A model generated the notes under the pieces. The model worked only from the letters and a program-made list of their open reading frames with translations. It did not search any database and was not told the origin of the DNA. The translations under genes and the position numbers were made by a program. From Devosia ginsengisoli (GTDB lineage Bacteria > Pseudomonadota > Alphaproteobacteria > Rhizobiales > Devosiaceae): a DNA stretch of 64,000 nucleotides. Numbering within the stretch: the stretch's first letter is position 1; the number at the start of each line of letters is the position of its first letter. Positions 1 through 64,000 of the stretch are shown piece after piece. Location: NCBI RefSeq assembly GCF_007859655.1, contig NZ_CP042304.1, positions 2,480,001-2,544,000 on the forward strand, given 5' to 3'.

Positions 1-181
1 CGCGGACGAAGGCCTGCGCAAGCATTACCTGCTCGAGCGCGAGGAGGTGTCGCTGGTGCAGGTCCTGGGCGAAGTCGGCAGCGATCGCGGCCTCAAGGAT
101 GTCGCACTGCACGAGCCCGACATCGAGGAGGTGATCCGCACCTTCTACCAGCGCCGCAACGCGGCAGCAGTCGCATCATGA
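1..181 (+). CDS. ABC transporter ATP-binding protein, C-terminal end (partial)
   Basis: Only the last 59 codons are inside the window; the gene begins upstream. The visible tail runs from ADEGLRKHYL to a TGA at 179-181 and contains no nucleotide-binding motif. It is assigned from context: the stop overlaps by ATGA the start of the first of two ABC-2 type permeases, the usual ATPase-permease-permease order of this exporter class. The end sequence (EEVIRTFYQRRN) fits the C-terminal extension of such ATPases. Substrate unknown. Confidence 0.7.
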   Translation, partial: ADEGLRKHYLLEREEVSLVQVLGEVGSDRGLKDVALHEPDIEEVIRTFYQRRNAAAVAS

Positions 182-972
182 CGGCCTATGCCGCCTTTGC
201 CCGCAGCGGCTTCCTTACCAGCCTCGCTTATCGCAACGAGGTCTGGGCCAATATTTTCGGCAAGCTGGTGCAGGTCTTTGCCCGCGTCGCCATCTGGCTG
301 GCCGTCTATGCCGGCGTCACCTCGGTCGATGGCATCAGCATTACCGACATGATCACCTATGCCCTGTTGGGCGGCGTGGTGATGGGCGCCACGCGCTATG
401 ATCGCATCGTGCGAGCCGTCGGCACTGCCCTCAAGACCGGCGATGTCGCGGTCTGGCTGCTCAAGCCCGTCCACTACCCACTCTACCTGCTGGCGGTGGA
501 AGCCGGCATGTCGGCCTATACATTCCTGCTCGCCGTCATTCCCACCATAGTCGTCGTGGCACTGATCTATGGCATGCAGCCGCCGGCCAGCCTGTTTCAT
601 GCCGCCATGTTCCTGCCCTTCTGCGCGCTGGCCTTCCTCATCCATTTCCTGTGCGCTGCCATTTTCGGCGTGCTGGCTTTCTGGCTGATGACGGTCTTCT
701 CGCTGGAATGGTTGCTGCAGAGCCTGATCGCCCTGCTGTCCGGCATGCTCGTGCCCTTCTGGTTCTTCCCTGAACCATTTGGCGCCATTGCCAGCCACCA
801 GCCTTTGGCCTGGTTGGTCTACTATCCCTCGGCAGTCTGGCTGGGCCGCCTGGATGTCGGCCAGACCCTGCTCTATTTCGGCCTCGGCCTCGTCTGGACC
901 GCCCTGCTCGCCGCCGCGCTGGCCCTGCTCTGGCGCAGCGCCTCCTCCCGCATCACCGTGCAGGGAGGCTGA
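178..972 (+). CDS. ABC-2 family permease, first subunit
   Basis: Integral membrane protein of 264 residues with about six hydrophobic segments, one of them around residues 150-195 (ALAFLIHFLCAAIFGVLAFW). It looks like the COG4587-type half of a two-permease ABC-2 exporter that works with the upstream ATPase and the next gene. The ATG at 178 overlaps the ATPase stop, so translation is probably coupled. Such three-gene units are widespread and mostly uncharacterised; export of a lipid, peptide or drug is possible, but nothing here identifies the cargo. Confidence 0.82.
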   Translation: MTAYAAFARSGFLTSLAYRNEVWANIFGKLVQVFARVAIWLAVYAGVTSVDGISITDMITYALLGGVVMGATRYDRIVRAVGTALKTGDVAVWLLKPVHYPLYLLAVEAGMSAYTFLLAVIPTIVVVALIYGMQPPASLFHAAMFLPFCALAFLIHFLCAAIFGVLAFWLMTVFSLEWLLQSLIALLSGMLVPFWFFPEPFGAIASHQPLAWLVYYPSAVWLGRLDVGQTLLYFGLGLVWTALLAAALALLWRSASSRITVQGG

Positions 973-974
973 CC

Positions 975-1775
975 ATGCTGCACCGCCTCTCCATCCTGCC
1001 ACTGCTGGTCCAGATGTATGTCAAATCGCAGATGGAATATCGCGGCGCCTTCTGGCTCGACCGGCTGGCGCAGATCGTCTCCTATGGCGCCGTGCTGACA
1101 ACCATCTGGATCCTGCTGCAGAAGTTCGAGCTGCTGGGCGGCTGGAACTGGCCGGAACTGGCTCTGCTGTTTTCCTTCCAGCTCCTCGCCTATGCCATGG
1201 GCGCCTCGGTGAGCTTCACCCAGTTGCGCGACCTCGAGGAACTGGTGCGCCTGGGTACGATCGACACCCTGCTCACCAAGCCGATCAATACCTGGGCCTA
1301 CCTGATCTTTTCCGGTCTCAATATCGGCTATGCCGGCCACATCATCCTGGCCATTCCCGTGCTGGTCTGGGCGCTCATCGCGGCGCAGGTGGACTGGTCG
1401 GTCGGCAACACGCTGTTCTTTATCTTCAGCCTGTTGAGCGCCACCATGGTCACCGGCGCGGTCATCACCATGATCGGCGCGACCGCATTGATCTGGGTCC
1501 GCTCCAACCACCTCTTCGCCATCTTCTTCGGCTTCTGGGAACTGACACGCTACCCGCTCAACATCTTCCCTTCCGGCATTCAGGTGGTGATGCTGACAAT
1601 CGTACCGCTGGCCTATATCAGCGCCGTGCCGGTGGCCGTGCTGCTCGGCAAGCCTGTGCCGCTGCTCGGCACCTTCGCCGCGCCAGTCGCGCTGCTGGCC
1701 GGCCCGATCCTCGTGCTGATCGCCATCGCCCACTGGCGCTACGCACTCACCCGCTACCAGGGCGCCGGCGGCTAG
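975..1775 (+). CDS. ABC-2 family permease, second subunit
   Basis: 266 residues, strongly hydrophobic, about six membrane segments. It starts two bases after the stop of the previous permease and completes the ATPase-permease-permease set. The sequence features LRDLEELVRLGTIDTLLTKP, a cytoplasmic loop pattern typical of the COG3694-type partner subunit, and FWELTRYPLNIFP. Family assignment rests on pairing and topology; substrate unknown. Confidence 0.82.
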   Translation: MLHRLSILPLLVQMYVKSQMEYRGAFWLDRLAQIVSYGAVLTTIWILLQKFELLGGWNWPELALLFSFQLLAYAMGASVSFTQLRDLEELVRLGTIDTLLTKPINTWAYLIFSGLNIGYAGHIILAIPVLVWALIAAQVDWSVGNTLFFIFSLLSATMVTGAVITMIGATALIWVRSNHLFAIFFGFWELTRYPLNIFPSGIQVVMLTIVPLAYISAVPVAVLLGKPVPLLGTFAAPVALLAGPILVLIAIAHWRYALTRYQGAGG

Positions 1776-1874
1776 ATTGCCCGGCACTACGCATTATCCC
1801 TTATGGGACTTGTCCCAATTGTGATTGCCGCAAGCCTGACCGATCTTGCGCGCCATTCCGTGGGAGGGGGCCCC

Positions 1875-2126
1875 ATGAAATCCAGCTATCAGTTCCGGAT
1901 CGACCCGCAGATGCAAAAGCAGGTCGATCTCGAGCACGAACACGACACGCTCGTCGTCCGCATCGCCTATCGCGTCGGCAATTCGGTGCGCCGCAGCGAG
2001 ATTCGCTTCCCCGTCATCGGCACCTCCCGCTTCGAGCCCGATGCCCACGGCGTCCGCGTCATCTATCGCACCTGCCCCTTCCCCATTCTCCCCTGGCTGA
2101 CCATCCCCCGCTCCCGCTTCTTCTGA
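1875..2126 (+). CDS. small hypothetical protein, 83 aa
   Basis: The ATG at 1875 is preceded by a purine-rich run (TGGGAGGGGG at 1861-1870). An in-frame start at 1803 exists but has no ribosome site. The protein (MKSSYQFRIDPQMQKQ...) is polar with many charged residues and no signal peptide or membrane segment. It lies between the ABC-2 exporter and the tct promoter. I do not recognise the family; it could be a non-coding ORF. Confidence 0.45.
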   Translation: MKSSYQFRIDPQMQKQVDLEHEHDTLVVRIAYRVGNSVRRSEIRFPVIGTSRFEPDAHGVRVIYRTCPFPILPWLTIPRSRFF

Positions 2127-2164
2127 TCCAGTGGGTAGCCCGGCCGGTTGTGATCGGCCTGCGG

Positions 2165-2193
2165 TTGACGCGTCGTCCTTTGCTGATATATCA
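2165..2193 (+). promoter_or_regulatory. Promoter and palindromic operator of the tct / sugar-acid operon
   Basis: TTGACG at 2165-2170 and TATATC at 2187-2192 form a sigma70-like pair with 16-bp spacing. The -10 overlaps a perfect palindrome TGATATATCA (2184-2193). FCD-type GntR regulators commonly bind short palindromes of this kind, and a GntR/FCD gene lies in this operon, so autoregulation is a reasonable inference. A strong ribosome site (GGGAGGAG) follows before the tctC ATG. Confidence 0.5.
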
Positions 2194-2220
2194 ACGCATA
2201 TCAAAAGGGAGGAGCCCAAG

Positions 2221-3189
2221 ATGAAATCTGCGAATCTGTTTGGCGTCGGCCTTGTGCTGACCGCGAGTCTGATTGCCATGGTGCCGGCAATGGCCCAGCA
2301 ATGGCCCGAGCGGCCGATCACGCTGATCGCGCCCGCCGGTGCCGGTGGTGGCACCGATGCGACCGCGCGACTTCTGGCACTGGGGCTCGAACAGCAGCTC
2401 GGCCAGCCCGTCAATGTCGTCAACCAGGGTCAGGGCGGCGGCGTTGTCGGCTTCACCTCGATTACAACCGCCGAGCCCGATGGCTACACCCTCGGCGTGA
2501 TCTACAATTTTGCCCACTACAGCCCGATGGGCCAGGGCGATTTCGACGCCGCGGACATGACGCCGATCGGCCAGTTCAACTTCGATCCGGCGGGCTTCCA
2601 TGTCCGCACGGAATCCGAATGGGCCAACGTCACCCAGGCGCTCGATGCCATCAAGGCCGATCCCGGCGCCTATGACATTGCCTGCGGCGGCGGCTGCGGC
2701 GGGTCCTGGCCGCTGGCCTTCGCCAGCCTGCTCAACACCTATGAGGTCGACCTGTCCCAGGTGCGGATGATTTCCGGCCAGGGTGCTGCGGCGGCTCTCC
2801 AGGAAATGGTGGCCGGCGGCTTCGACGTGGTGCCTAGTTCGGTGCCCGAAGCAGGATCGCTGATCGAGGCAGGTCTTGTGCGTGGCCTCGCCGTGTTCGG
2901 TTCGGAACGGCTCGCGGCCTTCCCTGATATCCCCACGCTTGAGGAAGAAACCGGTCTGGTACTCGAGCTTGGCGCGTGGCGCGGCCTGGTCGGCCCGGCC
3001 GGACTGCCCGAGGACGTGGTAGCCAAGCTCAAGACGGCGCTCGAAGCGGTCTATAACGACCCCGAGTTCCAGAACGCCATGACCGAGCGCGGCTTCGGCC
3101 TCCGCTGGCGCGACGCCGACGACTTCGGCGCCTTCATGGCCGAGGAAGAAACCAGCGTCCGTGAACTGGTTCGCGTTCTCGGTCTATAA
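2221..3189 (+). CDS. tctC: Tripartite tricarboxylate transporter (TTT) substrate-binding protein
   Basis: Periplasmic binding protein of the TctC/Bug family, 322 residues (normal length). The ATG at 2221 follows GGGAGGAG. A signal peptide is evident (residues 1-25, ending ALA-like at AMAQQ). The mature start QQWPERPITLIAPAGAGGGT is the family hallmark, including the glycine-rich ligand loop. It delivers an organic acid to the TctAB channel encoded downstream. Neighbouring catabolic genes (dgoD and a DHDPS-fold lyase) suggest a sugar acid rather than citrate. A stable hairpin follows the stop, probably allowing higher expression of this subunit. Confidence 0.9.
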   Translation: MKSANLFGVGLVLTASLIAMVPAMAQQWPERPITLIAPAGAGGGTDATARLLALGLEQQLGQPVNVVNQGQGGGVVGFTSITTAEPDGYTLGVIYNFAHYSPMGQGDFDAADMTPIGQFNFDPAGFHVRTESEWANVTQALDAIKADPGAYDIACGGGCGGSWPLAFASLLNTYEVDLSQVRMISGQGAAAALQEMVAGGFDVVPSSVPEAGSLIEAGLVRGLAVFGSERLAAFPDIPTLEEETGLVLELGAWRGLVGPAGLPEDVVAKLKTALEAVYNDPEFQNAMTERGFGLRWRDADDFGAFMAEEETSVRELVRVLGL

Positions 3190-3208
3190 CGCGACCTGCG
3201 GCAAATCC

Positions 3209-3235
3209 CCGGCTCCGCCCATTGGGCGGGGCCGG
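3209..3235 (+). terminator. Intercistronic hairpin after tctC
   Basis: A 12-bp stem (CCGGCTCCGCCC at 3209-3220 with GGGCGGGGCCGG at 3224-3235, one G-U pair) closes a 3-base loop. There is no downstream T-run, so it is more likely an mRNA 3'-end stabiliser or attenuator than a full terminator. Its place between the binding protein and the membrane subunits is typical. Confidence 0.55.
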
Positions 3236-3263
3236 TTGCCAGGTGCATGAAGGAGGAACGGCG

Positions 3264-3758
3264 ATGCAACTCGGTCAACTGAGTGTCGCGGGTGGCTTCG
3301 GGCTGCTCGGCGCCACCATCATCGTCAACACTGCGAGCCTCCCGCCGGTGGCTCATATCGAGTTCGGTCCGGCACTGTTCCCCACGATCGTGGGCTGGGT
3401 CATGATCGCCCTTTCCGGCCTTGCTGCATTCGATGCCCTGCGCAGTCCTGCCGTCGAGACGGGCGCGGACGAGGATGAGCCTTCCGAGCCGCTCGACCAC
3501 CACCGGATCATCCTCTTTGCCGCCTTTGGCGCAGCACCGCTGATCTACGTCGCCCTCGCGCCAATCCTCGGCTTCCTGCTGACCATGCCCCTCATCGTGG
3601 GCGGACTGGCCTTCGTCGCATCCGGCAAGCCGGGGCGTTCGATCCTGCTTGGCCTGGGACTGACGGCCTTGCTGCATATCGTTTTCTACCAGGTGCTGCG
3701 CGTCACCCTGCCATGGGGCGTGCTGACTGATTATGCGGGTGTTCTGACATGGAGATAA
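3264..3758 (+). CDS. tctB: TTT transporter small membrane subunit
   Basis: 164-residue membrane protein with four hydrophobic segments, matching the TctB fold and size. The ATG at 3264 is chosen because GAAGGAGG lies just upstream; an upstream in-frame start at 3222 would run through the ribosome site. The gene overlaps tctA by 10 bp. TctB is the poorly conserved partner of TctA in the proton/sodium-driven uptake complex. Identification relies on size, topology and position between tctC and tctA. Confidence 0.85.
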   Translation: MQLGQLSVAGGFGLLGATIIVNTASLPPVAHIEFGPALFPTIVGWVMIALSGLAAFDALRSPAVETGADEDEPSEPLDHHRIILFAAFGAAPLIYVALAPILGFLLTMPLIVGGLAFVASGKPGRSILLGLGLTALLHIVFYQVLRVTLPWGVLTDYAGVLTWR

Positions 3759-5245
3759 TTGGTCAGGCATTTCTGCAACTGATGACGCCACAGGTTATGC
3801 TCATCATGCTCGGGGCCAGCGTCTATGGCCTGACCATGGGCGCCATCCCGGGCCTCAGCGCATCCATGGCCGTGGCATTGGTCATCCCGATCGCCTTCTT
3901 CCTCGATCCGGTGCCGGCATTGGCCGGCGTGGTGACACTGTCTGCCATGGCGATCTTTGCCGGCGACCTGCCGGGCGCCTTGCTCCGTATTCCCGGCACG
4001 CCGGCTTCTGCCGCCTATGTCGATGATTCCTACCTCATGGTGCGCAGGGGCCAGGGCGGGCTGGCTCTGGGCCTGTGCGTGATCTGCTCGGCCATTGGCG
4101 GTGTCGTCGGTGCGCTGGTGCTCATGGGTGCGGCCCCCGCCGTCGCCCGGATCGCGTTGCAGTTTTCCAGCTACGAAAAATTCTGGCTCGCCTGTCTTGG
4201 CCTGACGGCCGCCGTCGCCGTGAGCGGCGGCAAGTGGTATAAGGGCGGCATCAGCCTGATGCTCGGTCTTGCCATCGCCCAGGTCGGCCTCGATCCGGTT
4301 TCGGGACAGATGCGTCTGACCTTCGGAAACAGCAATCTCATCGGTGGCCTGGCCTTCATTCCGGTCCTCATCGGCATGTTCGCCATCCCCGAAGTGCTGC
4401 GCTATGCCCTGGCCCCGCGCGAAATCGCGCCGCCGCCGATCCAGGCACTCGGCAACCTGCTGGCCGGCGTCGGCTCGACGCTCCGCCGCCTCAAGGGTGA
4501 CCTGGTGCAGGGCTCGGCGGTCGGTGTGGTGATCGGCGCCATTCCCGGTGCCGGAGCCGACATTGCCGCCTACATTTCCTACGCAATTTCGAAGCGTTTC
4601 TCCAAGGTCGGCGACGAGTACGGCAAGGGCGTTCCCGATGCGCTGGTTGCGGCCACGACCTCGAACAATGCCGCAGTCGGCGGCGCCATGATTCCGGCCA
4701 CCGTCTTCGGCATTCCCGGCGACAGCCTGACCGCGATCATCATCGGCGTCTTCTTCCTCAAGGGACTCAATCCCGGGCCGACGGTCTTCATCGAGAATGC
4801 GCTGCTGATCAATACCGTGTTCATGGCGTTCTTTGTCGCCAATATACTGATGGTGCCGCTCGGCCTGCTCGCGACCAGTGCCTTCCAGCGCGTGATCCGC
4901 GTGCCGCGCTACATGCTGATGCCGGCGGTGCTGGCCTTCTGCATCATCGGTGCCTTCGCCGTCGAAAACACGCATTTCGCCATCGTCACCATGCTGATCC
5001 TCGGGCTCGTGGCCTTCGTGATGGAGAAGTATCAATATCCCCTGGCGCCGGCGATCCTCGGCCTGGTTCTGGGACCGATGCTCGAGGAGACGTTCCTCAA
5101 TTCGCTCATCCGGGCGCGCGGAAACGTCCTGGCCTTTGTCGAGCGTCCGCTCTCCATGGGCCTGGCAGCGCTGACGCTCGTTATCTGCATCACACCCTTG
5201 GCCATGTTCATCTGGCGCAAGGCCCGGAGCACACGAACCGCATGA
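3749..5245 (+). CDS. tctA: TTT transporter large membrane subunit
   Basis: 498-residue polytopic inner-membrane protein with about 12 helices. It shows TctA landmarks: GAIPGLSASM near the N-terminus, GALLRIPGTPASA (~85), GAIPGAGADIAAYISYAISK (~265) and TVFGIPGDSLTA (~330), the two duplicated glycine/proline loops thought to form the translocation path. Works with TctC and TctB in secondary uptake of a carboxylate. The last four bases overlap the start of the GntR regulator, so the regulator is in the same transcript. Confidence 0.93.
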   Translation: MEIIGQAFLQLMTPQVMLIMLGASVYGLTMGAIPGLSASMAVALVIPIAFFLDPVPALAGVVTLSAMAIFAGDLPGALLRIPGTPASAAYVDDSYLMVRRGQGGLALGLCVICSAIGGVVGALVLMGAAPAVARIALQFSSYEKFWLACLGLTAAVAVSGGKWYKGGISLMLGLAIAQVGLDPVSGQMRLTFGNSNLIGGLAFIPVLIGMFAIPEVLRYALAPREIAPPPIQALGNLLAGVGSTLRRLKGDLVQGSAVGVVIGAIPGAGADIAAYISYAISKRFSKVGDEYGKGVPDALVAATTSNNAAVGGAMIPATVFGIPGDSLTAIIIGVFFLKGLNPGPTVFIENALLINTVFMAFFVANILMVPLGLLATSAFQRVIRVPRYMLMPAVLAFCIIGAFAVENTHFAIVTMLILGLVAFVMEKYQYPLAPAILGLVLGPMLEETFLNSLIRARGNVLAFVERPLSMGLAALTLVICITPLAMFIWRKARSTRTA

Positions 5246-5919
5246 GCGCCGTTGGCTATCTGACCGAAAGTCTGGCGGATGCCGCCTTCCAGGTGATCGA
5301 GGAAAAGATCGTCACGCTGGAACTGGCGCCGGGCAGCCGGGTTACCGAGCGGGCATTGTGCGACCTGACCGGTTTCGGCCGCACGCCGGTGCGCGAGGCG
5401 CTACTGCGCCTGTCGCAGGGCTTCCTGATCGAAATCCTGCCGCGCAACGGCATCCTGATCGCGCCGATGGATTTCGAGGTGATCGTGATGACGCTCGAAG
5501 TGCGCCGCCATGTCGAGCGCCTGATCGTCGAGCGCGCCGCGCGCTATTCCGACGACCGCGACCGGCGCAAGCTCGATAGCCTGCGCGCCGCGTTCCAGGA
5601 CGCGACCGATCGCGGGGACGCACTGGCCTTCATTCGCACCGACAATCTGCTGAACCAGACCCTCAATGCGGCGGCGCGGCATCCGGTCGCCACCAAGGTT
5701 GCCCAGCCATTGCACAGCGTCAGCCGGCGCATGGGCTTCGCGATCGGCCGGGCCAATGGGGCAGGCTTCGATGTGACGGGACCGGGGCATCAGCGGCTGA
5801 TCCAGGCGGTGGTAGCGGGCGACGTGCCGGCCAGCCTCACGGCGCTCGATGAATTGCTCGACGCTGTCGATGCGCTCAAGCAGATCTATTCGGCGATGGG
5901 AGAACCGCGTGCCTTCTGA
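5242..5919 (+). CDS. GntR family transcriptional regulator (FCD/FadR subgroup)
   Basis: 225 residues. N-terminal winged helix (residues ~10-75: VTERALCDLTGFGRTPVREA, the canonical GntR recognition region) and an all-helical C-terminal FCD-type ligand domain. It is embedded between transporter and enzyme genes (ATGA with tctA), so it probably senses the imported acid or an intermediate and controls this operon. Its likely operator is the palindrome overlapping the -10 upstream of tctC. Confidence 0.88.
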   Translation: MSAVGYLTESLADAAFQVIEEKIVTLELAPGSRVTERALCDLTGFGRTPVREALLRLSQGFLIEILPRNGILIAPMDFEVIVMTLEVRRHVERLIVERAARYSDDRDRRKLDSLRAAFQDATDRGDALAFIRTDNLLNQTLNAAARHPVATKVAQPLHSVSRRMGFAIGRANGAGFDVTGPGHQRLIQAVVAGDVPASLTALDELLDAVDALKQIYSAMGEPRAF

Positions 5920-6925
5920 TCCAGCCTCCGCACTCAGGCGCATCGCCTTATACGGCTCGGCCTTCGCCGACCGGCTGGATCAGGTGCAGGCTCTGCTGGG
6001 GGACGGCTTTGAAACCGTTCACGTGCCGGCCGATCTCGGCCAGGCCGAAACTGCGCAGGCGCTCGGCGACGCCTACGCCGTGATTGCAGTCAGCACGGTG
6101 GAAGGATTGCCGCTGCCGCAGGGCTTGAAGCTGCTGCAGGTGCCCGGGATCGGCTGGGACGGCGTCAAGGTCGAGCATGTGCCGGCTTCGGCCAGCATCG
6201 CCAATGTGGCGGGGCACGAGATCGCCGTTGCCGAATATTGCCTCGCCCAGATGCTCGACTGGTGCCACCGGCTGCGCGCAGCGGATGCGGAATTTCGCGC
6301 CGGCTCGTGGGCGCGCTCGAGCCGCTATGGCGGCGGGCCGCATCGCGAACTGCGCGGCTCGACAGTCGGCATCATCGGCTATGGCGGCATCGGCCGCGAG
6401 CTGGCGCGGATGCTGAAAGCCCTCGGCGTGCGCGTCGTTGCGGCCAATCGGAGCGCATCGGCATTCGACGACCTGGTCGATGCGGGCTTCGCCCTTGCCG
6501 ATATCCCGGCAATGCTGGAGCAATGCAATTTCGCCATCGTCGCGGCAGCGCTGACGCCACAAACCGAAGGCCTGATCGGCCAGGAGGCACTCGAAGCGCT
6601 CGGCCCCGATGGCGTGCTGGTGAATGTGGCACGAGGCCCCGTTGTCGCCGAACAGGCGCTCTATGATTCACTTGCCGATGGGCGGCTGGGCGGCGCGGTG
6701 ATCGACGTCTGGTATCGCTATCCCGACCGGCTCGACGCTGCCGACCGCGCGCCGTCGCGGTTCGATTTCGCGGCGCTGCCCAATGTGGTGATGACGCCGC
6801 ACATCTCGGGATGGACAGAGGGCACCGCGTCCCGGCGCGTCGCCATCATCGCGGAAAACCTGCGTCGCGCGGCGGCCGGCGATCCACTGCTTAACGTCGT
6901 GGCCATGGGAACGCGCACCGCGTGA
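5909..6925 (+). CDS. D-isomer-specific 2-hydroxyacid dehydrogenase family protein
   Basis: 338 residues from a GTG at 5909 (GGAGA five bases upstream; overlaps the regulator by 11 bp). The Rossmann NAD(P) motif GIIGYGGIGRELARM lies near residue 150, the substrate Arg in VNVARGPVV (~235) and the catalytic His in TPHISGW. The usual catalytic Glu (LDVFxxEP) is replaced in IDVWYRYP, so the acid/base pair may differ. Expected to reduce or oxidise a 2-keto/2-hydroxy acid such as a glyoxylate- or hydroxypyruvate-like product of the neighbouring pathway. Exact substrate unknown. Confidence 0.85.
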   Translation: MPSDPASALRRIALYGSAFADRLDQVQALLGDGFETVHVPADLGQAETAQALGDAYAVIAVSTVEGLPLPQGLKLLQVPGIGWDGVKVEHVPASASIANVAGHEIAVAEYCLAQMLDWCHRLRAADAEFRAGSWARSSRYGGGPHRELRGSTVGIIGYGGIGRELARMLKALGVRVVAANRSASAFDDLVDAGFALADIPAMLEQCNFAIVAAALTPQTEGLIGQEALEALGPDGVLVNVARGPVVAEQALYDSLADGRLGGAVIDVWYRYPDRLDAADRAPSRFDFAALPNVVMTPHISGWTEGTASRRVAIIAENLRRAAAGDPLLNVVAMGTRTA

Positions 6926-6972
6926 TCGCAATCGGGCGACCGTTTTGGCGCGCCCTTTCAGGAGGAAAAAGA

Positions 6973-7920
6973 GTGTCGCTGCTGCCAGGGGGCGTCCATC
7001 CCATTATCTATGCCTTGTTCGATGCCGAGGGGCAGCTCGACCGGCAGGCCATGCGCCGCCAGGTCGAGGTCTGCATCGCGCAGGGTGCCGTCGGCATCGC
7101 CACGCTCGGCCTTGCCACCGAGGTGCGCTTCCTCAGCGATGCCCAGCAGCGCCAGCTTGTCGAATGGAATGTCGAAGACATAGCCGGGCGGGTGCCGCTC
7201 GGCGTGACGATCTTCGCACAGACGCCGGATGAGCAGATCGAGCGCGTTCATCATGCCGCCGCCGCGGGTGCCGACTGGGTGGTGTTGCAGCCGCCTGCCA
7301 GTGCCGTGGACGAGACGAGCCTGGTTGCCGCCTTTTCGCGCGTGCTCGAAGCCTCGACAATGCCGGCGGCCCTGCAGAACATGCCGCAATTCATCGGCGT
7401 GGGATTGGGCGTCGAGGCCATTGCCGACCTTGCGGCGCGACACAAGCGGCTCATCGGGGTCAAGCAGGAGGTTTCGGCAACCGAAACGGCCGAACTCGTC
7501 GCCCGGCTTGCGGGACGTGCGCAGGTCTTGTCGGGACGTGGCGGCATCGAACTTGTCGACTGCATGGCGGCGGGGGTCGCGGGAAATATTCCGGCGCCCG
7601 AATATGCCGACTACCTCGTCACGCTGTGGGATCATATGAGCGCTGGCCGCGAAGACGAAGCGCGCGACGTCTATCGGCGCATATTGCCGATAGCGACCTT
7701 CGTGCTGCAATCGCTCGAGGCGCTGACGACCTATGGCAAGCTGCTGTTCTGCCTGCGTTACGATATCGCCTTCCACCAGCGCGCCGGCGCCATGGCCCCT
7801 ACCGCCTTCGGGCTGAAGGCACTGGAAGGCCACGCGCGCGGACTGGGGATCGACACCTCCAGCTGGCATGCGCAGCTGGCATCGGTTCTCGACACGCAAA
7901 ACCAGGGCTCGCAGCAATGA
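6973..7920 (+). CDS. Dihydrodipicolinate synthase / N-acetylneuraminate lyase fold protein
   Basis: 315 residues from a GTG at 6973 behind a strong ribosome site (AGGAGGAAAAA). It has the (beta/alpha)8 aldolase fold of the DHDPS family. The Schiff-base Lys is in RLIGVKQEVS (~residue 164), and GRGGIELVDCMAAGVAG matches the C-terminal barrel signature. The catalytic Tyr motif (YN.P) appears as QNMP, so the Tyr is replaced by Gln, and the GTTGE loop is altered to TLGLATE. It is therefore unlikely to be lysine-pathway DapA. The operon suggests a 2-keto-3-deoxy sugar acid aldolase or dehydratase. ATGA overlap with dgoD. Confidence 0.85.
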   Translation: MSLLPGGVHPIIYALFDAEGQLDRQAMRRQVEVCIAQGAVGIATLGLATEVRFLSDAQQRQLVEWNVEDIAGRVPLGVTIFAQTPDEQIERVHHAAAAGADWVVLQPPASAVDETSLVAAFSRVLEASTMPAALQNMPQFIGVGLGVEAIADLAARHKRLIGVKQEVSATETAELVARLAGRAQVLSGRGGIELVDCMAAGVAGNIPAPEYADYLVTLWDHMSAGREDEARDVYRRILPIATFVLQSLEALTTYGKLLFCLRYDIAFHQRAGAMAPTAFGLKALEGHARGLGIDTSSWHAQLASVLDTQNQGSQQ

Positions 7921-9065
7921 AGATCACCGCGCTCAAGACCTATCTCGTCGCGCCACGCTGGCTGTTCCTCAAGGTCGAGACCGATGAGGGCATATCGGGC
8001 TGGGGCGAGCCGGTGCTCGAAGGCCATGCCGAGACGCTGGCGACCAAGATTTCCGAACTCGCCGATTTCGTCATCGGGCTCGACCCGCGCCGGATCGAGG
8101 ACATCTGGCAGATGCTGTACCGCAATGGCTGCTATCGCGGCGGGCCGGTGCTGATGAGCGCGATTTCCGGGCTCGACATGGCGCTATGGGATATCAAGGG
8201 CCGCGCCCTCGGCGTCCCCATTCATGAACTGCTCGGCGGCCCAGTGCGCGACCGGGTGCGCACCTATTGCTGGATCGGCGGTGACCGGCCAGAGAACCTG
8301 ATCGCGGGTGCATTGGCGCTGCGCGACAAGGGCTACGATGCCTGCAAGTTGAACATCTGCTCGGAGCTGCAGATCGTCGACAGCTACGCCAAGGTGGATG
8401 GCATCATCCGCAACCTGTTCGAACTGCGCGAGGCCGTGGGCACGAGCATGGACCTTGCCTTCGACTTCCACGGGCGCGTCCATGCCCCCATGGCCCGCGT
8501 GCTGCTCAAGGAACTGGAGCCGTTGCGCCCGATGTTTGTCGAGGATGCGGTGGTTTCCACCATGGTCGAGACCATGGCCGACCTGGCGCGCGCCACCTCG
8601 ATCCCGCTCTGCATCGGCGAGCGACTGCACAGCCGCTACGACTTCAAGCGCGTGTTCGAGCTGCGCGCCGCCCAGGTAATCAACCCCGACACAGCCCATG
8701 TCGGCGGCATTTCGGAAATGGTGCGCATCGGCCATTGGGCCGAGGCCTATGACGTCGCCTTCGCGCCGCATTGCCCCCTTGGGCCGATCGCGCTGGCGGC
8801 CAGCCTGCAGGTTGACGCCATCTGCCACAATGCCTTCATCCAGGAACAGAGCCTCGGGATCCACTACAACCAGCAGGGCGATCTCGGCGACTACACCCTT
8901 CCCGGCCGCGGCTTCAGCTTCGCCGACGGCATGCTGGCGATCCCTCAGGGCCCCGGCCTGGGCATCGAGGTGGACGAGGATGCCGTCATCCACGCGGCCC
9001 AGACCGGCCACCGCTGGCGCGCCCCGGTCTGGCGGCACAAGGACGGCTCGATCGCCGAGTGGTGA
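7917..9065 (+). CDS. dgoD: D-galactonate dehydratase (mandelate racemase/enolase superfamily)
   Basis: 382 residues, the usual DgoD length, and closely similar to E. coli DgoD from memory. Shared features include PRWLFLKVETDEGISGWGEP at the start, YRGGPVLMSAISG, the metal-binding region LAFDFHGRVHAPMA (Asp near 183), FVEDAV and IGERLHSRYDFK, and the catalytic His in APHCPLGPIALAAS. It dehydrates D-galactonate (or a related aldonate) to 2-keto-3-deoxygalactonate. It is last in the operon and should feed the adjacent DHDPS-fold aldolase. FVEDAV replaces the more common FIEEPV, a small change at a metal-site loop. Confidence 0.88.
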   Translation: MKITALKTYLVAPRWLFLKVETDEGISGWGEPVLEGHAETLATKISELADFVIGLDPRRIEDIWQMLYRNGCYRGGPVLMSAISGLDMALWDIKGRALGVPIHELLGGPVRDRVRTYCWIGGDRPENLIAGALALRDKGYDACKLNICSELQIVDSYAKVDGIIRNLFELREAVGTSMDLAFDFHGRVHAPMARVLLKELEPLRPMFVEDAVVSTMVETMADLARATSIPLCIGERLHSRYDFKRVFELRAAQVINPDTAHVGGISEMVRIGHWAEAYDVAFAPHCPLGPIALAASLQVDAICHNAFIQEQSLGIHYNQQGDLGDYTLPGRGFSFADGMLAIPQGPGLGIEVDEDAVIHAAQTGHRWRAPVWRHKDGSIAEW

Positions 9066-9104
9066 TGAAACGCCCGTGATGTTGTAGGCACGCGACGCGC
9101 CGTA

Positions 9105-10010
9105 TCAGCCGTAATTGGCCAGCTCCTGCAGGCCGCGATGAAAGCGGCTGAGCTTGGCATAGAAATCCTCCAGGATATAGCGGATGTCGATAGTGTCGTA
9201 GACCTTGATCGGCCGGTTCTGGCCGGTATGGACATAGTTCATGTGGCTGGTGAATTCAGGCGCCGGCCGCCAGTCGGACACGCCGCCATTCGGATTGAGG
9301 ATGACCGACAGAGCCGGTGTATCGCCGAGCGAGCGATGCTCGATCGGACCCGGATGGACTCGGAAATTCCAGTCGATCAACTGCTCGACGAGATAGTCGC
9401 CGATCGCTCCCTTGCCGGCGCAGCGTTCCTGCAGTTCGGCATAGCTCACCGCCATCATGCGGTAGACCGTGGACGGGATTTGCCAGACCTGGATTTTCGA
9501 GCGCATCACCACATTGGCGGCGGCGATGTCATTCATCAGGTTGAATTCGCGCCCGCCCACCGGCCAGACGCCACCGCCGATCCAGACGCAGATGACATTG
9601 CGCTCGTTGAGCCGTGGCTCCGTCAGCAAGGCCGAGGCCATGTCGGTCAGCGGACCGAGAAAAGCCACGTAGAGCGGCCGGTCGTCATCGGCCATGGCCT
9701 GGTCGATGATCATCTGCGCGCCGGGCGAGGGCACGGGCGTGGTCTCGTCGGGCAGCGCCGTCGCCGCGCCATTGGCCACCGGGATACGACCCGAAAGCTC
9801 CATGAGTTGGAGCAGCTTGTCGATCTCGGCCCGGCTATCCAGCATGCTGGTCTGCGAGCGATGCGCGCCGAAATGGGCGGCGATGATGCCGTGGAAATCG
9901 AACGTCGGCGTCAGCAGGGCATGAACGATGGTGAACTGGTCGTCGGCCTCGTTCTTGGCATCGGTATTGAGGATGAGGCGGGCGCGCTTTTCGCGGGGCA
10001 GCGTGGTCAT
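9105..10010 (-). CDS. Nucleoside hydrolase-like (IUNH fold) protein
   Basis: 301 residues. The N-terminal motif LILNTDAKNEADDQF is a divergent form of the DTDPGxDD calcium-binding loop of nucleoside hydrolases, and VAFLGPLTDMASAL matches the family GPLTN(L/I)A motif. Last gene of the minus-strand operon, 13 bp after the isomerase. Nucleoside hydrolases cleave N-ribosides, but here the partners process a (branched) pentose. It may instead hydrolyse a pentofuranoside supplied by the transporter, or a nucleoside-like aglycone conjugate. Function is inferred only from fold and context. Confidence 0.75.
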   Translation of the reverse strand: MTTLPREKRARLILNTDAKNEADDQFTIVHALLTPTFDFHGIIAAHFGAHRSQTSMLDSRAEIDKLLQLMELSGRIPVANGAATALPDETTPVPSPGAQMIIDQAMADDDRPLYVAFLGPLTDMASALLTEPRLNERNVICVWIGGGVWPVGGREFNLMNDIAAANVVMRSKIQVWQIPSTVYRMMAVSYAELQERCAGKGAIGDYLVEQLIDWNFRVHPGPIEHRSLGDTPALSVILNPNGGVSDWRPAPEFTSHMNYVHTGQNRPIKVYDTIDIRYILEDFYAKLSRFHRGLQELANYG

Positions 10011-10023
10011 ATTTCCAACTCCG

Positions 10024-11004
10024 TCAGAATGAGCCGAACAGGGCTCTTTGCGCGATCTTCAGCGCGCCGATGGCGTCATGCTTGCTCTGGGCCTCCTTGA
10101 GCGCATCGATATCGAGGGCGTCGAGCCCCTTCGAGGCGGCCTTGAGGAAGTCGATGGCATGGTTCGCGGTCGCGACGCTGTCCTCGCGGAACGGGAACTG
10201 GTCGAGTTGCCAGACGCCCTCCCACTTGTTCTTGCGCAGCACGTAGAAGAATTCGAACAGCTCGATGGGATGCAGGCTCCCCGCGACCAGGTCATCGTCC
10301 CAGGAGCGGTAATTGTCGTTGACGTCCATGCCGAAAAGGCGGCCGTAATCGATAGCCATCTGGGCGGAATCGGCGGCCGACTCCCCGCCGAACAGGGCAT
10401 GGCCGAAATCGAGCAGGATGCCGACATTGGGCAGGCCGATCTTCTCGATGCCGAGTAGCGTGCGGGCGAGCGAGTCGAAGCTCATATGCACGCGCGGCTC
10501 ACGCGGCTTGTATTCGATGACGAATTTGAGGTCTGGATTCTCGCTGGCGAGCTGGCCGACGCCATCGAGTGAGTGCTTCCACAGCGTGCCGTGATCGACC
10601 TGGAACGGATAGTCCCACCCATCCTGGCCCGGCCACAGCTTGACATAGTCGGCATTGAAGAAGCGGACCACGTCGCAGGCTTCGGTGATCAGCTCATGGG
10701 CCCGGCGGCGCACCCCGGCATCCGGGTTGGTGAAGGCACCCTTGGCAAATTCGCGGGTGTAGATTTCGGGCGTGATGCCTATGACCCCGAGCCTGTTGCG
10801 GTCGAGCGCCGCCTTGATCTGGGCGTTGCTGAACGCCCCGCCGAAGAACGGATAGTTGATGTCCACGACCGAAAGGTCTTTCACCTGGCCGGCTAGGTCG
10901 ATGGCCTCGATGACGCTGCGCGGCGCGCCATAGCCGTCGGTGGCGTAGCGATCGACATAGGTGGCGAAGTGCCAGATGCCGGCACCGAAACGCTGGCTGC
11001 TCAT
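10024..11004 (-). CDS. Xylose-isomerase-like TIM-barrel sugar isomerase, candidate D-apiose isomerase
   Basis: 326 residues. AP-endonuclease-2/xylose isomerase-like barrel with putative metal ligands in [11 protein letters not shown] (~178), [13 protein letters not shown] (~215) and [14 protein letters not shown] (~250). The ATG at 11004 has GGAGGA upstream and overlaps the kinase stop. With a kinase and a split transketolase in the same operon, the best inference is an aldose-ketose isomerase making the kinase substrate. In the described D-apiose pathway an isomerase of this fold converts apiose to apulose. Other pentose substrates cannot be excluded. Confidence 0.75.
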
Positions 11005-12506
11005 TGTTGTCCTCCATGGGTCGGCCCGTTCGGGGCTTGTATGTTCAAGGTCTGGGTGATGGCAGCGCTCCAGCGGGCGCGATGCGCGATGCGGTCGGCC
11101 TCGGCCATGGCGGGTTCGCAGCGGCCGGCGGCAGGCACCGGGGCCATGGCGACCCCAAGGCGGGCAAAGGCCAGGGCGGCCGCGCCGAGTGCGCTGACCT
11201 CGGGCGCCGCCGCCATGGCGACGGGCCGCGCGATGATATCGGCCTGGAACTGCATCAGCAGCGGATTGCGCGAGGCGCCGCCATCGGCACGCAGCTCGGC
11301 TATGGGCAGACCCATATCCTGCTCCATGGCACTAACCACATCGGCCACCTGGAACGCGATTGCCTCGATGGCCGCCCGCGCCAGGTGCGCCGGTTTCGTG
11401 CCCAGCGACAGGCCGGTAATGGTGCCCCTTGCATCGGAGCGCCAATAGGGCGCGCCAAGCCCGACCAGGGCCGGGACGAAGGCGACGCCATTGCTGTCGG
11501 GCACGCTCTCGGCAAGGGCGGACAAGGCGGCTGAATCGGCCAGTCCCAGCATGTCGGCCATGAAGGCGGCACTCTGGCCCGAAACCGAAATATTGCCCTC
11601 GAGCGCATGCGCAACCATGCCGCCCTGGCTCCAGGCGATGGTGCTGGACAGGCCGTGCCGCGACAGCACGCGGCCCGGCGTGAGGGCCATCAGTGACGTG
11701 CCGGTGCCATAGGTCGCCTTGACCATGCCCGGACTGCGCACGCCGTGGCCGAATAGGGCGGCGTGGGAGTCGCCGATCATGGCATGGATCGGGATGCCGG
11801 CCGGAAGCGCCGTAGCGCCGGCAGCGAGACTGCCGAAATTGCTGTCGGACGATCGCACCTCGGGCAACAGCGCCATGGGCACGCCGAACAGGTCCGCCAG
11901 CTCTTCGTCCCAGTGCAAAGCCGAGGTGTCGAAGAGCTGGGTCCGCGCGGCGTTGGAATGGTCGGTGGCGTGCATGGCGCCCGCCGTCAGCGACCAGAGC
12001 AGCCAGCTATCGACCGTACCGGCGCGCAGCTCGCCCCGCTCGGCGCGCCGGCGCGCGCCTGGAACATTGTCCAGCAGCCAGGCAATCTTGGCTGCGGGAA
12101 AGAGCGGATCGAGGGCAAGCCCGGTTTTCTGCTCGATCATCCCGGCATGCCCCTGCCCCCGCAGCGTCTCGCAGGCTGGAGCCGAGCGGCGACATTGCCA
12201 GATGATACAGGGGCCGATGGGCTCGCCCGTGGCCGCGTCCCAGACAACGATGGATTCGCGCTGGTTGGAGATGGCAAGGGCGGCGATCCCCGCGCTGCCG
12301 CCCGCCTTGGAGACAATTTCGGCGATCACCTGGCGCACGCCCTCGACCAAAGCCGTGGCCGATTGCTCAGCCCAACCCGGCTGGGGATAGGTCACCACAT
12401 TGGGCACCGCGGCCTGGTGCAACACGCGTCCATCCGCGCCCACCAGCAGCGCCTTGGTGTTCGACGTGCCCTGGTCGATGGCGAGAATGCGGCCGGTCAT
12501 GCTCAT
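11001..12506 (-). CDS. FGGY carbohydrate kinase (glycerol-kinase-like), candidate apulose kinase
   Basis: 501 residues from an ATG at 12506 that overlaps the transketolase stop. An FGGY kinase close to Glp[16 protein letters not shown] (phosphate 1 loop), [54 protein letters not shown]. The GlpK WQDRR motif reads WQCRR, and glycerol-contacting positions differ, so a different triose- or branched-ketose substrate is likely. Operon partners suggest phosphorylation of the ketose made by the isomerase to give a 4-phosphate for transketolase. Confidence 0.85.
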
Positions 12507-13459
12507 CACTTGCGGGCGATGGTCTGCCGCACGGCGTCGGCTATGCCGGTTTCGGTCAGGCCAAAATGCTCCATCAGCCATGCTGCCGAACCAGTTGGCA
12601 CGAAACCGGGAAAGCCCATGATGCGCATGGGGACGGGCGTATTGGCGGTGACGATTTCGGCCACCGCACCACCCAGTCCGCCGCGCACCGAATGCTCTTC
12701 CACCGTGACGATGGCGCCGGTTTCGGCCGCCGCGAGAATGGCGGCCTCGTCGAGCGGATTGACCGTCGCCATGTTGATCACCCGCGCCGAGATGCCCTCG
12801 ACCGCCAGCGCTCGAGCCGCCGCCACCGCGCGATGCACCATGGTGCCATTGGCGATGATGGCGGCATCATTGCCTTCCATCAGCGTCTCGGCCTTGCCGA
12901 TTTCGAAGCGCGCATGTTTACGCGCCAGCGCCGGCACCGGCATGCGGCTGATGCGCACGAAGACCGGGCCATCCATGACCGCGGCAGCGCGAATGGCCTG
13001 CTCGGTCTGCCAGGGATCGGCCGGCACGATCAGCGTCAGGTTGTTGAACAGGCGCAGCCAGGCCATGTCCTCGATGGAGTGATGCGTCGGCCCCAGTTCG
13101 CCATAGGCGACGCCGCTTGACTGGCCGATCAGCTTCACATTGACATTGGAATAGGCAATGTCGGCCTTGACCTGTTCCATGGCACGGCCGGTGATGAAAC
13201 AGGAAGCGGCCGACACGAAGGGCACCTTGCCGCCATTGGCCAGGCCCGCGCCGACGGCCACCAGGGTTTGTTCGGCAATGCCGACATTGACCATGCGCTC
13301 GGGCCATTTCTTCCTGAAACCGGCCAGTTTGGACGAGCCGACACTGTCGCTGACCACCGTGACGATGCGAGCGTCCTGCTCGGCCAGTGACTCGATGGTG
13401 GCGGCGAAACTGTCGCGGCAATCGAACAGGCCAGCTTCGGCCGGGGCTGCTGCACTCAT
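12506..13459 (-). CDS. Transketolase C-terminal subunit (pyrimidine-binding half)
   Basis: 317 residues. The ATG at 13459 overlaps the stop of the N-terminal subunit. It carries the Pyr domain with the cofactor-activating Glu in NVGIAEQTLVAVGAGLA, the THHSIEDMAWLR loop and the C-terminal transketolase domain. Together with the next gene it forms one active enzyme, as in other split transketolases. Two-subunit transketolases are used by the D-apiose route to act on apulose-4-phosphate. Housekeeping transketolase is normally one ~660-residue chain, so this is a dedicated catabolic copy. Confidence 0.88.
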   Translation of the reverse strand: MSAAAPAEAGLFDCRDSFAATIESLAEQDARIVTVVSDSVGSSKLAGFRKKWPERMVNVGIAEQTLVAVGAGLANGGKVPFVSAASCFITGRAMEQVKADIAYSNVNVKLIGQSSGVAYGELGPTHHSIEDMAWLRLFNNLTLIVPADPWQTEQAIRAAAVMDGPVFVRISRMPVPALARKHARFEIGKAETLMEGNDAAIIANGTMVHRAVAAARALAVEGISARVINMATVNPLDEAAILAAAETGAIVTVEEHSVRGGLGGAVAEIVTANTPVPMRIMGFPGFVPTGSAAWLMEHFGLTETGIADAVRQTIARK

Positions 13460-14307
13460 CAAACCAACTCCGCCATGGCCTGCTCGTATTGTTCCTTGTT
13501 GGGCACGCCATGATGCCAGTCAACATTGTCATGCATGAAGCTCACGCCCTTGCCCTTGATGGTATTGGCGATGACGCAAAGCGGCTTGCCGCGGCCCTTC
13601 GGGCTGGCGCTGAGCATGGCCAGCAGTTGATCGGGATCGTGCCCGTCAATGGTTTCGACATGCCAGCCGAAGGCCCGCCATTTGTCGTCGAGCGGGTCGA
13701 GCGAGGCCGTCTCCTCGGTGCGCGCGCCCTGCTGCAGGCGGTTGCGATCGATGATAACCGTCAGGTTCTCGAGCTTGCGATGGCCCGCCGTCAGGGCCGC
13801 TTCCCAATTACTGCCTTCCTGCAATTCACCGTCGCCGGTCAACACGAAGGTACGGAAATCGGCGCCGTCCATCTGGCCGGCAATGGCGATGCCGGTGGCA
13901 ACGGGCAGGCCATGCCCCAGCGGGCCGGTATTGGTTTCGACGCCGGGCAGGTAATTGCGGTTGGGGTGGCCATTGAGCCGGCTCTGCGGCTCCATATACG
14001 TCGTCAGCTCCGCCTCGGGGAAATAGCCGGCCGCCGCCAGCACCGCATAGAACGCGCCGGTGCAATGGCCCTTGCTCATCACGAAGCGGTCGCGCCCTGG
14101 ATCGCCGGGCTTTGTCGGGTCGAAGCGCAGCACGCCGAAATAGAGGGCGGCAAGAATGTCGGCCGAACTGAAATCGCCGCCGGGATGGCCCAGTTGCGCC
14201 TCATAGACCATCTGGAAGCTGCGACGGCGGATCCAGAGGGCCTTGTCGCGGACAATCCTGGCCAGATCATTGGGCAGAGTGGTTTGAACCGGCGCGGTCG
14301 ATAGCAA
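13459..14307 (-). CDS. Transketolase N-terminal subunit (TPP-binding half)
   Basis: 282 residues from a TTG at 14307 with GGAGG six bases upstream; the nearest internal ATG would remove conserved N-terminal sequence. Landmarks are QLGHPGGDFSSADILAALYF, FVMSKGHCTGAFYAVLA, and the thiamine diphosphate motif GDGELQEGSNWEAALTAGHR ending at the Asn of VIIDRNRLQQ. First gene of the minus-strand sugar operon, diverging from the DeoR regulator. Confidence 0.88.
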   Translation of the reverse strand: MLSTAPVQTTLPNDLARIVRDKALWIRRRSFQMVYEAQLGHPGGDFSSADILAALYFGVLRFDPTKPGDPGRDRFVMSKGHCTGAFYAVLAAAGYFPEAELTTYMEPQSRLNGHPNRNYLPGVETNTGPLGHGLPVATGIAIAGQMDGADFRTFVLTGDGELQEGSNWEAALTAGHRKLENLTVIIDRNRLQQGARTEETASLDPLDDKWRAFGWHVETIDGHDPDQLLAMLSASPKGRGKPLCVIANTIKGKGVSFMHDNVDWHHGVPNKEQYEQAMAELV

Positions 14308-14423
14308 AGCGGGCCTCCAGGCGACAGCAGCGAGCCGGCGTCAGCGTCCGCGAGCGATGCTACCTGTGCGGGTTCCCTCGGGGCGCGGCAATGTGGGTCG
14401 CCGTCTCTTGTTTAGGCGGAAGC

Positions 14424-14484
14424 TATAATGCACTTTGTTTTCGCGCAATACGGAAAAGTTTCGATTTATGCGTTTTCCTTTCGA
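14424..14484 (+). promoter_or_regulatory. Divergent control region: -10 element and three TTTCG boxes 20 bp apart
   Basis: A perfect TATAAT (14424-14429) points toward the DeoR gene, though no good -35 is visible. Just downstream, TTTCG occurs at 14439-14443, 14459-14463 and 14479-14483 (the last two are TTTCGA), exactly 20 bp apart, i.e. about two helical turns, on one face of the DNA. Repeats of this type suit a multimeric DeoR-family repressor controlling both its own gene and the divergent transketolase operon. Related TTTCGA and CGAAA words also occur at 15435-15440 and 15532-15536, before the ABC transporter. Confidence 0.5.
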
Positions 14485-14575
14485 TATCTTTTGGCGCTGA
14501 GAGTGATTTGCCGCGTTGAATCCGTTGCATTCCGGCGCCGCCGATGACAAACAGGATTGGCAGGCAGGGGCGGAA

Positions 14576-15433
14576 ATGCCTCGTCATATTGGGGTGATGA
14601 TGCAAAAGGGCGGGACGAACAGGCCCATTCGCGAGCGGATTGCAGCGTCCGATACCGGGCGCCCGCAATTGCTGGCCGAGCCGCGGCGCATGAAAATTCT
14701 CGAATGGCTGCAGGAAGAGGGCAGCGCACGCGTGCGCGACCTGTCCGCCGCCTTTGCCGTGTCGGAGGCCACCATAAGGCAGGACCTCGAGCGCCTCGAC
14801 AGCGACGGCTATATCACCCGCGAGCATGGCGGCGCCTATCTCCGCTCCGTGCCGCAGCAGGTGCAGTCCATGACGCTGCAGCACGGCCAGAACATGGACA
14901 AGAAACTGCGCATCGGCATGGCCGCCGCAGCCTTGGTCGGTGACAGCGAAACCATCATCATCGACTCGGGCACCACCACCACGCAATTCGCGGAAAACCT
15001 CAAGTCCCGCCGCGATCTCAACATCATCACCAATGCGCTCAACATCGCGCTGATCCTCGGCGCGATCCCCACCAATACCGTTCACATGCCGGCCGGCCAG
15101 TTCAAGGCGCCGACCCTGTCGCTGAGCGGGGAGAAGTCGGCGGAATTCTTCGTCGGCATCTATGCGCAAAAACTGTTCCTGGCCACGGCAGGAATATCCT
15201 TCGAGGCCGGCCTCACCTATCCCGCCATCGGCGACATCTACGTCAAGCGCTCGATGGTCAAGGCGGCCTCGCATATCTACCTGCTCGCCGACTCGACCAA
15301 GATCGGCCGCGTCTCCTTCTCCGCCCTGGGCGGTGTCGAGATTGTGCACACGCTGATCACCGATAGCGGCATCCGCGACGAAGACCGCGCAGAATTCGAG
15401 CGTCGCGGCGTCGACGTCATCGTCGCGGTCTGA
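14576..15433 (+). CDS. DeoR/GlpR family transcriptional regulator
   Basis: 285 residues from the ATG at 14576 (purine-rich CAGGGGCGGAA upstream; in-frame starts at 14594, 14597 and 14600 are also possible). DeoR helix-turn-helix around residues 35-85 (RDLSAAFAVSEATIRQDLER, HGGAYL), then the DeoRC sugar-phosphate-sensing domain with IIIDSGTTTTQFAENL and IYLLADSTKIGR. It sits between the divergent transketolase operon and the ABC transporter operon and likely controls both in response to a phosphorylated sugar. Confidence 0.9.
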   Translation: MPRHIGVMMQKGGTNRPIRERIAASDTGRPQLLAEPRRMKILEWLQEEGSARVRDLSAAFAVSEATIRQDLERLDSDGYITREHGGAYLRSVPQQVQSMTLQHGQNMDKKLRIGMAAAALVGDSETIIIDSGTTTTQFAENLKSRRDLNIITNALNIALILGAIPTNTVHMPAGQFKAPTLSLSGEKSAEFFVGIYAQKLFLATAGISFEAGLTYPAIGDIYVKRSMVKAASHIYLLADSTKIGRVSFSALGGVEIVHTLITDSGIRDEDRAEFERRGVDVIVAV

Positions 15434-15484
15434 GTTTCGACTTCCATTTTTTGGTATTTGCGCCGCTGGTTGCCGCCAGGGGCA

Positions 15485-15536
15485 TTGACATCGCATATTC
15501 TCAATCATATTCGTTAGAAATCGCAAGGAAACGAAA
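15485..15536 (+). promoter_or_regulatory. Promoter of the ABC transporter / apiosidase operon with possible operator
   Basis: TTGACA at 15485-15490 (perfect -35) and TATTCG at 15508-15513 with 17-bp spacing. A GAAA/CGAAA-rich stretch follows (15517-15536), resembling the TTTCG boxes of the divergent region on the other strand. The rest of the 300-bp gap (15434-15734) is leader: no ORF I would support, ending in a strong ribosome site GAGGAGG at 15721-15727. Confidence 0.5.
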
Positions 15537-15734
15537 CTAGTCAAAAACACCTGCGATGCGCGTCAGGGTATGCGCGAAGGCCCGAGGGAGGCTCTGCTCA
15601 ACCAACAATTGCCCGCCATGACATCCGTGGCGGCGGCATTGACGAGCAGGCGTGCCAGCCAATGGGTCTCGGAAGCACCCAAACAAGAGACGGCTCGGCC
15701 GAGAGGGATCCGGGTCAGTCGAGGAGGACGTAAC

Positions 15735-17639
15735 ATGGCACGGCTTGGCCGATTTCTGATGGCGCCCCTGATGGGCGCGCTTCTGACCACCACCGCCTTT
15801 GCGCAGACGATGACCGATGTCGGCACCCCGCGCGCCGAAACACTGATCGTACAGACCTTCGATGGTCGCGCCGCCAACGCTTCGGCACAGAACCCGATGA
15901 ATTCCTATGCCATCTGGCGCGGTTTCCGCGAACTCGGCTGGAGCTGGCTGTGGGAAATGGATACGGCCACCGGCCAGTCCTATCCCGAGCTCGCCGCCGG
16001 ACCGGTCGAAGTGCTTAACGACGAACACACCCAGTTCCGGGTGAAGCTGCGTGAAGGCGTCTACTGGAGCGATGGCACCGAATTCACCGCCGCCGACGTG
16101 ATCTATTCGCTCGATACCTATGTGAAATATCGCAGCCAGCTCGGTCGCGTGGCGGTGATCGCCAACTTCGTCAAGAGCTGGAAGCAGATCGACGACTACA
16201 CGTTCGAGGTCGAAACGATCAATCCGTCCTACGACTTCCAGACGGTGATGGGCGTCTATACCTGGGGTTCGCAATTCGTCATCGTTCCCAAGCATGTCTA
16301 CGAGCCGCTTGGCGACGATGTGGTGACCTTCCAGAACACCAATGCGGTGACGCTCGGGCCCTACAAGATCAAGGAATTCGATCCCAACGGCTCGTGGCAG
16401 CTCTGGGAACTCCGCGAAGATTGGGAACGCTCCGGCTGGGGCAATCTCGGCCAGCCCAAGCCCAAATTCATCCTCTACAAGGATTTCGGCGCCGAAGAGA
16501 CGCGTGCCCTGGCTTTCGTGCAGAACCAGTACGATGTCGACACCTTCATGAGCCCCGACTCCATCGAGGCCGCCAAGGCGCGCAATCCCAATGTCGAGAG
16601 CTTCTCGCCGACCTTCCCCTATCACGATATGAACGACGCCTGCTCCTATGGCGTCTATATCAACGGCCAGCGGGCACCCTACGACAAGCCCGAGGTGCGC
16701 TGGGCCCTGGCGCTCGCCCTCGACATGCAGCAGGTCGGCATTTCTTCGATGAGCGGTCAGTTCAAGGCCGGGGCACTGCCGCTGGCCGATACGCCGATCA
16801 CCAACCCGCTCTACTACGCGCCGCTCCAGTCCTGGCTCGAAGAGCTGACCCTGCCGGACGGCTACAAGCCCTACAACACCAATTTCGGCGCCGAACTGGC
16901 CGAAGCCCTGGCCGCGCAGGGCGTCGATGCCGCCCAGTTGCCCACGGGCGATGCCATCGAAACCGGCTTCGGCATGGGCTGGTGGAAGCATGATCCGGCG
17001 GAGGCGGCAAAGCTGCTGGAATCGGTCGGCATGAAGAAGGGATCCGATGGCTTCTTCGCCCTCGAAGACGGCTCGCCATGGGTCATCGAATTCGTCATTC
17101 CAGGCGACTGGAACAAGGTCATCCAGCGCATCGGCTTCTCGATCGCCGATAGCTGGCGCCAGGCCGGGTTCAACATCAATACCCGCCAGGTGGACAATGG
17201 CGAATGGACCACGGTCCAGAACACCAATGCCCGCAACCAGCTGATGATCAACTGGGGGCAGTCCTGCACCTATAACTCCAACTGGCAGAATTCCTGGCGT
17301 CAGTTCGCCGAGACCTATGTCCTGCCGCCCGACTCGACCGATGCGCTCAACGGCAACTTCATGCGCGTCACCGACCAGCGGATTTTCGACATCGTGGCCG
17401 ACAGCGCCCAGCTGCCGACCGACGATCCGCAATTCCTCGAGAACGGCCGGCAGATCGCGCAATATCTCACGGAAGATATGCAGATGATCAATCTGATGAA
17501 CATTCCGACGACGATCCCGACCAACAAGACCTATTGGACCAACTTCCCCAAGCAGGACAACTTCTACGCTGCGCCCTACACCTGGTGGAGTTCCTTCAAG
17601 CAGACGGTCGTCAATATCGAACCCACTGGCCAGCAATAA
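15735..17639 (+). CDS. ABC transporter substrate-binding protein, family 5 (peptide/oligosaccharide type)
   Basis: 634 residues from the ATG at 15735 behind GAGGAGG; longer upstream ORF sequence is leader. Signal peptide MARLGRFLMAPLMGALLTTT-AFAQT. Typical SBP_bac_5 motifs: FRVKLREGVYWSDGTEFTAA, YGVYINGQRAPYDKPEVRWA and DSWRQAGFN. About 100 residues longer than peptide-binding OppA proteins and rich in Trp/Tyr near the end (AAPYTWWSSF), as in family members that bind plant oligosaccharides. Located with apiosidase-like enzymes, so an apiose-containing oligosaccharide or glycoside is the likely ligand (inference). Confidence 0.88.
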   Translation: MARLGRFLMAPLMGALLTTTAFAQTMTDVGTPRAETLIVQTFDGRAANASAQNPMNSYAIWRGFRELGWSWLWEMDTATGQSYPELAAGPVEVLNDEHTQFRVKLREGVYWSDGTEFTAADVIYSLDTYVKYRSQLGRVAVIANFVKSWKQIDDYTFEVETINPSYDFQTVMGVYTWGSQFVIVPKHVYEPLGDDVVTFQNTNAVTLGPYKIKEFDPNGSWQLWELREDWERSGWGNLGQPKPKFILYKDFGAEETRALAFVQNQYDVDTFMSPDSIEAAKARNPNVESFSPTFPYHDMNDACSYGVYINGQRAPYDKPEVRWALALALDMQQVGISSMSGQFKAGALPLADTPITNPLYYAPLQSWLEELTLPDGYKPYNTNFGAELAEALAAQGVDAAQLPTGDAIETGFGMGWWKHDPAEAAKLLESVGMKKGSDGFFALEDGSPWVIEFVIPGDWNKVIQRIGFSIADSWRQAGFNINTRQVDNGEWTTVQNTNARNQLMINWGQSCTYNSNWQNSWRQFAETYVLPPDSTDALNGNFMRVTDQRIFDIVADSAQLPTDDPQFLENGRQIAQYLTEDMQMINLMNIPTTIPTNKTYWTNFPKQDNFYAAPYTWWSSFKQTVVNIEPTGQQ

Positions 17640-17651
17640 GCTGACCGAGGG

Positions 17652-17692
17652 CGAGGCAGCCCATGTCCTCCCGGGCTGCCTCGTCACTTTTT
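17652..17692 (+). terminator. Hairpin with T-run between binding protein and permease genes
   Basis: An 11-bp perfect stem (CGAGGCAGCCC at 17652-17662 with GGGCTGCCTCG at 17673-17683) is followed by TCACTTTTT. It is probably a leaky intrinsic terminator, so the binding protein is made in excess over the membrane complex. Confidence 0.6.
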
Positions 17693-17710
17693 CTCCTTGA
17701 GGTTTGACCT

Positions 17711-18712
17711 ATGGGTGTCCTGGGCTTCGTGGCCAAACGCATCGGCCTTTATCTGGCGGTGCTGTTTATCGGCCTCACCATCACTTTCATGCTGCCCCGC
17801 CTCATGCCGATCAACCCGGTCGATGGCTATATCGGGCAGATCCAGAGCCGCGCCAATGGCACGCTGACGCCCGAGGCCATTGCCGAGATGCGCGCCAATC
17901 TCGAAGTGCTCTACGGCCTCAAGGGCGACCTGTTCACCCAGTATGTTTCCTATCTCAAGCGCGTCGTCATCGACTTCGATTTCGGGCCGTCCTTCACCTA
18001 CTATCCCGCCGAAGTCTCGACCATGATCACCACGGCGCTGCCCTGGACGCTGGGCCTGCTGCTCACCGCCACGGTCATCGCCTGGCTGCTGGGCAATATG
18101 GTGGGCCTGGTCGCCGGCTACTTCCACAAGAAGAAAGCCGCCTCGATCCTCGAATTCGTCGGCATCCTGCTCTACCCGATCCCCTATTACATCCTCGCCG
18201 TTACCGTGCTGCTGGTGCTGGCCTACATTTTCCCGATCTTCCCGCTCTCGCCCACCTTCCCGGTCGGAGAGCTGACGCCCGCCAAGATGGGCATGATCGT
18301 CTACAATTCACTGCTCCCCGCCATCACGCTGGTGCTGGCTGGCTTTGGCTGGAACATCCTGTCGATGAAGGCGCTGGCGGTGGCGACCACTGAGGAGCCC
18401 TATGTCACCTATGCGCGGCTCAAGGGCGCGTCGAACTGGACGCGCATGACGCGCTACGTGTTCCGCAACGCGCTACTGCCGCAGGTGACCGCTCTGGCCC
18501 TGTCGCTGGGCATGATCTTCAACGGCGCGCTGCTGACCGAGATCATCTTCTCCTATCCCGGCATCGGGCTGATCATGCGCACCGCGGCGACGGGTGGCGA
18601 CTACAACGTCCTCTATGGCGCGATCACGCTCTCCATCCTGGCTGTCGCCACGGCGGGCCTCGTCATCGACCTCATCTATCCTCTCCTCGATCCCCGGATC
18701 CGCAGCAAATGA
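17711..18712 (+). CDS. ABC transporter permease, DppB-like
   Basis: 333 residues, six predicted helices. It begins GFVAKRIGLYLAVLFIGLTITF, then a large periplasmic loop containing LEVLYGLKGDLFTQY, characteristic of the first permease of family-5 transporters. The permease-ATPase coupling loop is YVTYARLKGASNWTRM (~233). It forms the channel with the next gene, overlapping it by ATGA. Part of the import system next to the apiosidase-like enzymes. Confidence 0.9.
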   Translation: MGVLGFVAKRIGLYLAVLFIGLTITFMLPRLMPINPVDGYIGQIQSRANGTLTPEAIAEMRANLEVLYGLKGDLFTQYVSYLKRVVIDFDFGPSFTYYPAEVSTMITTALPWTLGLLLTATVIAWLLGNMVGLVAGYFHKKKAASILEFVGILLYPIPYYILAVTVLLVLAYIFPIFPLSPTFPVGELTPAKMGMIVYNSLLPAITLVLAGFGWNILSMKALAVATTEEPYVTYARLKGASNWTRMTRYVFRNALLPQVTALALSLGMIFNGALLTEIIFSYPGIGLIMRTAATGGDYNVLYGAITLSILAVATAGLVIDLIYPLLDPRIRSK

Positions 18713-19626
18713 GTATCGACGCCAACAATGCCGATCCGGTTGCGCTGGTCGTTGCGCCACCCGTTGCCGGCAAGCCCGGACCGCAGAAATCGGGGCTGCT
18801 CTGGCTCCTCAACGGCCGCCTCGCCGTGGGCCTTGTCATCCTTGTCGTCATGGGGCTCGGCAGCTTCATCCTGCCGCTCTTCGCGCCAGCCGACCCGTCG
18901 GTTCAGGCGACCTATATGCGCAACCTGCCGATGTCGGGCATCCACTGGCTCGGCACCAATGCCCTGGGCCAGGACATCTTCTGGTTCCTGGTGTTTTCCG
19001 TGCGCAATTCGCTGATGCTCGGCATCCTCGTGGCCGTGGGCGTGACCATCATCGCCACCATTGTCGGCCTCAGCGCCGGCTATATCGGCGGCACCTTCGA
19101 ACGGCTGGTCATGCTGATCGTGGATACGTTCATCACCATCCCGCTGCTGCCCATCCTCATCATCCTGGGCGCGCTTATTCGCGGCAATACCAGCTTCTTC
19201 ACGGTCGGGGTGATCATCATCATCTTCGGCTGGGCCTGGGACGCCCGCACGGTGCGGTCCATGGCGCTCTCGCTGCGCGAGCGCGAATTCATCAACATGG
19301 CCCGCTTTTCGGGCGCCAATACCTTCAATGTCCTGACCCGGGAAATCTTGCCCTATGTGTCGGCCTATATTCTGGTTGGCTTCATCAACACGGTGCTCTT
19401 TGCCATCAATACCGAGGCCACGCTGGCGGTGATCGGCCTGTCCAAGGTGGAGGTTCCGACGCTCGGTTCGATCATCTTCTGGGCGCTGAGCTACAACGCG
19501 CTGTTCACCGGGCAATATCCCTGGATCGTGGCGCCGATCGTCGCCACCGTGACCCTGTTCCTTGGCCTGTTCCTGACCTCCACCGGCTTCAACCAGGCCT
19601 TTGCCAGCAAGCGTGGTGTGTCATGA
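18709..19626 (+). CDS. ABC transporter permease, DppC-like
   Basis: 305 residues. Hydrophilic N-terminus, one helix, then HWLGTNALGQDIFWFLVFSVR (the GTDxxGRD motif of DppC/OppC proteins in altered form) and a five-helix core with the coupling loop EREFINMARFSGANTFNV (~197). ATGA overlaps with both neighbours. Second channel subunit of the importer. Confidence 0.9.
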   Translation: MSIDANNADPVALVVAPPVAGKPGPQKSGLLWLLNGRLAVGLVILVVMGLGSFILPLFAPADPSVQATYMRNLPMSGIHWLGTNALGQDIFWFLVFSVRNSLMLGILVAVGVTIIATIVGLSAGYIGGTFERLVMLIVDTFITIPLLPILIILGALIRGNTSFFTVGVIIIIFGWAWDARTVRSMALSLREREFINMARFSGANTFNVLTREILPYVSAYILVGFINTVLFAINTEATLAVIGLSKVEVPTLGSIIFWALSYNALFTGQYPWIVAPIVATVTLFLGLFLTSTGFNQAFASKRGVS

Positions 19627-20531
19627 TCCGCCTCAACGACCTCAAGATCAGCTATCGCATCGGCAACCGGGTCATCGACGCGGTGGACGGCGTGAACCTG
19701 ACTATTCCGGACCGCTGCGTCGTGGGCATTGCCGGCGAGTCAGGGTCCGGCAAATCGACCCTGATGAAGGCCATCTATGGCGACATCCAGTCGCCGATGT
19801 ACCTGTCGCGCGGCTCGATCGACTATGGCCTCAAGGGGAGCGACGGCCAGCCGGTGACGACTGCGAATGTGCGGCGGGAATGGTTCAAGTCCATGTCCTA
19901 TATTCCGCAGAGCTCGATGAACTCGCTCAATCCGGTCATCCGCATTCGCGACCAGTTCATCGACTTCCCCGGCGCCGACAGCAACAAGAAGCGCGTGCTG
20001 GAACGGGCCCGCGACTATATCGGCAAGCTGGGCCTGCCGCCCGAAGCGCTCGATTCCTATCCCCATCAGCTCTCGGGTGGCATGCGCCAGCGCGTGATGA
20101 TCGCGCTCGCCACCTTCTTCCAACCCGAACTGATCATCGCCGACGAGCCCACCACGGCGCTCGACGTGGTGGTGCAGAAGGAAATCCTGATGCTGCTGAT
20201 GGAACTGCAGGAGCAGATGGGCAATACCATCCTCGTGGTCTCGCACGACATGGGCGTGCACTATCAGGTCACCCACAAGATGCTGATCATGTATGCCGGT
20301 CGCGTCGTCGAATATGGCGACACCGACAGTGTCTTCGCCGACCCGCAGCACCCCTATACCCGGATGCTGATCGACTCCCTGCCCACCATTGGCGACGACA
20401 GCATGCGCGGCGTCCTGGCCAGCGCCGCCGGAGCCGGTGGCGACCGCGCCTACGGGGTGACGCCGGACCTGATCGAGGTCAAGCCAGGCCACTTTGCGGC
20501 GCGCGCCGAGGAAGCGGGAGTCTCGGCATGA
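19623..20531 (+). CDS. ABC transporter ATP-binding protein, DppD-like
   Basis: 302 residues, ATG at 19623 overlapping the permease stop. Complete ATPase: Walker [10 protein letters not shown] (~39), Q-loop in SYIPQSSMNSLNP, signature LSGGMRQR (~148), Walker [13 protein letters not shown] and the switch His in VSHDMG. It ends with the DppD/OppD extension (HPYTRMLIDSLPTIG) but lacks the usual Cys-rich oligopeptide tail, which fits a carbohydrate rather than peptide importer. Confidence 0.9.
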   Translation: MIRLNDLKISYRIGNRVIDAVDGVNLTIPDRCVVGIAGESGSGKSTLMKAIYGDIQSPMYLSRGSIDYGLKGSDGQPVTTANVRREWFKSMSYIPQSSMNSLNPVIRIRDQFIDFPGADSNKKRVLERARDYIGKLGLPPEALDSYPHQLSGGMRQRVMIALATFFQPELIIADEPTTALDVVVQKEILMLLMELQEQMGNTILVVSHDMGVHYQVTHKMLIMYAGRVVEYGDTDSVFADPQHPYTRMLIDSLPTIGDDSMRGVLASAAGAGGDRAYGVTPDLIEVKPGHFAARAEEAGVSA

Positions 20532-21352
20532 CGATCATCCTCAAGACCGAAGGGCTCAACAAGGTCTACCGTCAGGGCGGGCTGGTCCGTGCCCGCCAGA
20601 TTCATGCCCTCAACGAGGTCAACATCACGGTCGAGAGTGACAAGCCCGTGGTGATCGCCGTCGTCGGCGAGTCCGGCAGCGGCAAGACCACCCTGGCCAA
20701 GACGCTGCTGCGCCTGGAAACCCCGACCTCCGGCCGGGCCATCGTCTATGACAGCGTCGTGGCCGGCAAAGGCGCGACGCCCTCAAGGCGGGAATTCCTC
20801 GGCCTGGTGCAGCCCATCTTCCAGAATCCGTTCGAGGCCTTCAGCCGCTATCGACCCGTCGATGCCTATCTCCACGAAACGGCGCGACGCGTTGCCGGCA
20901 TGGACGAAAGCCAGGCGGAGGCGGCCGTAGCCGAAGCGCTGCACAGCGTGGGCCTCGACGCTGTCGAGGTCCGCGGCAAATATAGCGGCCAGTTCTCGGG
21001 GGGCGAGTTGCAGCGCATTTCAGTCGCGCGGGCGCTCATCCCGCAACCCCGGCTCATCGTCGCCGACGAGCCGGTCAGCATGATCGATGCGTCCCGGCGC
21101 ATGATCATCATCAACCTGTTCAAGCGCCTGCGCGACGAGCAGGGCCGCAGCTTCCTCTACATCACCCATGACCTTGCCACGGCCTATTACATCAGCGATT
21201 TCGTGGCCGTGATGAACAAGGGGCAGGTGGTCGAATTCGGCCCGGCGCGCCAGGTAATGTCCGACCCCCAGCACGCCTATACGCGCCTGCTGCTCGATTC
21301 CATTCCCACCATAGGCTCCCGCTGGCGCCCCCGCGCGCCGGCCGCCGCCTGA
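20528..21352 (+). CDS. ABC transporter ATP-binding protein, DppF-like
   Basis: 274 residues, ATG at 20528 overlapping the previous stop. Walker A GESGSGKTT (~46), signature FSGGELQRISVARAL (~158), Walker B LIVADEPVSMIDAS with Met in place of the usual Ala/Leu, and switch ITHDLATAYY. Second ATPase of the importer. Stops 27 bp before the first apiosidase-like gene, so probably co-transcribed with it. Confidence 0.9.
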   Translation: MTIILKTEGLNKVYRQGGLVRARQIHALNEVNITVESDKPVVIAVVGESGSGKTTLAKTLLRLETPTSGRAIVYDSVVAGKGATPSRREFLGLVQPIFQNPFEAFSRYRPVDAYLHETARRVAGMDESQAEAAVAEALHSVGLDAVEVRGKYSGQFSGGELQRISVARALIPQPRLIVADEPVSMIDASRRMIIINLFKRLRDEQGRSFLYITHDLATAYYISDFVAVMNKGQVVEFGPARQVMSDPQHAYTRLLLDSIPTIGSRWRPRAPAAA

Positions 21353-21379
21353 CCAATTTCCTTGAAGACGGGATAGCAA

Positions 21380-22978
21380 ATGACCAGTTCCGCCATTGCC
21401 GACAGCGCCGCGTCGCTGTGGGCCACCTATGAGCTCACCCTTGCCGGCCCTTCGGAGGGCAATCCGTTCCAGGATGTCGAACTGCGCGCAATCTTCCAGC
21501 AGGGCGACCGCCAAGTTCGGGTCGATGGCTTCTATGACGGGGACGGCACCTACAAGCTGCGCTTCCTGCCCGATACGACGGGAACCTGGACCTATCAGAC
21601 GTCGAGCAACAGCCCGGCGCTGGATGGCGCGAGCGGTTCGCTCGATGTCGGCCCCGCCAGGCCCGGCCATCATGGTCCGGTCCGCGTCTCCAACCGCCAC
21701 CATTTCCGCCACGCCGACGGCACCCGCTACATCAATATCGGCACCACCGCCTATGTATGGAACCTGCAGGGCGACGCGCTGGAGGAAGAGACCCTGGCGA
21801 CCCTGGCCGAGGCGCCCTTCACCAAGATCCGCATGTGCGTCTTCCCCAAGCACTACCGCTACAACGAGAACGAGCCCGATCACTATCCCTTCCCGCTGAT
21901 GAAACAGGGCGAAAGCAAGTGGACCGGCAGCTTTGCCGGCAGCGGTGCGGGCTGGCAATTCGATCTCGAACGTTTCGAGCCGGCCTATTTCCGCCATCTC
22001 GAAAAGCGCATCAATCAATTGGCCGAAATCGGCGTCGAGGCGGACCTGATCATCTTCCACCCCTATGACCGCTGGGGCTTTTCGAAGATGTCGCCGGCCC
22101 AGGACGATCGCTATCTCAGATACCTGGTCGCGCGGCTGGCGGCTTTGCCCAACGTCTGGTGGTCGATGGCCAACGAATACGACCTCATGCCGAGCAAGAC
22201 GCTGGCCGATTGGGACCGCTTCATTCACATCGTGTCGGACAGCGATCCCTATGGGCACCTGCTGGGCGTCCATAACTGCTTCGCCTTTTACGATCACAAC
22301 CATCCGCGCATCACCCATGCGAGCATCCAGCGCTCGGCCGCGGCCAATTCGGCGCTGTGGCGCGAAAAATACGGCAAGCCGGTGTCGATCGACGAATGCT
22401 GTTACGAGGGCGACATTGCCGAGCTCTGGGGCAATATCTCCGCGCAGAAAATGGTGCGCCGCTTCTGGGACGGCACGGTCAATGGCGGCTATGTCACCCA
22501 TGGCGAAACCTACGGCAATGATAGTGACACCATCTGGTGGGCCAAGGGCGGCAAGCTGACCGGCGAGAGCGTCGCGCGCATCGCCTTCCTCAAACGCATT
22601 CTCGAGGAAGGGCCGGACGAGGGGCTCGACCCGGTCAAGTCGACCGGTGCCTATCGCATCCAGTTGAGCGGCGGGCTCGACAATGTCGTGCTGCAGCAAC
22701 TCTTCATCCCGCCGGTGGGCGAGGAAGACTGGCCGCGGGTCCAGGCCTGGTTCGCCACGGCAGGTCAGCCGCATCGCTACTACCTGACCTATCTCGGCGA
22801 GAACACGCCCAGCGAATTCGCCGTCGCCGTCCCGCCCGGCGAGCGCTATTCGGCAACCCTGATCGACACCTGGCACATGACCGAGACCGCCATTGCCGAC
22901 GGCGTGCAGCGTGGCGACCTGCTGCATTTCGCCCCCAAGCCTTATCAGGCGCTGCTGTTCAAGCGCATCGACGGATGA
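21380..22978 (+). CDS. Apiosidase-like glycoside hydrolase (DUF5060-DUF4038-DUF5605 architecture), copy 1
   Basis: 532 residues. The N-terminal beta-sandwich of the DUF5060 type spans ~10-100 (GFYDGDGTYKLRFLPDTTGT). It is followed by a TIM-barrel domain of the DUF4038 / GH140 apiosidase-like family (~110-420) and a small C-terminal domain. Candidate catalytic acids are Glu266 in WWSMANEYD and Glu339 in SIDECCYEGD. No signal peptide, so it should act in the cytoplasm on imported glycosides. The next gene is a paralogue. GH140 enzymes remove D-apiose from pectin side chains; the exact linkage here is unknown. Assignment is from remembered family features. Confidence 0.72.
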   Translation: MTSSAIADSAASLWATYELTLAGPSEGNPFQDVELRAIFQQGDRQVRVDGFYDGDGTYKLRFLPDTTGTWTYQTSSNSPALDGASGSLDVGPARPGHHGPVRVSNRHHFRHADGTRYINIGTTAYVWNLQGDALEEETLATLAEAPFTKIRMCVFPKHYRYNENEPDHYPFPLMKQGESKWTGSFAGSGAGWQFDLERFEPAYFRHLEKRINQLAEIGVEADLIIFHPYDRWGFSKMSPAQDDRYLRYLVARLAALPNVWWSMANEYDLMPSKTLADWDRFIHIVSDSDPYGHLLGVHNCFAFYDHNHPRITHASIQRSAAANSALWREKYGKPVSIDECCYEGDIAELWGNISAQKMVRRFWDGTVNGGYVTHGETYGNDSDTIWWAKGGKLTGESVARIAFLKRILEEGPDEGLDPVKSTGAYRIQLSGGLDNVVLQQLFIPPVGEEDWPRVQAWFATAGQPHRYYLTYLGENTPSEFAVAVPPGERYSATLIDTWHMTETAIADGVQRGDLLHFAPKPYQALLFKRIDG

Positions 22979-24495
22979 CGATCATGACCACTATTGCCCA
23001 ATGGGATATGTTCGAGGCCAGCTTCAACGGACCAGCCGACGGCAATCCGTTCCGCGACGTGCAGCTTGAAGCCACGTTTCGACAGCATGGCCGCAGCGTG
23101 CGCGTACCCGGCTTCTACGATGGAGAAGGCGTCTACAAGGTCCGCTTCATGCCCGACAATGCCGGGGCGTGGAGCTTCGTCACGAAATCGGGGGCCGCCG
23201 AACTCGACGGCCAGGCCGGCAGCGTCACAGTCACTGCGCCGCGACCGGGCAATCATGGCCCGGTACAGGTCGCCAATCGCTTCCATTTCGCCCATGCCGA
23301 CGGCACGCCATTCCTGTCCTTCGGCACTACCTGCTACGCCTGGACACACCAGCCGCTAACCGAGCAGCAGAAGACCCTCGCAACCCTGGCCTGGACGCGC
23401 TTCAACAAGCTGCGCATGGGCGTCTTCCCCAAGGACTATCCCTACAATGTCAACGAGGCACTGCACGACGTCTACCAGCGCGATGCCAGCGGCAATCTCG
23501 ATTTCGACCGGCCCAATCCCGAGAGCTTCCGCCACTTCGAAAACCAGGTGAAGGCGCTCGGCGACATGGGCATCCAGGCCGACATCATCATGCTGCATCC
23601 TTATGACCGCTGGGGCTATAGCGGCATGAGCGAAGCGCAGGACTACCGCTATTTCGCCTACCTGACGGCGCGCCTGGCCGCCTATCACAACGTGTGGTGG
23701 TCCCTCGCCAACGAATACGATTTCCTCCTCGACACCAAGCCGATGCACCAATGGGACCGCTACTTCCACATCATCGAGGAAAACGACCCCTATGGTCACC
23801 TGCGCTCGATCCACAATGGCGATCCCGAGGCCAATTACGATCACCGCAAGGCCTGGGTCACCCATGTCTGCATCCAGAACTGGGACGTGAAGCGCACGGG
23901 CGAATGGCGCGCCGCCTATGGCAAGCCCGTGGTCAATGACGAGCCGGAATATGAGGGCAACATCATCCAGAGCTGGGGCAATATCTCGGCCGGGGAACTG
24001 GTGCACCGCTTCTGGACCACGGCCATGCGCGGCGGCTATGCCGGCCATGGCGAAACCTTCAGCCATCCTCAGGACCTGATCTGGTGGGCCAAGGGCGGCG
24101 AATTGCATGGCGAGGCATGGCAGCGCATCGGCTTCCTGCGCGACGTGATGGAGGAGAGCGTCACCAACGGCTTCGATCCCATCGATCCGAAAATGGGCTT
24201 TCCCTGGAATCGCATTTCGGGCGCCCGCGACGGCGACACCACCATCATCTATTTGGGCGAGCACCAGCCCGTCATCTGGGCCGCCGGCCTGCCGCAGGAC
24301 GACCGAAACTATGCGGTCGACCTGATCGACACCTGGAACATGACGGTCACCCCGGCCAGGATCGTACCCGCACCGGAAAACCACCCGACTCGCCACGGGA
24401 CGCATGTTCGACCGCGCAAACCGGATGCCGCCTTTGCGGTGGAACTGCCCGGCAAACCGAACCTCGCCATCCGCATCCGGCCAGCCGGCAACTGA
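22975..24495 (+). CDS. Apiosidase-like glycoside hydrolase, copy 2
   Basis: 506 residues from the ATG at 22975 overlapping the stop of copy 1. Same three-part architecture and clearly related along the whole length (GFYDGEGVYKVRFMPD, HPYDRWGYSGMSEAQDYRYF). Candidate catalytic acids are Glu247 in WWSLANEYD and Glu323 in VNDEPEYEGN. Relative to copy 1, the segment after FPKxY differs (HDVYQRDASGNLDFDRPN), suggesting a different substrate pocket. No signal peptide. Tandem duplication followed by divergence is the simplest history. Last gene of the transporter operon. Confidence 0.72.
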   Translation: MTIMTTIAQWDMFEASFNGPADGNPFRDVQLEATFRQHGRSVRVPGFYDGEGVYKVRFMPDNAGAWSFVTKSGAAELDGQAGSVTVTAPRPGNHGPVQVANRFHFAHADGTPFLSFGTTCYAWTHQPLTEQQKTLATLAWTRFNKLRMGVFPKDYPYNVNEALHDVYQRDASGNLDFDRPNPESFRHFENQVKALGDMGIQADIIMLHPYDRWGYSGMSEAQDYRYFAYLTARLAAYHNVWWSLANEYDFLLDTKPMHQWDRYFHIIEENDPYGHLRSIHNGDPEANYDHRKAWVTHVCIQNWDVKRTGEWRAAYGKPVVNDEPEYEGNIIQSWGNISAGELVHRFWTTAMRGGYAGHGETFSHPQDLIWWAKGGELHGEAWQRIGFLRDVMEESVTNGFDPIDPKMGFPWNRISGARDGDTTIIYLGEHQPVIWAAGLPQDDRNYAVDLIDTWNMTVTPARIVPAPENHPTRHGTHVRPRKPDAAFAVELPGKPNLAIRIRPAGN

Positions 24496-24740
24496 ACCAC
24501 GCCGCGTAGCCAGCGGTGACGCCGGCGCAGCCCAACACGTGACGTTTGTTGCACATCGGCACGGCCCGGTCGGGCCGCACAGCCGTTGCAGGCGCACCAC
24601 AAATTCTGCTCACAACTTTGCGAGCGATTGCTCCCGTTAAGGTTTGCAGAGTATTGATTTTTGGTGCGGTGCGGCCCGCCGAGTCTGGTGCAATGACGTG
24701 GTGGAGAGGCCGCTGCAGCGTTGCCGTGCATGGAGTTCCG
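24496..24740. other. Intergenic region before the L,D-transpeptidase
   Basis: 245 bp without a supported gene. It contains a GC-rich inverted repeat, GGCCCG...CGGGCC (about 24564-24577), possibly the 3' end of the upstream operon. An AT-richer stretch around 24640-24665 probably holds the next promoter, but no clear -35/-10 pair stands out. Confidence 0.35.
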
Positions 24741-26441
24741 ATGAACAAGTTCCTGGTCTGCCTCGTCGCCGCCCTTGCCGGTGCTGGTAGCGCATTGCCC
24801 GCTTTGGCGCAGGATGTCGCCGGTCTTGCCGCCGGCCCGGTCATCATCGCCCCACCCCAGACGCCCCTGGCCCAGACCATCAAGTCGGGCCTCGGCGCCG
24901 TCTATTACAGCGCCTCGCGCGACAGCACCGCCTATAACGAAGCCCAGAAACTCTATTTCTTCTATGGCAGCCGCCATTTCGAGCCCATCTGGCTCGATGA
25001 GGCCGCCAAGGGCGAGGTGGTCTTTTCCGAACCCGCTCGCAAGATTCTCAAGCTCTTCGAAAATGCCGCCAGCGAGGGCCTGCGCCCCTCCGACTACCTG
25101 ACATCAGATCTCAACCCGGCCGGCGCCAAGGGCGACCCGATCAAGATGGCCGCGCTCGAAACCGCCTTTTCCGGCGCTGCCCTGCGCTATGCCGACCATA
25201 TCTATAATGGCCGCATCAAGCCGCAATCGGTCAGCGCAAATCTCGATATAACGCCCAAGCCGCTCGACACCGCCGCCCTCCTGGTGCAACTCGCCACCAG
25301 CGCCGATCCGGTTGCCGTGCTGACCGCGCTCGAGCCCACCCATCCCGAATTCCTGGCCCTCAAGGCCGCCCTCGCCACTTTCGACGATACCAGCCTCGAG
25401 CGGCCGACGCCCATTGCCGAAGGCCCCACCTTGCGCCCCGGCATGAGCGATCCGCGCGTGCCGCTGCTGCGCGCCCGCCTCGACCTGCCGCCCGCCGACG
25501 GCCTCGTCTATGACGATGCTCTCGTCGATGCGCTCAAGGCCTTCCAGGCGACGCTCGATCTCGATGTCGACGGCGTCATGGGCCCGGCTACCCTCGCCGC
25601 ACTCAATGGCGGCATCCCGGTCACCCGTGCCGATATCCTGGCCAATATGGAGCGCTGGCGCTGGATGCCGCGCGACCTCGGCCAGTTCAACGTCATGGTC
25701 AACGTCCCCGAATTCCGCCTGGCTATCAACCGCGACGGACGCGAGGAATACACGACCCGCGTCGTTGTCGGCACCACCAAGAACCAGACCCCGATCTTCT
25801 CGGACAATATCCGCCACATCGTGGTGAACCCCTATTGGAACGTGCCCTCGTCCATCATCAAGGGCGAAGTCGCACCCGCCGTGCTGCGCAATCCGGGCTA
25901 TATCGACAACCAGAACATGGACCTGCTCTATAACGGCACGCCGGTCAGCCCCTGGCAGGTCGACTGGACCCAAGTCTCCACCAGTAATTTCCCCTTCCGC
26001 GTGCGCCAGCGCCCCGGTCCGGGCAATGCGCTGGGGCAGATCAAGTTCCTCTTCCCCAACAAGCACGACGTCTATCTCCACGATACGCCGTCCAAGTCGC
26101 TGTTCGCCCGCTCCTTCCGCGCCTATAGCCATGGCTGCGTGCGCGTGCAGAACCCGATGGAATTTGCCGATGCGCTGATGGCCAACGAGGCCAATATCTC
26201 GCGCGCCTCGCTCGAAGCCATGTTCGGCCCCTCCGAGCGCTGGGTAAATCCGGAACACCAGATTCCGGTGCACATCGCCTATTTCACCATCCGCGTCGAA
26301 GCCGACGGCTCCCTGCGCTCCTTCGGCGACGTCTATGGCCACAACGCCAAGCTGATAGCCGCCATGGGCCTCGACAAGCCCGACCTCGCCCGCGAAATCA
26401 TCGCCGACGCCGAACCCGTCGTGGACGAACTGTCCCCCTGA
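24741..26441 (+). CDS. L,D-transpeptidase family protein (YcbB/LdtD-like)
   Basis: 566 residues. The ATG at 24741 precedes a clear signal peptide (MNKFLVCLVAALAGAGSALPALA); longer upstream reading is unlikely. It has an N-terminal scaffold domain, a peptidoglycan-binding domain (~235-290: MSDPRVPLLRARLDL, DLDVDGVMGPATLAALN), and a YkuD catalytic domain ending in YSHGCVRVQNP, where Cys is the nucleophile and His/Arg complete the active site. It forms 3-3 peptidoglycan cross-links or links proteins to the wall in the periplasm. Size and order match the LdtD class. Confidence 0.9.
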   Translation: MNKFLVCLVAALAGAGSALPALAQDVAGLAAGPVIIAPPQTPLAQTIKSGLGAVYYSASRDSTAYNEAQKLYFFYGSRHFEPIWLDEAAKGEVVFSEPARKILKLFENAASEGLRPSDYLTSDLNPAGAKGDPIKMAALETAFSGAALRYADHIYNGRIKPQSVSANLDITPKPLDTAALLVQLATSADPVAVLTALEPTHPEFLALKAALATFDDTSLERPTPIAEGPTLRPGMSDPRVPLLRARLDLPPADGLVYDDALVDALKAFQATLDLDVDGVMGPATLAALNGGIPVTRADILANMERWRWMPRDLGQFNVMVNVPEFRLAINRDGREEYTTRVVVGTTKNQTPIFSDNIRHIVVNPYWNVPSSIIKGEVAPAVLRNPGYIDNQNMDLLYNGTPVSPWQVDWTQVSTSNFPFRVRQRPGPGNALGQIKFLFPNKHDVYLHDTPSKSLFARSFRAYSHGCVRVQNPMEFADALMANEANISRASLEAMFGPSERWVNPEHQIPVHIAYFTIRVEADGSLRSFGDVYGHNAKLIAAMGLDKPDLAREIIADAEPVVDELSP

Positions 26442-26460
26442 AGTTGTCCATCCACCAGCC

Positions 26461-26535
26461 CCACCCTCCCCCTTGAGGGGAGGGTAGCGCCGCTCGGCCC
26501 AAAGGGCCGTAGCAGAGCTAGGGAGGGGGTGTCGG
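26461..26535. repeat. 75-bp GC-rich intergenic repeat, copy A
   Basis: Contains hairpins CCCTCCCCCTTGAGGGGAGGG and GGCCCAAAGGGCC. It aligns without gaps to 28503-28577 over 75 bp with about 10 differences. The remainder of the 342-bp gap (26442-26783) has a further C/G-rich remnant to ~26595 and an AT-richer stretch before the next gene that should contain its promoter. Confidence 0.7.
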
Positions 26536-26783
26536 CGCCACGCCGGACTACAATGCCTGCGGCCCCCCACCCTGAATCCTCAACGGGAGGGTAACGACTG
26601 CAACCGCCTACCCCTTAACACCCCGTTTACAATTTCGCCTTGGTTGCGCCCGCTTTTGCTCGTAATAACATATGCGTGAGGGGTCCAGCTCAATGTGGTT
26701 GTGATCTTGTTAGCGTTAATCAATTCGACGAATTTTCGCGCTAACGTCCGACGACAACTGGCAATTACCGGGCAGAGTTTGGC

Positions 26784-28457
26784 GTGACGGGGACTTACCT
26801 TTTGATACGGCACCATATCGTGCGGCTTCTTGCAGCCGCCCTTATGAGCATCACCGTTATCCTGCCGCAGGCCATCGTGCCGGCCGCAGCCGCCTCCGAG
26901 CGCGCCCTCTATCTCTATTACACCCATACCAAGGAGACGGCGCGCATCGTCTTCAAGCGCAATGGGCAATATGTGCAGTCGGGCCTCAACGAGCTCAACC
27001 AGTTCCTGCGCGACTGGCGCCGCAATGAGCCCACCAAGATGGACCCGCGCCTGTTCGACCTGATCTGGGAAGTCTACCAGGAAGTGGGCGCCTCCCAGCC
27101 GATCAACATCGTCTCCGCCTACCGCTCGCCCGCCACCAATGCCATGCTGGCCGCCAATTCGTCTGGCGTCGCCGACAATTCCCAGCATATGCGCGGCACC
27201 GCGATGGATTTCTTCATTCCCGGCGTGCCCCTGGCCCGCCTGCGCGCCACTGCCATGAAAAAGCAGGTCGGCGGCGTCGGCTATTACCCCACCTCGGGCA
27301 GCCCCTTCGTTCACCTCGATACCGGTTCCGTCCGCGCCTGGCCGCGCATGACCCGCGCCCAGCTCAAGGACATCTTCCCCGACGGCAAGACCATGCACGT
27401 CCCTACCGATGGCAAGCCGCTGTCGCAGGAGGGCTATCAGGTCGCCCTGGCCGAGTGGAAGAAGTGCCACGCCTATCCTTGCAATGGCAGTTCCTCGTCC
27501 GGCACCCAGGTTGCCGAAAGCGGCGGCAGCGGCCGCACGCTGATGGACCTGTTCTTCGGCGGCAATGACAATCAGCCTGCCGCCAGCGCCGCCGCGCCTG
27601 CCCCGGTGCAGGTCGCCGCCGTCGCGCCGCAATCCGCCACGCCGCATGTCGCGCCCGTCCCGGCCCTGCGGCCCGCCTCGCTGGGCGGCGCCGCCGCCTC
27701 GGTCGATGTCGCGGCTGCCCCGGCCATGGGCGCCATTCCCTTCTCGACCGTGGGCAGTGCCCCGCTCGATCCATCCGAACTGGCCACCGCCGAAATCGCG
27801 CCCCTGCCGATGGCGAAGTCCCAGGCCCTGCAGCTGGCAACCGCCGGCGCCCTGCCCGCCGGCGACGCCGTCACCGCGCTGGCTGCCCTGACCGCCCCGG
27901 TGCCGCAGCCGCGCCTCATCATGACCGACCAGCCGGCAACCATGACCGCCTATCTGCCGGCGACCGCGCCGGACCCCGAGGCCCAGCGCGCGCTCGAAAT
28001 GATCATCCAGCGCGAAACCACCGCCGTCGTCACGCCACAGGCGCCCGCCGCGCGCCCGGCCATCCTGCCCCCGCTCACCGCGGCCACCGGCCTGCGCACC
28101 GCCTCGCTCGGCGGTGACCTGGTCGGCCTGTTCAGCGGCACCTTCGGCGCCGCCCAGCAGAATGAGCCCGTCGCCGCCGCTTTGGCCGAGCATATCGCCA
28201 AGCTCCCCGAGCCGGGCGCCATGCGCAAACCCGACCTGATCGCCCCCGATCTCGAGCATATTGCCGAAGTCTTCATCACCCCCGCAGCGATGACCTCGTC
28301 CCACTTCGCCGTCATCTGGGACCACGACGAAGCCGATTTCGACCCCACCGCCGAAATGGGCCGCTACGTCACCGTCATGGGCGTCGGCGATTTTCCCACC
28401 GGCCTGTCCCACACCCGCTTCGTCACCGCCCGCCCGGTAGCCTTGGCCTCAAACTAG
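26784..28457 (+). CDS. DUF882 (M15-like) periplasmic peptidase-family protein with long Ala/Pro-rich tail
   Basis: 557 residues from a GTG at 26784. Signal or anchor segment at residues 8-37 (LLAAALMSITVILPQAIVPA). The YcbK/M15-type fold at ~45-200 contains INIVSAYRSPATN, SQHMRGTAMDFFIPG and SPFVHLDTGSVRAWPR, which carry the His/Asp/His metal-site pattern of D,D-carboxypeptidase-like enzymes. Residues ~240-557 form a low-complexity Ala/Pro/Val-rich extension, unusually long for the family. Follows an L,D-transpeptidase, consistent with cell-wall remodelling. Activity of this family is not well established. Confidence 0.82.
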   Translation: MTGTYLLIRHHIVRLLAAALMSITVILPQAIVPAAAASERALYLYYTHTKETARIVFKRNGQYVQSGLNELNQFLRDWRRNEPTKMDPRLFDLIWEVYQEVGASQPINIVSAYRSPATNAMLAANSSGVADNSQHMRGTAMDFFIPGVPLARLRATAMKKQVGGVGYYPTSGSPFVHLDTGSVRAWPRMTRAQLKDIFPDGKTMHVPTDGKPLSQEGYQVALAEWKKCHAYPCNGSSSSGTQVAESGGSGRTLMDLFFGGNDNQPAASAAAPAPVQVAAVAPQSATPHVAPVPALRPASLGGAAASVDVAAAPAMGAIPFSTVGSAPLDPSELATAEIAPLPMAKSQALQLATAGALPAGDAVTALAALTAPVPQPRLIMTDQPATMTAYLPATAPDPEAQRALEMIIQRETTAVVTPQAPAARPAILPPLTAATGLRTASLGGDLVGLFSGTFGAAQQNEPVAAALAEHIAKLPEPGAMRKPDLIAPDLEHIAEVFITPAAMTSSHFAVIWDHDEADFDPTAEMGRYVTVMGVGDFPTGLSHTRFVTARPVALASN

Positions 28458-28502
28458 GCCAATCTGGCGCCCCCACCTCAATGCGATATCCGCAGCTCCT
28501 GC

Positions 28503-28740
28503 CCACCCTCCCCTTTGAGGGGAGGGTAGCGCCGCCTGGCCCATAGGGCCTTGGCAAAGCTGGGGAGGGGGTGTCGGGGCCTCATCCTGGCACCGAAATC
28601 GGGACGGCCTCGACACCCCCCACCCTCACTCCCCTCCCCACAAGGGGGAGGGAAGCCTGTCCCGTGCACGAGGCTATATTGGACCACTGTCATCGCCCAT
28701 GCGCCTCCCTCCCCTTGATGGGGAGGGAATGAGGGTGGGG
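28503..28740. repeat. GC-rich repeat cluster: 75-bp copy B plus two more CCCTCCCC hairpins
   Basis: 28503-28577 is the second copy of the element at 26461. It is followed by two further CCTCCC/GGGAGG inverted repeats (about 28621-28655 and 28707-28740). No ORF is supported in 28458-28900. Confidence 0.65.
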
Positions 28741-28887
28741 TGGAGTCCCTCGCACCGATCCGAGTAACAAGCACCAGACACCCCGCCTCAATTCAGTCCT
28801 CTTGCGCCTCTAGCACGCCCCTGCCGCAGTTTGGCGCAGGTGGTCTTGTTGCAAACCACAGGCCTGCGGCCTAAAGAATTGATAGAA

Positions 28888-28933
28888 GCGCTTCCAGGAA
28901 AAGTGCGTTAGCGGTTTTCCGGTTCGGAAGCGC
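28888..28933. repeat. Nested palindrome directly upstream of dxs
   Basis: GCGCTTCC (28888-28895) pairs with GGAAGCGC (28926-28933). Inside it, GGAAAA (28897-28902) pairs with TTTTCC (28915-28920). Similar GCGCTTCC-GGAAAA palindromes are common between genes in Rhizobiales (from memory). Here it ends 13 bp before the first possible dxs ATG. Confidence 0.6.
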
Positions 28934-28991
28934 GACAGTAAAAGAAATGGAGCGACTCCCGCTCCCGCCGTTTTGGCAAAGGACCGCCCGC

Positions 28992-30923
28992 TTGGCCGAC
29001 AAGCCCTCCACGCCCCTGCTCGATACCGTCCAGTCGCCTGCCGACCTGCGCGCCATGCCGCGCGAAAACCTGCGGCAACTGGCTGACGAGCTGCGCGCGG
29101 AGATGATCGACGCGGTCTCGGTCACCGGCGGTCATCTGGGCGCCGGCCTTGGCGTGGTGGAACTGACCGTTGCCCTCCACTCTGTCTTCGACACCCCGCA
29201 CGATCGCATCATCTGGGATGTCGGCCACCAGGCCTACCCGCACAAGATCCTGACCGGCCGCCGCGACCGCATCCGCACCCTGCGCCAGAAGGACGGCCTT
29301 TCCGGTTTCACCCGCCGCGCCGAAAGCGAATACGATCCCTTCGGCGCCGGCCATTCCTCCACCTCGATTTCCGCCGGCCTCGGCATGGCCGTCGCCAGCC
29401 AGTTGCAGGACAAGCCCCGCAATGTCGTCGCCGTCATCGGCGATGGCGCCATGTCGGCCGGCATGGCCTACGAAGCCATGAACAATGCCGGCGCCATGGA
29501 TGCCCGCCTCATCGTCGTACTCAACGACAATGACATGTCCATCGCTCCGCCCACCGGCGCGCTGCGCACCTATCTCGCCCGCCTCGTTTCCGGACCGGTC
29601 TATCGCGGCACGCGAGAAGCGGCCAAGACTGTCGTGAGCAAGCTCCCGTCTTTCCTGCATGAACCGGCAAGAAAGACCGAGGAATTCGCGCGCTCGTTCT
29701 TCACCGGCGGCACGCTGTTCGAGGAGCTGGGCTTCTACTATGTCGGCCCGGTCGACGGGCACGACCTGGAAAACCTGGTCCCCATCCTCGAAAACGTCCG
29801 CGACGCCGCCGAGGGCCCGATCCTGGTCCATCTGGTCACCCAGAAGGGCAAGGGCTATGGCCCCGCCGAACACTCGGCCGACAAATATCATGGCGTGTCC
29901 AAGTTCAACGTCATTACCGGCGCCCAGGCCAAGCCCGCCTCCAACGCGCCGTCCTACACGTCCGTCTTCGCCGAAACGCTGATCCAGGAAGCCAACGACG
30001 ATCCGCGCATCGTCGCGGTGACCGCCGCCATGCCCTCGGGCACTGGCCTCGACAAATTCGCCGAAATCCACCCCAGCCGCATCTTTGATGTCGGCATTGC
30101 CGAACAGCATGCCGTGACCTTCGCGGCGGGCATGGCCAGCGAGGGCATGCGCCCCTTCTGCGCCATCTATTCCACCTTCCTGCAGCGCGCCTATGACCAG
30201 GTCGTGCATGACGTGGCCATCCAGCACCTGCCGGTGCGCTTCGCCATCGATCGCGCCGGCTATGTCGGCGCCGACGGCCCCACCCATGCCGGCAATTACG
30301 ACGCCGCCTATCTCGGCGCCATTCCCGGCATCGTGCAGATGGCCGCGGCTGACGAGGCCGAGCTGCGCCACATGGTGGCCACCGCTGCCGCCTATGACAA
30401 CGGCCCCATCGCCTTCCGCTATCCGCGCGGCGACGGCATGGGCGTCGACATGCCCGCCCGCGGCGAAAAGCTCGCCATCGGCAAGGGCCGCGTGGTCCGT
30501 CAGGGCGCCACCATCGCCATCCTCTCCTACGGCACGCGCCTGGGCGAAGTCCTCGCCGCCGCCGACAAGCTGGCAGCCCTGGGCCTCAACCCCACCGTCG
30601 CTGATGCCCGCTTTTTGAAACCCCTCGACGAGGAACTGATCGCCAAGCTGGCCACCACGCATGACGTGCTGCTGACCACAGAAGAAGGCGCCATCGGCGG
30701 CTTCGGCAGCCATGTCGCCACCTTCCTGGCCAGCAATGGAATGCTGGACGGCAAGCTGCGCTTCCGCCCGCTGATGATCCCCGATCGCTTCGTCGAACAT
30801 GCCAGCCAGGCCGACATGTATGCCGATGCCGGCCTCGACCGGTCAGGCATCGTCGCCACCGCCCTGACCACCCTCGGCTATGACGAAGCCGCCATGGCCA
30901 AGGCGCTCAGCGCTATCAGCTAA
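28992..30923 (+). CDS. dxs: 1-deoxy-D-xylulose-5-phosphate synthase
   Basis: 643 residues from TTG 28992, chosen because AAAGGA lies 8 bp upstream and family members start just before a (K)PSTPLLDxV-like segment; an ATG at 28947 (658 residues) is the alternative. Full [41 protein letters not shown] motif [18 protein letters not shown] with NDNDMSI, and the transketolase halves [18 protein letters not shown] and [15 protein letters not shown]. It condenses pyruvate and glyceraldehyde-3-phosphate, the first step of the MEP isoprenoid pathway and a source of thiamine and pyridoxal precursors. Overlaps the convergent gene by 4 bp. Confidence 0.95.
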
Positions 30924-31270
30924 AGCTGCTCACCAGTTGGAGCATTGGCCGCCTGGGCCTTCCTGGCGGCGAAACGCATGATGGCCCCGATCGGGGCAAA
31001 CAGCACAGCCAGCGCCCAGACCACGAAGTAAAACACTGCCAGCACCAGCCAGACGATCACCCCATAGATTTCCACCGGCGACCAGAGCGCTGCGGAATGC
31101 ACGACCGCATCCGCCGGCAGGCGCGCGAGCGGAAAGACCATCGTCGCCAGCGTGAGATAGGCCAGCAGCGGCAGCTTGATCGCCCAGTGCCAATCCCAGG
31201 CGAGCCAGCCCATGCCCGCCAGAAAGGCCAGCCCGATCAGGTAGGAAACGGCAAGATAGGTCTTCGACAT
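30920..31270 (-). CDS. Small integral membrane protein, 116 aa
   Basis: From the ATG at 31270 ([10 protein letters not shown]). Three to four hydrophobic segments ([57 protein letters not shown]) and a basic C-terminal tail ([11 protein letters not shown]). Family not recognised. It lies 7 bp downstream of an Lrp-type regulator, so probably in its transcript, and its stop overlaps that of convergent dxs. Confidence 0.7.
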
Positions 31271-31277
31271 CGTTCCA

Positions 31278-31742
31278 CTACTCCGCATATTTCGTCGGCA
31301 CGCCCGTCGCCAGCTTTACCGTCTCCATCGAGATATAGGCCGACATGTCGAACAGCTCGACCCGCCGCACCAGTTGGCGATAGATCACGTCGTAATGCTC
31401 CACATTGGGCAGCACGAGCTTGATGATATAATCAAAATTCCCGGTCAGCCGGTGCACCTCGACAATTTCGGGGATCGTGCTCACCGCGGCATGGAATTCG
31501 TCCAGCCACCCCGCCTCATGCTTGCCCGTCCGCACGATGACGAAAACCGTGGTCGGCAGCCCCACCTTGCGCCGATCCAGCACCGCCACGCTGCGGGCGA
31601 TATAGCCCTCTTCGCGCAACCGCGCGATGCGCCGCGAACAGGCCGAAGCCGACAAAGCCACCGCATCGGCAATATCGTTCACCGCCATTTCGGCATTGGC
31701 CTGCATCAGGTCGAGAATTTTGCGGTCTCTTTCGTCAAGCAT
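31278..31742 (-). CDS. Lrp/AsnC family transcriptional regulator
   Basis: 154 residues from the ATG at 31742. HTH domain at 3-55 ([38 protein letters not shown]), then the RAM/AsnC ligand-binding domain with [18 protein letters not shown]. It diverges from an Asp/Glu racemase family gene, which it probably controls in response to an amino acid. The ~160-bp divergent gap is AT-rich and includes ACGATTTTTTATGATGGCGC. Confidence 0.92.
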
Positions 31743-31902
31743 GACCCATTTTTGCACGATTTTTTATGATGGCGCAATCTGGACGCACAACAATCCAAAA
31801 ACACGCCGTAAGATTGCACACAGATTCTCGCCGCCCTCCGATTTCGCACGCCGCTTGCACGCGACCTGCTCCACACTGGATTTCAGCACAGGGAGCATAT
31901 CC

Positions 31903-32613
31903 ATGAAGACCATTGGCCTCATCGGCGGCATGAGCTGGGAATCCACCGCCACCTATTATCGTCTCATCAACGAGGCGGTGCGGCGCCAGCGCGGCGGTCT
32001 CCACTCCGCCGAGATCGCCATGCGCTCGCTCGATTTCGTCAATGTCGTCGAATTGCAGAAGGCCGGTCGCTGGGACGATGCAGGAAAACTGCTCGGCGAA
32101 GCCGGCGCCGGCCTGGCCCGATCAGGCGCCGCCTGCGTGCTCATCTGCACCAATACCATGCATCTGGTCGCCGACCCCGTCGCCGCCATGAGCGGCGTGC
32201 CGCTAATCGATATCATCGACGAAACCGCCAAGACCCTGCGCGTCGACGGCCGCCGCAAGCCCCTGCTGCTGGCCACCCGCTACACCATGGAACACGGCTT
32301 CTACACCGAACGCATGGCCCGCCACGGGCTGGAAGTCGTCACCCCCGATTGCGACGATCGCGGCGTGGTGCATGACGTCATTTTCAACGAACTCTGCCAG
32401 GGCCAGGTCCGCGACGCCTCCCGCGCCCGCTACCTCGCCATCATCGAGGCGGCTCGCGGCCAGGGCATCGACTCGGTCATCCTCGGCTGCACCGAAATCT
32501 CGCTGCTGGTCGATCCCGACGCCCTGCCTTTGCCCGGCTACGATTCCACCGCCATCCACGCCGATGCGGCCGTCCGCTTCGCCCTCAGCGACACCATGGA
32601 GCGCGCCGCCTGA
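31903..32613 (+). CDS. Aspartate/glutamate racemase family protein
   Basis: 236 residues from the ATG at 31903 (GGGAG ribosome site). Signature MKTIGLIGGMSWESTATYYR with the two catalytic Cys in CVLICTNTMH (~84) and VILGCTEISLL (~196), the pseudo-symmetric pair needed for PLP-independent racemisation. Likely interconverts D/L-aspartate or a related amino acid (YgeA-like). The divergent Lrp-type regulator supports an amino-acid role. One base separates it from the next gene. Confidence 0.9.
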   Translation: MKTIGLIGGMSWESTATYYRLINEAVRRQRGGLHSAEIAMRSLDFVNVVELQKAGRWDDAGKLLGEAGAGLARSGAACVLICTNTMHLVADPVAAMSGVPLIDIIDETAKTLRVDGRRKPLLLATRYTMEHGFYTERMARHGLEVVTPDCDDRGVVHDVIFNELCQGQVRDASRARYLAIIEAARGQGIDSVILGCTEISLLVDPDALPLPGYDSTAIHADAAVRFALSDTMERAA

Positions 32614-32614
32614 A

Positions 32615-33388
32615 ATGTGTCGCTTCCTGGCCTATACAGGCGAGCCGGTCTTTCTCGATACATTGCTGATCGAGCCGGCTTCCTCGCTGGTCAGCCAGTC
32701 CCTCGCCGCCCGCGAGGCCAAGACCTTGGTCAATGGCGATGGCTGCGGTGTCGGCTGGTATGGCGCCCGTGCCGAGCCCGGTGTCTATCGCGGCACCCTG
32801 CCCGCCTGGTCCGATGCCAATCTCGCCTCGCTCTGCCATCAGGTCGAGGCGCCCATGTTCCTCGCCCATGTCCGCTCGGCCACGTCAGGCGAAGTCTCCA
32901 TGGCCAATTGCCACCCCTTCGCCGCCGGCCGGCATCTCTTCATGCATAATGGCCAGATCGGCGGCTATGACCGCATTCGCCGCTCGGTCGAAGCCATGAT
33001 TCCCGACGATCTCTATGCCCGCCGCCGCGGCAATGGCGACAGCGAAGCCATTTTCCTCGCCGCCCTCGGCCACGGTCTCGATGCCGATCCGGTTACGGCC
33101 CTGGCCCGCACGCTCGCCGTCTGCACCCGCATGATGCATGCCAATGCCATTGCCAGCGCCTTGCGCTTCACCGCCATCCTGGCCGATGGCGACAGCCTCA
33201 TCGCCATCCGCTGGGCCAGCGACGACCACCCGCCCTCGCTCTATTGGCGCCAGCTCGACACCGGCATCGCCATCGCCTCCGAACCCTTCGGCGACCCCGG
33301 CGATGCCTGGCACCCGGTCCCGCCGGGCAGCGTCATGACCGCCGGCCGCGGCGAAGTTTCGTTCAACGATTTCGTGGTGGCTGCCTAG
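32615..33388 (+). CDS. Class II glutamine amidotransferase (YafJ-like)
   Basis: 257 residues from the ATG at 32615. The second residue is the N-terminal nucleophile Cys (MCRFLAYTGEP) exposed after Met removal. Other Ntn motifs are GDGCGVGWYG, AHVRSATSG and NCHPFAAGRHLFMHNGQIGGY. Domain only, with no synthetase partner, as in YafJ and related proteins, so the acceptor reaction is unknown. Co-transcribed with the racemase gene. Confidence 0.9.
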   Translation: MCRFLAYTGEPVFLDTLLIEPASSLVSQSLAAREAKTLVNGDGCGVGWYGARAEPGVYRGTLPAWSDANLASLCHQVEAPMFLAHVRSATSGEVSMANCHPFAAGRHLFMHNGQIGGYDRIRRSVEAMIPDDLYARRRGNGDSEAIFLAALGHGLDADPVTALARTLAVCTRMMHANAIASALRFTAILADGDSLIAIRWASDDHPPSLYWRQLDTGIAIASEPFGDPGDAWHPVPPGSVMTAGRGEVSFNDFVVAA

Positions 33389-33410
33389 CCACTACTCCCA
33401 CTCCACCGGC

Positions 33411-33496
33411 CGTCACCCTCGGGCTTGACCCGAGGGCCCTACACTGACCGCCCGCTCAGCAAGTAAAGTGCCCTCGGGTCAAGCCCGAGGGTGACG
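33411..33496. repeat. 86-bp inverted-repeat element with 26-bp arms, copy 1
   Basis: Perfect 26-bp arms (33411-33436 and 33471-33496), each itself a hairpin CCCTCGGG-cttga-CCCGAGGG, around a 34-bp centre. A second copy with identical arms and a largely different centre is at 51965-52050. The strong stem after the amidotransferase stop may also act as a 3' end. Confidence 0.85.
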
Positions 33497-33546
33497 CGCA
33501 GTGGGTGCGGGTATCGCCGCCTTTCAGAACCACTGCGAGCATCACC

Positions 33547-33810
33547 TCAATCCTCCGGAGGAGCGGCGACCATGCCCAATGCGCTCATATACAGCTCCAG
33601 CAGCGCTTCCTGCTCCATGCGCTCATTGGCATCCTGCTTGCGGATGGTCACGATCTTGCGCAGGATCTTGGTGTCGAAGCCGTTGCCCTTGGCTTCGGCG
33701 TAGATTTCCTTGATATCGGCAGCGATGGCGGCCTTTTCTTCTTCCATGCGCTCGATGCGTTCGATGAACGCCCTGAGCTGATCCTGGGCAACGCTGTCTT
33801 CGACGGCCAT
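33547..33810 (-). CDS. gapR: GapR-family (DUF2312) DNA-binding protein
   Basis: 87 residues, the usual length. DUF2312/GapR features: [49 protein letters not shown]. Highly charged coiled-coil protein. In Caulobacter, GapR tracks overtwisted DNA ahead of polymerases and supports replication and topoisomerase action. Transcribed alone on the minus strand. Family identification is strong; the role in this organism is by homology. Confidence 0.92.
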
Positions 33811-33984
33811 GGCATAGTCCTTTAAGTTTGCTGGCCCCGTTCAATCGTACCCGGAGGCATGGTTCAACCCCTTTGTCCGCCAATCCACATCGCTGCGCCG
33901 CTGCATGGCCGCAATTCCGTCAAATCGCCCCTTTTGCCATTGACCAATGCGTCACCATGGGCTCAAAGAAGGCACGTTTTTCCG

Positions 33985-34554
33985 ATGTTTGCTGGCACCA
34001 GATTGCATATCCCCCGTCTCGGCATGACCCTGATCGGCGCGATGCTCGCAAGCCTCGCCTTTTTCGCCACGCCTGCTCATGCCGATCTGCGCATCTGCAA
34101 CGAAACCAGCAATCTGGTTTCGGTATCTCTCGGCTATCGCGCCGAGCGTGGCTGGATGAGCGAAGGCTGGTGGGCCACCCCGCCCGGCGATTGCCGCACC
34201 CTCTATCAGGGCGATCTGGAAAAGCGCTTTTATTACATCTACGCTGTGGACGACATTGGCGGCGGGGCCTGGGACGGCTCGGTCTTCATGTGCACGCGTG
34301 ACGAAACCTTCACAATATTCGGGGTTGAGGATTGCCTCGCCCGCGGTTATGAGCGCACCGGTTTCTTTGAAATCGATACCCAGAACCGCACCGATTGGAC
34401 CCTGCAGCTCACCGAGAGCGCCGATGGCCCTGCCGTTGTCGGGCCTGATGCCAGCGAAGACCTCGAAGACCCCACATTCCTTGTCGATCCCGACGATGTC
34501 ACGATCGATGTCCCCCAGGACGATATAGATACGCAGGAAACGGACACGCAATGA
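33985..34554 (+). CDS. DUF1036 domain-containing periplasmic protein
   Basis: 189 residues from the ATG at 33985 (an internal ATG at 34024 is possible). Signal peptide ending ATPAHADLRI. The DUF1036 domain (~35-150) contains LRICNETSNLVSVSLGYR, GWWATPPGDCRTLYQGDL and the Cys pair of FMCTRDETFTIFGVEDC. The acidic C-terminal tail is rich in Asp. Immediately upstream of, and overlapping (ATGA), the pyruvate kinase gene, an arrangement I recall from other Rhizobiales. Function unknown. Confidence 0.85.
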   Translation: MFAGTRLHIPRLGMTLIGAMLASLAFFATPAHADLRICNETSNLVSVSLGYRAERGWMSEGWWATPPGDCRTLYQGDLEKRFYYIYAVDDIGGGAWDGSVFMCTRDETFTIFGVEDCLARGYERTGFFEIDTQNRTDWTLQLTESADGPAVVGPDASEDLEDPTFLVDPDDVTIDVPQDDIDTQETDTQ

Positions 34555-35990
34555 GACGCATGCGACGCGCGAAGATCATCGCCACCCTCGGGCCCGCCAG
34601 CCACGAAGAAAAGATGATCGAGGAACTGGCCAAGGCCGGCGCGGACGTGTTCCGCATCAATATGAGCCATGCCAGCCACGACCTGCTCAAGCAGACTGTC
34701 GAACGCATCCGCAATGTCGAAAAGCGTCTCAACCATCCCCTCGGCATCTTGGTCGACCTGCAGGGTCCCAAGCTGCGCGTGTGGAAATTCGCCGATGGCG
34801 CCATCAATCTGGTCGCCGGGCAGAAATTCACCCTCGACAGCAATGCCGACGCCCCCGGTACGGCCGAACGCGTCTACCTGCCCCATCCCGAAATCATCGA
34901 GAATGTCTCGGTCGGCGATCGCCTGCTGCTCGATGACGGCAAGCTGGCCCTCAAGGCCACCAAGGTCGGCAATGGCGCCATCGAGACCGAGGTCATCTAT
35001 GGCGGCCGGCTCTCCGACAAGAAGGGCGTGTCCCTGCCCGATACGCTGCTGCCAACCGGCGCGCTGACCGAAAAGGACCATGCCGATCTGCTGGCCGGCC
35101 TCGCTGCCGAGGCCGACTGGATCGCGCTGAGCTTCGTGCAGCGCCCCGAAGACATCATCGATGTGCGCAAGATCGTGCAGGGTCGCGCCGGCGTCATGGC
35201 CAAGATCGAAAAGCCGCAGGCCATCGATCGCCTCGAAGAAATCATCAAGCTCTGCGACGCCATCATGGTGGCCCGCGGCGATCTCGGCGTCGAACTGCCG
35301 CTCGAAACCGTACCGGGCCTGCAGAAGCGCATGATCCGCATGGCCCGCCGCTACGGCAAGCCGGTAGTGGTCGCCACCCAGATGCTGGAATCGATGATCT
35401 CGGCTCCAGTGCCGACCCGCGCCGAAGTCTCCGACGTCTCCATCGCCGTCTTCGAGGGCGCCGACGCCATCATGCTCTCGGCCGAATCCGCCTCCGGCCA
35501 ATATCCGGTCGAAGCCGTCGCGACCATGAACAAGGTCGCCGTGGCCGTCGAGGGCGATGCCAATTATCGCGGCATTATCCGCGCCGCCCAGACCGAGCCG
35601 GAAGCCACAGCCGCCGACGCCATTTCGGCCGCCACGCGCCAGGTTGCCGAAACGCTCGATCTGGCCGCCATCGTCACCTACACCGCCTCGGGCTCCACCG
35701 GCATCCGCGCTGCCCGCGAACGGCCCAGCAAGCCCATCATCGTGCTCTCGCCCAATATGCGCACCATCCGCCGCATGTCGGTGGTCTGGGGCGTCCATTG
35801 CGTACAGACCGAGGATGCCGTCAGCCTCGAAGACATGGTCGATCGCGCCTGTGTCATCGCCTATCAGGAAGGCTTTGCTCGCCCCGGCGACCGCATCGCC
35901 ATCACCGCCGGCATTCCCCTGGGCACGCCAGGCGCCACCAACATGCTCCGCATCGCCTTCGTCCGCCAGGACGGCGCCGGCTCCAGCTGA
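34551..35990 (+). CDS. pyk: Pyruvate kinase
   Basis: 479 residues. RAKIIATLGPASHEEKMI at the start, FRINMSHAS with substrate Arg/Asn/Ser, ILVDLQGPKLRV, the catalytic Lys in VMAKIEKPQAIDRL, the metal-binding signature MVARGDLGVELPLE, VATQMLESMI, and a C-terminal regulatory domain (TASGSTGIRAARERPSKPI). Transfers phosphate from PEP to ADP in the final glycolytic step. Translation appears coupled to the DUF1036 gene, and an intrinsic terminator follows 18 bp after the stop. Confidence 0.96.
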   Translation: MRRMRRAKIIATLGPASHEEKMIEELAKAGADVFRINMSHASHDLLKQTVERIRNVEKRLNHPLGILVDLQGPKLRVWKFADGAINLVAGQKFTLDSNADAPGTAERVYLPHPEIIENVSVGDRLLLDDGKLALKATKVGNGAIETEVIYGGRLSDKKGVSLPDTLLPTGALTEKDHADLLAGLAAEADWIALSFVQRPEDIIDVRKIVQGRAGVMAKIEKPQAIDRLEEIIKLCDAIMVARGDLGVELPLETVPGLQKRMIRMARRYGKPVVVATQMLESMISAPVPTRAEVSDVSIAVFEGADAIMLSAESASGQYPVEAVATMNKVAVAVEGDANYRGIIRAAQTEPEATAADAISAATRQVAETLDLAAIVTYTASGSTGIRAARERPSKPIIVLSPNMRTIRRMSVVWGVHCVQTEDAVSLEDMVDRACVIAYQEGFARPGDRIAITAGIPLGTPGATNMLRIAFVRQDGAGSS

Positions 35991-36007
35991 GCCAGGCAGG
36001 CCACCAG

Positions 36008-36038
36008 TAAAAAAGCCCGGCGCTGCCGGGCTTTTTTT
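36008..36038 (+). terminator. Intrinsic terminator after pyk (bidirectional)
   Basis: Stem GCCCGGC (36015-36021), loop GCT, GCCGGGC (36025-36031), then T7 (36032-36038). The A-run on the left side lets it also serve the convergent outer-membrane protein gene. Confidence 0.88.
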
Positions 36039-36053
36039 GTTTGAGAACTTGCC

Positions 36054-36740
36054 TCAGAAGTGGAAGTTCAGGCCCACCTTGACCGCATGAACGGCGGGCG
36101 AGACCGTGAAGGTCTGGATCGTGCCCAGCGTACCCAACGGCGCCGTGCGGCTGCCGAGGTTGGAATAGCTATATTCCGCCTTGACCGTCATAGAGTCGGT
36201 CACCGCGACTTCCACGCCCGCGCCGGCGGTCCAGCCGACAAAGGTGTCGCTGAACGTGCTGGTCGTGCCGGGGAAGGTCGGCGTGATCGTGCCCGTGCCG
36301 CCCGCCGCGGCGAGACCGCCCGTCACGAACAGCAGCACATTGTCCATCGCCACACCCGCACGGCCGCGCAGGCTTCCCAGCCAGTCCACCGAGGCATTGC
36401 AATCATAGGCCGGCACAGCCGTACAGGCCGTGGTGCCACCCATCCCCGACCACAGCACGTCGCCTTCAATGCCCAGGACGAACGAGTCGTATTGCACATT
36501 GCCGCCCAGCGTGACCCCGACCAGACCCCCATTGAGCGGCGTGTCGGTCGTGGTGCCGGTAACATCGCCCACCGAGCGGGCCGTGCCCGAGCCATAGCCG
36601 GCCGCCAGCCCGGCATAGAAGCCGCTCCAGTCAAAGCCGGCATCGGTGTAGTAAACCGGATCGTCAATAATCAGGTCGGCTGCCACTGCAGGCGCCGACA
36701 ACGCGGTCATCGCCGCAGCCGCCAGGATAAACTTGTTCAA
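36054..36740 (-). CDS. Outer-membrane beta-barrel protein (Omp25/OmpA-like)
   Basis: 228 residues from a TTG at 36740 with GTGGGGG upstream; this gives a clean signal peptide (NKFILAAAAMTALSAPAVAA). Features include DWSGFYAGLAAGYGSG, alternating polar/apolar strands, GWTAGAGVEVAVTDSMTVKA and the C-terminal aromatic signature VKVGLNFHF for barrel assembly. It resembles small eight-stranded porin-like proteins of Rhizobiales. Alternative starts at 36752 (GTG) and 36755 (TTG). Monocistronic. Confidence 0.85.
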   Translation of the reverse strand: MNKFILAAAAMTALSAPAVAADLIIDDPVYYTDAGFDWSGFYAGLAAGYGSGTARSVGDVTGTTTDTPLNGGLVGVTLGGNVQYDSFVLGIEGDVLWSGMGGTTACTAVPAYDCNASVDWLGSLRGRAGVAMDNVLLFVTGGLAAAGGTGTITPTFPGTTSTFSDTFVGWTAGAGVEVAVTDSMTVKAEYSYSNLGSRTAPLGTLGTIQTFTVSPAVHAVKVGLNFHF

Positions 36741-36796
36741 CTGAGCCCCCACCAAAGCAATGTCAGTATTAGAGCTTTGTTATCCTTAAGGGAGCG

Positions 36797-37198
36797 TTAC
36801 GATCGCTCCATCAATGTTTTGAGCACCAGCAGATCGGACATCATCCACTCCTCTTCCGAGGCAAACATCGCATCCGACACCAGCGGTTGCTGCACCGATG
36901 TATGGGTCAGCACGGTCCCCGCGCCATTGCGGATCACCCGCACATGCGCCGCATGGATCACCTGCGGCCCCACCTGCATGCGATAGTCCAGCACGAAAAA
37001 ATCATTTGCCGGGGTGAAATGCACCACCACCGTGTCGCGCGGCCCGTCGAAGGCCCAGCTGTTCGGTCCGGCCGCCGGGTCCGGACGCCCATTCTGCACC
37101 AGTGTCCAGCCCGCCAGGTTGGCGGGATCGACCAGGAAATTATAGACGTCCTCGGGCGGGCGAGCGATCTGGATCGTCAATGTACGTGCCTTGAGCAC
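36797..37198 (-). CDS. SRPBCC (START-like) family protein
   Basis: 133 residues from a GTG at 37198 behind GGGAGGT. Hydrophobic-pocket fold pattern: TLTIQIARPPEDVYNFLVDP, LAGWTLVQNG, VVVHFTPANDFFVLDYRM, EEWMMSDLLVLKTLME. Ligand unknown; family members bind lipids, polyketides or act as stress proteins. Downstream of the MarR gene on the same strand (81-bp gap), so possibly co-regulated. Confidence 0.75.
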   Translation of the reverse strand: MLKARTLTIQIARPPEDVYNFLVDPANLAGWTLVQNGRPDPAAGPNSWAFDGPRDTVVVHFTPANDFFVLDYRMQVGPQVIHAAHVRVIRNGAGTVLTHTSVQQPLVSDAMFASEEEWMMSDLLVLKTLMERS

Positions 37199-37279
37199 AG
37201 TGCACCTCCCGCTCAGCGGCGGCACATTTGCGCAATCATCCTGCAATATCAAGGCCTTCTGCAAGAATCCGCCAACAGG

Positions 37280-37756
37280 CTATTCGGGCTCTGCCATCAG
37301 CGTATCGGCAAATTTGCGCATCAGCCGAACCAGTTCGGCGATATCCTCTTCCAGCCAATTCTGGAACACGGCGCTGCCGATACGCTCGCGCGCCGCATCG
37401 AGGGCATCGAGCATTGCCCGGCCCTGAGCGCTTATCACGGCCTCCCTCACGCGCCGGTCTGTGGCGCTTTCCTGCCGCAACACCAGTCCCAGCATTTCGA
37501 GCTTGCCGATCTGCCGGCTGACTGTGGTGTAGTCCCGCCCGACCCTGTCGGCCAGGTCCACGACGCCCACCGGACCCAGGCGACCGATGCCCACCAGCAG
37601 CGGAAACAGCGCCCGATCCAGCTTTATGCCGGCCGCATGGATAAGTGCATCGTCGCGCTGCGGCCGATTCATCACGCTGACAATATCGAGCAAAGCCCCG
37701 TGCAACTGCCGTAACTGACTCTTGATATGTGTATTTTGCACGCTTTCTCTTGACAT
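37280..37756 (-). CDS. MarR family transcriptional regulator
   Basis: 158 residues. Winged helix at ~55-125 (GVVDLADRVGRDYTTVSRQI, LGLVLRQESATDRRVREAVI, i.e. recognition helix and DxR wing). It diverges from a quinone-oxidoreductase-like gene; the short gap contains an 8-bp inverted repeat on that gene's promoter, so it probably represses it and itself, responding to a small electrophile or phenolic. Confidence 0.9.
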   Translation of the reverse strand: MSRESVQNTHIKSQLRQLHGALLDIVSVMNRPQRDDALIHAAGIKLDRALFPLLVGIGRLGPVGVVDLADRVGRDYTTVSRQIGKLEMLGLVLRQESATDRRVREAVISAQGRAMLDALDAARERIGSAVFQNWLEEDIAELVRLMRKFADTLMAEPE

Positions 37757-37794
37757 GTTTTGATGCCTCTAATTATGTGCATATTACACATAAT
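37750..37794 (+). promoter_or_regulatory. Promoter of the alcohol dehydrogenase-like gene overlapped by a MarR-type operator
   Basis: TTGACA (37750-37755) and TTATGT (37773-37778), 17-bp spacing. A perfect inverted repeat ATTATGTG (37772-37779) / CACATAAT (37787-37794) with 7-bp spacer covers the -10 and start site. The spacing and AT-rich palindrome suit a MarR dimer; a partial ATATGTGTATTTT half-site lies at ~37725-37737. Confidence 0.65.
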
Positions 37795-37816
37795 GACACA
37801 TAGAGAAAGCCCCGCG

Positions 37817-38755
37817 ATGAAAGCCGCAATCGTATCAGGCGCCGGTCAGGCGCCGATCTATGGAGATTTTCCGTCGCCCGAAGCGCAAGCGGGTGAAGAA
37901 CGCGTAACAATCATCGCCGCCGCGCTTAGTCCGGTCGTCAGGGGTCGGGCCGCCGGCAAGCACTACAGTGCCCCGGGTGCCTACCCCTTCATCGCGGGCG
38001 TCGATGGCGTGGGCCGGCTCGATAGCGGGCGCCGGGTCCTCTTCTTTGGCTCGCGCCAGCCCTATGGCAGCATGGCTGAAGCTACCGTCGTGCCCACCGG
38101 CCAATGCGTGGCAATTCCCGACGCGCTGGACGGTGCCCTCGCAGCCGCCATTGCCAATCCCGGCGTATCGTCCTGGGCCGCCCTCCGGCTGCGCGCCGGA
38201 CTCAAACCGGGCGAGACCGTGCTGATCAATGGCGCCACCGGCACGTCCGGCCGCCTCGCCGTGCAGATCGCCCGCCATCTCGGCGCCGGCAAGGTCATTG
38301 CCACCGCCCGCAATGCCGAGGCATTGCAATCGCTCGGTGCCGACGAAACCATCCAGCTGACCCAGGACCAGGATGCCATGGAACAGCGCTTTCAATCCGC
38401 ATTCGCTCATGGCGTGGATGTGGTCATCGACTATCTGTGGGGGCAGAGCGCGGAACGCCTGTTGATGGCGGCGGCCCGGGCCGAGGGCGTGCCGATCCGC
38501 TTCGTCCAGGTCGGCTCGATCAGCGGACCGGACATAACGCTGCCGAGCGCCGTGCTTCGCTCATCCTCCATCACGCTGATGGGCAGCGGGCTGGGTGGCA
38601 TTCCGCTGGACAATCTCATCACCTCGGTGGCCGAACTGCTGCAGGCCGCCGCCACCGCTGGCTTCACCATAGCGACCAGGTCCGTGCCCCTGGCCCAGCT
38701 CGATCAGGCCTGGAATGCCCCGGACGACGGCAGGCGCATTGTGTTCACCGTCTGA
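37817..38755 (+). CDS. Quinone oxidoreductase-like zinc-type dehydrogenase (MDR superfamily)
   Basis: 312 residues from the ATG at 37817. GroES-like N-terminal domain (PFIAGVDGVGRL), then an NADPH-binding domain with VLINGATGTSGRLAVQIARH (~133) and VDVVIDYLWGQ. It lacks the Cys/His residues of catalytic-zinc alcohol dehydrogenases, so it belongs to the zinc-free reductase branch. Likely detoxifies an enone or quinone under control of the divergent MarR protein. Confidence 0.87.
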   Translation: MKAAIVSGAGQAPIYGDFPSPEAQAGEERVTIIAAALSPVVRGRAAGKHYSAPGAYPFIAGVDGVGRLDSGRRVLFFGSRQPYGSMAEATVVPTGQCVAIPDALDGALAAAIANPGVSSWAALRLRAGLKPGETVLINGATGTSGRLAVQIARHLGAGKVIATARNAEALQSLGADETIQLTQDQDAMEQRFQSAFAHGVDVVIDYLWGQSAERLLMAAARAEGVPIRFVQVGSISGPDITLPSAVLRSSSITLMGSGLGGIPLDNLITSVAELLQAAATAGFTIATRSVPLAQLDQAWNAPDDGRRIVFTV

Positions 38756-38824
38756 CTCAAGGGTCTGCTCAGGCGCTGCCGCGCATCAGGGTGCCAGCAT
38801 ACCGGTAACCAGCTGCCGGAAAAA

Positions 38825-38850
38825 TAAAAGCCCGCTTGCGCGGGCTTTTA
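38825..38850 (-). terminator. Intrinsic terminator after rpmJ (bidirectional)
   Basis: Stem TAAAAGCCCGC (38825-38835), loop TTGC, GCGGGCTTTTA (38840-38850); the A/T-rich ends give T-runs on either strand. It lies 22 bp past the rpmJ stop and also faces the dehydrogenase transcript. Confidence 0.85.
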
Positions 38851-38872
38851 TCAATTCGATGCTGGATTGCGC

Positions 38873-38998
38873 TCAGCCCTGGCGGGCCTTGAAGCGCTTG
38901 TCCACCTTGTTGATGATGTAAACCCGGCCGCGACGGCGGACGAGCTTGTTCGCGCGGTGGCGAGTCATCAGCGCCTTCAGCGAGTTGCGGATCTTCAT
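38873..38998 (-). CDS. rpmJ: 50S ribosomal protein L36, zinc-independent type
   Basis: 41 residues ([20 protein letters not shown]...[17 protein letters not shown]), from the ATG at 38998 with GAGGAT upstream. It matches the short basic L36 that is standard in alphaproteobacteria. No Cys or His zinc ribbon, i.e. the C-minus form, which in other bacteria replaces the zinc form under zinc limitation. Monocistronic with its own terminator. Confidence 0.93.
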
Positions 38999-39199
38999 CT
39001 CTTGTATCCTCAGTCAAACAAAATGGGCGCCTGCGCGCCCGGAAACTTGGCGCATACATATGGAAATTGCCCCGGCCTGTCAACGCGCAAGGGGCCGGGA
39101 AATTGCGCTCCCGCACCGCTTTCCCACGCCAGCGTGACGCCGTGGCGATTAACGCCCTGTAGGGAAAGCTAAGCTACTGTAGTCCCTGTCAAATAGCCC

Positions 39200-39712
39200 A
39201 TGAAGCGAAACCGCATGGCCAATGAGGAAATCACCAAGCGCGGCGTCCTGATCGCCGATCACAGCCAGAACATGGCCGCGCTTGTCGCCGTCATGCTGCG
39301 CAGCCTGGGCCGCAAGGATATCCGCGAGGCCTATGACGCCAACAAGGCCATGACCGAGCTCAAGCGCCGCGTCTTCGACGTGCTCATCATCGATGACGCC
39401 CTCGACGGCATGGATGGCGTGGCCTTTACCCGCAAGCTCCGCGCCAGCACCGATTGCCAGAACCGCCTTGTGCCCATCATCATGATGAGCGCCCTGCCCG
39501 ACGCCAAACGCATCGCCGAGGCCCGCGATGCCGGCGTCACCGAATTCCTGCGCAAGCCCTTCGCCGCCAACCACCTGCTGGCCCGCCTCACCAGCATCGA
39601 AACCAATCCCCGCTCCTTCATCGAGGCCGAGCAATACAAAGGCCCCGACCGCCGCCGCCGCACCGTGGATATCGGCGAAAACGAGCGGCGGGAAGCCGGC
39701 AAGGCAAGTTAG
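39200..39712 (+). CDS. CheY-like response regulator receiver protein
   Basis: 170 residues from the ATG at 39200 (an alternative at 39215). Single receiver domain at ~15-135: acidic site GVLIADHS, phospho-acceptor Asp in VLIIDDALDGMDG, Ser in IIMMSALPD and Lys in EFLRKPFA. The C-terminal tail is short and charged (YKGPDRRRRTVDIGENERRE), with no output domain. Probably signals by protein interaction. No histidine kinase nearby. The GPDRRRR tail is shared with several alphaproteobacterial receivers (recollection). Confidence 0.88.
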   Translation: MKRNRMANEEITKRGVLIADHSQNMAALVAVMLRSLGRKDIREAYDANKAMTELKRRVFDVLIIDDALDGMDGVAFTRKLRASTDCQNRLVPIIMMSALPDAKRIAEARDAGVTEFLRKPFAANHLLARLTSIETNPRSFIEAEQYKGPDRRRRTVDIGENERREAGKAS

Positions 39713-39713
39713 C

Positions 39714-39835
39714 GGATACCCCCTCCTAACCTCCCCCTGATAGGGGGAGGACCAGATCGAGCTTGTGGCATGATCCAGCCAAACCCACCGAGTGGATTCC
39801 TCCCCCTATCAGGGGGAGGCCAGGAGGGGGTATCC
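39714..39835. repeat. Inverted-repeat element with 14-bp outer arms
   Basis: GGATACCCCCTCCT (39714-39727) pairs with AGGAGGGGGTATCC (39822-39835). Inside are two CCTCCCCCT-AGGGGGAGG hairpins. Same general class of GC-rich palindromic intergenic element as those at 28503, 49170 and 54327. Confidence 0.7.
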
Positions 39836-39840
39836 CACCA

Positions 39841-39870
39841 AAAACAAAAGGCCCGCCAAAGCGGGCCTTT
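39841..39870 (-). terminator. Intrinsic terminator of the opp operon
   Basis: Stem AAAGGCCCGC (39847-39856), loop CAAA, GCGGGCCTTT (39861-39870). On the minus strand it is followed by TTTTGTTTT. It lies 15 bp after the stop of the restored oppF frame, supporting that frame as the original one. Confidence 0.85.
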
Positions 39871-39885
39871 CCATTTCCTTGGATC

Positions 39886-40904
39886 CTATTCCCCCAGCAC
39901 CGCCTCTTCCGGCACCTCGATCTCCCGCCAGCGGTGGCAGGCCACCAGCCGGCCATCCTCGATCGTCTCCAGCGGCGGCCGCGTTTCGGCGCAGAAGGGC
40001 TTGGCGAAGCGGCAGCGTGTGCGGAACGTGCAGCCCGAAGGCGGATTGATCGGCGAGGGGATTTCCCCTTGAGCGCGTCGATATTGCGCTGTCGCGCCAG
40101 CTTGGGGTCGGGAATCGGCACCGCCGTCAGCAGCGCCCGCGTATAGGGATGCTTGGGGTCCTCGTAGATTTTATCGCCCGTCGCCAGCTCCACGATCCGC
40201 CCCAGATAGAGCACCAGGATGCGGTCCGACACATGCCGCACCACGCTCAGATTGTGCGAGATGAAGATCAGTGTCAGCCCGAACTCATCCTTGAGCTCGG
40301 CCAGCAGGTTCAGGATCTGCGCCTGGATCGACACGTCCAGCGCCGAAACCGGCTCGTCGCAGACGATCAGCTTGGGCTCGGTGATCAGCGCCCTGGCAAT
40401 GCCGATGCGCTGCGCCTGCCCGCCCGAGAATTCGTGCGGGTAGCGGTTGATCATTTCGGGCAGCAGCCCCACCGCTTCCATGATCTTGAGCACGCGCGCG
40501 CGGCGCTCGTCCTTGTTCAGCTCCGGTCGCAGGGTCCGCAGCGGATCGGCGATGATCTCGCCCACGGTCATGCGCGGATTGAGCGAGGCCAGCGGGTCCT
40601 GGAAGATGATCTGCAGGTCCGCCCGGCGCTGCCGCATCTCCTCGGCCGGCAGCCGCGTCAGGTCCTGGCCCAGCCACAGCACCTGTCCCTCGTCGGGCGA
40701 GAGCAGTTGCAGGATGCAGCGGCCCAAAGTGGACTTGCCACAGCCGCTTTCCCCCACAATGCCCAGCGTTTCGCCCTGGCGGATGTTGAAGTTGATATTT
40801 TCGAGCGCCGTCAGCGTCAGCCGCCGGCTGAACAGGCCGCCGGTCAGCGAGAACGTCTTCTTGAGGTCCTTGATCTCGAGCAGGTTGATCGGGGTCTGGT
40901 CCAT
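39886..40904 (-). CDS. oppF: Oligopeptide ABC transporter ATP-binding protein OppF, C-terminal frameshift
   Basis: ATG at 40904 overlaps the oppD stop. The ATPase core is intact: Walker A GESGCGKST (~49), signature FSGGQAQRIGIARAL, Walker B LIVCDEPVSALD, switch ISHNLS. After DALKG (~280) the frame shifts at a CCCC run (40065-40068), where one base appears missing. The shifted frame reads SPRRSIRL and runs on to 39726, whereas the other frame gives the expected INPPSGCTFRTRC...VPEEAVLGE ending at 39886. With one base restored the protein would be 339 residues. Either a real lesion or a homopolymer sequencing error; the catalytic part is unaffected. Confidence 0.82.
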
Positions 40905-41887
40905 CAGGCGACCTTTCCATAGGTCATCGGGCCCTCATAGAAACAGGCCTTTTCGCGGCCATTGCCGGTCTCGGCCAGCGGCGGCCGTTCGACGAGGCAC
41001 CGATCGAAGGCAAAGGCGCAGCGCGGATTGAACGAGCAGCCCTTGGGCAAATGTTCCAGGCTCGGCGGCAGTCCCTGGATCGGGTCGAGCCGCGCCGCGC
41101 GATGGGCGATATGCGGCGTCGAATGCAGCAGGCCCAGCGTATAGGGATGGCGCGGATCGTAGAACAGGTCGTCGACCGTCCCCTTCTCCACCGCGCGCCC
41201 GCCATACATCACCATCATGCGGTCGGCCACACCAGCGACGACGCCGAGGTCATGGGTGATCAGCACCAGCGACGTGCCGAAATCCTCGGTCAGCGTCTTG
41301 AACAGGTCGAGCATCTGCGCCTGCACGGTCACGTCGAGCGCCGTGGTCGGCTCGTCCGCGATCAGGATCTTGGGCTGGCACAATAGCGCCATGGCGATCA
41401 TCACGCGCTGCCGCATGCCGCCCGAAAGTTCGTGCGGATAGGCATTGGCGCGCTTCACCGGTTCGGGGATACCCACCCGCTCCAGCATCTCGATAGCCGC
41501 ATTCGTCGCCTTCTGCTTGTCGAAGTCGCGATGCTTGACCAGCACTTCGGCCAGTTGCGTCCGCACTTTCAGCGTCGGATTGAGTGACGTCATCGGGTCC
41601 TGGAAAATCATCGCGATATCCTTGCCGCGATGCTTGTCCAGCTGCCCTGCCGGCATGCCGATCAGGTTGATATCGCCCATCATGGCCCGGCCACCGGCCC
41701 GGCCATTCTTGGCCAGCAGGCCCATAATGGCCAGGAAGGCCTGGCTCTTGCCCGAGCCCGATTCACCCACCACGGCCAGCGTCTCGCCCTCGGCGAGAGA
41801 AAAGTTCATGTCGCGCACGGCATGCACTTCGCTCTGGTGCAGTTCGAACGTGACCGACATGTCTTCGACTTTGAGGACTTCTTTCAT
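40904..41887 (-). CDS. oppD: Oligopeptide ABC transporter ATP-binding protein OppD
   Basis: 327 residues. Walker [10 protein letters not shown] (~41) with Gln after Ser, unusual since Thr is typical; signature [15 protein letters not shown]; Walker [13 protein letters not shown]; switch ITHDLG; and the oligopeptide tail with [15 protein letters not shown], whose Cys cluster is conserved in Opp/Dpp ATPases. Pairs with OppF. One base separates it from oppC. Confidence 0.93.
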
Positions 41888-41888
41888 G

Positions 41889-42809
41889 TCAGCGATCCTT
41901 GGGGTCGAGAGCGTCGCGCAACCCGTCGCCGATATAGGTGAGGCACAGCAACAGGCTCACCAGCACCACGGCGGGGCCGATCAGCATCCAGGGCAGCGTC
42001 TCGGCCACGGGCGAACCGAAGCTGATCAGCGTGCCGAGCGATGTCTGCGGCTCCTGCACGCCCAGGCCCAGATAGGAAAGGAAGCTCTCGGTCAGAATGA
42101 TTTCCGGAATGGTCAGCGTGGCATAGATCACCACGGGGCCCGTCAGGTTGGGCACGATATGCCGGAAGATGATGGTCCAGGGCTTGGCGCCGCCGGCCTT
42201 GGCCGCCTCGACGAATTCGCGCTCTTTGATGGAGAGCGTCTGCCCGCGCACGATACGCGCCATGGTCAGCCATTCCAGGCACCCGATACCCACGAAGAGC
42301 AGCACCGGATTGCGCCCGAAGATCACCACCAGGATGATCACGAAGAGGATATAGGGCAGCGCATACATGATATCGACGAAACGCATCATAACCGCGTCGA
42401 CCTTGCCGCCGAAATAGCCGGCAATGGCCCCGTAGCACACCCCGATGAACACCGAGACCAGCGTCGCGACGCCAGCCACGATCAGGCTCATCTGCGTGCC
42501 CTGCATGATGCGAGCCAGCATGTCGCGGCCATTCTGGTCGGTGCCGGCAAAGTGGCCGGCCTCGAAATTGGGCGGCTTGCGGATGCCGCTCCAATCGATC
42601 TTGTCATAGGTCCAGGGCAGGAAATACGGCCCGACAAATGCGAACAGCACGATGAAGATCACGACGAAGATCGAGACCAACGCCGCCTTGTTGCGCACCA
42701 GGCGCCGCATGGCGTCCTGGGTCAGCGAGCGGCCCTTGGGGGCGTCGATGGTTTCGAGCTTGCGCGCATACTCGGTGAGCACCGCGTCCTTGCCAGTAAT
42801 GCCGGCCAT
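41889..42809 (-). CDS. oppC: Oligopeptide ABC transporter permease OppC
   Basis: 306 residues. Cytoplasmic N-terminus with SLTQDAMRRLVRNKAA, the first helix, then HFAGTDQNGRDMLARIMQGT (the GTDxxGRD motif) and a five-helix core with the coupling loop KEREFVEAAKAGGAKPW. It ends LRDALDPKDR as usual for OppC. Stop and start overlap with neighbours indicate one transcript. Confidence 0.93.
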   Translation of the reverse strand: MAGITGKDAVLTEYARKLETIDAPKGRSLTQDAMRRLVRNKAALVSIFVVIFIVLFAFVGPYFLPWTYDKIDWSGIRKPPNFEAGHFAGTDQNGRDMLARIMQGTQMSLIVAGVATLVSVFIGVCYGAIAGYFGGKVDAVMMRFVDIMYALPYILFVIILVVIFGRNPVLLFVGIGCLEWLTMARIVRGQTLSIKEREFVEAAKAGGAKPWTIIFRHIVPNLTGPVVIYATLTIPEIILTESFLSYLGLGVQEPQTSLGTLISFGSPVAETLPWMLIGPAVVLVSLLLCLTYIGDGLRDALDPKDR

Positions 42810-43732
42810 CAGCGGTACCTCACCTTCGGGTCGAGCCAGGCATAGAGAATGTCGACCAGCAGGTTCACCGCCAGGATGATGAACATGTACAGAATGGTCG
42901 TCCCCAGCACGAGGCCATAGTCACGGTTGAGCGCGGCGCCGATGAAATACTTGCCGATGCCCGGCAGCGCGAACACCTGTTCCACCACCAGCGAGCCGGT
43001 GAGCAGGTAGCTCAGACCCGGTCCGAGATAGCTCACCACAGGCAGCAGAGCCGGCTTGATGGCATGCCGCGCCAGGATCAGCCGCTGGCCGAGCCCCTTG
43101 GATTTGGCGGTGCGCACATAATTGGTGCCCAGCACTTCGATCATCGAGCCGCGCATCAGCCGCGCCGTACGCCCGGCATGGGGCAGCACCAGCACCGTGA
43201 CCGGCAGCACCAGATGGGCAATCGATCCGTTCCGCCAGCCGCCGGCCGGGAACCAGTCGAGATAGACGCCGAATACCAGCTGCATCAGCGCAGCCATCAG
43301 GAAATTGGGCACCACCAGGCCGATCATGACAAGGAAGACCAGCATATAATCCGGCCACTTGTTCTGGTTGACGGCGGAGAGCGCGCCGGCGACGAGGCCG
43401 ACAACCGTCCCGATGATGAAGGCGGAAAAGCCCAGCATCAGGGTAAAGGGCAGGCCGATCCAGATCATCTCGGCCACGGTGAAGTCGTTATAGACCATCG
43501 AGGGGCCGAAATCGCCCTGCAGCAGCCGTCCGACATAGATGAAATATTGCTGGATCAGCGGCAGGTCGAGATTGTAATGCGCCCGCAGGTTGGCCAGCGT
43601 CACGGGAGGCAGCGCGCGTTCACCGTCAAAGGGACCGCCGGGCGCCAGCCGCAAAATGAAGAAACAGGCAGTAACGGCAATCAGCGCTATCGGAATCGCC
43701 GACAGCACACGCCGCGTCACATATCCAAACAT
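42809..43732 (-). CDS. oppB: Oligopeptide ABC transporter permease OppB
   Basis: 307 residues. It begins MFGYVTRRVLSAIPIALIAV and contains LRAHYNLDLPLIQQYFIYVG and the coupling loop NYVRTAKSKGLGQRL, ending YAWLDPKVRYR. First permease of the opp complex, about 105 bp downstream of oppA with a hairpin in between. Confidence 0.93.
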   Translation of the reverse strand: MFGYVTRRVLSAIPIALIAVTACFFILRLAPGGPFDGERALPPVTLANLRAHYNLDLPLIQQYFIYVGRLLQGDFGPSMVYNDFTVAEMIWIGLPFTLMLGFSAFIIGTVVGLVAGALSAVNQNKWPDYMLVFLVMIGLVVPNFLMAALMQLVFGVYLDWFPAGGWRNGSIAHLVLPVTVLVLPHAGRTARLMRGSMIEVLGTNYVRTAKSKGLGQRLILARHAIKPALLPVVSYLGPGLSYLLTGSLVVEQVFALPGIGKYFIGAALNRDYGLVLGTTILYMFIILAVNLLVDILYAWLDPKVRYR

Positions 43733-43794
43733 GGATTCGGACCTTTCACATCCACGCCATCGGCCGCTCGCGCGCCGTCAGGTGGATAAAATAC

Positions 43795-43822
43795 GGCGCC
43801 GCCCCTCCCAAGGGGCGACGCC
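43795..43822 (-). terminator. Hairpin between oppA and oppB
   Basis: GGCGCCGCCCC (43795-43805) pairs with GGGGCGACGCC (43812-43822), one wobble. On the minus strand it is followed by GTATTTTAT. Weak terminator or 3' stabiliser raising oppA over oppBCDF. Confidence 0.5.
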
Positions 43823-43837
43823 GCCGGTTCTAGGCGA

Positions 43838-45454
43838 TTACTCGGACTTGGACAGCCAGCGCGTACGGTGAATATCCGACGCGTTGCTGACGAAGCCGGT
43901 GACCTTCGGCGACACCACGTTCTGGGCGATGTACCAGTAGATCGGGAAAGCGGCAGTTTCATCCATCGCGATCGTCTCGGCCTGGCCCAGCAGCTTGGCG
44001 CGGGCGGCCAGGTCCTGCTCGGTGGTGGCCTGGTCCATCAGCGCGTCGAACTCTTCGTTCGAGTAGCGGCCGTAGTTGTTGCCCCAGTTCATCGCGCCGT
44101 CCTGCATGATGCCCGTGCGCAGCAGGTCGAGCGTGTTGGACGGGTCCGAATAGTCCAGCAGCCAGCCGGCACGACCGATATCGAAGTCACCGGCGCGCAG
44201 GGCGTCGTAGTGAACGGCGGTTTCGGAGTTGAACAGCTCGGTCTTCACACCGATCTGCTCCCACATGGACGCGATCGCCACGGCGATGCGCTGGTGGTTG
44301 TCATTGGTGTTGTACTTGAGCTGCACGGCCAGCGGAGAAGCCGAGGTATAGCCCAGGCCTTCCATGATGCCCTTGGCTTCCGCCACGCGCTCTTCGTAGG
44401 AGAGGCCGATCCATTCGGGCTGGTAGGGCTCGACGCCTTCATAATTGGCAGTGCCTTCCGGCACCCAGCCATAGGCCGGCAGTTCGCCGGTGCCCAGCAC
44501 GTCGGGGCCGATCACGTCGCGATTGATCGCCATGGACAGGGCCTTGCGCACGTCGGCATTGTCGAACGGCGCCTTTTCCTGGTTGATCACGTAGTAGTAG
44601 ATGCCCAGGAACGGGGCGAAATAGTCCTGGCCCGGCAGGTTTTCCTTGATCCAGTCAGCCTGGTCCGACGGAATGTCGGTCAGGATGTCGTATTCACCGG
44701 CGCGGTAGCGCGACAGGGCGGCGGCCAGGTCGTCCTGCACGAAGTAGTTCACTTCGTCGATCTGGACATTGGCGGCATCCCAGTAGGTCTCGGACTTGAC
44801 CGACTTGATGTAGCTGCCCGGCACCCACTCGGTGGGGGTATAGGGGCCGTTCGAAACGATGTTCTCGACCTTGGTCCATTCGCTGCCGACCTTGTCGATC
44901 ACGTGCTTCGGCACGGGATAGGCGGTGTAGTGCGTCAGCGCCTGCAGGAAGAACGGCGTCGGGCCTTCGAGGCTGATCTCGACGGTCTTGTCGTCGAGGG
45001 CCTTCACACCCAGTTCGTTGAAATCGGTCACGGTGCCTTCGGCGATTTCCGAACCGTTGACGATCGGGAACTGCAGGTAGGCATAGTCCGAAGCGGTCTT
45101 GGGATCGAACAGGCGCTGGAAGGCGAACACGAAGTCGCCGGCAGTCACCGGGGTGCCATCCGACCACTGGATGCCGTCACGCAAGGTGAAGGTATAGACC
45201 AGGCCGTCGTCGGAGATGGTGTAGCTTTCGGCTTGGCCGGGAACGGCCTCGGCATTGGCGTCTTCCGTCATCAGGCCTTCGATATAGTCGCCGATGATGC
45301 GGTTTTCCCAGTCGCCCGACGCCTGATGCGGGTCGATCGAACCAGGCTCGGAGCCGTTCATCATGTTGAGCGTTACGGCCGAGGCAGCGCTGCTCATGAG
45401 CAGCGCCATGGCGCCGGCGGTCGCTACCGCGGTCAGGGTTTGCGTGATTTTCAT
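43838..45454 (-). CDS. oppA: Oligopeptide-binding protein OppA
   Basis: 538 residues with signal peptide MKITQTLTAVATAGAMALLM...SAASA. SBP_bac_5 features: NGSEPGSIDPHQASGDWENR, YTFTLRDGIQWSDGTPVTAG, DVRKALSMAINRDVIG and the C-terminal IAQNVVSPKVTGFVSN. Binds peptides in the periplasm for OppBCDF. Size and motif order match true OppA. The ~260-bp upstream gap (45455-45714) has no supported gene and should hold the operon promoter. Confidence 0.93.
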   Translation of the reverse strand: MKITQTLTAVATAGAMALLMSSAASAVTLNMMNGSEPGSIDPHQASGDWENRIIGDYIEGLMTEDANAEAVPGQAESYTISDDGLVYTFTLRDGIQWSDGTPVTAGDFVFAFQRLFDPKTASDYAYLQFPIVNGSEIAEGTVTDFNELGVKALDDKTVEISLEGPTPFFLQALTHYTAYPVPKHVIDKVGSEWTKVENIVSNGPYTPTEWVPGSYIKSVKSETYWDAANVQIDEVNYFVQDDLAAALSRYRAGEYDILTDIPSDQADWIKENLPGQDYFAPFLGIYYYVINQEKAPFDNADVRKALSMAINRDVIGPDVLGTGELPAYGWVPEGTANYEGVEPYQPEWIGLSYEERVAEAKGIMEGLGYTSASPLAVQLKYNTNDNHQRIAVAIASMWEQIGVKTELFNSETAVHYDALRAGDFDIGRAGWLLDYSDPSNTLDLLRTGIMQDGAMNWGNNYGRYSNEEFDALMDQATTEQDLAARAKLLGQAETIAMDETAAFPIYWYIAQNVVSPKVTGFVSNASDIHRTRWLSKSE

Positions 45455-45714
45455 TCTCGTCCCATCTCCTTGTGGAATTCCCGAAATCGTCTTTTTCCCG
45501 CAGTCGTAGGCGCTGCGGAGTTCAAAAGCTCTTGCGGCCGGCGGATTTTATCCCCCGGTCAAGATTGCTGGACGGTATTACGCAAATCCGTCCACTGACA
45601 AGCAAAAGATTGACCTAAGCGTCAAGGCTGGCCGGATTATTAACACACTGTGCACACCAAAAAACCCGGAATGGCTTTGCACCCCGATCACGATCCGCGG
45701 AACAGCGTGCTAAT

Positions 45715-45870
45715 TTAGCCGCCCAACCACCCTGCCTGCTGCACGGCCGTGATCGCCACCGCAGCGGCGATCAGCACCACCCAGGGCAGCCAGCCCGGCA
45801 TGCCGGGCTTGGGCTTGTTGGGGTCCGGCTTCTTCTCGATCGGGCGGAATTTGACGACATTATCGCTCAT
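45715..45870 (-). CDS. 51-residue single-pass membrane protein coupled to the thiolase gene
   Basis: MSDNVVKFRPIEKKPDPNKP then a hydrophobic helix (WLPWVVLIAAAVAITAV) and QQAGWLGG. The ATG at 45870 overlaps the thiolase stop (ATGA), as expected for a translationally coupled real gene. The N-terminal polar tail is Pro/Lys-rich and probably cytoplasmic. Not recognised. Confidence 0.68.
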   Translation of the reverse strand: MSDNVVKFRPIEKKPDPNKPKPGMPGWLPWVVLIAAAVAITAVQQAGWLGG

Positions 45871-47150
45871 GCGGCGCTTTCAACCAATGCAGCGACACCC
45901 ATGCCGCCGGCAGTACAGACGCTCAGCAAAGCGCGTTTTCCCGGCTCCGTCGAGAGCATCTTGGCCGTCAGCCCCAGAATGCGCGCACCGGTCGCAGCAA
46001 ACGGGTGCCCATAGGCCAGGCTCGATCCCTTGATATTGATCTTGCCGGGATCGACCGGCCCCAGCGGCGCATCACGCCCCAGCACCGTCTTGCAGTAATC
46101 CGCATCGTCCCAGGCCTTGAGCGTACACAGCACCTGCGCCGCAAACGCCTCATGCAGCTCGAAATAGTCGATATCGGCAAAGCCCAGATTGTGCCGCGCC
46201 AACATCTCGCTCACCGCAATGGTCGGCGCCATCAGCAACCCCTCGCCATGGGCGAAGTCATTGCCCGCCACCCGACCGGTGGTGAGATAGGCCAGGATGG
46301 GCAGCCCCCGCGCCTTGGCCCACTCTTCGCTCGCCAGCAGCACCGACGATGCTCCGTCGGTCAGCGGCGTCGAATTACCCGCCGTCAGCGTGCCGTGGCC
46401 GCTCGACTTGTCGAAAGCCGGCTTCAGCGTCGCCATCTTTTCGATATTGGCGTCGGCCCGCACATTATTGTCCCGCACGAGGCCCGCGCATTGCACCAGC
46501 AAATCGTCGTGGAACCCCTCGTCATAGGCCTTGGCGGCATTGCGATGGCTGGCCACCGCCAGCGCATCCTGCGCCTGCCGCGTAATGCCCCATTCGCGCG
46601 CCATCAATTCGCAATGCTGGCCCATGGACAGCCCGGTACGCGGCTCGTTGACCGAAGGCGCCACCGGCGTCAGCTCACCGAAGGAAAATCCCTTGAACGC
46701 CTTAAATTTCTCGCCCGTGCTGCGCGCCTTGTTCACGTCGAGCAGCCGATGCTGGAACTTGTTGCCAAAAACGATCGGGCTGTCGCTCACTGTATCCGAC
46801 CCCGCGGCAATGCCGCTGTCGATCTCGCCCGCGGCGATCTTGGCCGCCAGCACCAGCGCCGCCTGCAGGCTCGTGCCGCAGGCAATCTGCATCGTCGTGC
46901 CCGGCGTGCGCGGCGACAGCCCGGCATCCAGCAGCGCCTCGCGCGCCAGGTTGAAATCCCTGGAATGATTGATGACGGCCCCCGCCATCACCTCATCCAC
47001 CTTGTCACCCCTAAGCCCATATTTGTCGGCCAGCCCCGCCAGCACCGTGCCCAGCATGGAGAGATTGGTTTCCGCCACATAGGCGGTATTGCCTCGCGCA
47101 AACGGAATGCGTGCCGAACCGACAATGGCAACCTTGCGAAGTTCAGTCAT
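45867..47150 (-). CDS. fadI: Acetyl-CoA acyltransferase (thiolase), FadI-like
   Basis: 427 residues from the ATG at 47150. Thiolase motifs: acylation Cys in MQIACGTSLQAALVLA (~90), STPLTDGASSVLLASEE, the HEAFAAQ His, and the GHPFAATGAR plus CTAGGMGVA catalytic loops. The LLDVNKARSTGEKFKAF insertion is typical of FadI-type thiolases. Cleaves 3-ketoacyl-CoA with CoA. Lies 2 bp after fadJ and forms the trifunctional beta-oxidation pair with it. Confidence 0.92.
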   Translation of the reverse strand: MTELRKVAIVGSARIPFARGNTAYVAETNLSMLGTVLAGLADKYGLRGDKVDEVMAGAVINHSRDFNLAREALLDAGLSPRTPGTTMQIACGTSLQAALVLAAKIAAGEIDSGIAAGSDTVSDSPIVFGNKFQHRLLDVNKARSTGEKFKAFKGFSFGELTPVAPSVNEPRTGLSMGQHCELMAREWGITRQAQDALAVASHRNAAKAYDEGFHDDLLVQCAGLVRDNNVRADANIEKMATLKPAFDKSSGHGTLTAGNSTPLTDGASSVLLASEEWAKARGLPILAYLTTGRVAGNDFAHGEGLLMAPTIAVSEMLARHNLGFADIDYFELHEAFAAQVLCTLKAWDDADYCKTVLGRDAPLGPVDPGKINIKGSSLAYGHPFAATGARILGLTAKMLSTEPGKRALLSVCTAGGMGVAALVESAA

Positions 47151-47151
47151 C

Positions 47152-49113
47152 TTACGCCTTCCCGTCTTTTCTTGCCTTGAGCGGGCCACCAAGGAACGGC
47201 GCAAAGCCCGTCCCCAGGATCACCCCGATATCGGCCAGCCCCTCATTGGCGACGACGCCCTCGGCCACCACCACCTCGGTCATGTCGACCAGCGGCTTGA
47301 CCAGTTCACGCCCCAGCCCTGCGAGGTCGGCATGCGCGGGCGTCTCGCCCTTCTGCGCCTTGCCATCGACCCATTTATAGAAGCCCTCGCCCGTCTTGCG
47401 ACCCAGCTTGCCCGCCTTGACCAACGCGTCGAATTTGGACCCCTCGGGCACAGCGTGCCCCAGCTCGGTTGCCACCGACTTGCCGACATCGAGCCCGACA
47501 GTATCCATCAATTCGATCGGCCCCATCGGCATGCCGAAGGCCATGGCCGCCGCATCGAGCAATTCCTTGCTTTCGCCCCGCTCCACCCGCTCCACCGCGC
47601 CCAGCATGTAGGGCATCAGCACCCGGTTCACGAGGAACCCCGGCGCCGACTTCACCACGACCGGACTCTTGCCGATGGCCAGCGCAAAGGCCGCCCCCTT
47701 GCCGATTTCGGCATCGGTATTGAACGTCGAGCGGATCACCTCGACCAGCGGCAATTGCGCCACCGGGTTGAAGAAATGCAGCCCGATCAGCCGCTCCGGC
47801 GCCTTCAGCTTTTCCGCAATCCGTTCCAGCTCGATGGACGACGTATTCGTGGCCAGGATCGCCCCCGGCTTGAGCCGGTCTTCCAGCCCGCCAAAGATCG
47901 ATTGCTTGACCTCGAGCTTTTCCACCACCGCCTCGATAATCACATCGGCCCGGCCAACCCCCTTGCCCTCCGGGTCGGCCTCCAGCCGCAGCACCGCCGC
48001 ATCCACCTCGTGCTTTTTCTTCAGCCGCTTCTTGAACAGCTTCTTGCCGCGATCCAGCGCCGGCTTGATACGCTCCATGTCGAGATCCTGCAGCGTCACG
48101 CTCATGCCGCGCAAGGCGCACCAGGCGGCAATATCCCCGCCCATCACGCCCGCCCCGATCACATGCACCCGGGCAAACTTAACGCCCTTGGTCCCCTGCT
48201 TCTTGAGCGCTTCGGAGGCAAAGAACACCCGCCGCAGATTGCTCGCCGTATCGCTTCCCATCAGCGGCACGAAGGCGTCGATCTCGCCGCGGATCATCGC
48301 CTTCCAGTCGTCGCCATGCTTCTCGAACAGGTCGATCAGCGCAAACGGCGCCGGATAATGCTCCTTGCGCGCCTTCTTGCCCGCCTGGTCGCGCATCTTG
48401 CCGACCACATAGCTGCGCAACGGCCCCATCGCCATCAGCTTCTGGAACGGCGCCGCACCCACCGCTTTCCGCTTCTGCAACACCGCCTTGCGCGCTTCCC
48501 ATGCCAGCATGTCGCGGTGGCGCACCAGCTTGTCGACCAGGTTCATGCCCTTGGCCGCACCGGCCTTGAGCATGCGCCCGGTGAGCATGATCCCCATCGC
48601 ATCGACCGGCCCCGCCTGGCGGATGGACCTTCCGGTGCCGCCAAAGCCCGGAAAGATGCCCAGATTCACTTCCGGAAACCCGATCCGCGTCTTGTCGTCA
48701 TTGACCACCACCCGATAATGGCAGGCCAGCGCCAGTTCGAGCCCGCCGCCCAGGCAGAAGCCATGGATCCCGGCCACCATGGGTATCTTCAGCGCCTCGA
48801 TCCGCGCGAACAAAGCATGCGTGCGCTTCAGCGCCTCCGGCAGCACCGAAAAATCGCTCATCGCGTCGAATTCGGAAACATCCGCGCCGGCAATGAATCC
48901 GCTATCCTTGCCACTCAGCAGGATCACGCCCACCAGTTCCCCGGTCTGCGCCAGTTCCTCGAACCGTTCCACGAGCTGTTCGAGCTCCATGATGGCCTGC
49001 CGGCTCAGCGTATTCACCGGCGCGCCGGGCGTATCCATGGTGAGCCAACCCAGATTCTCCACATCGCGGTGGAAGCGCCAGTTCTTCGTCTCGGGCATCT
49101 GCGGCTGGATCAT
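47152..49113 (-). CDS. fadJ: Fatty acid oxidation multifunctional protein (enoyl-CoA hydratase / 3-hydroxyacyl-CoA dehydrogenase)
   Basis: 653 residues from the ATG at 49113 (GAGGAG upstream; the longer ORF runs through a repeat). N-terminal crotonase domain with KDSGFIAGADVSEF, GFCLGGGLELALACHYRV and the Glu pair region GFPEVNLGIFPGFGGT. The Rossmann domain is VHVIGAGVMGGDIAAWCALR (~320), followed by 3HCDH C-domains with FFNPVAQLPLVEVIR and KAPERLIGLH. Catalyses hydration and NAD-dependent oxidation of enoyl-CoA. Confidence 0.93.
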   Translation of the reverse strand: MIQPQMPETKNWRFHRDVENLGWLTMDTPGAPVNTLSRQAIMELEQLVERFEELAQTGELVGVILLSGKDSGFIAGADVSEFDAMSDFSVLPEALKRTHALFARIEALKIPMVAGIHGFCLGGGLELALACHYRVVVNDDKTRIGFPEVNLGIFPGFGGTGRSIRQAGPVDAMGIMLTGRMLKAGAAKGMNLVDKLVRHRDMLAWEARKAVLQKRKAVGAAPFQKLMAMGPLRSYVVGKMRDQAGKKARKEHYPAPFALIDLFEKHGDDWKAMIRGEIDAFVPLMGSDTASNLRRVFFASEALKKQGTKGVKFARVHVIGAGVMGGDIAAWCALRGMSVTLQDLDMERIKPALDRGKKLFKKRLKKKHEVDAAVLRLEADPEGKGVGRADVIIEAVVEKLEVKQSIFGGLEDRLKPGAILATNTSSIELERIAEKLKAPERLIGLHFFNPVAQLPLVEVIRSTFNTDAEIGKGAAFALAIGKSPVVVKSAPGFLVNRVLMPYMLGAVERVERGESKELLDAAAMAFGMPMGPIELMDTVGLDVGKSVATELGHAVPEGSKFDALVKAGKLGRKTGEGFYKWVDGKAQKGETPAHADLAGLGRELVKPLVDMTEVVVAEGVVANEGLADIGVILGTGFAPFLGGPLKARKDGKA

Positions 49114-49169
49114 TTTCGCTCCTCTGCGTCTTGGACTTTGCGCCATTCCCGCCCATCCACCGGCCAGGC

Positions 49170-49271
49170 TTCCCTCCCCCTTGTGGGGAGGGAATGAGGG
49201 TGGGGGTATTCCACGCTCCGCGTTTGCTGCCAGAACCCCCACCCTTGATCCCTCCCCACAAGGGGGAGGGA
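49170..49271. repeat. GC-rich inverted repeat with ~37-bp arms
   Basis: The left arm (49170-49207) and right arm (49235-49271) are near-perfect inverted copies, each containing a CCCTCCCC/GGGGAGGG hairpin around a 27-bp centre. Belongs to the same class as the elements at 26461, 28503 and 39714. Located between fadJ and fadE. Confidence 0.7.
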
Positions 49272-49291
49272 GTCGACTGCAAACGCAGTCC

Positions 49292-51748
49292 CTATTCCGC
49301 CGCCACCTTGTGCTTGCTCTCCGAAGCCAACTCATCCGGCGCAAAGTCGTTCACTGCCACGGCCCGATCGGTCGCCTCATCCGCCGCCCGCATGATCCCG
49401 GCCTCATTGCCATTCAGCACCCCGGCCGCCACCGCATCGTCGATCGCATCGCGGTCCAGCCGCCGTTCGATCACGCCCTTGCGCGCCGCCTTGACGAACT
49501 TGGCCTCCACTTCCTCGGCCTCGGTCACCTTGATGAAGGCATCTTCCAGCACGCCCGTAACGTCCTGCGGGTCCATGGATACATAGGTCCCCGTGGTCAG
49601 CCGGTCGCGGAACGCCCCCGGCCGCAGCACGGCCCGCACGAAGCGATAGTTCACCCGATCACTCGCCGGCTTGGCATGCCGCCCCAGCGGGAAACACAGC
49701 ACCCGCATGGCCCAGGCAAACAGTGCATTGGGGAAGTTGGCGAACACTTCGCCAAACGTCGTTTCGATCGCCGCGATCCGGTCCGCCATGATGGCGTCGA
49801 CCAGCGGCTTGTCCTCGGCGATCTGCCCTTCGTCCTCGAAGCGGCGCAGGGTCGCCGACATGAGATAGAGGTCGCTCAATATATCGGCCATGCGGCCGGA
49901 AATCTTCTGCTTGCGCTTGAGCTGCCCGCCCAGGAACACCGTGGTCCAGTCGGCGGTGAGCGCAAAGGCCTGCGCATAGCGATGGAGCTTGCGATACCAG
50001 CCCGCCATCACCCCCTGGTTCGGCGTCGAAGCGAAGGCACCATTGGTCAGACCATGCAGGAAGCTGGCCACGATATTGCGCAGCATGAATTTCGTGTGGC
50101 CACCGAACGCGCTGTCGAACTGGTCGAGCCCCGCCTTCCGGTCCGCATTCTGCGCCGCCTCGATTTCCTTGTAGAGAAACGGATGCGCCCGCAGCACGCC
50201 TTGTGCAAAGGTCATCAGCGTGCGCGTCAATATATTAGCGCCTTCCACCGTGATGGCCACCGGCGTCGCCATATAGCCGCCGAACAGGTAATTGCCCGGC
50301 CCGTCCTGGATGGCGCGGCCACCATGAATATCGAAAGCATCGTCCACGCTGTCGCGCATCGCTTCGGTCGTCCGGTATTTCAGCAGCGCCGAAATCACCG
50401 CCGGCCGCTGCCCTTCGTCCACCATGGATGCCGTCAGCCGCCGCGCCGCTTCGAACGTATAGGCGCGCTTGATCATCTCGCCCAAGGGCTCGGCCACGCC
50501 TTCCATGATGCCGACCGGAATGCCGAACTGCCGCCGCACCCGCGCATAGGCCGACGTGACCCGCAGGCTCTGCTTGATCGAAATGGACCCGATGGCCGGC
50601 AGCGAAATGGCGCGCCCGGTCGACAGGCATTCCATCAGCATGCGCCAGCCCTGCCCAACATAGTCGGTGCCCCCGATCAGGAAATCCATCGGAATGAACA
50701 CATCCGTGCCGCTGGTCGGCCCGTTCATGAAGGCCTGCCGCGCCGGGAAATGCCGGCGGCCGATTTCGACGCCGGGATGGTCATGCGGCACCAGCGCCAG
50801 CGTGATGCCGATATTCTCGCCCTTGCCGAGCAGATTGTCCGGATCCTTGAGAATGAAGGCCAGCCCCACCAAAGTGGCGATCGGCGCCAGCGTGATATAG
50901 CGCTTGTCCCAGCTCAGGCGCACGCCCAGCACGTCCTTGCCCTGATAATTCCCCCGGGTGACCACGCCGATATCGCGCATCCCGCCGGCATCCGACCCCG
51001 AATGCACGCCGGTCAGCGCAAAGCACGGCACTTCCTGGCCCCTGGCCAGCCGCCCCAGATACTTTTCCTTCTGTTCCGTCGTGCCGTATTTTTCCAGCAG
51101 CTCGCCCGGCCCGAGCGAATTGGGCACCATGACCGTGATCCCCGCCGCCACCGAGCGGCTGGCGATCTTGGAAACGATCATCGACTGTGCCTGCGCCCCG
51201 AAGCCCAGTCCGCCATGCTCCTTGGCAATCAGCATGCCGAGGAAACCCTTGTCCTTGAGGAACTGCCAGACTTCGGGCGAAAGATCCGCGCGATTATTGC
51301 GCGTATCCCAATCGTCGATCATGGCGCAGACCTCGTTGGTCGGCCCATCGAGGAAAGCCTGCTCTTCCTCCGTCAGGGTCAGCGGACGAATTGACGTCAG
51401 CTTGCTCCAGTCCGGGCGCCCCGAGAACAGCTCGGCATCCCAGCCCACCGTCCCGGCATCGAGCGCTTCCTGTTCGGTGCGGCTCACGCGCGGCAATATG
51501 GATTTGACCGCCCCATAGATCGGCGTGATCAGCAGCGGCTTGCGGATGGCAGCGACGCTCAGCAGCAGCATCACCGCGCCGATGACCAGCAGCACGATGC
51601 TCCCCGCCCCCAGCCCATAGCCGGCCGCGCTGATGCCGGACAGCAATCCGATGGCCAATACGGCTAGTCCCCACTGCCATAGCGGACTTTCCCGCATGGC
51701 CAGCACGGCGAAGATGACGAGGCTGATGGCGATAAGCGCAAAGATCAC
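49292..51748 (-). CDS. fadE: Acyl-CoA dehydrogenase FadE
   Basis: 818 residues from a GTG at 51748 with GGAGGG upstream. Two to three N-terminal hydrophobic helices (residues 1-65) precede the acyl-CoA dehydrogenase core, as in the large FadE type: GFLGMLIAKEHGGLGFGAQA, ALTGVHSGSDAGGMRD (flavin region), YVGQGWRMLMECLSTGRAIS, RRQFGIPVGIMEGVAEPLGE. A C-terminal DUF1974-like region follows. Performs the first oxidation of acyl-CoA. A promoter with an embedded operator lies ~150 bp upstream. Confidence 0.93.
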   Translation of the reverse strand: MIFALIAISLVIFAVLAMRESPLWQWGLAVLAIGLLSGISAAGYGLGAGSIVLLVIGAVMLLLSVAAIRKPLLITPIYGAVKSILPRVSRTEQEALDAGTVGWDAELFSGRPDWSKLTSIRPLTLTEEEQAFLDGPTNEVCAMIDDWDTRNNRADLSPEVWQFLKDKGFLGMLIAKEHGGLGFGAQAQSMIVSKIASRSVAAGITVMVPNSLGPGELLEKYGTTEQKEKYLGRLARGQEVPCFALTGVHSGSDAGGMRDIGVVTRGNYQGKDVLGVRLSWDKRYITLAPIATLVGLAFILKDPDNLLGKGENIGITLALVPHDHPGVEIGRRHFPARQAFMNGPTSGTDVFIPMDFLIGGTDYVGQGWRMLMECLSTGRAISLPAIGSISIKQSLRVTSAYARVRRQFGIPVGIMEGVAEPLGEMIKRAYTFEAARRLTASMVDEGQRPAVISALLKYRTTEAMRDSVDDAFDIHGGRAIQDGPGNYLFGGYMATPVAITVEGANILTRTLMTFAQGVLRAHPFLYKEIEAAQNADRKAGLDQFDSAFGGHTKFMLRNIVASFLHGLTNGAFASTPNQGVMAGWYRKLHRYAQAFALTADWTTVFLGGQLKRKQKISGRMADILSDLYLMSATLRRFEDEGQIAEDKPLVDAIMADRIAAIETTFGEVFANFPNALFAWAMRVLCFPLGRHAKPASDRVNYRFVRAVLRPGAFRDRLTTGTYVSMDPQDVTGVLEDAFIKVTEAEEVEAKFVKAARKGVIERRLDRDAIDDAVAAGVLNGNEAGIMRAADEATDRAVAVNDFAPDELASESKHKVAAE

Positions 51749-51885
51749 GACATGCCCTCCATGGCGTCGCTCGCGCCAGCAGGGCCGAGCAACTCAATCC
51801 CCGGAACGTCAGACCTCGCCGAATCGTTCGGCCGATCGGCCCGTCGCACCGGGATCATAGCGCGACCAGCCCTGATTGTTGAGGC

Positions 51886-51914
51886 CAGTCTAGCAAGGTT
51901 TACGTATACGTCAA
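51886..51914 (-). promoter_or_regulatory. fadE promoter with LiuR/MerR-like operator in the -35 region
   Basis: On the minus strand TTGACGTATACGTAAA (51914-51899) supplies a TTGACG -35; TAGACT follows after a 16-bp spacer as -10. The 16-bp near-palindrome matches what I recall of the LiuR (MerR family) consensus TTGACGTnnACGTAAA. A second copy is at 52122-52137. Confidence 0.6.
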
Positions 51915-51964
51915 CTAAATGCCGATTACGTCTGTTTGAACTCAATCGCTCCGCGCTCACCGCG

Positions 51965-52050
51965 CGTCACCCTCGGGCTTGACCCGAGGGGTCTGCACTT
52001 GCTGTGCGTCCGATAAGTAAAGAGCCCTCGGGTCAAGCCCGAGGGTGACG
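51965..52050. repeat. 86-bp inverted-repeat element with 26-bp arms, copy 2
   Basis: Arms 51965-51990 and 52025-52050 are identical to those of the element at 33411-33496; the centre differs except for the end AAGTAAAG.GCC. It lies between the two operators of the divergent fadE-fadD region. The rest of 51749-52211 holds leader and promoter sequence only. Confidence 0.85.
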
Positions 52051-52121
52051 ATCGAGCTTATACGCCTCCCCCCTGCCCCATACGTCCAACCCCCACCCCA
52101 TCCACAGGCTCGGGCATCTGT

Positions 52122-52150
52122 TTGACGCTAACGTAAAGCCATGAAATATT
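52122..52150 (+). promoter_or_regulatory. fadD promoter with second LiuR/MerR-like operator
   Basis: TTGACGCTAACGTAAA at 52122-52137 contains the -35 TTGACG (52122-52127), and AATATT (52145-52150) follows at 17-bp spacing. Same arrangement as the fadE promoter but on the other strand, so one repressor could control both directions. Confidence 0.58.
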
Positions 52151-52211
52151 CGTCACACAACTGGGCAGCAAGCCCGTGCCAGAATCGGCACATTCCGGAG
52201 GAACCCTAGCC

Positions 52212-53921
52212 ATGACGACGACCGATACCGCCGCCCCGCTCCGTCCCTGGATTGCCAACTACCCCGACGGCATGGTCTGGGACATCCAGGTCGATACCCG
52301 ACCCATGCATGAACAGGTCCTCGCCGCCTGCGCCCGGACGCCTTCCGCCACCGCCCTCGATTTCCTGGGCGGCACCACCACCTTCGGCGACCTGGCCAAG
52401 AAGATCATCGCCTTTGCCGGCGCCCTGCAGCGCCAGTTCGGTGTCACCAAGGGCAGCCGCGTCGCGCTGATGCTGCCCAATACGCCCTTCTACCCCATCG
52501 CCTATTATGGCGTGCTCCGTGCCGGCGGCACCGTGGTCAATTGCAACCCGCTCTACACCGTCCCCGAACTTGGCCACATCACCGCCAATGCCGGCGCCGA
52601 GATCATGATCACGCTGGACCTGCAGCAGATCTACGAAAAGGCCGAAAAGCTGGTCGAGGCCGGCCAGGTCAAATCCATCATCCTCTGCCATTTCCCCGAT
52701 GCGCTGCCGCTGGTGAAGAAAATCCTCTTCTCCGTGGCGAAGCGCAAGGACCTGGCTAGGCTGAGCGCCTCCCCGATCCGCGACCGGGTCACCTGGTTCC
52801 ACGACATGCTCGACCGCAACGAGACCCCGGACGCCGTGGTCATCGACCCAGAAAACGATATCGCCGTCCAGCAATATACCGGCGGCACGACCGGCATTCC
52901 CAAGGGCGCCCTGCTCACGCACGCCAATATCGCCGCCAATGCCGATCAGTCGGCCAAGTGGTTCACCACCATGTTCAAGCCGGGCAACAAGGCCATCGCC
53001 GTCCTGCCCTTCTTCCACATCTTCGCCATGACCACCTGCCTCAACATGCCACTACGATCAGGCATGGTCGTCTACATGCTGCCGCGCTTCGAGCTGAAGG
53101 GCTTCCTGGCTCTACTGGTGCGCGCCAAGCCCAACCTCATGCCCGCCGTGCCGACGCTGATCTCTGCTTTGGCCAACAACGCCACCGTGACTCGCGAGCA
53201 GCTGGACAGTATCGAGCTGATCGTCTCCGGCGGCGCCGCCCTGCCCGGCGAATTGCGCGTGGCCTTCGCCAAAAAATCCAGCGCCCAGCTCATCGAGGGC
53301 TATGGTCTGACCGAGGCCTCCCCGGTGGTCTGCTGCGGCCAGTTCCACGGCGTGAACAAGGACATGTCCATCGGCCAGCCCCTCCCCGGCACCGATATCC
53401 GCTTCGTCGACGTCGATAGCGGCAAGCCCGTGGGCATTGGCGAGGATGGCGAATTGCAGGTCAAGGGCGCCCAGGTCATGGCCGGCTACTACGACGATCC
53501 CCAAGCGACAAGCGACGCCTTCATGGATGGCTGGCTGCGCACCGGCGATGTCGGCCATATGGACGAAGAGGGCTATGTCTTCCTCGTCGATCGCATCAAG
53601 GATCTCATCATCTGTTCGGGCTTCAACGTCTATCCCCGCACCATCGAGGAAGCGCTGATGACCCATGACGCCGTCGAGGAAACCAATGTCATCGGCGTCC
53701 CCGACGAATATCGCGGCGAGGCGCCCGTCGCCTATGTCAAGCTGAAGGCCGACCACGCCGTCACCGAAGACGACTTGAAGAAATTTCTTGCCGAGCGCCT
53801 CAACAAGATCGAAATGCCCAAGGAAATCATCTTCAAGGATACCCTCCCCAAGACCCTCATCGGCAAGCTCTCCAAGAAAGAGCTGCGTGAGGAATACGCC
53901 CAGACGAGAGCCAGGAAGTGA
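52212..53921 (+). CDS. fadD: Long-chain fatty acid-CoA ligase
   Basis: 569 residues from the ATG at 52212 (CCGGAGGA upstream). Adenylate-forming enzyme: P-loop YTGGTTGIPKGALLTHANI (~222), VSGGAALPG, EGYGLTEASPVV, GWLRTGDVGHMDEEGYVFLVDRIKD (~450, hinge and FadD/VLACS signature) and the C-terminal catalytic Lys in LPKTLIGKLSKK. Activates imported fatty acids for the beta-oxidation genes on the other strand. The stop overlaps the start of the MerR gene. Confidence 0.95.
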   Translation: MTTTDTAAPLRPWIANYPDGMVWDIQVDTRPMHEQVLAACARTPSATALDFLGGTTTFGDLAKKIIAFAGALQRQFGVTKGSRVALMLPNTPFYPIAYYGVLRAGGTVVNCNPLYTVPELGHITANAGAEIMITLDLQQIYEKAEKLVEAGQVKSIILCHFPDALPLVKKILFSVAKRKDLARLSASPIRDRVTWFHDMLDRNETPDAVVIDPENDIAVQQYTGGTTGIPKGALLTHANIAANADQSAKWFTTMFKPGNKAIAVLPFFHIFAMTTCLNMPLRSGMVVYMLPRFELKGFLALLVRAKPNLMPAVPTLISALANNATVTREQLDSIELIVSGGAALPGELRVAFAKKSSAQLIEGYGLTEASPVVCCGQFHGVNKDMSIGQPLPGTDIRFVDVDSGKPVGIGEDGELQVKGAQVMAGYYDDPQATSDAFMDGWLRTGDVGHMDEEGYVFLVDRIKDLIICSGFNVYPRTIEEALMTHDAVEETNVIGVPDEYRGEAPVAYVKLKADHAVTEDDLKKFLAERLNKIEMPKEIIFKDTLPKTLIGKLSKKELREEYAQTRARK

Positions 53922-54309
53922 ACCGTCCCGTGTCCGAAAACCGCGACCTGTTCGCCATTGCCGACCTCGCCAAGGAGTTCGGCATCTCCACCCGCGCCAT
54001 CCGCTTCTACGAAGCCAAGGGCCTGCTCGCCCCCGAACGCGTCGGCGCCACCCGCATCTTCCGCCGCCGGGATCGCGCCCGGTTGATCCTCATCCTGCGC
54101 GGCAAGCGCCTCGGCTTTCGCTGCGCGACATCTCCGACTATCTCAGCCTCTACGACGCCAATCGCTCCCAGCAGGTCCACCTCCTCACCGCCAAGGTCGA
54201 CGAACGCCTCGCCTCCCTCGAAGCCCAGCTCCAGGATTTGCAGACCACCATCGCCGAACTGAAAGAAATCCGGAAACTCGCCGACGAACGCCTGGACAAG
54301 GCGGGGTAA
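53918..54309 (+). pseudogene. MerR family regulator of fatty-acid or branched-chain acyl degradation, frameshifted
   Basis: Starts at a GTG (53918) overlapping the fadD stop. N-terminal MerR HTH is intact: FAIADLAKEFGISTRAIRFY, EAKGLLAPERVGATRIF. At ~54116-54118 (GGCTTTCGC) the frame breaks: the reading gives LGFRCATS, while the next frame gives SLRDISDYLSLYDANRSQQ continuing through a coiled-coil dimerisation helix to 54309. Restoring one T (TTTT) would give 130 residues with LGFSLRDISDYL, the canonical MerR sequence. Likely the regulator of the two LiuR-like operators. A real mutation or a homopolymer error; raw reads would decide. Confidence 0.75.
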
Positions 54310-54326
54310 CGCGGAGCCCGCGGCTT

Positions 54327-54380
54327 TCCCCTTCTCCCCTTGAGGGAGAAGGTGCCCGAAGGGCGGATGAGGGGTGTCGG
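54327..54380. repeat. Short GC-rich hairpin element
   Basis: CTTCTCCCC-TTGAGGGAGAAG hairpin followed by GCCCGAAGGGC and GAGGGGTGTCGG. It shares the GGTGTCGG end with the 75-bp elements at 26461 and 28503. It sits between the MerR gene and the convergent UvrB/UvrC-motif gene and may act as their 3' end. Confidence 0.6.
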
Positions 54381-54418
54381 GCTCTCCTCACGTTCAGAAG
54401 CGGGGAAAGCGTAGCGCC

Positions 54419-54706
54419 CTACTTCCGCCCCTTCACATTCTTCGTCATCAAATCCGGCTTCTTCGGCTTCACCCACCCCTTGGGCGGCTGCCGCACCGGC
54501 ACCTGCGTACCCAGCCCCATCGCCCCCGGCGGCGGCTGGCTGACCGTCACCGTATCGGGATCACCCGCCTGCACCGGCGCCTCCCCCTTGATCCGCGCCA
54601 TCTCATTGCGCAGCGCAGTCGCCTTCTCGAAATCCATTGCCTCAGCCGCCTCAGCCATCTGCTTGCCCAGCACCACAAGGCGCTCATGAATGGATCGTGA
54701 TGACAT
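54419..54706 (-). CDS. UvrB/UvrC-motif small protein
   Basis: 95 residues. The N-terminal helical hairpin ERLVVLGKQMAEAAEAMDFE-KATALRNEMARIKG (~8-42) is the UVR motif found in UvrB, UvrC and ClpC-type adaptors. The tail is Pro/Lys-rich and basic (PPKGWVKPKKPDLMTKNVKG). Probably binds a protein partner or DNA. Upstream of it on the same strand is the DNA ligase, so a DNA-repair link is possible. Confidence 0.75.
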   Translation of the reverse strand: MSSRSIHERLVVLGKQMAEAAEAMDFEKATALRNEMARIKGEAPVQAGDPDTVTVSQPPPGAMGLGTQVPVRQPPKGWVKPKKPDLMTKNVKGRK

Positions 54707-54730
54707 CTATGCCTCCTTGGTTAGGCACGG

Positions 54731-54873
54731 AGAATGCGTTGAGATGCAGGTCAGGCCGAGTCGAAAACGGTGGGCTTCGAGAACCGGAGCGGAGCGTACT
54801 CCAGTACGTGAGCACCGGAAGCGCAGAAGCCTGCCGTTTGCAGGCCGGCATCACCTGCACATCAATGCATTCT
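54731..54873 (-). repeat. 143-bp hairpin element after the ligase stop, copy 1
   Basis: Starts with the AG of the ligase TAG and folds into one long stem-loop. Outer arms are 54731-54750 and 54854-54873, inner arms ~54766-54777 and ~54824-54836, tip GTACTCCAGTAC. The core word AACCGGAGCGGAGCGTACTC (from 54782) and its neighbours are identical to the element at 61199-61341, while arm sequences differ but still pair. Alignment of the two is gapless over 143 bp. Confidence 0.8.
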
Positions 54874-56449
54874 AAGTCGTCCCAATAAACACCATCATAT
54901 CCTCCAGCGTCGCCGCCTCGCTCGCCGGCTTGTCCCACCGTATCCGGCTGATCCGCGGAAACCGCAAAGCCACCCCCGACTTATGCCGCGTACTCTCCTG
55001 CGCCGAGTCAAACGCCACCTCGAACACCAGCTCCTTCTTCACCTCGCGCACCGGCCCGAACGCCGCCGTGGTATTGGCCCTGATCCACTTGTCGAGCAGT
55101 TTTAGCTCCTCATCGGTGAACCCGAAATAGGCCTTTCCAACCGGCACGATCTCATTCCCCTTCCACACGCCGAACGTATAGTCCGAATAGAACGAACTCC
55201 GCTTGCCATGCCCGCGCTGCGCATACATCAGCACCGCATCGACCACATTGGGGTCCCGCTTCCACTTGAACCAATAGCCCTTGGGCCGCCCCGGCACATA
55301 GGGCGAGGTTCTGAGCTTGATCATCACCCCCTCATGACCATGCTCATCGGCCCCCTGCCGCCTTTGCCGCGCCAGGTCCTCCCAATCCGCAAACGGCAGC
55401 ACCTCCGACAGATCAAGCCTGCTCTGCGGATTGCCCGCAAACCACGCCTCCAGCCGCGCCCGTCTTTCGGTCCAACCCAGCGCCCTGATATCCTCCCGCC
55501 CATCGAACAGCATGTCATAGACCCGGATAAACGCCGGGCTTTCCTTGAGATGTTTGGCGCTCGCCACCTTCTTGTTTAGCCGCTGCTGCAAATCGTTGAA
55601 CGAACCCGCCTCGAAATCCCGTCCCACCAGCAATTCGCCATCCAGCACGCCCAGCCCTTGCACATTCTCGACCACATCGGGGAAGGCCGCCGCGATATCG
55701 TCCCCCGTGCGCGAAAACAGCGACACCGTGCCCCCGCCCAACACCAGTTGCACCCGTATCCCGTCCCACTTCCACTCCGCCGAAAAATCCTGCGGATCGA
55801 GCTTGCCGAGGTCCTTCTCCTCGTCGATAGGATTGCTCAGCATCAGCGGATGAAACCGCGCCGACTGGTCGATATCCGGCCGCCCCGCCTTCCCATCCAG
55901 CCAGGCAAACAGATCGAGATAAGGCACCTTGAGCCCATGCCACACTTCCTCGATCTCCTGCACATCAACCCCGCTCATTTCGCTCAGCGCCGTCTTGGCC
56001 AGCCGCGCCGAAACCCCGATCCGCAAGGCCCCCGTCGCCAGCTTCACCAGCGCCCAGCGCTCATTGATCCCCGCCTGCGTCAGCAGCCCCGCAATCAGCT
56101 TCGGCAGCTCAGCCTTCGATGTCGTATTGAACAACTCGATGAGCTTGGTGAGTGACGGCAGATCGCCCTCCGCCCCATGATGCGGCCAGATCAGCGCGAT
56201 CGTCTCGCCCAGATCCCCGACATAATCATAGCTCATGGCGAACAGCGTCTCATCCACCTCGCGCAGCACGGTCTCCTTGAGCAAAGCCGGCTTCACATTG
56301 CGAAAGCTCAGCGCCCCCGTGAGAACCGCCAGCGCATAGCCACGGTCCGGGTCCGGCACTTCGCGGAAATACTGCGTCAGTGCCGTCAGCTTGCGCGTCC
56401 GCGACGGCGTCAGCGCCAGCAGTTCCAGCAATTGGGCAAAGCGCTTCAT
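54872..56449 (-). CDS. ATP-dependent DNA ligase
   Basis: 525 residues from the ATG at 56449, which overlaps the exonuclease stop; the longer ORF is not needed. N-terminal DNA-binding domain (KRFAQLLELLALTPSRTRKL), adenylation site in FSAEWKWDGIRVQL (the Lys of KWDG), GVLDGELLV, HEGVMIKL, GYWFKWKRDP (motif V) and an OB-fold domain. Joins nicks using ATP. It belongs to the bacterial accessory ligase class co-occurring with a metallo-beta-lactamase-fold exonuclease and, in some genomes, a helicase. Confidence 0.92.
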   Translation of the reverse strand: MKRFAQLLELLALTPSRTRKLTALTQYFREVPDPDRGYALAVLTGALSFRNVKPALLKETVLREVDETLFAMSYDYVGDLGETIALIWPHHGAEGDLPSLTKLIELFNTTSKAELPKLIAGLLTQAGINERWALVKLATGALRIGVSARLAKTALSEMSGVDVQEIEEVWHGLKVPYLDLFAWLDGKAGRPDIDQSARFHPLMLSNPIDEEKDLGKLDPQDFSAEWKWDGIRVQLVLGGGTVSLFSRTGDDIAAAFPDVVENVQGLGVLDGELLVGRDFEAGSFNDLQQRLNKKVASAKHLKESPAFIRVYDMLFDGREDIRALGWTERRARLEAWFAGNPQSRLDLSEVLPFADWEDLARQRRQGADEHGHEGVMIKLRTSPYVPGRPKGYWFKWKRDPNVVDAVLMYAQRGHGKRSSFYSDYTFGVWKGNEIVPVGKAYFGFTDEELKLLDKWIRANTTAAFGPVREVKKELVFEVAFDSAQESTRHKSGVALRFPRISRIRWDKPASEAATLEDMMVFIGTT

Positions 56450-57453
56450 TCCTCTGCGCCCTCCCCGCCATCGTCCTCGAAGCCCTGGATGTTGAGCGGC
56501 TCGGCCTGCAATCCCTGCGTCCGGCACCAATAGACCAGCGCATCCTCCCGCCCATGCGTCACCCACACGGTCTCCGCGTGCGTCTCATGGATGGTCTGCT
56601 GCAACTCGCCCCAGTCGCAATGGTCCGAAATTACCAGCGGCAATTCCACCAGCGCCTGCCGTGCCCGCTGCTTGACGCTCATCCAGCCCGACGCCTGGCA
56701 CGTCACCGGATCGGGAAAGCGCCGGCTCCACCGGTCCCGGATCGCCGAGGGCGGCGCGATCACGATCTGCCCCGCCAGGTCCGCCTTGGGCACATCCAGC
56801 GCCGGCCGCAAATCCCCCAGCGACACCCCCAATTCCTCATAGAGCGCACACAGCCGCAGCATCGCCCCATGCAGATAAATCGGCGCGTCCCACCCCGCAT
56901 CGCGCAGCAGCGCAATCACCCTCTGCGCCTTACCCAGCGCATAGCACCCGACCAGATGGCTCCGCTCGGGCTGGTCCGCCACCGATTTCAGCAGCCGCGC
57001 AATCTCCACACTCGGATGGGGATGCTGAAACACCGGCAGCCCGAACGTCGCCTCCGTCACCAGCAGGTCGCATTCCACCAGCTCATAGGGCTGCGCCGTC
57101 CGATCAGCGAGCCGCTTGTAGTCGCCGGTCACGACCACCCTTTGCCCGCTTTGCTCCACCAGCACTTGTGCCGACCCCAGAATATGCCCGGCCGGATAAA
57201 ACGTGATCGTCACATCCTCGATCCGATACGGCACCCCAAAATCCAGCGCCTCGAAACTGCCGGCGCAATCCTCGCCATAGCGCACCTTCATGATGGCAAT
57301 CGTATCCGGCGTCGCCAGCACCGCGCCATGCCCGCTCCGCGCATGGTCCGCATGCCCATGCGTAACAATCGCCCGCTCCCGCGGCACCGAGGGGTCGATA
57401 TAGGCGTCGATCGCCCTGATATGCAGGTTCCGGTCAAGGATAGGACTGGCCAT
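56446..57453 (-). CDS. Ligase-associated DNA exonuclease (metallo-beta-lactamase fold)
   Basis: 335 residues. Metal-binding motif VTHGHADHARSGHG (~35), FYPAGHILGSAQVLVE (beta-CASP-like His), VVTGDYKR (Asp) and LVTEATFG; the C-terminal SDHCDWGELQ and VWVTHGRED carry further His/Asp ligands. YhcR/MBL family members beside ATP-dependent ligases are called ligase-associated exonucleases and probably trim 3' ends in repair. ATGA overlap with the ligase indicates one operon. Confidence 0.92.
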   Translation of the reverse strand: MASPILDRNLHIRAIDAYIDPSVPRERAIVTHGHADHARSGHGAVLATPDTIAIMKVRYGEDCAGSFEALDFGVPYRIEDVTITFYPAGHILGSAQVLVEQSGQRVVVTGDYKRLADRTAQPYELVECDLLVTEATFGLPVFQHPHPSVEIARLLKSVADQPERSHLVGCYALGKAQRVIALLRDAGWDAPIYLHGAMLRLCALYEELGVSLGDLRPALDVPKADLAGQIVIAPPSAIRDRWSRRFPDPVTCQASGWMSVKQRARQALVELPLVISDHCDWGELQQTIHETHAETVWVTHGREDALVYWCRTQGLQAEPLNIQGFEDDGGEGAEE

Positions 57454-57508
57454 GGCACTTCCTAACGCAAATTGCCCAGATCAGGTTCACACCGAAGCCG
57501 CAGTCATC

Positions 57509-57572
57509 ACCCCTCGCCCCTTGCGGGAGAGGGGGTAATTTCTTCGTCCAGAAGAAATTACGGGTGAGGGGT
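57509..57572. repeat. Nested inverted repeat with 11-bp AT-rich hairpin
   Basis: ACCCCTC (57509-57515) pairs with GAGGGGT (57566-57572). Inside, GTAATTTCTTC (57535-57545) pairs perfectly with GAAGAAATTAC (57551-57561) around GTCCA. The remainder of 57454-57742 contains no supported gene. Confidence 0.7.
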
Positions 57573-57742
57573 CCTGCGCCATCCCATGCTCCGATTGTCC
57601 CAACAGGCAGATATGAACCGGCACAATCTGCCGCCCAGCCCTGCCAGCCCCTGTCAGCAGCGGCCAAAACCCAACAATTCCGCCGCCCCGACAATGGCAT
57701 AAAACTTGAATGACTTCCGGCATCTATCCCGCCGAGGCAACC

Positions 57743-58042
57743 ATGTCCTTTTCCGTTTCCGCCAATATGCGGTCCTTCCCGCTGAGCAACCAGTTCGGCT
57801 CAAAGGATAGCGCCCCGCTCCAGCCCAAAACCGCCGAGGAAGAATTCCTCGAAATCGCCAGAAAATCCCCGCTGGAACGCCTGCGCGACAAGATCCTCGA
57901 AGACATGAAAATGAGCGAAGCGGACGTCGCCGGCATGACCCCCGAAGACCGCCAGGTCGTCGAAGACGAAATCAAGCGCCGCATGATGGAAGCCCTCCAG
58001 GCCTCCACCGATACCGGGGCCGTGGTGGACAAGACGGCTTAG
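57743..58042 (+). CDS. Hypothetical protein, 99 aa
   Basis: ATG at 57743 with GAGG five bases before; an in-frame ATG at 57710 lacks a site. N-terminal part polar (SFSVSANMRSFPLSNQFGSK), then a charged helical region (EEEFLEIARKSPLERLRDKI, EDMKMSEADVAGMTPEDRQV, EDEIKRRMMEALQ). No membrane segment or signal peptide. Family not recognised; the central helix pattern recalls small flagellar or rod-type assembly proteins, but I would not assign it. Confidence 0.65.
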   Translation: MSFSVSANMRSFPLSNQFGSKDSAPLQPKTAEEEFLEIARKSPLERLRDKILEDMKMSEADVAGMTPEDRQVVEDEIKRRMMEALQASTDTGAVVDKTA

Positions 58043-58054
58043 TGCCACGCCCGC

Positions 58055-58160
58055 GTGGTTCGAGGGTCGCTACGCTCCCGCCTCACCATGAGGGCTACTC
58101 TTGGCGCGGTGTCCCAGTAGCCCTCATGGTGAGGTGCGCTTCTTCAGCGCCTCGAACCAC
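58055..58160. repeat. 106-bp palindromic element
   Basis: GTGGTTCGAG (58055-58064) pairs with CTCGAACCAC (58151-58160). Inside, CCTCACCATGAGGGCTACT (58081-58099) pairs with AGTAGCCCTCATGGTGAGG (58116-58134). It lies between the convergent hypothetical gene and M16 peptidase and resembles common proteobacterial intergenic palindromes. Confidence 0.8.
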
Positions 58161-58181
58161 GAGGGCGTGCCCGCAAAGCCC

Positions 58182-61088
58182 TCACATCACCTTGCTGACC
58201 TCAAGCAGCCCCGGCCGCTTCTCGTTCGCCGCCGTGATCGCCGCTTCCCCGCCCAGCACCACCACATGCCCATGCTGCGCCACCGCGTCCACCGCCTCCG
58301 CCATGCGCCGGAAATCGGCCACCGATGTCCCCAATATCTCATCCCGCCGCTGCTGGCGGATCGCATCCGTCGTCCCGGTCAACTGCCGCCACATCGACGA
58401 ATAGCCCTTGGCATCGGGGAATTCATACCCGTCCACATCCCCGATCACCCCGATGATCGAGCGCGTCAGGTCATTCTCGCCAATCCCGGCCTTGAGCGCC
58501 TTGCTCGCCCCATCATAGGCGTCCAGCGTCTTCAGCAGGTTCGGATCGCGATAGCTCAAGAAGCTGAAATTGCCCGAGGTCAGGTCGAACCGGCTCGACC
58601 CGCCATAGGCCCCGCCCTGCACCCGCACCTTGTCCCACAGATAGGTCGTGTTGAGGAATTTCAGCACCACCGCCGACGCGCCTGTCATCTCGAAGCCGAG
58701 CGCCCGCAGATTGGCCCCCTTGCCCACATAATTGACCTGCGCTGGAATGATCAGCCCCTCCGACTTCGGCGCATAGTCGATTCCCCAGTCGGCAAAGGCA
58801 AAATCCCCATCCGGCAGCCGCTCCAGGAAGCCCTCGATCTCCCCGCGCGCCCGGTTCCACAGCGCCCCATCGGCGGTCACATTCACCACCATGCGCCCAC
58901 GGTTGAACAGCGTATCGCGAATGCGCTTCAGCGCCGCCTCGACCGAGTCCCAGTCGTTCTCCACCCGCTGCACCAGCTCGCGCAGGAATTGCAGATAGCT
59001 CACCCCGCCCAACTGCTCGGCAATCCAGCTCGCCTCGGTCAGCCCGGCATTGAGCCGCGTATTGACGATGGCATTGCCCGAGGGCACCAGCCGCGCCTCG
59101 AAACCGGCCTTTTCCTCCAGCGCCATCTGCTTGAACCGCGCCCGGTTATCCAGTCGCGCATCGAGCAGCACATCGCCCATGATGGCGAGCATTTCTTCAT
59201 GCTTGTCCGGCACCGCCTTGCCCGACAGGAAAAACCACGCCGCGCTACCATCGCTGCCCTGCCGCGCCGACAGGCCCCGATGCTGCGCAATGCCGCCCGT
59301 CGAACGCCCGATGCGCTGCGTCAGCGAAACGAAGTCTTCCTTGCTGGTCCCGGTCTGCAACAGCGCCCGCCCGAACAGCGGCAGATAGGGCAGCAGGTCC
59401 TTCTCCAGCACATGCAGGTCAAAACCCAGATCGAGATAGACGATCCCGAGCGTCGGCAGGTCGTGGTAGAATAGCCGCGCCTCGCCTAGATGCCCGACCT
59501 CGATCGGCACCGTCCGCGATTGCCGCGGCAAATCCCCCAGACCAAGCGTCGGAATCTTCGCCAGCAGCGCCGGATCATCCACCTCTTCCTGCAACGCCTT
59601 GAGCCGCTCGGTCTCGGCGACAGTGGCTTGCAGCGCCGTCTCATCCAGCCCGGCCCGCACCCCGGCCAGGATCTCAGCTTCCTTCGCCGCCTCCCGCGCC
59701 CCCTGCTCCGGGTCGGCGCTCAGCGTCACCGTGGTGCGATGCATATTGTCGAGGAACAACCGGCGGATTTCGCCCGCGAAATGCCCCTTGCCGGCCTTCT
59801 CCTTGAGCGCGGCCAGCGCCTCCTCGAACTTGAGCTGCCCCAAGGGATCCCCCTCATGCAGCCACGTCCCCAGCGCGTTGAACATGTACACCATGCCGCG
59901 CGGATAGGACCCGGTATTGTTCTCGCGCAGCGAAAACTCGAACGTATTGGCTGCCGCCTCGAGCTGCTCGGGGGCGAAGCCCTTCTCGGCAATTTCTTCC
60001 AACGTCGACAGGATCAGCGCCTCGACCTTGCCGGCATCCTGGGGGTCGATCCCCTTCATGCCAAAGCTCGCCATCGGCTGCCGCAGCCCCGAGCCGATCC
60101 CGCCGCCGGTGATGCCTTCGCCCAGCCCACTCTCGGTCAGCGCCTTGCGCAGGGGCGCGGCCGGATTGCCCGCCAGCAGATAGCTCAGCATGCCGTGGCT
60201 CAGCGCCTCGGTCCGATCCTCGGGCGGATCGATCATCCAGTTGACCGACACCATCCCGTCCCGCGCCTTGCCCTCATCTTTCGTGCCGGCATAGGTCGCC
60301 ACCACCGACCGCGGCGCATTGAACCGCGGCTGCAGCTTCACCTCCGCATCGACAGGCGCCCGCTCGAACTGGCTGAAATACGCATCGAGTATCGCCAGCC
60401 GCTGCCCCGCATCGTCATCGCCGGAGAAGAACGCCCGCGTGTTGGACGGATGATAGAAGGTCTGGTGAAATTTCTTGAACTGCTGGTAGCTCAGCGCGGG
60501 AATGGCCTTGGGGTCGCCCCCCGAGCTCTTGCCATAGGTCACGTCAGGATAAAGCGAGCGCTGCGAAATATCGCGCATGACAGCGTCGGGCGACGAAAAC
60601 ACGCCCTTCATCTCGTTGAATACCACGCCCTTATAGACTAGGGGCGAGCCGGCATCCTCCAGCTCGTAATGCCAGCCTTCCTGCCGGAACGTGTCTTCCG
60701 AAATCAGCGGAAAGAACACCGCGTCCAGATACACATCGACCAGGTTGTAGAAATCCTTGAGATTCTGGCTCGCCACCGGATAGGCCGTCTTGTCCGGGAA
60801 GGTCATGGCATTGAGGAAGGTGTTGAGGCTCCCCTTGATCAGCTCCACGAACGGCTTCTTCACCGGATATTTCCGGCTCCCGCACAGCACCGAATGTTCC
60901 AGGATATGCGCCACGCCGGTCGAATCCTCCGGCGGCGTCTTGAAGGTGATACCGAACACCTTGTTCTCGTCGTCATTGACGAGGCTCAGCACCTCCGCCC
61001 CGGTCTTGCGATGCCGATACAGCAGCGCCTGACTGTTCACCTCCGCGATCTGTTCGTCGCGGATGAGTTCGAAAGCAGGATGGGACAT
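58182..61088 (-). CDS. Insulinase-family (M16C, presequence-protease-like) metallopeptidase
   Basis: 968 residues from the ATG at 61088. Inverted zinc motif HxxEH in GVAHILEHSVLCGS (~residue 58), followed by the distal Glu in YKGVVFNEMKG. Four M16 domains: PreP-type M16 (N), M16_assoc in the middle and two C-terminal domains, ending EKRPGLLEVSKVM. No signal peptide, so cytoplasmic. Degrades short unstructured peptides; a mitochondrial-type relative in alphaproteobacteria. Confidence 0.92.
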   Translation of the reverse strand: MSHPAFELIRDEQIAEVNSQALLYRHRKTGAEVLSLVNDDENKVFGITFKTPPEDSTGVAHILEHSVLCGSRKYPVKKPFVELIKGSLNTFLNAMTFPDKTAYPVASQNLKDFYNLVDVYLDAVFFPLISEDTFRQEGWHYELEDAGSPLVYKGVVFNEMKGVFSSPDAVMRDISQRSLYPDVTYGKSSGGDPKAIPALSYQQFKKFHQTFYHPSNTRAFFSGDDDAGQRLAILDAYFSQFERAPVDAEVKLQPRFNAPRSVVATYAGTKDEGKARDGMVSVNWMIDPPEDRTEALSHGMLSYLLAGNPAAPLRKALTESGLGEGITGGGIGSGLRQPMASFGMKGIDPQDAGKVEALILSTLEEIAEKGFAPEQLEAAANTFEFSLRENNTGSYPRGMVYMFNALGTWLHEGDPLGQLKFEEALAALKEKAGKGHFAGEIRRLFLDNMHRTTVTLSADPEQGAREAAKEAEILAGVRAGLDETALQATVAETERLKALQEEVDDPALLAKIPTLGLGDLPRQSRTVPIEVGHLGEARLFYHDLPTLGIVYLDLGFDLHVLEKDLLPYLPLFGRALLQTGTSKEDFVSLTQRIGRSTGGIAQHRGLSARQGSDGSAAWFFLSGKAVPDKHEEMLAIMGDVLLDARLDNRARFKQMALEEKAGFEARLVPSGNAIVNTRLNAGLTEASWIAEQLGGVSYLQFLRELVQRVENDWDSVEAALKRIRDTLFNRGRMVVNVTADGALWNRARGEIEGFLERLPDGDFAFADWGIDYAPKSEGLIIPAQVNYVGKGANLRALGFEMTGASAVVLKFLNTTYLWDKVRVQGGAYGGSSRFDLTSGNFSFLSYRDPNLLKTLDAYDGASKALKAGIGENDLTRSIIGVIGDVDGYEFPDAKGYSSMWRQLTGTTDAIRQQRRDEILGTSVADFRRMAEAVDAVAQHGHVVVLGGEAAITAANEKRPGLLEVSKVM

Positions 61089-61198
61089 GAAACTACTCGG
61101 CAGGGTTCTTGTTGTTAGGGACAAGGTAGGGACGTGAAGCGCAATGCGCTAGGGGCTCACCAAACTCTGAGCCTCTCCCCTTCCAGAACGTGGCACAG

Positions 61199-61341
61199 AG
61201 GGCATGTTGAGCTTCGTGTCAGGCCGAGTCGAAAATGGCTGTGCCCGAGAACCGGAGCGGAGCGTACTCCAGTACGTGAGCACCGGAAGCGCAGGGCACG
61301 GCCATTTGCAGGCCGGCATGGCGCGAAGATCGGCGTGCCCT
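61199..61341 (-). repeat. 143-bp hairpin element after an aldo/keto reductase stop, copy 2
   Basis: Starts with the AG of the reductase TAG (61340-61342). Same length, layout and core as 54731-54873, but the outer arms (61199-61217, 61323-61341) and inner arms (~61234-61246, ~61292-61305) have different sequences that still pair, including G-U pairs. The 251-bp gap 61089-61339 otherwise contains no supported gene. Confidence 0.8.
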
Positions 61342-62314
61342 AAACCTCGCCCCGGATCGCCGGCTTCACTTCTTTCTCATACCACTCCCCCAGCTGCCCT
61401 ATCAGCGCGGGGAACAGGCTCTTGTGCGTGCTGGCCGCCACATTGTCCGCCAGTTGCTCCGGCTTGCTCACCCCGGCAATGACCGTGCTCACCTGCGGAT
61501 GGTCCAATATCCACCGCAGCGCAAACTGGCTCATCGGCATGGCCTCGGGCGCCAGCCCGCGCAATTCACCCACCAGTTCCACCCCGCGTTCGAAGCGGAT
61601 GCCCGAAAACGTCTCGCCCACCGAAAAAGCCTCGCCATCGGCATTGTAATTGCGGTGGTCGCTGGCATCGAACCGCGTCGTCTTGTCGAACTTGCCACTC
61701 AGCAGCCCGCTGGCCAGCGGCAGCCGCACGATGATGCCGACATTTTTCTCCGCCGCCCTGGGCAACAAGTCCTTGGCCGCATCCTGCCGGAACAGGTTGA
61801 AGATGATCTGCAGAGTGGCGCAACCGGGCTGTTCCAGGCAGATCAGCCCCTCCGCGATCGTCTCGACGCTGGCGCCCCAATGGCGCACCAGCCCTTCGGC
61901 CTTGAGTTCGTCCATCCAGCCGAAAATGGCGCCATCCTCCAGCACGGCCCGCGGCACGCAATGCAGTTGCGCCAGGTCTAGCACCGCCACGCCCAGCCTT
62001 TCGGCCGATCCCTTGAGGCTCGCGCGAATGCCGTCCTTGGAATATTTGTCGGGAAACAGCCCGCTGCCACGCCCCAGCTTGGTCGCCACATGCACGCCGG
62101 GCCCCTTGGCATGCGCCCCGATCCGGCTTTCGCTCAGCCCCCCGCCATAGACATCGGCCGTATCCCAGAAGTTGACGCCGGCAGCATTGGCCGCATCGAG
62201 AATAGCCCCCGCCGTCTCGTCCCCCACCGGCCCGAAATCCCCGCCAAGCTGCCAGCAGCCCAACCCGATTTCGCTGACTTCGTAACCCGTCTTACCCAGC
62301 AGCCGTGTCTTCAT
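61340..62314 (-). CDS. Aldo/keto reductase
   Basis: 324 residues. AKR tetrad: Asp in NFWDTADVYGGGLSE, Tyr in DVYG, Lys in VATKLGRG and His in LAQLHCVP. NADPH site near C-terminus (TVIAGVSKPEQLADN). Reduces aldehydes or sugars in the cytoplasm. 10 bp downstream of a second AKR gene, probably the same transcript. Confidence 0.9.
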   Translation of the reverse strand: MKTRLLGKTGYEVSEIGLGCWQLGGDFGPVGDETAGAILDAANAAGVNFWDTADVYGGGLSESRIGAHAKGPGVHVATKLGRGSGLFPDKYSKDGIRASLKGSAERLGVAVLDLAQLHCVPRAVLEDGAIFGWMDELKAEGLVRHWGASVETIAEGLICLEQPGCATLQIIFNLFRQDAAKDLLPRAAEKNVGIIVRLPLASGLLSGKFDKTTRFDASDHRNYNADGEAFSVGETFSGIRFERGVELVGELRGLAPEAMPMSQFALRWILDHPQVSTVIAGVSKPEQLADNVAASTHKSLFPALIGQLGEWYEKEVKPAIRGEV

Positions 62315-62324
62315 CTTTGTCCTC

Positions 62325-63362
62325 CTACCTCAGCCAACCGGTGGGGCGTGGATGCAGTTCCATCTGCCCGTCCTTCGTCGCTTCGTCGATAGCGGCGATT
62401 TCCTCGCCCGACAGGCTCAGATTGTTGAGCACGCCCAGATTGTCCTTGAGCTGGTCGAGATTGCGCACCCCGATCAGTGCCGAGGTCATTTCCGGCCGCC
62501 GCAGCACCCAGGATAGCGCCAGTTGCACCATGGTCTGGCCGCGGCTATGAGCGATATCCCCCAGCCGGTCGACCGCCGCGAGCACGCGCGGCTCGATATG
62601 GCTGGCGCGCAGCGACCCATTGGGATTTTCCCCGCGCGTGCCCGATTTGTTGCCCGAATTATACTTGCCCGACACCACGCCCTGCGCCAGCGGCGAAAAG
62701 GCGATGATGCCGATGCCCAGTTCCCCGCAGGCCTCGATCGTATGATCCTTCTCGATCCAGCGATTGATCATCGAATAGCTGGGCTGGTGGATGGTGGTCG
62801 CCACGCCCATTTCCTTGAGGATGCGATGGGCCTCGCGCGTTTCGGCTTCCGGATAGCTGGAAATGCCGACATAGAGCGCCTTGCCTGATCGCACCGCATG
62901 GGCCAGCGCCCCCATGGTTTCCTCCAGCGGCGTTTCGGGATCGTAGCGGTGCGAATAGAAGATATCGACATAGTCGAGCCCCATCCGCTTGAGCGACTGG
63001 TCGAGGCTGGCCAGCACATATTTGCGGCTGCCGAATTCGCCATAAGGCCCCGGCCACATATTATAGCCAGCCTTGGTGGAAACGATCATCTCATCGCGAT
63101 ACGGCCGGAAATCGCGGGTGATGACCTGGCCGAACAATTCCTCCGATGAGCCGGCCGGCGGCCCATAATTATTGGCGAGATCGAAATGGGTAATGCCCTG
63201 GTCGAAGGCATAGCCGAGGATTTCCATGGCGCTGGGATAGTCGCGCGTACCACCGAAATTCTGCCACAACCCGAGGCTGATGACAGGCAGCTTGAGCCCG
63301 GACCGGCCCGAGCGCCGGTATTGCATCGTGTCATAGCGCGCCGTATCGGCCCGATAGGTCAT
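62325..63362 (-). CDS. gpr: L-glyceraldehyde 3-phosphate reductase-like aldo/keto reductase
   Basis: 345 residues from the ATG at 63362 (GGGAGA upstream). YghZ/Gpr-type AKR: MQYRRSGRSGLKLPVISLGL, THFDLANNYGPPAGSSEE (catalytic Asp/Tyr), STKAGYNMWPGPYGEFGSR (Lys; long loop typical of the group), DIFYSHRYDPETPLEETM (His). These enzymes reduce L-glyceraldehyde-3-phosphate and methylglyoxal with NADPH. It diverges from the rhodanese gene with a 61-bp gap. Confidence 0.9.
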   Translation of the reverse strand: MTYRADTARYDTMQYRRSGRSGLKLPVISLGLWQNFGGTRDYPSAMEILGYAFDQGITHFDLANNYGPPAGSSEELFGQVITRDFRPYRDEMIVSTKAGYNMWPGPYGEFGSRKYVLASLDQSLKRMGLDYVDIFYSHRYDPETPLEETMGALAHAVRSGKALYVGISSYPEAETREAHRILKEMGVATTIHQPSYSMINRWIEKDHTIEACGELGIGIIAFSPLAQGVVSGKYNSGNKSGTRGENPNGSLRASHIEPRVLAAVDRLGDIAHSRGQTMVQLALSWVLRRPEMTSALIGVRNLDQLKDNLGVLNNLSLSGEEIAAIDEATKDGQMELHPRPTGWLR

Positions 63363-63423
63363 GGTCGTCTCCCGGTGATTTCTCGATTTGGCCCGGTGAG
63401 CGGGCAATGGTATGAGCGGGCCG

Positions 63424-64000
63424 ATGACGAAACCGACGCGCAATATGAACGCTAATCTGCCCCAAGCCATCCAGCCATACAAGGTGATGGCAATCTATAA
63501 ATTCGCCGACCTGCCTGATGCCGAAGCCATCCAGCCGCTCCTGGCCCAGTTCTGCTGCGCCCGCGACATCAAGGGCACGCTGATCCTGGCCCCCGAAGGC
63601 ATCAACGGCACGGTGGCGGGCACCGCGGAAGCCATCGATGCATTGGCCGACCTGCTGTTGTCGGGCACGCTATTCGCCGGTCGGCTGGCCGGCGCCGAAG
63701 TCAAATATTCCACCGCCAGCGCCATGCCCTTCCTGCGCATGAAAGTGCGGCTGAAGCCCGAAATCGTCACCCTGCGTGCCCCCGAGGCCAACCCTTCCAA
63801 GACGGTCGGCACCTATGTCGAGCCCGAGGACTGGAACGGCCTCATCGCCCGCAACGACGTGGTGCTGGTCGATACGCGCAACGACTACGAAGTCGGCCTG
63901 GGCACCTTCCAGCGCGCACTGGATCCGGCGACCAGGAACTTCACCGAGTTCAAGCATTACGTGGCCACCCATCTCGATCCCGTCAGGGACAAGAAGGTCG
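63424..64000 (+). CDS. trhO: tRNA uridine hydroxylase / rhodanese-family protein TrhO (YceA), partial
   Basis: N-terminal 192 codons; the gene runs past the window edge. The start is uncertain: ATG 63424 is used, with in-frame ATGs at 63445 and 63487. The N-terminal YceI-like domain contains IKGTLILAPEGINGTVAGTA and AMPFLRMKVRLKPEIVTLRA, followed by the rhodanese start VLVDTRNDYEVGLGTF. The active-site Cys would lie beyond the window. TrhO hydroxylates U34 of certain tRNAs. Confidence 0.88.
   Translation, partial: MTKPTRNMNANLPQAIQPYKVMAIYKFADLPDAEAIQPLLAQFCCARDIKGTLILAPEGINGTVAGTAEAIDALADLLLSGTLFAGRLAGAEVKYSTASAMPFLRMKVRLKPEIVTLRAPEANPSKTVGTYVEPEDWNGLIARNDVVLVDTRNDYEVGLGTFQRALDPATRNFTEFKHYVATHLDPVRDKKV

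Follow-up and report, generated by a model that had tools for sequence, protein, structure and literature searches.

An island of genes in Devosia ginsengisoli, at positions 9105-24495 of the window (the whole stretch of 64,000 nucleotides that was analysed), is predicted, most likely, to import an apiose-containing plant glycoside intact, to degrade it intracellularly, and to catabolise the sugar. The sugar pathway itself is already known; no coupling of import and internal hydrolysis to apiose catabolism was found in the literature searched. To our knowledge, the apiose catabolism described so far begins from the free sugar, and little has been described of the route by which soil bacteria reach apiose in plant glycosides. 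The island comprises the following features:

9105-10010, minus strand: nucleoside-hydrolase-like protein (NH) of 301 aa that closes the operon, a candidate for a second glycosidase; PF01156 65.7 bits (cut-off 34.2)
10024-11004, minus strand: TIM-barrel sugar isomerase (ISO), predicted D-apiose isomerase; AP_endonuc_2 69 bits
11001-12506, minus strand: FGGY kinase (KIN), predicted apulose kinase; FGGY_N/FGGY_C, AplK 44%
12506-13462, minus strand: C-terminal half of a split transketolase (TKC), AptB-like; Transket_pyr and Transketolase_C
13459-14307, minus strand: N-terminal (thiamine diphosphate) half of the split transketolase (TKN), AptA-like; Transketolase_N 155.5 bits
14308-14515, no strand: divergent intergenic region; TTTCG elements enriched (a weak lead)
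14516-15433, plus strand: DeoR-family regulator, true start perhaps further in; DeoRC 136 bits, HTH_DeoR 62.6 bits
15735-17639, plus strand: family-5 solute-binding protein (SBP); SBP_bac_5 143.4 bits
17711-18712, plus strand: importer permease (PER1); BPD_transp_1 112.6 bits
18709-19626, plus strand: importer permease (PER2); BPD_transp_1 68.6 bits, OppC_N
19623-20531, plus strand: importer ATPase (ATP1); ABC_tran and oligo_HPY
20528-21352, plus strand: importer ATPase (ATP2); ABC_tran and oligo_HPY
21380-22978, plus strand: predicted cytoplasmic glycosidase (GHa); domain profiles DUF5060-PF13204-DUF5605
22984-24495, plus strand: predicted cytoplasmic glycosidase (GHb); domain profiles DUF5060-PF13204-DUF5605

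The gene content given in a preliminary description of this DNA, i.e., a split transketolase, an FGGY kinase, a TIM-barrel protein, a divergent DeoR regulator, a family-5 importer, and two DUF4038 (PF13204) proteins, was recovered in full at 9105-24495, with the domains named there (Pfam-type domain scores). Its operon was correct for the four core genes and overlooked the fifth, NH; the start coordinate chosen there, 9105, is the 3' end of the overlooked gene. Two starts in the list call for comment: that of KIN (12506) was deduced from an ATG that overlaps the final bases of the gene before it, and the open frame of SBP runs from 15570, its likely start being the ATG at 15735, after GAGGAGGA.

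By homology, the minus-strand operon is predicted to encode the D-apiose transketolase pathway (apsI, aplK, aptA, aptB), reportedly described by Carter et al. in 2018 for Pectobacterium and Escherichia. The FGGY kinase and the two-subunit transketolase are common to both, and the isomerase is as reported for Pectobacterium. ISO shares 61% identity over 320 residues with PDB 3ktc, which we take to be a D-apiose isomerase; its depositors named it a xylose isomerase. The counterparts from E. coli SE15 match KIN (AplK, 44% over 493 columns, 399 bits), TKN (AptA, 49% over 242 columns), and TKC (AptB, 41% over 287 columns), and these identities uphold, at the level of homology, the pathway proposed in the preliminary description. 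Within the genome itself, the best match of AplK is KIN (418 bits vs. 334 for the next one) and that of AptA is TKN (253 vs. 85 bits), both as one-way best hits. Strains with the E. coli-type aplK/aptA/aptB cluster grow on D-apiose (PMC13001218).

Other assignments of the core enzymes were considered. As a xylose or rhamnose isomerase, ISO scores 63.7 and 60.9 bits with the NCBIfam profiles, against cut-offs of 447 and 531.35, and this assignment was rejected. KIN is also near glycerol kinase GlpK, at 505.7 bits and below the cut-off of 590.35, and a glycerol kinase is compatible with the kinase tree: AplK is not firmly apart from L157, the next AplK match of the same genome and probably a glycerol kinase. 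The open fork of this tree takes in E. coli AplK, a Rhizobiaceae group, actinobacterial rows, Rhizobium/Devosia rows, and L157 with SAG/MAG rows of Alphaproteobacteria. Of 343 named loci, the 80 best-matching ones have ISO counterparts of 80-96% identity. The paralogues of ISO (L178-L182, 34-36% identity) lie, by sequence reading, mostly amid ribokinase, FGGY, or sugar-importer genes, and the one match to an apiose gene next to them was a 26% oxidoreductase match in L181.

The plus-strand genes set the island apart from the apiose cluster of E. coli SE15. The latter relies on an importer of the ribose type, with DUF2291, and lacks an isomerase and any annotated glycosidase, whereas the island harbors an Opp-type importer together with the two PF13204 enzymes and NH. 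The family-5, Opp-type character of the importer is evident from its SBP_bac_5 protein, featuring an N-terminal hydrophobic stretch, its two permeases, and its two oligo_HPY ATPases.

Taken together, the following sequence of events may be envisaged. The periplasmic SBP, the two permeases, and the two ATPases would import an apioside or an apiose-bearing oligosaccharide. In the cytoplasm, GHb and GHa, with one Glu as acid/base and another as nucleophile, would release D-apiose, and NH may cleave a further apiofuranosyl bond. The isomerase would then convert D-apiose to apulose, and the FGGY kinase would convert apulose to apulose 4-phosphate. Eventually, the split transketolase would transfer two carbons to a sugar phosphate from central metabolism, and a three-carbon product would remain; this chemistry is that of the known apiose pathway. 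Judging from its position, the DeoR protein would control both divergent operons. TTTCG elements reach a density of 9.1/kb in 24 divergent intergenic regions vs. 3.2/kb in the loci, but base composition was uncontrolled in this comparison; hence the enrichment was not used as evidence for a DeoR operator, and TTTCG was set aside as a candidate.

The putative cutting enzymes GHa and GHb resemble the GH140 apiosidases only in part. With the PF13204 "Apiosidase" profile the two proteins score 63.7 and 60.4 bits, against a curated cut-off of 26.5, and the fold of GHb agrees with GH140 structures, being also structurally near a GH5 mannanase. The nucleophile loop of GHb (NDEPEYEG) matches the GH140 EPxYE loop with Glu284 of BT_1012; that of GHa (IDECCYEG) has retained the Glu and lost the Pro. 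At the same time, identity to the GH140 apiosidases (BT_1012, PDB 3kzs/5msy; 8t9w) is as low as 14-15%, DUF5060 is added, and DUF5605 stands where GH140 has PF12904: up to E 1e-3, DUF5060, PF13204, and DUF5605 alone were found, with no C-terminal PF12904. Judged by motif and position, the Asp acid/base of GH140 (Asp187 of BT_1012) is replaced by Glu: both proteins carry an ANE motif, invariant in 19/19 aligned sequences, where 3kzs and 8t9w have GGD. The NE and DE pairs are likewise invariant over the 19 sequences. Up to an E value of 10, profile A2 listed no chain belonging to GH140, though both proteins pass the PF13204 cut-off and GHb has the fold. The alignment step VIA-align was a second look at the Foldseek matches, so a family missing from its list is not thereby excluded. 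The closest known systems include the uncharacterised BVU_0362 (PDB 4n0r).

Thus, by the residue test, GHa and GHb would fall outside GH140, pointing to a branch of PF13204 with a Glu acid/base and a possible apiosidase function. The GH140-like label of the preliminary description holds for the PF13204 score, the fold, and the nucleophile loop and fails for the acid/base Asp and PF12904. The cytoplasmic location it proposed is consistent with the N-terminal sequences, where no signal-peptide-like stretch was seen, and its interpretation of the locus as a whole is partly supported. Of the two proteins, GHb occurs more widely.

The same arrangement is seen again in many genomes of the genus. Among 75 of them, PF13204 genes occur in 32/36 isomerase-bearing vs. 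3/39 isomerase-free genomes (table 32/4/3/36; Fisher p 1.9e-13, uncorrected for kinship), and in 28/32 genomes with both, the two lie within 15 kb. Since the arrangement recurs and the two genes correlate over the 75 genomes, their association goes beyond chance. GHa-type matches were found in 26/40 regions of the genus, 24 of them with family-5 importer genes, one at a contig end (L123), and one without an importer (L154). An exception in the genus, G070, has a transketolase/kinase cluster resembling that of G027, the bearer of an E. coli-type SDR pair. GHb is also present in 7 Rhizobium-type loci among the 80 best-matching ones; in three of these followed gene by gene (L042, L051, L058), it sits beside the same core, flanked by the permease and ATPase genes of another importer type, or at the end of that importer where the locus is cut off. 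We propose that importer and glycosidase modules have been exchanged across the genus around a recurring apiose core.

GHb accompanies a second, unrelated apiose route (ApnL/OiaX) in other genera as well. In two genomes of one genus from another family, GHb and the importer type of those Rhizobium-type loci lie near the D-apionate lactonase ApnL (1062 and 1033 bits; cut-off 750), together with Gfo/Idh/MocA oxidoreductase and Dak1/Dak2 genes. In G367, the importer type of the window (65-78% identity) occurs with GHb, and another contig has ApnL (850.7 bits; cut-off 750) and OiaX (786.9; cut-off 700). This pairing, along with the 32/36 vs. 3/39 co-occurrence and the EPxYE loop common to GHb and GH140, speaks against the unlikely alternative that the core alone serves D-apiose, obtained from elsewhere, and that the importer and the PF13204 enzymes act on a different plant glycan accompanying apiose, e.g., trimming rhamnose, glucose, or mannose. 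Such a division of labor is suggested by the GHb-bearing genomes outside the genus, 12/17 of which have neither apiose marker, by the structural proximity of GHb to the GH5 mannanase, and by neighboring genes: in L121, GH95 lies some 6 kb away from GHb, and GH78-type genes are located some 5 kb away from GHb in L122 and close to the core in L148.

NH may be a second, putative apiosidase. It shares with the inosine-uridine nucleoside hydrolases (1mas and others) the fold, the Asp cluster, the E-x-N motif, and a PF01156 score above the cut-off. It differs from them in an Asp loop longer by two residues, in only 19% identity to 1mas, and in a Gly replacing the His of the HDP motif, presumably the catalytic one in nucleoside hydrolases; this His is absent from NH and four aligned relatives, and the canonical member L153 has HDP. 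The nucleoside-hydrolase fold holds a furanose cis-diol via calcium, and apiofuranose has such a diol; hence, NH could be the true beta-apiofuranosidase, GHa and GHb merely preparing its substrate. This reading seems quite improbable. It agrees with the loss of the catalytic His alongside the retained sugar-site residues and with the distribution of close orthologues: all 24 genus genomes having one also have the isomerase, the 4/4 isomerase genomes without GH retain NH, and the 12/12 without NH have GH (within-group p 0.28, not significant). Furthermore, a divergent NH copy directly follows GHb in three genomes without the operon copy, and four actinobacterial loci among the 80 best-matching ones have NH-like genes close to the core. 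Still, a close orthologue is missing from 12/36 isomerase-bearing genomes, distant relatives (~30% identity) occur in the isomerase-free G017, G050, and G080, and no residue was pointed out as the acid for an O-glycoside leaving group; we know of no O-glycosidase with this fold. The broader notion of an NH-fold furanosidase cutting beta-D-apiofuranosyl bonds, alongside a new Glu-type PF13204 apiosidase family or in its place, within a genus-wide system of importers and cutters swapped around a recurring apiose core, is put forward tentatively and is rather unlikely.

A role of the entire island in the use of a different branched or rare pentose is highly improbable: the proximity of KIN to glycerol kinase and the ISO relatives (80-85% identity) in presumably marine Alphaproteobacteria (judged from isolate names), for which plant apiose is no obvious food, are outweighed by the identities to a cluster type supporting growth on D-apiose, the association of GHb with ApnL/OiaX in other genera, and the fact that in Rhizobium L042 and in L096 the core has a CUT2-type importer with DUF2291 nearby, just like the E. 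coli cluster.

Overall, if the reading of the island as an apioside utilization system is true, it joins import, internal hydrolysis, and catabolism of apiose, with two candidate enzyme types, the Glu-type PF13204 proteins and NH, carrying specific residue changes. The same core in the seemingly marine genomes would make apiose a possible marine food.

The island is real and recurrent, and apiosides are its most likely substrate. All genes named for the apiose locus in the preliminary description were found with the expected domains in the window, whose source genome (G000) is a complete-looking single contig of 4.48 Mb. The minus-strand operon has the order TKN-TKC-KIN-ISO-NH (transketolase halves, FGGY kinase, isomerase, and a nucleoside-hydrolase-like gene, previously overlooked, that closes the operon). 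The divergent operon reads DeoR-SBP-PER1-PER2-ATP1-ATP2-GHa-GHb, i.e., regulator, family-5 importer and two predicted glycosidases. The latter are the only PF13204 matches across G000; their earlier GH140 label would be better replaced by “Glu-type PF13204 enzyme”. Plus-strand neighbors at window positions 2131-9065, named by reading the sequence, include tripartite-transporter-like genes, a GntR-like regulator, a hydroxyacid dehydrogenase and a DHDPS-like protein, along with an enolase resembling galactonate dehydratase (586.3 bits against a cut-off of 311).

The core of the island is assigned to D-apiose with high confidence. The isomerase is 61% identical to PDB 3ktc (E 2e-129), far closer than to xylose (E 1e-16) or rhamnose isomerases (E 3e-10). 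According to PMC13001218, Pectobacterium carotovorum WPP14 and apiose-cluster Escherichia strains grow on D-apiose but K-12 does not; the Pectobacterium cluster contains the isomerase gene apsI, replaced in Escherichia by two putative oxidoreductase genes. To the E. coli SE15 genes named in that paper, TKN, TKC and KIN show 49%, 41% and 44% identity. Searched back on the window's genome, the SE15 kinase AplK retrieved KIN on top (418 bits, runner-up 334), and the transketolase half AptA retrieved TKN (253 bits, runner-up 85); in the kinase tree, AplK and glycerol-kinase-like branches lacked firm separation. AptA also matches weakly (24.6 bits) at window positions 29103-29561, inside a 682-aa open frame that is probably an ordinary thiamine enzyme.

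The closest named relatives of G000 are mostly Devosia, presumably its own genus. Among 75 genomes of that genus, 36 possess a close isomerase and 35 a PF13204 gene of the GHa/GHb type: both occur in 32, the isomerase only in four, PF13204 only in three and neither in 36 (Fisher p 1.9e-13, uncorrected for kinship). Where both are present, they lie less than 15 kb apart in 28 of the 32 genomes and on separate contigs in four. As for the three PF13204-only genomes, the transketolase/kinase cluster of G070 (L184; TKN, TKC and KIN present) resembles that of G027 (L183), where SDR genes similar to the two SE15 oxidoreductases (62 and 54% identical) surround TKN, TKC and KIN; both are apiose-type clusters in genomes without a close isomerase. 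G009 retains apparent remnants of the operon (L122), and no close TKN was found in G071, where GHb sits close to the end of a contig with a GH95 gene ~6 kb away (L121). Additional isomerase-like sequences were encountered at G011:C5:27048-27782 (54% identical, four in-frame TGA) and L181:8872-9861 (G068; 36%), the latter ~22 kb from the apiose isomerase in surroundings read as a ribokinase and a sugar importer.

The apiose core is already known; its coupling to an importer and glycosidases appears new, judging by the papers searched. Gene maps of 40 fetched regions (eight of these and two further stretches read gene by gene) show that the core recurs among the mapped genus regions, the remaining genes being exchangeable. 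Three arrangements, with importer types assigned by reading, were distinguished: the window's own layout, in which a family-5 importer is accompanied by GHa and in most cases also by GHb; GHb between the permease and ATPase of a CUT1-like importer (L119/L124); and a CUT2-like importer with GHb (L125/L126). Of the mapped regions, 26 contain GHa-type matches; 24 of these also have family-5 importer genes, one is cut by a contig end and one lacks such genes. Of 343 named loci, the best 80 include seven of Rhizobium type with GHb inside the fetched flank; gene-by-gene reading of three places it in a CUT1-type unit before or after the same core (SBP_bac_1 and a MalK-type ATPase were confirmed in L042).

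An oxidative D-apiose route is also known as a pathway. Outside the genus, 385 genomes of the order were sampled; GHb (59-76% identity) was detected in 17, none of which has a close isomerase. In two genomes of one genus (L172, L174), a CUT1-like GHb unit adjoins this oxidative route: nearby is the D-apionate lactonase gene ApnL, which scores 1062 and 1033 bits against the NCBIfam cut-off of 750. Genes for a Gfo/Idh/MocA oxidoreductase and a CUT2-like permease lie there too, as do Dak1 and Dak2. G367 carries the window's importer type (65-78% identical) with GHb (60%) on one contig (L177), and on another (L186) ApnL (850.7 bits), OiaX (786.9, cut-off 700), an OiaK-like kinase under its cut-off (491.7 against 700) and an importer with DUF2291. 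Hence, in these three genomes the glycosidase accompanies apiose use via another pathway. However, 12 of the 17 genomes, ten of them from a single genus (g110), show neither an ApnL match at E 1e-60 nor a close isomerase, which counts against the link, and GHb and ApnL are modestly associated across the full sample (p 0.012 for ApnL over cut-off, 0.17 at E 1e-60).

Further glycosidases (GH78-type rhamnosidases, GH95, GH3 and GH43) lie near the core or GHb at L148:5512-7887, L122:16151-18535, L121:340-2733, L101:1360-5345 and L090:1-1483, and may hint at the sugars linked in the imported glycosides. Among the same best 80 loci, isomerases at 80-85% identity occur in L082, L094-L097, L099, L100 and L102-L115, titled as uncultured Alphaproteobacteria (19), an Alphaproteobacteria MAG and a Pelagibacteraceae MAG; TKN is also present in the last and in 18 of the other 20, and L096 contains a DUF2291 lipoprotein. 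From the isolate names, we take these to be open-ocean genomes; if they truly are, apiose may be used by marine bacteria as well.
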